Assembly: GCA_023231475.1 (NCBI GenBank)
Contig: JALJEE010002173.1
Coordinates: 1 to 31,310, forward strand
Reading direction: 5' to 3'
DNA from: Seison nebaliae
Taxonomy: Eukaryota; Rotifera; Pararotatoria; Seisonacea; Seisonidae
DNA length: 31,310 nucleotides
Shown here: piece after piece, positions 1-31,310 of the stretch
Layout: each line of letters begins with the position of its first letter
Numbering within the stretch: the stretch's first letter is position 1
Program-made: the position numbers and the translations under genes
Notes under the pieces: model-generated
Database searches by the model: none
Told to the model about the DNA's origin: nothing
The model's input: the letters and a program-made list of their open reading frames with translations, nothing else

Positions 1-1590
1 AAATTTCCTTTTCCATCATTTATATATTCTCCTTTATCATCTTCTCTCATTATTCCATCATCATCAATTCTATATCTTTGTTTATCATCAATATTTATCG
101 GAATTCCATCATTATCCAATATCGTATCACCCACAACTTTCAGGATATAATCGTTAGAGACTTTAGGTCGTTTACGTTCCGGTGAGAATCGAGGAACTCC
201 CACACAGACGAAATCTCCTTTATCATCTGAAATATAATTTCCATCAGATTTCGGAATAAAATTTCCATCAACTGTTTTTTGATATCGGGGTTTATTCACA
301 TTATAAACATTGCCGTTATCATCACCAATATATCGACCTTTATCATTCGGATAATAGCGTCCATTTTTATCCTTTTCATATTTTCTCTTGTCATTACAAT
401 GAACGAGATGATTGGATAATGGTAGAATTGTATCGAGAATATATTCTCCATTATCATCAGGAATAAATCCTTTCTCCTTATCTAAAGTATATCTTGGCAC
501 TCCAACATTCACAAAATTGTCATCATCATCTTTAATAAAATTTCCTTGATCATTTTCACGGAACGTTCCGTCATCTAATTTCTCATATTTTTGTCTGTCG
601 ATCGGTATCATTTTACCAGTATCATCTTTTATATAATTTCCTTTTTCATCTGAAATGAAATTTCCTTGACCATCTGAAGCATATCTTCGACGACCAGCTT
701 CGATAAATTTCCCATCAGTCGATGGAATAAAATCACCGTCACGATCTGGTACAAAAGTTCCATCTTTCTCTTTTCGATAACGTCGTTGATCGGTGGGAAT
801 GAAATTTTTATTTTTCTCATCTGATTTTACTCCTGGTTCTTTTTTTATTAGAAATTTATCACCAGAAACAGGAACATATCGTCCATGATCATCTTTCACA
901 TAATCACCTGTTGATGATGGAACAAATTTGTCATCATCATCCAACTGATAACGTGGTTGTCCGATATTCATAAAATTTCCATCTTTGTCCTTAATGTAAT
1001 TACCGTCGTCATTTGGATACATTCGTCCATGTTCGTCTATGGCGAATCGTTCCGCTTCTTTCAAATTCACAATATCATCAGTATCGGTAATGATATAGTC
1101 ACCAGCTTCATCTGGTACCAATTGATTATTGTCTTCGTCAAGACGATAACGTCGACGTCCGACGGGAATGAAATCCCCAGAATTATCTTTAATATATTCT
1201 CCCATTTTATCGGGAATAAAATGACCTTCTTCATCTTTTGAAAATCTTTCTTTCTCCACTTCCATCACTCGATGATCTTCGTCATCGATCAATATGGGAA
1301 TATTATTGTCATCCATCACATAATCACCATCCACATCCTTCACAAAATTACCTTTATCATCTTTCTTATAACGGTTTTTGCCAACAGGAATGGCGAAACC
1401 TTTATCCATTTCATTTACATCCAAATCGTCAGTTGATGGAATTATCGGGAACATATTACCATCTTTATCAATCACATATTTATTCTGATCTTTATCACTC
1501 GCATAAGTTCCAATATCTGTCATTATTCCATCACTTTTCTTCTTCTTTCCATTACCGTCCTCTTCACCATCACTACCATCGCGAAGTGGA
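1..1590 (-). repeat. Coding tandem repeat, about 32 residues, acidic Asp/Gly/Tyr type, inside filamin
   Basis: About 14 imperfect units are visible and the tract continues past the window edge. A unit opens with RY or PRY and contains three sub-repeats of 10-11 residues of the form DDxGxF/YIP, typically ending IPVG or NVG. Examples: RRYRKEKDGTFVPDRDGDF, PRYQKTVDGNFIPKSDGNY, RKYEKDKNGRYYPNDKGRY. Units are diverged at both DNA and protein level, but Gly and the aromatic positions are kept, which indicates a selected protein repeat. DxDG and DKDGNF cores resemble Asp-rich calcium-binding loops, but no EF-hand helices are seen. Function unknown. Confidence 0.85.
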
Positions 1591-1927
1591 TGTTTGCGAT
1601 CAATGAAGAAATGATTCGGTTTATTGACGATACCTTGAGAGAGACCCGTTCCATGAACTTTCACTTGATCGGCACTTAATCGATCAACACTGTTAACTAC
1701 TATCGGCTCTGCTCCTAATTCGATGCCATTGATATATGGCTGAATAGTATATGGTCCGTGCTCTTGCACATTAAACTTTACATTATATCCATCAGTTATC
1801 GGAGTAATCAGTGCATTCTGTGTGGCACCACTCGGCATCGTTATTAGAACGGATACATCTTCTTCTTTTATGTCTCCGGCTGGTGCTGTTATCAAATTAA
1901 ATTCGGTCGGTTGTCCGACTGCCGGAG
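1..1927 (-). CDS. Filamin exon 3 (partial): Ig repeat 7, start of repeat 8, then acidic tandem repeats
   Basis: The acceptor is TTGATAATAG at 1928-1937. I translated 1927-1321 codon by codon with no stop; the rest of the frame reads the same repeat motif to the window edge. First comes the remainder of Ig repeat 7 (ends EPIVVNSVD), then the start of repeat 8 (ADQVKVHGTGLSQG...FFID). After RKHPLRDGSDGEEDG and a KKKK patch it enters the Asp/Gly repeats listed separately. Possible cryptic donors (GATG|GTAGTG, GATG|GTGAAG, near 1575-1585) could allow an isoform that leaves the repeat tract out. Confidence 0.85.
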
Positions 1928-4900
1928 CTATTATCAAAAATAGATTTATTAATTATCATCTCATCTCTCAATTGATCGTTATGAGAATAGAAATCTCTTT
2001 TTTTTTAAACAAATAATCGGGCAGGCAGGATAAAAGAAAGATCAATTTCAAATGGTTCAAATTCAAAATTTCTAAAGAGGATCAAAGCGGAATAGAATGA
2101 ATCATCAAAGCTGAAAAATTCGTTTTCTTTAAAATTTCTAATTCCAAATAAAAATTCGTTTTCAAAAAAAAACTTTAAAATTTCCTTTAAAAACTTATTT
2201 TATGAGTTTCAATTTAATCTCTTTCGAATTGATTCCGAAGTTAGATAATTTTTTCTATCTAAATTTTAGATAATAACAAATTGTACAAACTTGAATCGAG
2301 TCCCGTCACTTTCACTCGACTGACGTCGATCGATGGTTCCACATCGACATGTAACGGACTAATCGGAATTGGCTTGTCGTTGAAGAGAACGGTGATCTTA
2401 TGCATTCCTGGCACTTGAGGTGTATAGGTAATAAGGAATCTTCCGTCTTTCGAATCGTCGATATTGAACATTAAATCACGTCCCTGATTATCAGTTAATG
2501 CGATACTGACATCACCTAAATAAAATTTATTTTTAAATTCATTTTAATTAACAATTTTAAACCTGGACCAGCATCGCGACAATCAACAGTAAAATTAGTT
2601 GGTTGATGTGTCTTGACACCTTTCTCCACTCCCGGTCCATAAACTCGAACACGTGAAGGATTTGACAATTCGTTGGGATTGACACGAAACGGTGATTTTG
2701 GTACTGACACTCCACCATATGTCACCATAATAGTATGACGACCAGTTGTTACAGGAATATAACGACATTGATATGTTCCATCACCCATATTTCTCACATT
2801 CACATCAACTGGATTATATTCATTATCTAGACATGTGACGGACAAAGGAGCATCACCAGCATCTCGAGTATCGACAGTGAATTGTGCTGGTTGAGTAACG
2901 ATGGGAGTGTTTGGTTCAATACCTGGTCCATAACAACGGATTCGTGATGGATCAAATCGTCCCGATGATTGTAACGGTTTCGGTTCTATCCATGCCATAT
3001 ATGGTGAACCAGGAATATCTTCATCATCACATAATATGTGTACAGCATATTCGCCAGGTGCAGTGGGCAAATATGAGACATCGGCACTTCCATCCATATT
3101 ATCTTGACAATCAATTTTCGCTTGAGACGGTCCCTCAATAGAAAATCCTAATGATCCCGTTTCCATATTTGTCTCTACTACGAAATTGGCTGGATAACCG
3201 ACAACGCCACCCTCCAATCCTGGACCGAATGCTCGAATTGATGATTGTTTAAATGGTCCCACATTCACTGTGTAAGGTGATCTCGGTGTTTGACTACCAC
3301 CATACATCACATTAACTGTATAGACTCCAGGTTTCTTCGGATTATATCCACATTCATATGTATCGACTGAAATTCGTGATACTCGACATTCTACATCTTC
3401 ACCATCTGGTCCGGTAACGGAAACTTTCAAATTTCCGTCACCAGCATCTTTCGTCACTACTTTGAAATCGGCGATGTCACCAACACGTACTCCGTGTGGC
3501 TGAATTCCTCGACCATAAACTTTAACTTTTCGTGCGTCATATGACGGTGCCACATTAACACCATATGGTGATAATGGAATTGGTTGAGATGCGAAGAAAA
3601 CGTTCACTGAATGTAATCCTGGTTCCTTCGCCACATATTCACATCGATAGATTCCTGGTGATGTTTGTCGAATTTGACATGGAACTGTCTCTCCATTATT
3701 CTTTGGAGATAGAATGGCAACATCAACATGACCGTTACCAGCGTCAGTTGTATCGATATCGAAATATGTCGGTTTATCAACGACAACTGAACCATGAGCT
3801 TCTAATCCGGGACCGAAAGCACGGACACGACTAGAATCACCAACTTCACCTTCCACTTTGACGTTATAAGGAGATTTCGGTACTTCCTCTCCACCATATT
3901 TCACTATAACACGATACATACCTTCCATTGTTGGTATATAAGTACAAGAATAAGTTTTCGAATCGTCATTGTAAACGATGTCGATGGGTTCGCGAACACC
4001 TCGCGGATTTAACACAATAACTTCTGGTTGACCTTTTCCAGCTTGAGTGACATCAATTGTAAATTTGGCCGGTTCATTGACATGATTGCCAATCGGTTCA
4101 ATTCCTTTTCCATAACATCGTACACGTTTCGCATCAGTTCTTGGACTGAGTGGGGCGGAAGCTAACGGTTTAGCTGAAGGATATTGTGAGAGATAAGTCA
4201 TCATACTTTCTTGATCAACTTTCGGATCCACCATTTCTTCCGGTCGAATTAATTGTGGGACACCTAACCATTGTTCCGCCAAATCCATAGCGTCACGAGC
4301 ATTATTCAATGGTTCGGTCTTCTTGTTTAATCGCCAATCAGGATAGAGACCTGGTGCACACGAATCAACTAGAGCACCAATCGCTTGGCCATCATTCCAA
4401 TCAGTAGTGAAATTTCGAATGGGCAAATCGGGTGGCAATTTACCTTGAACCCATTGAAGCAATTTCTGTTTTGGAGATTGACGATCCTCCTCTTCTTCCA
4501 AACCTTCCCATATGGGCAATGAGATGGAGTAATGTAGAATTAACGTCCAAATCAAACCCAAAATCAATTTGAGACGGCCATCAACAATATCCGTCGCATC
4601 AATATTAATGAGAGTGACACCTTCGCTGTGTTCTAAGAAATCGAGAGCGATAGCCACATTCTCCATCTTCTGTGAACGGAAAGACGGCTTCTTATTATGT
4701 CTCGGCAATTTCTTATGAGATAACAATTCGATTAATGCGATTAAATTGAGACCGTTCGATAAATCCCATTGCAAATCATTAATTTGACGATTGATTATTT
4801 TGAGATGTTCATTCGCCCATCTAGTGAAAGTATTCTGTTGAATTCGTTTCCATGGCGCATCATCGGCCAATTCACGTTGCATCTCATCATCGATCTCTTC

Positions 4901-4951
4901 TTCAGTCCGATCGAATTCGTTAATTTCATCATTATAACCGTTTTGATCCAT
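1..4951 (-). CDS. Filamin (actin-binding, CH + Ig-repeat protein), 5' part, three exons, 3' end off window
   Basis: Joins 2563-4951, 2291-2515 and 1-1927 (at least 1,513 codons). Filamins dimerise, cross-link F-actin and tether membrane receptors to the cortex. Seen: acidic leader (residues 1-30), CH1 at about 37-143 (starts near RIQQNTFTRWANEHLK), CH2 at about 160-256 (ends MMTYLSQYP), then filamin Ig repeats from about residue 273, each opening like RVRAFGPGLE and closing like PKSPYNVKV. Seven repeats are complete. An eighth opens (QVKVHGTGL...NHFFID) and then changes into an acidic repeat tract that is still open at position 1. The start at 4951 has A at -3 and G at +4; an in-frame TTG at 4969 is not needed. 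There are two CH domains, as in cheerio and vertebrate FLN; the fly paralogue jitterbug is the alternative, so I give no symbol. Family call near certain; orthology uncertain. Confidence 0.95.
2291..2515 (-). CDS. Filamin exon 2: rest of Ig repeat 6, start of repeat 7
   Basis: 225 bases (75 codons, phase 1 to phase 1). It encodes DVSIALTDNQG through PGMHKITVLFNDKPIPISPL, the typical second half of a filamin Ig repeat, then the first strand of the next repeat (SRVKVTGLDS). The donor is TCAA|GTTTGT. The next intron (1928-2290, 363 bp) is AT-rich and ends TTGATAATAG. The junction restores DSTPAVGQPTEFN, so the frame is kept. Confidence 0.9.
2563..4951 (-). CDS. Filamin exon 1: CH1, CH2, Ig repeats 1-5 and start of repeat 6
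   Basis: 2,389 bases, 796 codons plus one base. It starts at the ATG at 4951 and ends ...GATGCTGGTCCAG before a GT donor at 2562. Reading past the donor gives 15 low-complexity residues and a stop, which marks the intron. Both CH domains and five whole Ig repeats lie in one exon. The CH1 helix with TFTRWANEHL and the DIVDGRLKLILGLIWTLI segment are strongly filamin-like. The intron that follows (2516-2562) is only 47 bp and ends TTTATTTAG; the joined codon is G|GT (Gly), restoring the repeat-6 sequence DAGPGDVSIAL. Confidence 0.93.
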
Positions 4952-4953
4952 TA

Positions 4954-4976
4954 TTGCTGAATTAATCAATTAGAAA
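4954..4976 (-). other. Possible 5'UTR splice acceptor just upstream of the filamin ATG
   Basis: On the minus strand the bases before the ATG read TTTCTAATTGATTAATTCAG, then CAATA and the ATG. A CTAAT branch-like sequence and a terminal CAG five bases before the start codon suggest that the first exon is non-coding and lies upstream. The sequence alone does not prove this. Confidence 0.35.
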
Positions 4977-7900
4977 TCAATAAAATATCAACAACAACTC
5001 CGATCCAATTCACGATTTCCTTTCTCCCGATCCAGATGGATAACACCAAAATTTAATTCTCTTTTTCGTAATATTGTTGTATTGTTATTGTTGTTGTTTG
5101 TTTGTGTTTAGAGGTGATAGTGTTCCGTTGAGACAATTGAAAGAAAATTTAAATTATGTGAAGAAAGTTGTTTGAGCAGATTCAATTTGAAGTTGAAGGG
5201 AAAAAGTTAAAATAATTTCGTCTTTAATTTTAAAAAAGAGAAAGAAAAAATCATCAGATCATAAAGATTGAGGTGATTTTTATCGATGAATAGAAATTAA
5301 TCATCATATTTATGAGATTAATGACAACAGTTTATATTGTGTAAGTTGTCGTGGAGAGACGAAGAAGATTAAATGAAAAAATAATTCAAATTTCATCTAC
5401 ATTATTCTCATCCCAATTACATTTATGATGAGATTAATTAATGGAAATTAATCGATTTCCATTCTGATCATCGTTCGAGTTAGGAAGAATCATAATAAGT
5501 ATGAGATTAACTCATGATCAGTTAATGATTATTATTGATTTTCATTTATCTTCAACAAAAAATGATGAAAGAAAAGGAAATAAGAAAAAGTAGATTAGAT
5601 CATTTGATATTTATCGATTCTTCTTATTTTCTTTTTAATTATCTCAATCTTTCTTTAATACATGACCAATGAGTTGAATGTCATTAGAGAAGTTGAGGAT
5701 GATGAAACAGTTAAAAGATTCTCATCATTAATCATATATGATCGATCGATTAATTCAATTATTGTCATCAGACGACCATTGTCGTTGTTAACTTGATTCA
5801 ATATAAGGATGCAAACAATTTCTTAAATTCATCTAATATTAGTCGACGTCAAATGGATCTTGTCCAAAAACTTATCTAAATTACATTATCTTATTACAAA
5901 TCATTAATTCATTTCGTCTCATTTATTTATCGATTTGATCTCATCTCATCGATTTATCGATTCGATCCAATTCATTCTTCCTTCTTATTCTTCCTTCTCA
6001 TTCGAATGTTTATTGAAAGTGAATGAGAATATTGTGCAATCGAACACAAATAAACAACATTAAGTTCCTCGTCATCTATTCATATAAGTTTATTACGTAA
6101 ACATCAGGAACAAGATGAAGAATTTCTTTAAGAAATTTTATTTGATTTATTAAAAAAAATATGATTGAATAGATTATGATTGTGTTTGACCATGTGATAT
6201 TGGGAGAAGGAAGTTCCATCAGAACGATCGCCGTCTAACTAATGTTGTTCAACAAAGGAGAAGACTAATGAAATAAAAAGGCTGTACAAGTGAGGAGGAG
6301 ATGTCAGGAAGGAAGGAAGAAAACCGCCACTACCATTACCGAACGTTTAGAGAAGAGTATAAAGATGCGGAACATGTCGAAGGGGATAGGGTCAAACTTA
6401 CAAGAATGGAAGTGATCACTACTCTCTTCTTATCGAATCGACCGAGTGTTGAAGAAAGGGAAATTGAATTAAATATCATCTCTCTCATCAGTCCGTCAAG
6501 TGGTATAAGTTTCATTGGGAAGAGGGAAAGAGAGTGAGAGGAGAAGAAAGAGATCCTCTTACCAAATCAAATTTAATGAAGAAATAGAGAAGTTTGATGA
6601 GTTACTTTTGTAACGGATGACGAAATAGAGATATTTCAACACCATTTGACGGAATGACGAAAAGGAAAAATTCATATGATGGTGATTCTTTAATAAAATT
6701 AATAATAATAATAATTTATGTTAATCAATAAAAAATAATGAAATTAAGAGATCTCCTCTTGACCGTTTACCATTTCTCTTATTGATTTCATTATATGAAT
6801 ACTTCTCTGTGTTCGTTCGCCTCTCCTCGCCTCAACAAAAACAAAAATTCATGAACACCATTCATATTGTATGTTTATAGAGTCGTCGACTGACTGTTCA
6901 ATGTTCGAACAATCGATAGGTCAAGAGAAAATTTTTGATTAAAAATTACACAAATTTTTTTTGAAAAAAAATTATATAATTAGATAATAATTTAATTATT
7001 TAGAGACAATGATCATTCTCTCTTGATGGTAATTGCTCATGAAATGATACGTATGATATTATTGAAACGATTTGAAGATGAAAAAGAGAAGATAAGAAAA
7101 AATGTTTCATTGTCAATTCTTTTCACATCCAGCTTATTCTACCAGCTAATGATATTACTTTAATGAGAATATATCATTGATCCAGAATGAACGAAATAAA
7201 CAATAATTAAGTATTAGTCAATTAGTCAATAAATCCTCCTTTCACCATGTCACTCATTGTCACCTTATTAATTATTTGTTTTCCATGTTTCGATATTTTT
7301 TGGAATATATTATTAATATATTATAATCACCAAAAAAATTAAACGATTATTTAACATTTCTAGTACATTTCCATTGACAATGTTATCTAATCAAACATAA
7401 AATTGAATAATAATAACTCCAATTTCTTCCCCCATTTTTATAAATATGACACTCATTCCTGCCAATCACTGTACATCGTTGGAGTTAAGAACGTGGAATT
7501 TTGAGGACGATGAAAACTGATCGTGGTGGAAAACAAAGAATACATTTCACTTTTGTCTGACCGTGTATGAATGGAGTACTAAAACTATATGGCCACTCCC
7601 TAAAACTAACGTAATCTCCAATTTCTGAATGAACGTCAAATTTTCACGGTGAAACTATTTAAAGGAATATGAAGTGACGAAACGCTCATGTGGATGAATC
7701 GTCGTTTTCTGGTAAGAATAGAATAGAAAGAAAGTACAATTCTCTCACGTCAAATTATCAGAAAGACCACCGGTTCACAAAAAAATGGCCGAGATAGGTT
7801 ACTTTGAGTAAAGAGGAAGTGATGGTGGAGTGGCGGTAGTGATGATGGAGAGGAGAAAAAGTGAACAATGATTGTATTAAAAGAAACATGAATGTCTCAG

Positions 7901-8079
7901 ATATGGAAATGCAGTTATTTAACAAAGCGTTTATTGACGAATATGATCCTAGTTATTGTTGGCCATATAAGAATGAATTGTTCATAATAATTTTAGGTGA
8001 TCCGATTCAGAATTGATAAAGGTAATCCTTGTAAGGATGATGTATTTCTCGTGTCTATATTATGATGATAGTTGTTTGG

Positions 8080-8117
8080 ATGATGATGATGATGACACAC
8101 ATACACACACACACACT
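8080..8117. repeat. Compound microsatellite (GAT)n then (CA)n
   Basis: Five GAT trinucleotides run directly into an interrupted CA dinucleotide tract. It lies in non-coding DNA, so the short frame that crosses it (DDDDDTHTHTHT) is an artefact of the repeat. Confidence 0.85.
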
Positions 8118-9205
8118 CGAACATATGAATCTGTTGTTATATGGCGTATATTTGTTTTTGGATGTGTATTAGAGTTATTGAAAACCGAAAAAGATTTGCA
8201 ACGATTTAATACAGAAATTGTCAGAGACGCGAGGGGGAGAAGAGAATGAAATAGACAAACGATAAAAAAAACTCATCATCATTCATTAATCGTCGTCGTC
8301 GTTGACGACAGAGTATATATATCACATCTTTAATTCTCCTAGTTAATACTTCTTCTGATTGTGATTACAGTGTCAATTGTCGACATACAATACGGCTGAG
8401 GTGTTGTTTGTCATTCATCCACTTATTCTTTTTTCTAGTTTTGACGCTTTTCCTGATCGATTTCACTTCTTTTCTTTTTTCGCTATACTCAATTCAGATG
8501 TAGCACGATAAATTCTATATCTATCGTTATTACATCTACTTATCGTCGGAGAAAGTAGATAATGATATTGATGATATTATACTGTCGATTGATGATAAAG
8601 TGTCATATATCAATGTTGTTATTTTGCCTCTCCATTATTCACCGGTTGCACACAGCATATGGACGTAGAACATATGCGGATATTATCAATAACAAATGGT
8701 AGAATGGATAAATCGATATTGAACGGAAATATTCCCGAAAAACAACCCGAACTTATCAGATGACAGAAGGACAATCGATACCACAACTTTCTCTAACCAC
8801 CTTCTCCCTATTTTTCGTCCTTCTCCTTTCCTCAAAAAAAGAAAAAAAAGAGAGAGAAATGTGTTTATATTCAATTCTTTCGGTCATTCTAATAGAACGA
8901 ATTCACTTTTCAGGGCGAATACGTTCGTTTTACTTATTTGTTAAACCAATTCAACTTTTCCGTAACACGATTTGGTGCGTTACCAAATATTATAACATTT
9001 CACCCTTTCTCTCTCTTCCTCTCTCTTTTATCGTGTTATATCTCATCTCTCATGTCTATAGAGAAATGGTTAGAGCTGGTAGTTCATTCCTTCAGAATAA
9101 AATAAAAGAAATCACTACAGCATCACTCGTCTTATGGAGGGAGTCGCGAATAAATAAACGAATGAATAATTTAACTACATAATACGAATACGTTTATGGT
9201 ACGCA

Positions 9206-9223
9206 GTGGTATGACGATACCAC
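9206..9223. other. Perfect hairpin, 7-bp stem, 4-nt loop
   Basis: GTGGTAT, loop GACG, ATACCAC. It stands out because both arms are mixed-composition in AT-rich surroundings. No run of T follows that would suggest a Pol III terminator. Function unknown. Confidence 0.5.
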
Positions 9224-9577
9224 GTAGCTGGCCAAAATTCCTGTGTATTTATTGAAACATTAATCTTTCTTAAGTGAATTGTTAAGGATCGGAGTTCCAG
9301 CTCAAACTTGGAGTAGAAGTTGCCCCGCAGAGTTCATCAGAAAATCTGTGTTCCCTAATTGTATTTGGCTGTAAATAGAGACATATAATAATTAATATTG
9401 AATGGTAATCGATTTCATTTTAAATAATTATGGAAAGGTGAATAGTATGATATGTGCACGGAATGCCTAAATAAATATTATTGAGATCTATTCCTATTAA
9501 TTTCTATTATTTCATTCAAACTCCCTCGATTTTCCTTCATTCCCAGTCGGTTTAGCTTCAGTTTAATTTATTATTAT

Positions 9578-9656
9578 TTCTAGCTAGTTAGCTAACTAAT
9601 AACTAACTAACTAACTAACTAGCTAGCTAGCTAGCTAACTGACTTAACGTAACTAA
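9578..9656. repeat. Tetranucleotide repeat tract (CTAA)n / (CTAG)n
   Basis: Runs of CTAA and CTAG alternate (TAGCTAGTTAGCTAAC, then five AACT units, then four AGCT units). Because AGCT and CTAG are self-complementary, the tract can fold back on itself. It is likely to vary in length between individuals. Confidence 0.9.
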
Positions 9657-10765
9657 CTCTTGTTGAACAATGTTTTCTATTCCATGTACATTAATTCAAA
9701 TGAGCGTTGTTAAATAATTGTAAAAATGAAAATTCTTCTTGTCCTCCTCCTTCAAACAATCTACCTTTCCGTATGAAGTCCTAGTACTACATTCTTTCGT
9801 TGGTAATTATTAGAAAACATTTTCCCCCCATCGACTCAGATACATCAGCTCGTACAGACGAAGATAGATAGTAACTGACCAAATTGAAATTTTGATGAGA
9901 AACTTTTGAAAAAGAGATGAACATGAGAACATGCAATGGTATACATCGAATAATGTGGGTCTGGTATATGGGTCTATCTAACAAAAAGATGTTGTACATA
10001 ACTCATCTATCTCTCTTATAATTCCTATTTTTTTCGTTGTTTTTTTTTCGTTTAAAAATTTACACAAATGTCCATGCTAACCTAGCAATAACTTCTTTTT
10101 CGATAGTAAATAAATAGAAAGAATAAATCAAAATAATTTATGAATAATAATCATTATTTTTTTCATACATCCATCCAACATTAAGTTATGGAGATCAGAT
10201 TAATTGAACTTTTTCATTTCTCAAATTATAATTCATCATTTTTTCATGGAAACAAAACATGGAAATCTCTCACAACATTCCTTCACTTATTTCGAGAAAT
10301 TTTAAGATCCTTTAAATTAAATATGGAATCATCGAGAAAATCATTGAAACAACAACAACAAGAATAGGTAATCGTTTTTCAATAAATGAGTGTATTGACG
10401 AGAGGAAATTTCATAAACATTATTTTCGACTTGTCGGAATATATTTTTTTTTCTTCATTTAATTGCTCACATACGTTTAGCTCACTTTCCAGCTAACTCA
10501 TGTACATAAAAGTTTTATTAGTCTATTAACGATCTGATGGTATTGGGAGAACGCATTCGTTTAATACAGAAAGATGCATATCCTTCCGATTCTCATCTTT
10601 TTTTTTAACACAAATTTAAGAAGTAATAAAAATTTCCAAATATTTTCTCATCCATTCACGTATTTATAATACTTTCTCCTTCAGCCTACACGACCATCAG
10701 AACTCTAATGATCAGCTCAAAATATTGTAAGAATGTCTGTTTAAAACTACACGTTTTTACTCATC

Positions 10766-10767
<2 letters not shown>

Positions 10768-10797
<30 letters not shown>
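10768..10797. repeat. (CA)n microsatellite
   Basis: About 15 uninterrupted CA dinucleotides in non-coding DNA, followed by a short degenerate CA-rich tail. Confidence 0.95.
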
Positions 10798-10799
<2 letters not shown>

Positions 10800-11157
10800 A
10801 ACACACAAAAATTAACACCATTTTTACACATATGGCCTATTGTTCCATAGAAGGAAATTAATGCATAATCCATGATGAGATGATGGTAAACGAAATAATT
10901 ATGCAAAAAATTTCTCCCGTTCACATACCAAAATGAAAAGTTTTCATCTTTTCTCTTTTTTTCTCATCATCTCCTTCAATTTCTCCACGTCTTCTTATTT
11001 GCTTAATATGAATGACTGGCAATGGGAGAAGAGTATGCGTTAAACATTATCGCCTGATGAGAACTGTGACGAACATATTCCAAAATTATTCGATAGATCA
11101 ACGATGTTAATTTGTTTCTTTTCACTTCTTTCCCATATTCCTATGTTCGATTTCATC

Positions 11158-11184
11158 GAAATGAATTCGCATTCAATTCATTTC
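11158..11184. other. Perfect inverted repeat, 10-bp arms, 7-nt loop
   Basis: Left arm GAAATGAATT, spacer CGCATTC, right arm AATTCATTTC. It lies in the non-coding stretch between the two genes. It could be a protein-binding palindrome or chance in AT-rich DNA. Confidence 0.45.
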
Positions 11185-11749
11185 TTCCTCACAATAAACG
11201 GGACAGGAAATAAATATTAGATAGCTGTTATCAGATCGATAAGTAATTGGTATGAAATGGAATATTGATATTAGATGAAATTTCAATCGTCTGCACTCTA
11301 AGAAATAAACTTCTCTCACATTCAAATCTCACATATCGAATTCCAAATCTGAATATCGATTAGATATACAAATGTAAATTATTTGTAGTTTTTTTAACCA
11401 TTAAATTCTCATTCTATGGGAATCTGATTAGCATTTGTAAAATTTAATTTAATTATCTCCTTCCAATTCATTGTAGGAATTTAAAATCGAAAAACAAAAT
11501 TATTTATTATTAAACTATCAAATTTAAGATATTTCACAATTAATTATTATAATGGAAATTTTTATTGTTCAGAAAACTGAAGAATTTTGATGAATTTCCT
11601 TCAAATTTCATTGATTGTCGTTTAATTTGGTTTAAATTAATGGAAATCTTTTGAAAAATTGTTTTTTCGTCAAAAAATTCTTATAACAATTAATTAATAA
11701 AATTCTCTAAATACATTTAATTTCTAATTTAACAATGACGAATTCTCCT

Positions 11750-12303
11750 AAAGTTAATGGGATAATTGTCCCCAAACTTAAGTGACCCTGACTTTAAAAC
11801 CGCTGCTTCCAATGAGATAAATAAAGCTTGTATATTCAATGTAATATCGTCTCAGACTAATTGGAGGAACGATGAATAAACTTTTCTCTAGATGATTTGA
11901 TCCATGAATAATTTTCGATTGGTGCGTTTTACTATGCCTCAAAGTGAAAATGGAAATAGAATCATTATAGATCTAGAAAAAAGTTTTTTCAAAGTTTTGT
12001 ATTTTATTTTTAGCATGATTGGGCGATATTCGCCCACAGCCAAGATTGTGGAGGATTATCGATTGCCGGGGGAGATATGTCAGATACGATGATGACACCC
12101 AAGTAAATTCTACTTACCTAAATTGGAGTCTGGTAACAGGTGAAATGTGACAGACCAGTACTCCAAGAGAAGGTGTCCGTATTTCCCCCAGTTTCGTAGT
12201 CTTCTTATAAGGGTTCTCGTTTGAGTAGTAGGCAGAAACACGATGATGTCGTGTTGGTCTCGACGTTTCATTAACGGCGAAGTAAAAGGATAATGGAAAC
12301 AAA
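11750..12303. other. GC-richer block in intergenic DNA, content unknown
   Basis: Base composition shifts visibly here (tracts such as GATTGCCGGGGGAGAT and CCGTATTTCCCCCAG). A segment at 12015-12104 is flanked by TTTTATTTTTAG and AA|GTAAAT, so it could pass for an internal plus-strand exon, but its translation matches nothing I know and has no partner exon. A hairpin TGGGCGA-TAT-TCGCCCA lies at 12020-12036. It may be a decayed mobile element, a lone exon of an unseen gene, or a regulatory block. Confidence 0.3.
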
Positions 12304-12420
12304 CAAAGTTCCTACTAATATCAAAGTTCCTACTAATAACAAAGTTCCTACTAATAACAAAGTTCCTATTAATAACAAAGTTCCTACTAATATCAAAGTT
12401 CCTACTAATATCAAAGTTCT
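12304..12420. repeat. 18-bp tandem repeat, six copies plus a half copy
   Basis: The unit is CAAAGTTCCTACTAATAA, alternating with a version ending AT, starting at 12304, 12322, 12340, 12358, 12376 and 12394, with a partial copy at 12412. Copies differ at one or two positions. Because 18 is a multiple of three, it gives an open plus-strand frame of KVPTNN units, which I take as a by-product. It sits 260-380 bp past the stop codon of the giant EGF gene. Confidence 0.9.
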
Positions 12421-12622
12421 CAAATCAAATCTTCTTCAAGCAAACAAATTAAGCAATCGAACGAATGATAATCATCTGATAAATATTCCAATTGGGATTT
12501 ACCTATCAATAATAAATTTATCTATTTCTCAATATTTTTTTTTCAATAAATTTAAAAGAAATTTTCTTTTCTAACAAAATAAAGTGACTACAATTTATCT
12601 TTTATAAAAGAATATCATATTG

Positions 12623-12628
12623 TTTAAT
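12623..12628 (-). promoter_or_regulatory. Possible polyadenylation signal (ATTAAA) of the giant EGF gene
   Basis: The minus strand reads ATTAAA about 55 bases after the stop at 12683-12685. No canonical AATAAA was found on that strand between 12400 and 12683. Such hexamers are common by chance in DNA this AT-rich. Confidence 0.3.
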
Positions 12629-12682
12629 TATCTAACTAAATTATCTGCGGGAAGTTTTTTTTTAAATTAAAACGTTTTTCTG

Positions 12683-15600
12683 TCAGTTTCTTTCGATTAG
12701 CTTCCAGAGATTATTTTTCGTTGGATCAACGATCATTTGATCGTTCTGCCAAAATTGGAGAAATAATCGATACTTTGATTGAGAATAATTGACTGGTTGG
12801 ACGTATACGATTTGGACGGTGGCGTTGACGGTTTTTAGTGATTTTTGCCAATCATTTTCTAATCGTCTTAATTGATCTCGATCCTTCACAATTTGAACGA
12901 TTCGGTACGTATTTTTCAAATCGATTAAATTAATCGAATTTTCAACGAATTCAATTGATTCATCAATTTCTTTAATAATTTTCTTCGTTTCAGTTAACGC
13001 CTCAATTTGATCAACATATATACCGATCGATTCATTCTTGTTCTCATTGTTCAACATACAATATCTCGTTACTTCGATCAATTTATTAGTGAATGTTGCA
13101 TCATTCTTATTAACTTTTGCTGATCGATTGATTAATTTTATACTGATATTCTTCGATCGGAAATATTCAGAATTATTAAACGAATAATTTACAATTTTTT
13201 CTATTAAACTTCTTTCTAGTCGTTGTCGAGTATTGATATCGAAACAATTATCAGTATCATGTATCATTGTAGGTAGGATTCTTAAATTCATCTTCTCAAT
13301 AATCGATTTCAATTTATCGATATTCCTCTCATCGTCTGTGTGGAAGACTAATCGAAGAATAGTTGATGGAGTTTCGAGATTTGATTTCGTGTTTTCCATT
13401 TGTTGAATTCCAATTAATTCAATTCCTGATAATTTTTGCTCGTTTATCCGTTGAATAATTTTTCGTTGATTTGGTGATTTGATGGTTTTGATAATATTAA
13501 TGACAAACTTGTTCATTATTGAATGAATTCCATTATCCAATTGAAATTGATAATTTTCCATATTCTTTTTCCAAATATCCAGAATTTGTTTTTGTGAAGG
13601 TAATTTTAAGATTGCTGCATTTAATTTCTTATCCAGATAATGATCAATTTGATAATATAATCGATCGACTGGTTGTTTGTTTTGATTGAAATAAAGTTGT
13701 TTTATCACAAACAAAAATTTCAATGAATTATTTTCCCAATTTTGTGATAAGATGTCGAATAATTTTTTGTAATTGATCAATCGATTTTGTTTGTGACGAA
13801 TATCTAAAAAGTAACAATTGTCTAATGAAATTATTTCATTTCCTTCTTGTGAACGTTCGATTGGAGAATAGGATGTTGGATGTTTTATTTGGAACATCAT
13901 CGGAATTCGTTCGATCATTTGCACGTTCATTCGATAAGCGGCGTAACTTTTTCTCAATGTTCGACTAATCATCGGGAATGAACTGACATAAGAAATATAT
14001 AAATTATCTTCATTTAATTCAATTCCATCTGATTCGCATAAAGCCTTTGCAATTCTTTCGTTTTTATTTTTTATATAAAAATCATTATTTTGAATAACTA
14101 ATTTCTGATTAGATCGATCGATTTCATCATTCAAATTGATTTGATATGTAGAATGTGAGAGGGCAGTTGATGTCCAGAAAACATCCAAATAATTTTTGAG
14201 ATGATCTCTTAATAATTTTAATTGGAAACTGGCCCAATAAATTGGCATTTGGAAAAGTTTTCCGTTTCTTTTCGAACAATAATCAGTCGCTTCGACGAAA
14301 TTGTAGAGATTGGAAGAAAAGAAAAAACATTTTTGTTTATTCGGACTTACTTGTCGGAGAGCTGCATTCATCGGACAAATTGGTCCAGGATTAACTTCTT
14401 GATAATTGGAGAGGAGACGACGTTTAGTTAATTCTATCGATTGATTCGAAACATCATAATAAATATTGGAGGGAACAAGTCGAACGAATTGTTTGGAGAA
14501 TAGTTCGAATGTTTCATTACTATTATGTTTGAATTGACATCTGTCACCGTAGACATCATCCGATTGACAATCACAACGAAAATTTTTATCATTCGTTATC
14601 AAACATTTACCAGCATGACATGGATCAGGTTTACATTTATCTTTCTGATATTCACAATATGCACCGGCAAATCCATCCGCACAAATACATGCATTCAATT
14701 GACAATCAAATTTTCCGTTATTCTGACAACTAATGATTTGACATGATATCATATTTTCACAATCTTCCCCATTATAATTCGATAAACAGAAACATTGTCG
14801 TTGATCTTTGTTTATATCATCCACTTTACACGTTCCACCATTTCTACATGGTTTCTTTTCACAAATGTTTATTTTTTCTGCACAATCATCACCATAATAA
14901 CCGATAAAACATTTGCAATAATAATTGGTAGTATCAAATAGAATACAATGACCAAAATGACATGGATCTGACACACATGGATTAATTATCTCTTCACATT
15001 GTCGTCCACTAAAACCTGGGAGACATTCACAATAAACATTCTCATCATGTTTTTTATTGATCTCAATACATTTACCCGAATTCTTACAATAGTTGATTTC
15101 GGGATTGCACATACTCACTTCACAAAATGTTCCTGTTCTATCAAAAGGACAAAGACATTTATATGTGTTCAATAATGAGACGCAAGTCGAACCGGTTTGA
15201 CATGAATGTTGATAACAAGACGTTTTCTCAAATTCACAATTGATACCATGATAAGCATTTGAACAAGCACACTCATAACGATCGATCGCCGACTCTAAAC
15301 ATTTCCCACCATTTTTACATGGATTAGATGCACATTCATTGATATCGATAGTACACGACTCACCAGTCATTCCTTTCGGACATAAACATTTCCGTTCATT
15401 CTTCGGCAAATTGATACAAGCCGCTTCTACTCCACACGGATATTTCTCACAAGCTGATAATTCTTCTGAACAATGAACTCCCGAATATCCTCGACTACAA
15501 ATACAACGGAAATCTACTTGATTATTATCATTGATACATACACCACCATTCTGACAAGGACGACTATAACATGAAGGTAATTTCTGTTCACAATACTTTC

Positions 15601-18600
15601 CACTAAACGGATTTTCACATATACATTTATAATTCGGTTGACTACTTAAACATTTGCCATTATTTTGACAATTATGTTCGAAACAATTGTCCATTTCCAA
15701 TTCACAATCATCACCCGTTTTTCCGGGTACACATGAACATACTGGCTTCCTGTCGACGACATAACACTCTCCAGAATTAGAACAAACATGTCCAGCACAA
15801 TAATTCATACGAATGGTGCAGAATTCTCCTTCATAATCGATATAACATTGACAATTGAAATTTGAATTATCTTTACTCACTTCACATTTCCCATATTGAC
15901 ATGGATTGGAGAGACAGGGATTCTTTCTGAATTCACAATTCTCTCCATAATATTCATGAGATAGACAAGAACATAGATATCGATATTGATCGATTGATGA
16001 ACATTGTGCACCGTTTTGACATGGAGTTTTCGCGCATGGATCTAAACTAATTTCACATAAAGATCCCGTAGTTCCATATGAGCATAAACAATGTGCTGTC
16101 AATCCATTAATCGTCTGACAATGGGATGGTGATATTTGTGAACATTGTTGTGTTTGACAACCACCATAAAACTTATCACAAAATTTACCACCAAAACCAC
16201 TCGTACATTGACATTCGAATTTTCCGTTAAATAAATCAATGCATTTACCTTTACTGTTACATGGATTGGACGCACATGGATTCATCAGTTTCTCACATCG
16301 TACACCATAATATGGTGTGACACAGAAACAACGTTTCTGACAATAATATTGTTCACATGTTCCTCCATGTAGACAATAATCGGATGAACATTGGAAAATT
16401 TTCGTTTGACAATTCCTTCCCGTATATCCGACAGGACAATCACATCGATAACTATAATGCATCGGATAACATTTACCTTGATTCATACAAGGATTCCTTT
16501 GACAAACATGTTCACTACACCCACAAACATTCATCCAACATATATGACATGACGGTACAGGTATGTGAGATATGGGTGATTGGCAATTCTTTCCAGTATA
16601 ACCAGAGAAACATTTACATTTATAATCGTTTGATAATTCGATACATTCTCCATTATTACCACAAGGAAAAGCGTCGCATTTCGGTTTCTTCTTTTCACAA
16701 TTCTTTCCAATGAAATTGTTGAAACATCGACATTCATCTTTTTCACACCATCCATTAATGCAATTCAATTTCGTACAATAAGTTGTCGAAATATATGTCT
16801 CACATAATTTGCCCGTGAAGGATTCAGTGCAAGAACACAAGAATTGTCGATTTCCATCAAATGCGAAACATTTACCGTTCCGACAAGGATTGGAGAAACA
16901 AGGCGATTTTCGTTGGTCACAATTTTTTCCAATAAATTCAGCTAGACAATCACAATATTCCTCATCTTTCCTTCCATCATATCTACCACTTCCTCCATTC
17001 ATACATTGAATTCTAATCAAATGTCTTTCACAATATTTTCCCATTTTATTTCTGGGACAAATGCAAATGCAACCCGAAGTCATACTCAAAGTCGCTTCCC
17101 CATTATTTTGACAATTGATTACTTTCTTACAATCAATTGGTGAACAATCATCATTCGTATGAATGTCTCTACAACTACATTTATATGAATTGATTTTCTT
17201 CATTTTATCGAATTCATTCGAACAAGTTCCACCATTCTTACACGGATTTGATGCGCATGCTAATTCCGTCTTACAAAGAACTCCCGAATAATTCGGATAA
17301 CATTTACAAGAGAATTGTTGAGGACCCAAATTCAAACATTTCCCATATGGAAATCCACCACACGGATTATCTTTACATCCATCCAATGACACTTCACATT
17401 TCGATCCAGTATAATCTTCATTACAAATACATTTATACGCATTGATCATATCGATACATTTAGCGTTATTCTGACAAGGGGATGACAGACATTCATTCAT
17501 TTCAATTTCACAATAATCCCCAACAAATCCATCTAAACATTCACATTTATTTAAAGAATTCACTTTCGCACCATTTGCACAATTTGGTGTTTTCACCTTC
17601 TCATTCTCACAAAACACGCCCATGTATCCCTCCTTACAAAAACAATAGTGTTCCATCGATGTTGATAAAATGAAACATTGTCCACCATTCAAACAAGGTT
17701 CGGCTGAGCAAATACTCTTGCGAATGAGATTCTGACAATACTTTCCAGTCCAATTGGGTGAACATCTACAGAAGCGTTGTCCAGTATTCTCATCAATTTC
17801 ATGATGACCATAAAGACACGTTTCATGTGACAGATATTGGGAACAATCTTTCCCAAAGAAATCTTTCTTACACTTACAATATTTCACTCCAGGTTTAACG
17901 AACATTATCTCTCCATTATTCTTACAGACGAGACCATTTGAGTTGTCAATGAGTTGTGCACAAAATTTGCCAGTGAAACCATATTCACAATCACATTCTC
18001 TTGATGCATCATCATAATAACCACGCATCGAACAATTGGCGTGGAATTCACCCATTTTCTTTTTTTCACATTTTTCCCCATAAAATTCATTGTAACAGTT
18101 GCAATATCGGACATTGTTAAGTACTTGACATTTACCATTATGATTACATAAGTTATCATCACCACAATTGATCGTCTTTATTTCACAACGTGCACCCGAA
18201 TAAATGGAGGATTGACATTTGCATATTCTTTCATTATTCTTCATAGAACATTGACCACCATTCAAGCAATGGTCTTTCGAACATTCAATTTTGACCAGTT
18301 CACATTGCTTACCTGAATATGGCGCCACACAAGAACATTTTCCTTCAGCATTACAATGACCATTATTGAAACAAGGGAACAATGAACATATGTCTTTCTG
18401 TTTAATCTTCTCTGAACAATATTTACCTGTAAACGGAGATTCACAAACACATTTCTCACTGATACAAATACCTCCGTTCATGCATTGACATGAGCCCATA
18501 TACCTCTCGCAATATTCCCCATAAAAATTATTTTGACAATTACAAACGTCTTTACCCATGTTCTGATTCTTTACACATTTTCCATTATTCAGACAATGTC

Positions 18601-21600
18601 TTCGACAAATTCGATCAACCTTTTCACAATATTCACCAATATACCCAAATTTACATTTACATTTTCCTGTGTTTAGTGCTGTATTGGATGTGCATGTTCC
18701 CCCGTTTTCACAAGAACACAAATCCACACGCTTATCACAATAAATGCCCACATAGTCTTTCGGACATATACACATACCACTGGTACCATTGAATTCAATG
18801 CAATTGCCCATATTATTACACTTAGTTTTCTCACAGAAAGTCAATTCATTTTCACAATTCTTTCCATTAAACCCATTTGCACATTCACAATAGTAAGAGT
18901 GTTTTGTCTTCCTACAATTACCATTGTTGGCACACGGATTCGATGCACACTTATCAATGATCCTTTCACAATAAAATCCAGTGAATGAAGATAAACATTG
19001 ACATTTGTGTTCATTGTGGACTATTGAACATTGTCCCCCATTGAAGCACGGATTATGGACCTTACATGATATTGCATTTTCACATTTTCTGCCCCTGAAT
19101 TCCTTAGGACATAGACACATATTTTCACATTCTGTTATTGTCACACATTTGCCCCTTCCACAATCCATATCGTCACATGATTCTTTTCCAATTTTAATTT
19201 CACAATTGAAACCTGTAAATTGACAACCACATAAACACCGATAACCATCTAATTTGTTATCGACACATTTCGCGCCGTTCAAACATGTATTAGTAGTACA
19301 AAATGACGATCTTAATTCACAATATCGCCCTCTATGTCCAGTGTCGTCACACAGACACTTTCTTTCCAAGTTCTCAGTTATACATTTCCCTCCGTTCTGA
19401 CAAGGATTTAATGTTCGACATAAATCTTTCTTGCGGGAGCAGGTTGGACCATAATAGTCGATCAAACAACGACATAAGTAACCTTTCTCCTCATTACTAT
19501 TCTCTTCACATGTTCCATTATTCTCGCATATGACTGTATTACAAATGGCTAATTTATGTTGACAATCTTTTCCAGTAAACGCAGCTCGACATTCACAAAT
19601 ATAATCTTTTCCAAGATTTATACAATTACCATCATTCTTACAAGGTTTAGCGTAACAATGGTCTTTAATTAATTCGCAATATGTTCCATAAAACGGTTCT
19701 TCACATGTGCAGATTTTCTGATAGATATAATCGTTACACGTACCACCATTCTTACAAGGAAACGACAAACATCGACCAATTCTTCCTTGACAATTATATC
19801 CCGTATAGCCAATGGGACATAAACAATATTCGTTCTTACTATTATCCCTAAATTGACAAATACCTTTATTGTAACATGTTTTCGTGCATTTTTTCAAAAT
19901 CTCACATTCATTACCTTCTGTCTGAGATGAACAATAACATTTATATCCGTTATCCGTCTCAACACAAGTTCCTCCATTAAGACACGGCCTTGAAATACAA
20001 TTGACATTTAAACGTTCACACAATTTACCAGACCATCCCGATGAACAACTACAATAAAATGAATTATGATTATATTCGCAATCACCACCATTCTGACAAG
20101 GATTCGAATCGCAAACATTATACTCTTCATCACACAATCTTCCTTTCCATCCCACCAGACATTTACATTTATAATAAAAAGGTTCCAACTCATAATCCGG
20201 AATACAAGTGCCTTTTTTACAAATATTATTTTTGCAACTATCTATTGGAATTGAGCAATGTTTCCCCGTCATATCTTTATTGCAATTGATACATTTCCAT
20301 CCGTCATCATTCGAGATACATTCACCCCCATTTCTACAAGGTGATGATGAGCAGGTATCAATCAGTGTCGGACAGTTATGCCTAATTTCTCCATTTTTAC
20401 ATTTACAAGAACATAACGGTGTGTTAGTGTATATCGGTTCACCATCACCACATGACCCGATAATTTCTCCACAATTTATTTCAGTTTCACAATTAACACC
20501 CGTATATTTATTGTTAGCGCAAATGCAGATATATTCATCACCGAACCGATTATAACATTGACCACCATTTAAACATGGTTTCTTTGAACATGGATCATCT
20601 CGTAGCAATGTACAATTCTCTCCGATATATCGGGAGAAACACTGACACATATCCCCAATCAACATACCATTGACACAGGTCTTTTGTTCTATTTTCTTAA
20701 TTAATTCACAATTATTTCCTTCCCATTCATTCGGACAAATACAAATATAAGACTTTCCGTTATCATCCGGTAAACAAGTACCACCAGAGAAGCATGGATT
20801 TGATGAACAAGCTGATACCGGTTCCGAACATGTTTCTCCAATCCATTGACTTGTACATTTACATCTGTAGTTTTTTTTGTCGATTGGGATACATTGTCCA
20901 TGATTTTCACAATTTCCTTTTTCGCTACAACTGGATTTCTCACAGTTCTCACCAAAATATGGACGGAGACACTTACATGAAGCTGATGAATTAATAATCT
21001 CACAGATACCGTTATTCATACAGTTTTTCATTCTGCAGAGATCTCTCGCAATTTCACAACGTTCGCCAAACACATTCGTTTCACAATTACAAATTGGAAG
21101 ACAATTACTACCAGTTATAGTGGAGGAGCATGATGAATTGCCAAAACAATAATTTTCATTAACACCATCTTCAGTAAGGAATGTGCAAGGATTATATACT
21201 TCTTCACAATATGCACCGGTAAAACATCCACTGCACACACATTTCCCCCCATTGATATTATTGATGAAAGTTCCACCATTTTTACACTTTTTCAAATTGG
21301 CAATCGATTCACAAAACTTCCCCGTATACGGAATTATACAATTACAATAACTTTCCCCGCTTTCCGTAACGTTGCAAAAACCACCATTTAAACACCTCAC
21401 CTTTTCACAGATTTCTTCCTTATTCGGTTCGTTATTTATTGCACATGTCTGCCCATTAAATCCAGAATAACATTCACAATGGAAATTTGGATAATCATCT
21501 TCTACACATTGACCATGAGAATTACATGTATCATTCTTACAACTATTTAATTGAATTGTACAATAAAGACCGGAAAATTGATGGGGACATAGGCACAAGA

Positions 21601-24600
21601 AGTTTGGATATTCGCCTTCTAGACACGTTCCACCATTCGAACAATGAACATTGGCACAAGCAAATAATTTATTTTCACATAATTCTCCAGTAAACCCATT
21701 TGCACATAAGCATTGTTGTTTCATATTTCTTAAAACGCAAGTTCCACCATTCTCACATTTCATTGTTGTACATCGATCCATCTTCATTCCACAATTTTGT
21801 CCTGTGAACAATGGTCGACAACTGCAGAATTCGGTGCCATTATTTAAATAATTTACTCCATCATTTAAACATTGTAGAGAATATAGTGAGGATGGTGGTA
21901 TACATTCGTAATTGTCATTCTCATATTTACACTCTTCGTCTTCCTTACACTCATTATTACAATTGACTACTTGATTCTCGCAGAATGGGCCCGTGTACAT
22001 GGGGGGACAGACACACCTGAATGCCCCATCTCCATACAATGCCATATGACCGTCATTTAAACAGATATTACTCATCAATTCACATCTCGTACCAAAATAA
22101 TATTCGAAACATTCACAATATTCTAAATCCTTCTCCTTATCATAAATACAAGTACCTCCATTATGACAATAAGATTCATGACACGTTTGTCGCTCTAATT
22201 CACAATAAATGCCCTCAAAATTCTTTTCACAATAACAAGTGTTTTCACCCTTCTCATTCATCAAACATCGTCCATGTTCCGTACAGTGATCAACAGAACA
22301 TCTCCTATCTGGTTTGACGAGATGGCAGAAATCTGGTCTTGTATGATGATTACTTCCACAAAAACTGAAATTATCCGTTTCACAATATTTCCCCGATTGA
22401 TATGGACGACATTGACATTCATCTTTATCCTTGTGACAATGACCACCATTACCACAATAGCCTATTTTGGAACAGGACATCTTTTCTTCACAATTCTTCC
22501 CCGAATATCCTTCGCCACATAAACATCGATAGTTACAAGTATTTTCTGCGTCCGGCACACAAATTCCATCATTCTGACAAACAGTTCCCACACAAGGCGA
22601 AGTGTAAATAGTACAAAGTTTTCCCGAAAAACATTTCGGACATATCTGATTTTTTCTCAATTGATTTTGACATCTATCGCCTTCATAATTACTGAAACAG
22701 AAACAATGGTTTTCCTTTTCCATTTCATAGCATCTTCCATTATCGGAACAATATGCTGCAGAACATTTTGGAATGTCGCAATTCTTACCACGGAAATTCT
22801 CATCACATTCACATTCTCCATTCGTACATCTCCCGTTATCATAGCAATCGTCGTAACATGTCGATTTCGATTTCTCACATAAATTCCCAATAAAACCTGG
22901 TGGACAATAACAGACGTTATTCCTGCAGATCCCACCATTTTCACAAGCACATTCTCTGCACAATTCACCAGTGTAAATTGTGTGACAATGACACAACGGT
23001 TCCCGTAACGAATAGTAACATGTACCGCCATTTAAACATTGAACTGAATCACATCTCTTATTACACATATCATCATATTCACCATCGGTAGGACATTGGC
23101 ATGTGAAGATATCACCATTCACGATACATGTTCCCGAATTGCATGGATTCGAATGACAAGGATTCCTCTTCTTCTCACAATATTTCCCGTAAAATAATGA
23201 GGTCTTATCGAAACAAATAAATTGTGTGGCACTGATGACATCACATTTACAACCATTTTGACAAGTGACACCTCGACACGGATCTTTCACATTCTCACAA
23301 TAGAGACCGGTGTGAATCTCGGAGCACATACATTTGTCGTTAACACATTTCGCCAAATTCCAACAAGGTTTCTCCGCACAAAATCTTAAAGGTTCTTCGC
23401 AGAACTCTCCAGTGAAGCCTTTCTGACATTTACATGTGATATGCGTTCCGACGCATGTACCATTATTTTGACATTTCACTTTTGAACAAACGGGAACATC
23501 ACAATTCTTTCCCGTGTAACCTGGTGCACATACACATTTGTAACCGAATGGTATCTTTTCACATTTGCCGAATTTGCACGGCGAATATTGACAATGATCA
23601 ATCGCTTGAGAACAATATCTGCCCGTCATTCCCTGTTGACATTTACATTGGAAATTATAGTCACCAATTGGTATGTTAAGACAAGTGGAACCGTTATTGC
23701 AACGTTGAATATCACAAAAATTTATAGGTTCCTTACACGTCTTCCCGGTAAATCGTTCGGTACATAAACATTTAAAACCCTCACCATTCTCAAACTCTAT
23801 GCAAGTGCCTCGGTTCCCACATGGACGACTTAAACATTCATTTATATCTATCTCACAATAAACTCCGAGGAATCCTGGACGACAAACACAATTGAATTTA
23901 TCTGTACCCGATTCACATGTCGCTCCATTCCGACATATAACTTTTTCACAATAATTCATTTTGAATCCACAATTGGCTCCATAGTAACCCGTTGGACATT
24001 CGCAAATATATGTCTTCCCTTTGTTTTTACAGAGACCATTATTCTTACAATAATTACCGGCGAATGGTAAGGAGCATGGAGGAGGATTATCGCAATACTT
24101 TCCATGAAAACCATTGGAGCATTTGCAAAAGAATCCATTGGGACTCTGCAGACAAACACCATTAGGCCCACACGATATCCGTCGACAATAATCAATTTTA
24201 CTATTACAGTTCTTCCCACCCCACCCATTATTACACTCACATCGATATTCACATTTATGTACATCATAATCCGTTCGATTAAATTCAGTTATTTCCGAAT
24301 ATAATAATCGACATACACCACCATTATAACAAGGATTTTTCATACAAGGATGAATATAAATATCACAAATATTCCCTGAATAACAATCTTCACATTCACA
24401 TTTGAACGATCCCAACGACTGTCTTCTACATCGCCCATGCTCACAAGGATCGTTCTCACAACCATCAATTTCTATATCACATTTATCTCCAATAAAACCG
24501 CGAAAACAATGACATTTGGCAATGGCGTTATCAAATACACAAAGGCCATGTTCACACATGTTATTATTGAGACATTCATTTTTTACATCATTACAATATT

Positions 24601-27600
24601 TCCCACAATATCCTTCCGAACATTCACATTCACATTTATCATTTGACAATTCTACACAACGTCCAAATTGACATGGATGTGCATCACAACAACTAATTAG
24701 TTTCTCACAATTCTTCCCATGATAATTCTTCGAACATTCACACGTATAAGTAATGCGACTATTATGGCAGGTACCGTCATTAAGACAAGGATTCGATTGA
24801 CAATAATCGACCTTTACGCAATTTGATTGACCGGTGTAACCGTGACGACACGAACAATGAAATTCCAAATTATCTTTTGCTTTATTTCGCACGAAACACA
24901 CACCGTTCTGCCCACACGGCGAAGATAAACAAGGAGATAAATGTTCTTCACATTTATCGCCTGTAAATCCGGTGGCACAAATACAGATAACTTTGTCATT
25001 CTTATATCGACATAATCCATCATTCTGACAATAATCATCACATAGATGTTTCCCACAATTCCATGTATGATAACCAGGTAAACAATCGCAACAAGGACCA
25101 TTATTAGTATCTTTACAGTGACCAAATTTACAAAAATCAGAATTAAATTCACATAAACTAATCAGTTGATCACAATACTTTCCAATATAATTCTTCTTAC
25201 AATTGCAATGATAAGAGGTTTGATCCCAATTCTTTTCACAATAACCGTTCACACAACCATGATTCTTACAAACATCAATCGGTTGCCTACAAAATTCACC
25301 TTTAAAACCAATGTAGCAAGTACATTTGACTTTGTTGAAACCGACCATTTCACAACTTCCATGTACGCAAGGATTCGATATACAATGGTCAATGACAATG
25401 TCACAATTCTTACCAGTATAACCGACATTACAAATACATTCGTACAATTCCCCATTTCCATTCTCGACGGACAATCTGTTACATTTCCCTTCCCCACAAT
25501 ATCGTGTCTCACAATAATTGATTAGAGTTTCACATCGTCTTCCCGTATAATGATTTCTACAGTTACATTTGTAACCATTATTGGTCTTTATACAATCACC
25601 ATAATTCTTACACGGACCAGACAAACAAATATCGAAAGGAAATTCACATGTCTCTCCATAGTAACCGACTTCACAAAGACATTTCGGTTTTCCTCCCACA
25701 ATTGCACATTTTCCATGATAGCAAGTGAAAGATTCACATTTATCAATAACATTTTCACACATTTTCCCCGTGAATTCTTTTCGACATAAACATTTATAAA
25801 CATCTTTGCGATTACCTAACACTTGACAAGTGCCGCCATTCAGACATTTATTTTCACAAACATATTTCGAACAAATTTTCCCATAACGTCCTTTCGGACA
25901 ATGGCAAACATAATCCGGTTTTCCTTTGAATAGAACGTTGTCACAACGAGCTGCATATTCACATGGATTGGTGGAGCAGGGTGAATTATCCGTTTCACAA
26001 TTAAAACCTCCATACCATAAAGGACATATACAATAATATGTTTCACCATCATTAATACAAGTGGCTCCGTGTTGACACGGTTCCTTCTCACAAGGATTAA
26101 CGAATGTTTCACAATTCTTTCCAGTAGTACTGAGAGGACAAAAACATTTATATGTTCCTGGAATAATGATAGAACACGTACCATGATTCTGACACGGTTT
26201 CGATAGACATATCGGAAGAAGTGAATCACAATATTTCCCCGTAAATCCTACATCACATTCACAAGAGAAAATATTCGTCTCATCATCGTTGACACATTTT
26301 CCATTTCGACACGGATTCCTGATACATCGATCTACCACATTTTCACAATGATGCCCATGGTAATTTGGTAGACAAAGACAAGTGTAAGAACATCCGATAC
26401 CGCTTGGGATACACGTACCTCCATTACATAATTGATCGTTACATAAGGATTTTGGATTTTGACAATTCAAACCTTCCCAACAGTCGGTGCAGACACATTC
26501 CGGTTCGTGTTCGTCGTTCATCGAACATGTACCTCCATTGTGACAAGTGTCGATTTGACATCGATCAATTACTAACTCACAATAGACACCAGTGAAAGTG
26601 GCAGTACATTGACAGTGAGAAGAACCGTCAATGTTAAAAATGCATTTGCCATCATTCTTACATAAATTGGTGCATGGTTTCAATCGTTCGTCACAATTCT
26701 TTCCAATCCAATGATATGGACAAATACATTCATAATCCTTCTCATTTCTCAACACAATACAATTACCATTATTCTTACAAGGAGACGAATGACATGGATG
26801 ATTTATTTGACCACAATCAATACCAGTAAAACCTTTCTGACATAGACACGACCAAGTTAAATTCGAATTGATGATACATTTCCCATTATATTTACATGGT
26901 TTCGATTCACAAATATTTATATATTTCTCACACAAATCACCCGTGTAATCGGGTAAACATCGACATAAACATTTATGTTTATTCTCACCAATCTCTTCAA
27001 CATCCCGATATCCATTTTGACAATTGATTGCACATTTCTGCTCATCAGGAATGTTACATGATGCACCGACATATATCGTATTGATGCAACTACATTTGTC
27101 ATCGATACACTCACCGTGAATGCACGTTTCGCCCATCACACAATTGACAGTTTTATTCATACATTGCTTCCCACTAAATCCATAAGGACAATCGCAATAA
27201 TAATCAGAAATATCTTTATTGATACAAACGCCATCGTGGGCGCATGGAAGCCTTAAGCACGGATTAATCTGTTCGCATTTCTCACCATAATATGGTATTG
27301 GACATTCACATCGAAAATTATGAGAATATTCACCCGTAATACATTTACCGCCATTTTGACAAGTGTTTGCAGTTGGTGAACAGATATACACGTACTCACA
27401 ATGATCTCCATAATAATCGTCTAGGCAGTTGCAGTGCACAGCTGTTGCATTAATTCTGGTGCATGTACCTCCATTTTCACATTTATGATTTGAACAAGAT
27501 GCTATTGGTACTTCACAACGGACACCGGTGAATCCTTCGACACATAAACATTTGATAAGTGTTCCATGCATATTACAAGTACCACCATTCTCACATGTAC

Positions 27601-28521
27601 TATTAGTACAATAATTCACTTGTGTCTGACAATAGTCGCCGGTATGTGTCAACGGACACACACAACGTTCTCCTCTCGTATCGATATCACATTTTCCTGT
27701 ATTACAGTAGATTGATTCTTTATTGTCACACGTTTTCAATTCATCACATAATTTTCCTGTCCATGGTGAGAAACAATCACAGCTGTATATCGATTCATCG
27801 AACACCATACGTCCAATACACTTCCCATGCCCACACGGTGATGAAGCACAAACATTTATTCGCTGTGCACATTGTTGTCCAGTCCAGCCATTGTTGCATA
27901 CACAGATGAACTTACCATGATTGGACAAACAATTGCCATAGATACATGGTTCGGAATCACATGGATCTCTCATAATATTACATCGATCACCGATCCAACC
28001 GTCATAACATTTACAATATTTATCATCTACACACTCTCCATGTTCACATGGACAGTCATCAAATTTTATATCACACAATAACCCCGTGCGTGTTGCTCTA
28101 CATTGACAATGAGATTCTCCCGAATTATCCGTCTGACAAATTCCACTATGATGACAACCGCTTTCTTTGCAATCTATTCGATCAATATAACTACGTTTTT
28201 CACATTGTGCGCCCGTGTATTCCGTTGGACAACAACACTTCTGATTGAAACACGAACCACCATTGAGACAACCGCCCACTGGACATTCACTATCAATCGA
28301 TTGATCAATTTCACGCGCGTGACACGATTTTCCCACCCAACCATCCTTGCATACTAAAATGTTATTTTTATCACAAGTCCAATGTCCATGATTGCAACTA
28401 TCGACTGCTAAGCAACTGGTCGGTGGTCCGCAATTTTGATTCATGTTATGACATGGACAACAAGTTATTGGTTCGGCTAAATGAAATTGAACACAATTGG
28501 CTGAGAAGGAACATGATACAC
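12683..28521 (-). CDS. Giant EGF gene exon 5: EGF array, lectin-like domain and C-terminus in one exon
   Basis: 15,839 bases open in one frame. The acceptor is GGTCCTAG at 28522. The frame reads VSCSFSANCVQFHLAEPITC before the first internal Met at 28444, then runs without a stop to 12683. No intron is needed anywhere, and domain periodicity is unbroken. A consensus-like donor (CAA|GTAAGT, 14345-14350) lies inside the lectin-like domain but reading through it gives a coherent domain. Plus-strand open frames across this exon are shadows. Confidence 0.92.
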
Positions 28522-29496
28522 CTAGGACCCAGTAGCAATAATAGAAATATAAACTTTATTCAAACTCTAACCGGGGAGACATGGTTTCCACGGAATTTTA
28601 TATTCGCAATTTGGTCCTACACTTCCAATCGAACATGAAACTTTTGACTTTTCTCCTTTTTCGTTCGTGCAATAGAATTTACCTTCACAAATATCATTCG
28701 CTTCACAATAAATTTCACATTCTTCCCCATAGTAATTGTGGTTGCAAAGTGTAACATAAGATACTTCTAGTCTATGGTGTGAAAGAAAAAATTTGTTCGA
28801 ATAATCAACACAATTTCCTATATGCTTTTATAACTGTAAATTCAAAATCTAATTCTTTTTACATAATTTTCATTATAAATAGTAGTATTATTAATTGAAT
28901 ATTATAAAATTAGAGAAATAAATTTTTTAGTACTAACTCTGCCCGATCTGCATAAAGTAGTTTTTTCGTTACGATATCCGAGTCGTCCAAATATTTCTGA
29001 CGAGATTGCACTTTGAAAAAATCAATTTCAATTTGGTAATTTTTCAGCAGCTTATTCGAAGTCCTAACTGCGCTAACTGCGCTAACTGCTATATTCAAAA
29101 ATCTTGGCAATATTTCATTTTCCAGTGAATAGATCAGTTCGATTATTTCTCGAATCTCAAAACCATTTTTTTCTTTATCGATTGTTTTATAGATGGAAAA
29201 TTCTTCGTTGTTTCCACAATCTCCATCATATTCTCTAAATTTAAGAAAATTCATAAAGTGAAATGATTAGTAGAAAATAACTTCGATAGACAAAATTTTA
29301 TACAAAAATCGTCATTTTCTCTTATATCTTCATCGAATCTCACATCGATCTGTGGAATTGTCAATACCGCTTGATGATAAGTAAAATCTCCACATTCCAC
29401 ATGTGGCTAATATAAATGATGTTATAGTTCGACAGAATAGTATAGTTAAGTAACCTGAAATAAACCAAGCAAACAGAATGCAAAGAAAAAATTCAT
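12683..29496 (-). CDS. Giant secreted DSL / EGF-array / C-type-lectin-like protein, 5,519 residues, five exons
   Basis: My model joins 29455-29496, 29282-29406, 28934-29234, 28572-28824 and 12683-28521; the sum is 16,560 bases, exactly 5,520 codons with the stop. Order: signal peptide MNFFFAFCLLGLFQ; MNNL/C2-like region (to about 156); DSL domain (183-229); a second DSL-like half (283-307); about 119 EGF-like modules (320 to about 4905); C-type-lectin-like domain (4956-5071); unassigned C-terminus (5072-5519). SP-MNNL-DSL-EGF is the Notch-ligand order (Delta, Serrate/Jagged), but those carry far fewer EGFs and a membrane span. None is visible here, so I infer secretion. An MNNL region and DSL, and the absence of LNR, transmembrane and ankyrin parts, argue against a Notch receptor. 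The first ATG in exon 5 (28444) is internal, since the frame continues upstream through a spliced junction. Notch binding is inference. Confidence 0.85.
12686..14030 (-). other. Unassigned C-terminal region of the giant protein
   Basis: About 450 hydrophilic residues after the lectin-like domain, with only three cysteines (NCYF, NCFD, RYCM) and several N-glycosylation sequons (NNS, NVS-like, NKS). I see no hydrophobic segment long enough to cross a membrane and no GPI-type tail; the protein ends LWKLIERN. The alternation of predicted strands and helices suggests a folded domain, but I cannot name it. Confidence 0.6.
14031..14377 (-). other. C-type-lectin-like domain
   Basis: Residues 4956-5071: CPMN... 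then KCFFF, an FVEATDYCSKRNGKL helix region, SFQLKLLRDHL, FWTS, and ending AKALCE. This follows the C-type-lectin fold order (two early cysteines, Cys after the first helix, Cys at the end). The inner C2-C3 pair is absent, as are the EPN or QPD and WND calcium and sugar motifs, so calcium-dependent carbohydrate binding is unlikely. It probably acts as a protein-binding or structural module. Confidence 0.8.
14527..28285 (-). repeat. Array of about 119 EGF-like modules
   Basis: Parsed by eye as Cys-defined modules averaging 38-39 residues, mostly C-x(3-4)-PC-xNGGxC...CxC...GxxC (for example CASNPCKNGGKC). About ten are incomplete or atypical, for instance CPKCFSGKLC, CLNDGHMALYGDG and CANGAKVNSLNKC, which lack the first Cys pair or part of the pattern. 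A few are preceded by calcium-binding-type linkers (DINEC before two modules, MNEC before another). Modules are well diverged, so the expansion is not recent. My count may be off by a few. Confidence 0.93.
16505..16560 (-). other. Non-EGF Cys-rich insert in the EGF array
   Basis: Between two ordinary EGF modules lies PVPSCHICWMNVCGCSEHV. It has four cysteines in a CxxC...CxC arrangement instead of the six-Cys EGF layout. It is in frame and flanked by complete modules (CDAFPCGNNGEC and CQRNPCMNQGKC), so it is not a sequencing frameshift. It may be a degenerate module or a separate mini-disulphide unit. Confidence 0.6.
28322..28396 (-). other. Second DSL-like half-domain before the EGF array
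   Basis: CNHGHWTCDKNN followed by VCKDGWVGKSC. The C4-C5 gap (7) and C5-C6 gap (8), with GHWTC and GW, fit the C-terminal half of a DSL domain better than the first domain does. The segment before it (residues 241-282) is Cys-rich but lacks the YYG motif and the C1-C3 spacing. Confidence 0.65.
28572..28824 (-). CDS. Giant EGF gene exon 4: DSL domain
   Basis: 253 bases. The acceptor is TATAAAAG|CAT; an in-frame TAA just upstream rules out the stronger-looking TTTACAG site. It encodes HIGNCVDYSNKFFL, the DSL domain, and ends KIPWKPCLPG. The donor is CCCCG|GTTAGA; the 50-bp intron (28522-28571) ends GGTCCTAG. The junction codon G|GT keeps the frame into exon 5. Confidence 0.75.
28606..28746 (-). 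other. DSL domain (Delta/Serrate/LAG-2)
   Basis: Cysteines at residues 183, 192, 196, 208, 220 and 229. Gaps C1-C2 (8), C2-C3 (3), C3-C4 (11) and C5-C6 (8) match the canonical DSL pattern. C4-C5 is 11 instead of the usual 7. The signature CNHNYYGEECEIYC is present and GKFYC aligns with GHFTC of Delta. Odd points: an extra Cys at 202, and the usual GW before C6 is replaced (SIGSVGPNC). In Notch ligands this domain contacts the receptor. Confidence 0.85.
28934..29234 (-). CDS. Giant EGF gene exon 3: rest of MNNL/C2-like region
   Basis: 301 bases encoding EYDGDCGNNEEF through YADRAEL. It has the length and position expected for the C2-like half of an MNNL domain but little recognisable identity. 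It contains a triple micro-repeat (AVSAVSAVR). The donor GTACTAAAAAA at 28933 is my best choice; GTAACG further upstream is an alternative, so the 3' end is the least certain boundary in this gene. Confidence 0.6.
29282..29406 (-). CDS. Giant EGF gene exon 2: start of MNNL/C2-like region
   Basis: 125 bases encoding PHVECGDFTYHQ through DDFCIKFCLSK. The FCIKFCLSK...C pattern parallels the conserved FFRVCLK...C of the Notch-ligand MNNL domain. The donor is CGAA|GTTATT and the intron (29235-29281) is 47 bp, ending AAATTTAG; both splice sites keep the frame (L-S-K-E-Y). Confidence 0.7.
29455..29496 (-). CDS. Giant EGF gene exon 1: signal peptide
   Basis: 42 bases, ATG at 29496, encoding MNFFFAFCLLGLFQ, a short hydrophobic leader. 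The donor is TTTCAG|GTTACT and the intron (29407-29454) is 48 bp, ending TATATTAG. This frame is chosen because it alone joins to PHVECGDFTY in the next exon; the other open frame across 29330-29515 stops soon after. The -3 base is C, so the start context is weak. Confidence 0.7.
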
Positions 29497-30657
29497 CTGT
29501 TGTCGAAAAATACAATGGAGAATTGATTATAAAAATGTCAGAAAATTTTCAAGAATTTATCGAAATTTTCATCGACGATATAGAAGGAAGGATACAGGTC
29601 GTTCGAATAGTATATCAGATTAATCAAATCTTCAATTAGACTTTCCTTATATTAATGAAATCGAATTGGAATTGAGAAATTAATTAATCATTATTCCAAC
29701 AAACAACAATATGGAGAGGAATGGTGATGAAAGATGAATCATATAATTGATTTGTATGTGAATTAATTGGAATTATTACTTCGTCATTGAGTAAATGACG
29801 AATTCCTTCAATTTAGAAGAATACCAGAATTGATTTTATTTCTTAATAAATATTTGTTTAAGATCTTCCATTTCATCACTCATCTGTCTATCTTTAATTT
29901 ATACAAGAAACCTTCCATACAATCTCAACATATTTTTTTCTCAATTAAAACCTCCAGATTTTTTTCTAAAAAATTTTTATCGAACCATTAAAAGTTTCAA
30001 TGATTCCAAATATTATTCGTTAACATTCATATCGAATGAAATCAAATTTTCTTAAATCATCTTGCACATTAATCATTAATCTTTTGTTGCAAAAGATTGT
30101 GAAAGGTTGAAGGGCAACATGATGTCTGAAATGTATTGAACGAAAATGAACTAACAAATTGTAAATTGAAAGGTCCAAATATTTAGAATTGACGATTCTT
30201 ATTTTCTTCACCAATCACCAATTGTTTTTCTTTCATTTGGCAAATTGAATTGTTTTTTGCATAATGGTATATGTTAAGTTTAATTTGATTTTCTCATACA
30301 ATTAATTATTTTAAGAAAAATTCAACCTTGCTGACAACAGTCTATAATCTTAGACAGCAAATAAATTTGGTTAAGAATGAAATTAGAACGATTCGAATTA
30401 TACATTTGAATGCTAATTGTTAATATATTTATGAACAGAGTTCATTAAAATGATTGTAACTGTTTATTGTTTGAATGGACAATGATGGTCAAAATTGCCG
30501 TCTCCTATGGTTCTATTCACAAAAAATTTCAAAGGCTGACAATTTTCTAAAGTTATATATACAATATGTACCAATATGTACCAATTTGATTAATAATTTG
30601 TATGTGTATAATTATGAAAGAAGAATAATCAATACAAAATCATAAAACTATTATTGT
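29497..30657. other. Non-coding stretch upstream of the giant EGF gene
   Basis: AT-rich with frequent stops in all frames. The 64-codon minus-strand frame at 30020-30214 has no recognisable feature. The promoter of the giant gene should lie here, but no clear TATA or initiator was found. A 10-bp unit CAATATGTAC is repeated twice in tandem at 30562-30581, about 80 bases before the tRNA. Confidence 0.55.
29780..29802. other. Perfect inverted repeat upstream of the giant EGF gene
   Basis: Left arm TTCGTCATT, loop GAGTA, right arm AATGACGAA, with GGAA and TTCC outside it after a bulge. It lies about 285 bases upstream of the start codon of the giant gene. TCATT/AATGA half-sites could bind a dimeric transcription factor, but this is only an inference. 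Confidence 0.5.
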
Positions 30658-30729
30658 GCGTCAGTGGTGTAAAGGTTAGCATGGTTGCCTTCCAAGCAAT
30701 TGATCCGGGTTCGATTCCCGGCTGACGCA
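30658..30729 (+). tRNA. tRNA-Gly(UCC)
   Basis: 72 nt cloverleaf. Acceptor arms GCGTCAG and CTGACGC pair fully, with discriminator A. The anticodon loop CTTCCAA contains TCC. A box TGGTGTAAAGG and B box GGTTCGATTCC are intact. No CCA is encoded and there is no intron, as expected of a nuclear eukaryotic gene. It should be transcribed by Pol III. Confidence 0.97.
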
Positions 30730-30732
30730 AAA

Positions 30733-30740
30733 TTTTTTTT
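30733..30740 (+). terminator. Pol III terminator of tRNA-Gly
   Basis: A run of eight T begins four bases after the tRNA end. Confidence 0.9.
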
Positions 30741-31086
30741 ATTTTAAAATGAGTCAAATTTAATAATTAACTAATATTATTCCGTTCTCCGAATTCAATA
30801 TGTTTTAATTGTCCCTGAAACAATTGGTTATTTATATGAGAATATCTCAATTTCTCAAAATGAATAATTTTAAAAGTATTTCCCAATTAAATCCAATATA
30901 AAATAAAACATAAAAATTTATCGCAAATAAATGATATTCCTCTTAAAATATTTATTAAACATTATTATGTTATTGGTTAGTTAATATAAATATTTTGCAA
31001 ATTTCTTGTTTTATTTATCTGATCTACCATATTCTATCTGCATATGAATTAAGCACACAAATATCTAATTTTCCTCTCAATGTTAT
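30741..31086. other. Spacer between tRNA-Gly and the tRNA-Trp-like sequence
   Basis: AT-rich; I see no gene, repeat or hairpin here. Confidence 0.5.
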
Positions 31087-31156
31087 AACTTCGTGGCGGA
31101 ACGGTAGCGCGTTCCACTTCAGATCGAAAGGCTCCGTGTGCGGGTTGTCGGGGTTG
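31087..31156 (+). pseudogene. Degenerate tRNA-Trp-like sequence with UCA anticodon
   Basis: It aligns along its length with the eukaryotic nuclear tRNA-Trp(CCA) pattern: TGGCGGAACGG in the A box and AACGGTAGCGCG are conserved. The acceptor arms AACTTCG and CGGGGTT still pair, with two G-T wobbles. The anticodon loop is CTTCAGA, so the anticodon is TCA through one C-to-T change, which would read UGA. The T arm is two bases short and has lost TTCGA, so the B box is gone. A T6 run follows at 31163-31168. Probably a pseudogene. Confidence 0.6.
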
Positions 31157-31310
31157 ATATAATTTTTTAAAAAAAATAATAAAAGAGAAATGGTCTGGAT
31201 TCGATTTAAGTTTCTGAATGAAGAATAAGAATAAATTTAAATGGTAAACATATAAAATCTGATTCCCAATGAATTATAATTATATTGTTCCTTGTCTGTT
31301 CGTATTATAT

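Follow-up and report, generated by a model that had tools for sequence, protein, structure and literature searches.

Introduction

In the established view, Notch is activated by pulling, which requires an anchored ligand, and this force model links ligand function to the membrane anchor. Ligands of the Jagged and Delta type (JAG1, PDB 4cbz; DLL1, 4xbm) carry a signal peptide, a C2-type Cys pattern, a DSL domain, EGF repeats (16 in Jagged) and a membrane span. Two DSL domains with tandem EGFs are described for a 'Delta-like' receptor tyrosine kinase of Capsaspora (PMC4810162). Drosophila Dumpy is a matrix protein with over 300 EGFs, described as lying mostly in three-module EGF-DPY-EGF units (PMC2930355). 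Macrostomum Mlig-ap1 is described as a secreted, Cys-rich adhesive protein of 5,407 aa that combines 17 EGFs with a C-type lectin domain (PMC6410801).

Seison nebaliae is a tiny, marine, epizoic rotifer whose hosts are crustaceans, from a lineage reported to group with parasitic thorny-headed worms (PMC12256650). The window analysed here is a 31,310 nt stretch of its contig JALJEE010002173.1, in which the gene SNEBB_000637 runs on the minus strand from an ATG at 29496 to a stop at 12683; its product is deposited as a hypothetical protein of 5,433 aa. An arthropod origin was considered and rejected: Chitin_bind_4 has no match, a weak result because the controls matched nowhere either, and a protein search then identified the Seison gene itself. 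By title and start of abstract, no open-licence paper among the matches listed concerns rotifer DSL proteins or SNEBB_000637, and the words Notch and EGF are absent from the main text of two Seison papers.

Comparison with described proteins

SNEBB_000637 shares with Jagged and Delta the signal peptide, DSL domain and EGF repeats, the last placed downstream of the DSL as in other DSL-family ligands. It differs in having many times more EGFs, a second DSL, a seventh DSL Cys and a lectin-like region, in lacking a membrane span and in leaving the MNNL profile unmatched. The C2-type Cys pattern and the membrane span are found in SNEBB_005763, a diverged paralogue of 5,677 aa with two clear DSLs, 100 EGF cores and the same domain order as SNEBB_000637.

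The original prediction that no described family has this order of domains needs qualifying in view of this paralogue, the giant DSL proteins of bivalves and the two-DSL protein of Capsaspora. The Capsaspora protein, likened by description only, differs in being a kinase and in coming from a unicellular animal relative. The bivalve proteins (P0005 of Sinanodonta, P0006 of Potamilus, P0017 and P0050 of Mya) combine a DSL with EGFs over 3,190–5,291 aa, the DSL of P0017 being taken from a precomputed list only. Unlike SNEBB_000637 they have 13–15 EGF cores, their tails are by eye long and rich in Ser/Thr, and P0050 matches the MNNL profile. Hydropathy near their C-termini never exceeds 1.6, and elsewhere reaches 2.0 in P0017 (residue 310) and 1.7 in P0006 (residue 730). 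No lectin matches are listed for P0005 and P0006 at E up to 1e-5 or for P0050 at E up to 0.1.

Dumpy likewise has a giant extracellular EGF array of more than 100 modules, but with DPY modules and a ZP domain, for which SNEBB_000637 has no match; the cited Dumpy passages name no DSL. Mlig-ap1 is similar in size and Cys richness and likewise joins a series of EGFs to a lectin-type domain, which in SNEBB_000637 is lectin-like only. As described, it has very basic regions, calcium-binding EGFs and a VWD domain, the last without a match in SNEBB_000637.

Gene model

A GT-AG model of SNEBB_000637 has five exons, encodes 5,500 aa and contains no internal stops (Table 1). The start and stop positions predicted earlier are borne out, although not the length of 5,519 residues. 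The domain order claimed at the outset is supported and also holds for the deposited model. Start, end and exon joins are identical to those of the deposited model, which lacks two further in-frame pieces, one of 51 residues and one of 16. We think that both are retained in the real protein, because the longer is located in the C2-like region and removal of the shorter fuses two EGFs. The introns are 47–166 bases long. The last exon runs without a stop for about 5,279 codons; given its own mononucleotide composition, the chance of this is about 10^-190. The signal peptide was called from its hydrophobic core, without a signal-peptide program.

Table 1. Features of SNEBB_000637 and its 3′ flank, in window positions
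Feature	Position	Strand	Basis
Exon 1: ATG and signal peptide (MNFFFAFCLLGLFQ)	29455..29496	-	GT-AG model; deposited start identical; hydrophobic core
Exon 2: beginning of divergent C2/MNNL-like region	29282..29406	-	GT-AG model; deposited residues identical; no MNNL profile match
Exon 3: remaining C2/MNNL-like region	28938..29234	-	GT-AG model; deposited model drops 153 bases
Exon 4: DSL1-bearing	28572..28771	-	GT-AG model, profile match
DSL domain 1, 7 Cys	28600..28746	-	PF01414 30.5 and 30.4 bits, cut-off 24.2
Exon 5: single exon, ~5,279 codons, includes stop	12683..28521	-	GT-AG model
Degenerate DSL domain 2, 7 Cys as delimited here	28319..28453	-	PF01414 20.2 bits, E 7e-4, cut-off 24.2
EGF array	14528..28312	-	111 C5-C6 cores, ~118 EGF equivalents; outer ends approximate
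C-type-lectin-like region, degenerate	14030..14377	-	Lectin_C 16.5 / 13.5 bits, cut-off 22.6; PDB profile matches
C-terminal tail, without known domain	12686..14029	-	
Hydrophobic open frame built of 18-bp tandem repeat, downstream of stop	12274..12435	-	Absent from deposited protein

Exons 1–4 are short and predicted only, and could on that ground belong, with the signal peptide and DSL1, to a gene separate from exon 5. The splice phases are compatible and the deposited model also unites these exons with exon 5, as the claim of a single gene had it. In the paralogue, the C2-like region, two DSLs and array start lie in a single open frame of 1,837 codons. Two separate genes are thus highly improbable.

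Membrane anchor

Neither model of SNEBB_000637 has a membrane span. Within the 5,500 aa no 19-residue hydropathy value exceeds 1.19, which is reached in the signal peptide, and the final 30 residues are hydrophilic; the earlier claim that no membrane anchor is present therefore stands. A GPI anchor was ruled out by the hydrophilic C-terminus. The protein would probably be secreted.

A missed 3′ exon or alternative splice could still anchor the protein, in which case it would act like its paralogue, whose strong span (hydropathy 2.72) lies in a separate last exon. The hydrophobic frame downstream of the stop has a basic end, and among the donors listed (form GT[AT]A only) a phase-compatible one is found at 12998. 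Only through a hypothetical splice would this frame be a putative membrane-span exon. It derives from a tandem repeat, its acceptors are weak by eye, the intron required is about 565 bases long against 47–166 elsewhere in the gene, and the deposited protein terminates at the 12683 stop. An anchored SNEBB_000637 is accordingly judged improbable.

N-terminal head

With PF01414 (cut-off 24.2), DSL1 scores 30.4 bits as an exon and 26.9 bits once the N-terminus is spliced. The DSL claimed originally is therefore present, at residues 164–212 of the 5,500-aa model and not at 183–229; the second DSL, the extra DSL Cys, the paralogue, and the short receptor and third giant EGF gene discussed below had been overlooked in that inventory. 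PF01414 covers only the second half of DSL2 (28319–28393), below cut-off. Aligned with DSL2 of the paralogue, this domain scores 118 (z 8.1), which none of 500 Cys-preserving shuffles equalled. DSL1 is nearer to paralogue DSL2 (79) and bivalve DSLs (82 and 98) than to paralogue DSL1 (63), and therefore DSL2 alone supports the history proposed below. Each giant has a seventh Cys in both of its DSLs, whereas the other two DSLs of the genome have six. These extra Cys might form a bond between DSL1 and DSL2, clamping both domains into a composite head, although this is a guess.

The MNNL-like label is weaker than was stated. The MNNL profile (PF07657) matches neither SNEBB_000637 nor its paralogue; the N-terminus of the paralogue can be aligned to the MNNL regions of bivalve proteins, and the likeness of SNEBB_000637 to such regions is weak and seen by eye only. 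A profile built from three bivalve N-termini and two others matched Notch-ligand chains over C2 and DSL but was set aside as a test of SNEBB_000637, as the bivalve rows drive the match.

Phe207 and Arg203 of JAG1 are described as involved in Notch recognition (PMC5538765). Other residues take both places in each of the four giant DSLs, and the extra Cys adjoins the Phe207 position; placement was by alignment for paralogue DSL1 and by hand for the other three. This loss cannot separate the giants from ordinary ligands, because the Delta of locus C30 is also reduced in that loop (7 residues where JAG1 has 11).

EGF array

The 709 Cys of the array, divided by six, give 118 EGFs, in agreement with the 'about 119' predicted from the start; 111 C5-C6 cores and 98 strict six-Cys units are found. 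'Unbroken' was a fair description but not a strict one, given 18 gaps of more than 20 residues between strict units, many of which contain atypical EGFs outside the strict pattern. The calcium lead motif used here is carried by 3 of the 98 strict EGFs. Pfam scans jointly covering exon 5 returned EGF families together with a partial DSL; Lectin_C and Cir_Bir_Yir appeared below threshold, and there was no ZP, VWD or other non-EGF matrix domain.

A three-module period is seen in the second half of the array (0/500 permutations, compared with 200/500 for the first half). For the whole array the figure is 0/1000 with distances to 12, and 5/500 with distances to 20 (2/500 with Cys masked). This period is only suggestive, since several were tried (five with distances to 12, nine with distances to 20) and the array of the paralogue shows no period three. 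A shared history of the two arrays was also considered and rejected, a collinear chain of EGF units being no better than shuffled order (42/200).

Lectin-like region and tail

The lectin-like domain was likewise labelled too firmly. Lectin_C (PF00059) reaches 16.5 bits in a 140-aa piece and 13.5 in the 614-aa tail, both under the cut-off of 22.6, and the Plasmodium family Cir_Bir_Yir scores 19.7 bits on the same 140-aa piece, also below its own cut-off. Searched alone against PDB, the piece matches an anti-CRISPR protein (E 0.72) and lectin-like CD72 (E 0.77). A two-sequence profile returned seven matches at E up to 10, all to LOX-1, which has the C-type lectin fold (best E 0.55). No canonical sugar-binding motif is apparent by eye in the region.

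The aligned lectin-like regions of both giants have CP, KC, C, W and the last CE in common, and their similarity is weak, 66 of 2000 shuffles scoring as high. Beyond this region no homology of the tails was seen (376 of 500 shuffles as high), and full-tail MAFFT alignments, like those of tail plus lectin-like piece, put the region out of register and were discarded. A wider family with this tail was not recovered: a 439-aa tail piece of SNEBB_000637 matched only itself in the genome, as did a 395-aa piece of the lectin-and-tail stretch of the paralogue, and a protein search with residues 4850–5290 of P0001 found only the window gene itself (1 match among 2,302 candidates). The 614-aa stretch at 12686–14527 has a pI of 9.2.

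Notch receptor and ligand genes of the genome

A Notch-type receptor (C390) has five canonical EGFs, LNRs, ankyrin repeats and, by eye, a hydrophobic span. Open frames adjacent to two further DSL genes, C30 and C77, encode hydrophobic stretches (exons unjoined), and C30 has an MNNL match; both genes could serve Notch.

SNEBB_000637 may be a soluble Notch modulator, its head blocking the short receptor by binding it without any pull, or a secreted co-ligand or matrix-held ligand. The presence of a DSL and of a receptor with LNRs, ankyrin repeats and a hydrophobic span by eye is consistent with this, and a passage on elegans was counted in its favour (PMC6071610). Against it, the MNNL profile is unmatched and no calcium-binding lead motif is seen by eye before the five EGFs of the receptor. 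In addition, none of JAG1 R201, R203, D205 and F207 is kept in DSL1 or DSL2 (hand alignment); R201 and D205 are presumably further receptor-contact residues. A modulator of this kind is regarded as unlikely, perhaps one chance in a few.

Alternatively, both giants may be double-DSL ligands that act on a minimal receptor and owe their reach to the array, with the anchored paralogue as activator and SNEBB_000637 as competitor. The five canonical EGFs of the receptor set against 100 and 111 cores in the giants, and the span of the paralogue, point in this direction; the two other DSL genes of the genome argue against it, and we consider it quite improbable. More broadly, Notch in Seison may have been rewired by an exchange of array lengths, with a five-EGF receptor facing double-DSL ligands of 100–111 cores, one an anchored activator and one a soluble competitor. 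This is a tentative and rather doubtful proposal; the estimate covers a Notch-acting reading as such and overlaps with both the soluble modulator and the double-DSL ligands.

Proposed origin and role

The reading preferred here, at a probability of about one half, is that SNEBB_000637 is a Notch-ligand-derived, secreted giant EGF fibre of a matrix, coat or adhesive and not an activating ligand. It is read as non-activating because pulling needs an anchored ligand, which SNEBB_000637 appears not to be. A Delta/Jagged-type gene would have gained a second DSL and then duplicated, with EGF blocks multiplying in both copies after the duplication; the SNEBB_005763 copy has a membrane span and the SNEBB_000637 copy has none. 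The latter product may form a rod whose two ends are a ligand-type head and a basic, lectin-like foot, and would tether partners in matrix, surface coat or adhesive secretion without activating Notch. Counted in favour of this reading are the DSL match, the EGF array and the missing span, the likeness between the giants in DSL2 and in the lectin-like region, the substituted JAG1 positions, the C30 and C77 genes, the third giant EGF gene, and Dumpy and Mlig-ap1 as precedents. The roles first suggested were an antagonist, a matrix-bound ligand and something unrelated to Notch; the one tentatively favoured here lies in the matrix or at the surface.

A giant DSL pair with and without a span, beside a minimal receptor, would allow the force model to be tested by comparing related heads whose stalks are anchored in one case and free in the other. 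If the giants are matrix proteins, a signalling ligand would have been turned into structural material. A DSL head retained in a purely structural protein would call for another reason, which counts against the fibre reading, as do the lack of a non-EGF matrix domain, the weak similarity of the lectin-like pair and the absence of any between the tails beyond it, the affinities of DSL1 and the reduced loop of the C30 Delta. A third giant EGF gene of the genome has 208 EGF cores and no DSL match, and giant arrays in Seison therefore have some DSL-independent role.

Gene model and neighbourhood

The window is the entire contig C677, 31,310 bases long, from an assembly of 36.0 Mb. Seison nebaliae belongs to the rotifer class Pararotatoria and has marine crustaceans as its habitat (PMC8351084). 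The gene is already public as SNEBB_000637, a 'hypothetical protein' found by protein search, whose start and stop are identical to those originally predicted. The splice model built here has 5 exons and 5,500 residues. The deposited protein has 5,433, lacking 51 residues in the C2-like region and 16 across two EGFs, each piece being in frame. The 51 residues were retained because the C2-like region then resembles that of the paralogue in length (by eye), and the 16 because two EGFs then stay whole; their absence from the deposited protein (P0002; 48 bases), which merges those EGFs, is probably an annotation error. Elsewhere on the contig are filamin-type open frames with CH domains and filamin repeats, continuing past its left end, and, on the strand opposite the giant gene and upstream of it, a tRNA-Gly gene.

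Coordinates of features in the window and on other Seison nebaliae contigs
Feature	Location	Strand	Loci	Remark
18-bp tandem repeat, 6.6 copies	window 12302-12419			one minus-strand frame is a hydrophobic run ending RR
Segment missing from P0002	window ~15028-14960			EGF array
Filamin-type open frames	window 3-4969	-
tRNA-Gly (anticodon tcc)	window 30657-30730	+
Notch-type receptor gene	C390:46008-50096	-	L016-L017	sole LNR-bearing gene found
Third giant EGF gene	C712:31000-55791	+	L021-L023	at least one further giant from the hEGF search
Gly/Ser-rich open frame	C30:18569-20230	-	L011-L012
Open frame on C77	C77:11060-12409	-	L009

EGF array and flanking regions

The array contains 111 C5-C6 cores and 98 strict six-Cys units, and its 709 Cys correspond to 118 EGF equivalents at six each, in line with the roughly 119 modules first counted. 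Among the strict units, 3 of 98 carry the calcium-binding lead motif used here, 21 the O-fucose consensus and 23 the O-glucose consensus. A suggestive three-unit period shows in the second half of the array and not in the first. Pfam scans of pieces jointly covering exon 5 gave EGF families and a partial DSL; Lectin_C and Cir_Bir_Yir also came up, both below threshold.

At the N-terminus no Pfam profile match to MNNL was found, so the MNNL-like region of the original prediction is not recognised by profile search. In the lectin-like region, CP, KC, C, W and CE are common to window protein and paralogue when aligned, yet the score is reached by 66 of 2000 shuffles. Against PDB, a two-sequence profile matched LOX-1 chains only (E 0.55 to 1.1), and the window piece alone an anti-CRISPR protein and CD72 (E 0.7-0.8). 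The lectin label is suggestive, short of significance.

A paralogue with a membrane span

SNEBB_005763 (P0078; contig C644; 5,677 aa) runs from a signal peptide through a C2 region, DSL, EGFs, a second DSL, further EGFs and a lectin-like region of the same kind to some 1,000 residues and a clear membrane span with a short basic end. Its C2 region aligns with MNNL regions of bivalve proteins, its DSLs score 46.4 and 33.2 bits singly (55.5 together), and it has 100 EGF cores in total. No collinearity beyond chance was found between the two giants' EGF arrays. A sister with such a span sharpens the contrast with the window protein, which has no anchor in the model, as predicted. Given that span, a missed anchor exon was considered and 12.9-9 kb of the window examined. 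Some 250 bases beyond the stop lies a hydrophobic frame made by the 18-bp repeat; on paper, a splice into it would be possible.

DSL domains

The predicted DSL domain (DSL1, exon 4) is borne out, exceeding the Pfam cut-off. A second DSL-like stretch at the start of exon 5 (DSL2) scores 20.2 bits, below the cut-off, and matches the second half of the profile. Its nearest relative among nine compared DSLs is DSL2 of the paralogue (score 118; z 8.1; 0/500 Cys-preserving shuffles), which suggests that DSL2 predates the duplication that gave the two giants. DSL1 does not repeat this pattern, scoring 63 and 79 against DSL1 and DSL2 of the paralogue and 82 and 98 against bivalve DSLs. Window DSL1 against window DSL2 scores 28, equalled by 58 of 500 shuffles.

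Each of the giants' four DSLs, as delimited here, has seven Cys; those of C30, C77, two bivalves and human have six. The extra Cys adjoins the JAG1 F207 position (by alignment for DSL1 of the paralogue, placed by hand for the other three). Because each giant carries two such DSLs, one guess is that the odd Cys are paired with each other. The giants' DSLs do not retain the contact residues of JAG1, and the C30 Delta is likewise reduced at that site; residue loss therefore does not separate ligand from non-ligand.

Notch components and other giants in the genome

A genome DSL search gave five matches, spread over four genes. Two of these are the giants; the others are a Delta-like gene on C30 (MNNL match 51.2 bits) and a small gene on C77. 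Hydrophobic stretches lie in open frames neighbouring the latter two (exons unjoined). Near the Delta gene is a repetitive open frame, silk-like by eye; a separate open frame on C77 resembles homoserine O-acetyltransferase by eye. The LNR search gave two matches in one gene, a 1,362-aa frame with ankyrin repeats, two LNRs and a NOD match below its cut-off. The 629 aa ahead of its hydrophobic span hold five canonical EGFs by pattern search, none preceded by the calcium-binding lead motif (by eye). With a DSL domain of its own and a Notch-type receptor in the same genome, the window protein might be a putative soluble Notch modulator; this ranks second, and is rather unlikely.

The hEGF search across the genome, in which 150 of 420 candidates were scored and which gives a lower bound, found the C712 giant. 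Its single open frame spans 8,263 codons and holds 208 EGF cores, with a period of six units (z 6.9, 0/200), and a possible signal-peptide exon lies ahead of the frame. This giant has no DSL profile match; giant EGF arrays in this genome are thus not tied to DSLs.

Possible role and precedents

The preferred reading, at a probability of about one half, is that the window protein would be a secreted, ligand-derived fibre of matrix, coat or adhesive. It is preferred because of the missing anchor, the lost contact residues, the presence of other DSL genes and the DSL-free giant. Dumpy (PMC2930355) and Mlig-ap1 (PMC6410801) are precedents.

DSL proteins with EGFs are a known kind. Out of 259 candidates comparable in length, the protein search with a bivalve head retrieved 95; among these, precomputed Pfam lists name DSL in four bivalve proteins with 13-15 EGF cores, from Sinanodonta (P0005), Potamilus (P0006) and Mya (P0017, P0050). 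The lists for both Seison giants omit DSL although the domain is present, so such lists can miss it. Among the open-licence papers listed, an arrangement of two DSLs followed by more than 100 EGFs and a lectin-like terminus did not come up. The earlier claim of no described family calls for a qualification: the same genome holds a sister of similar order, SNEBB_005763, though with a membrane span.
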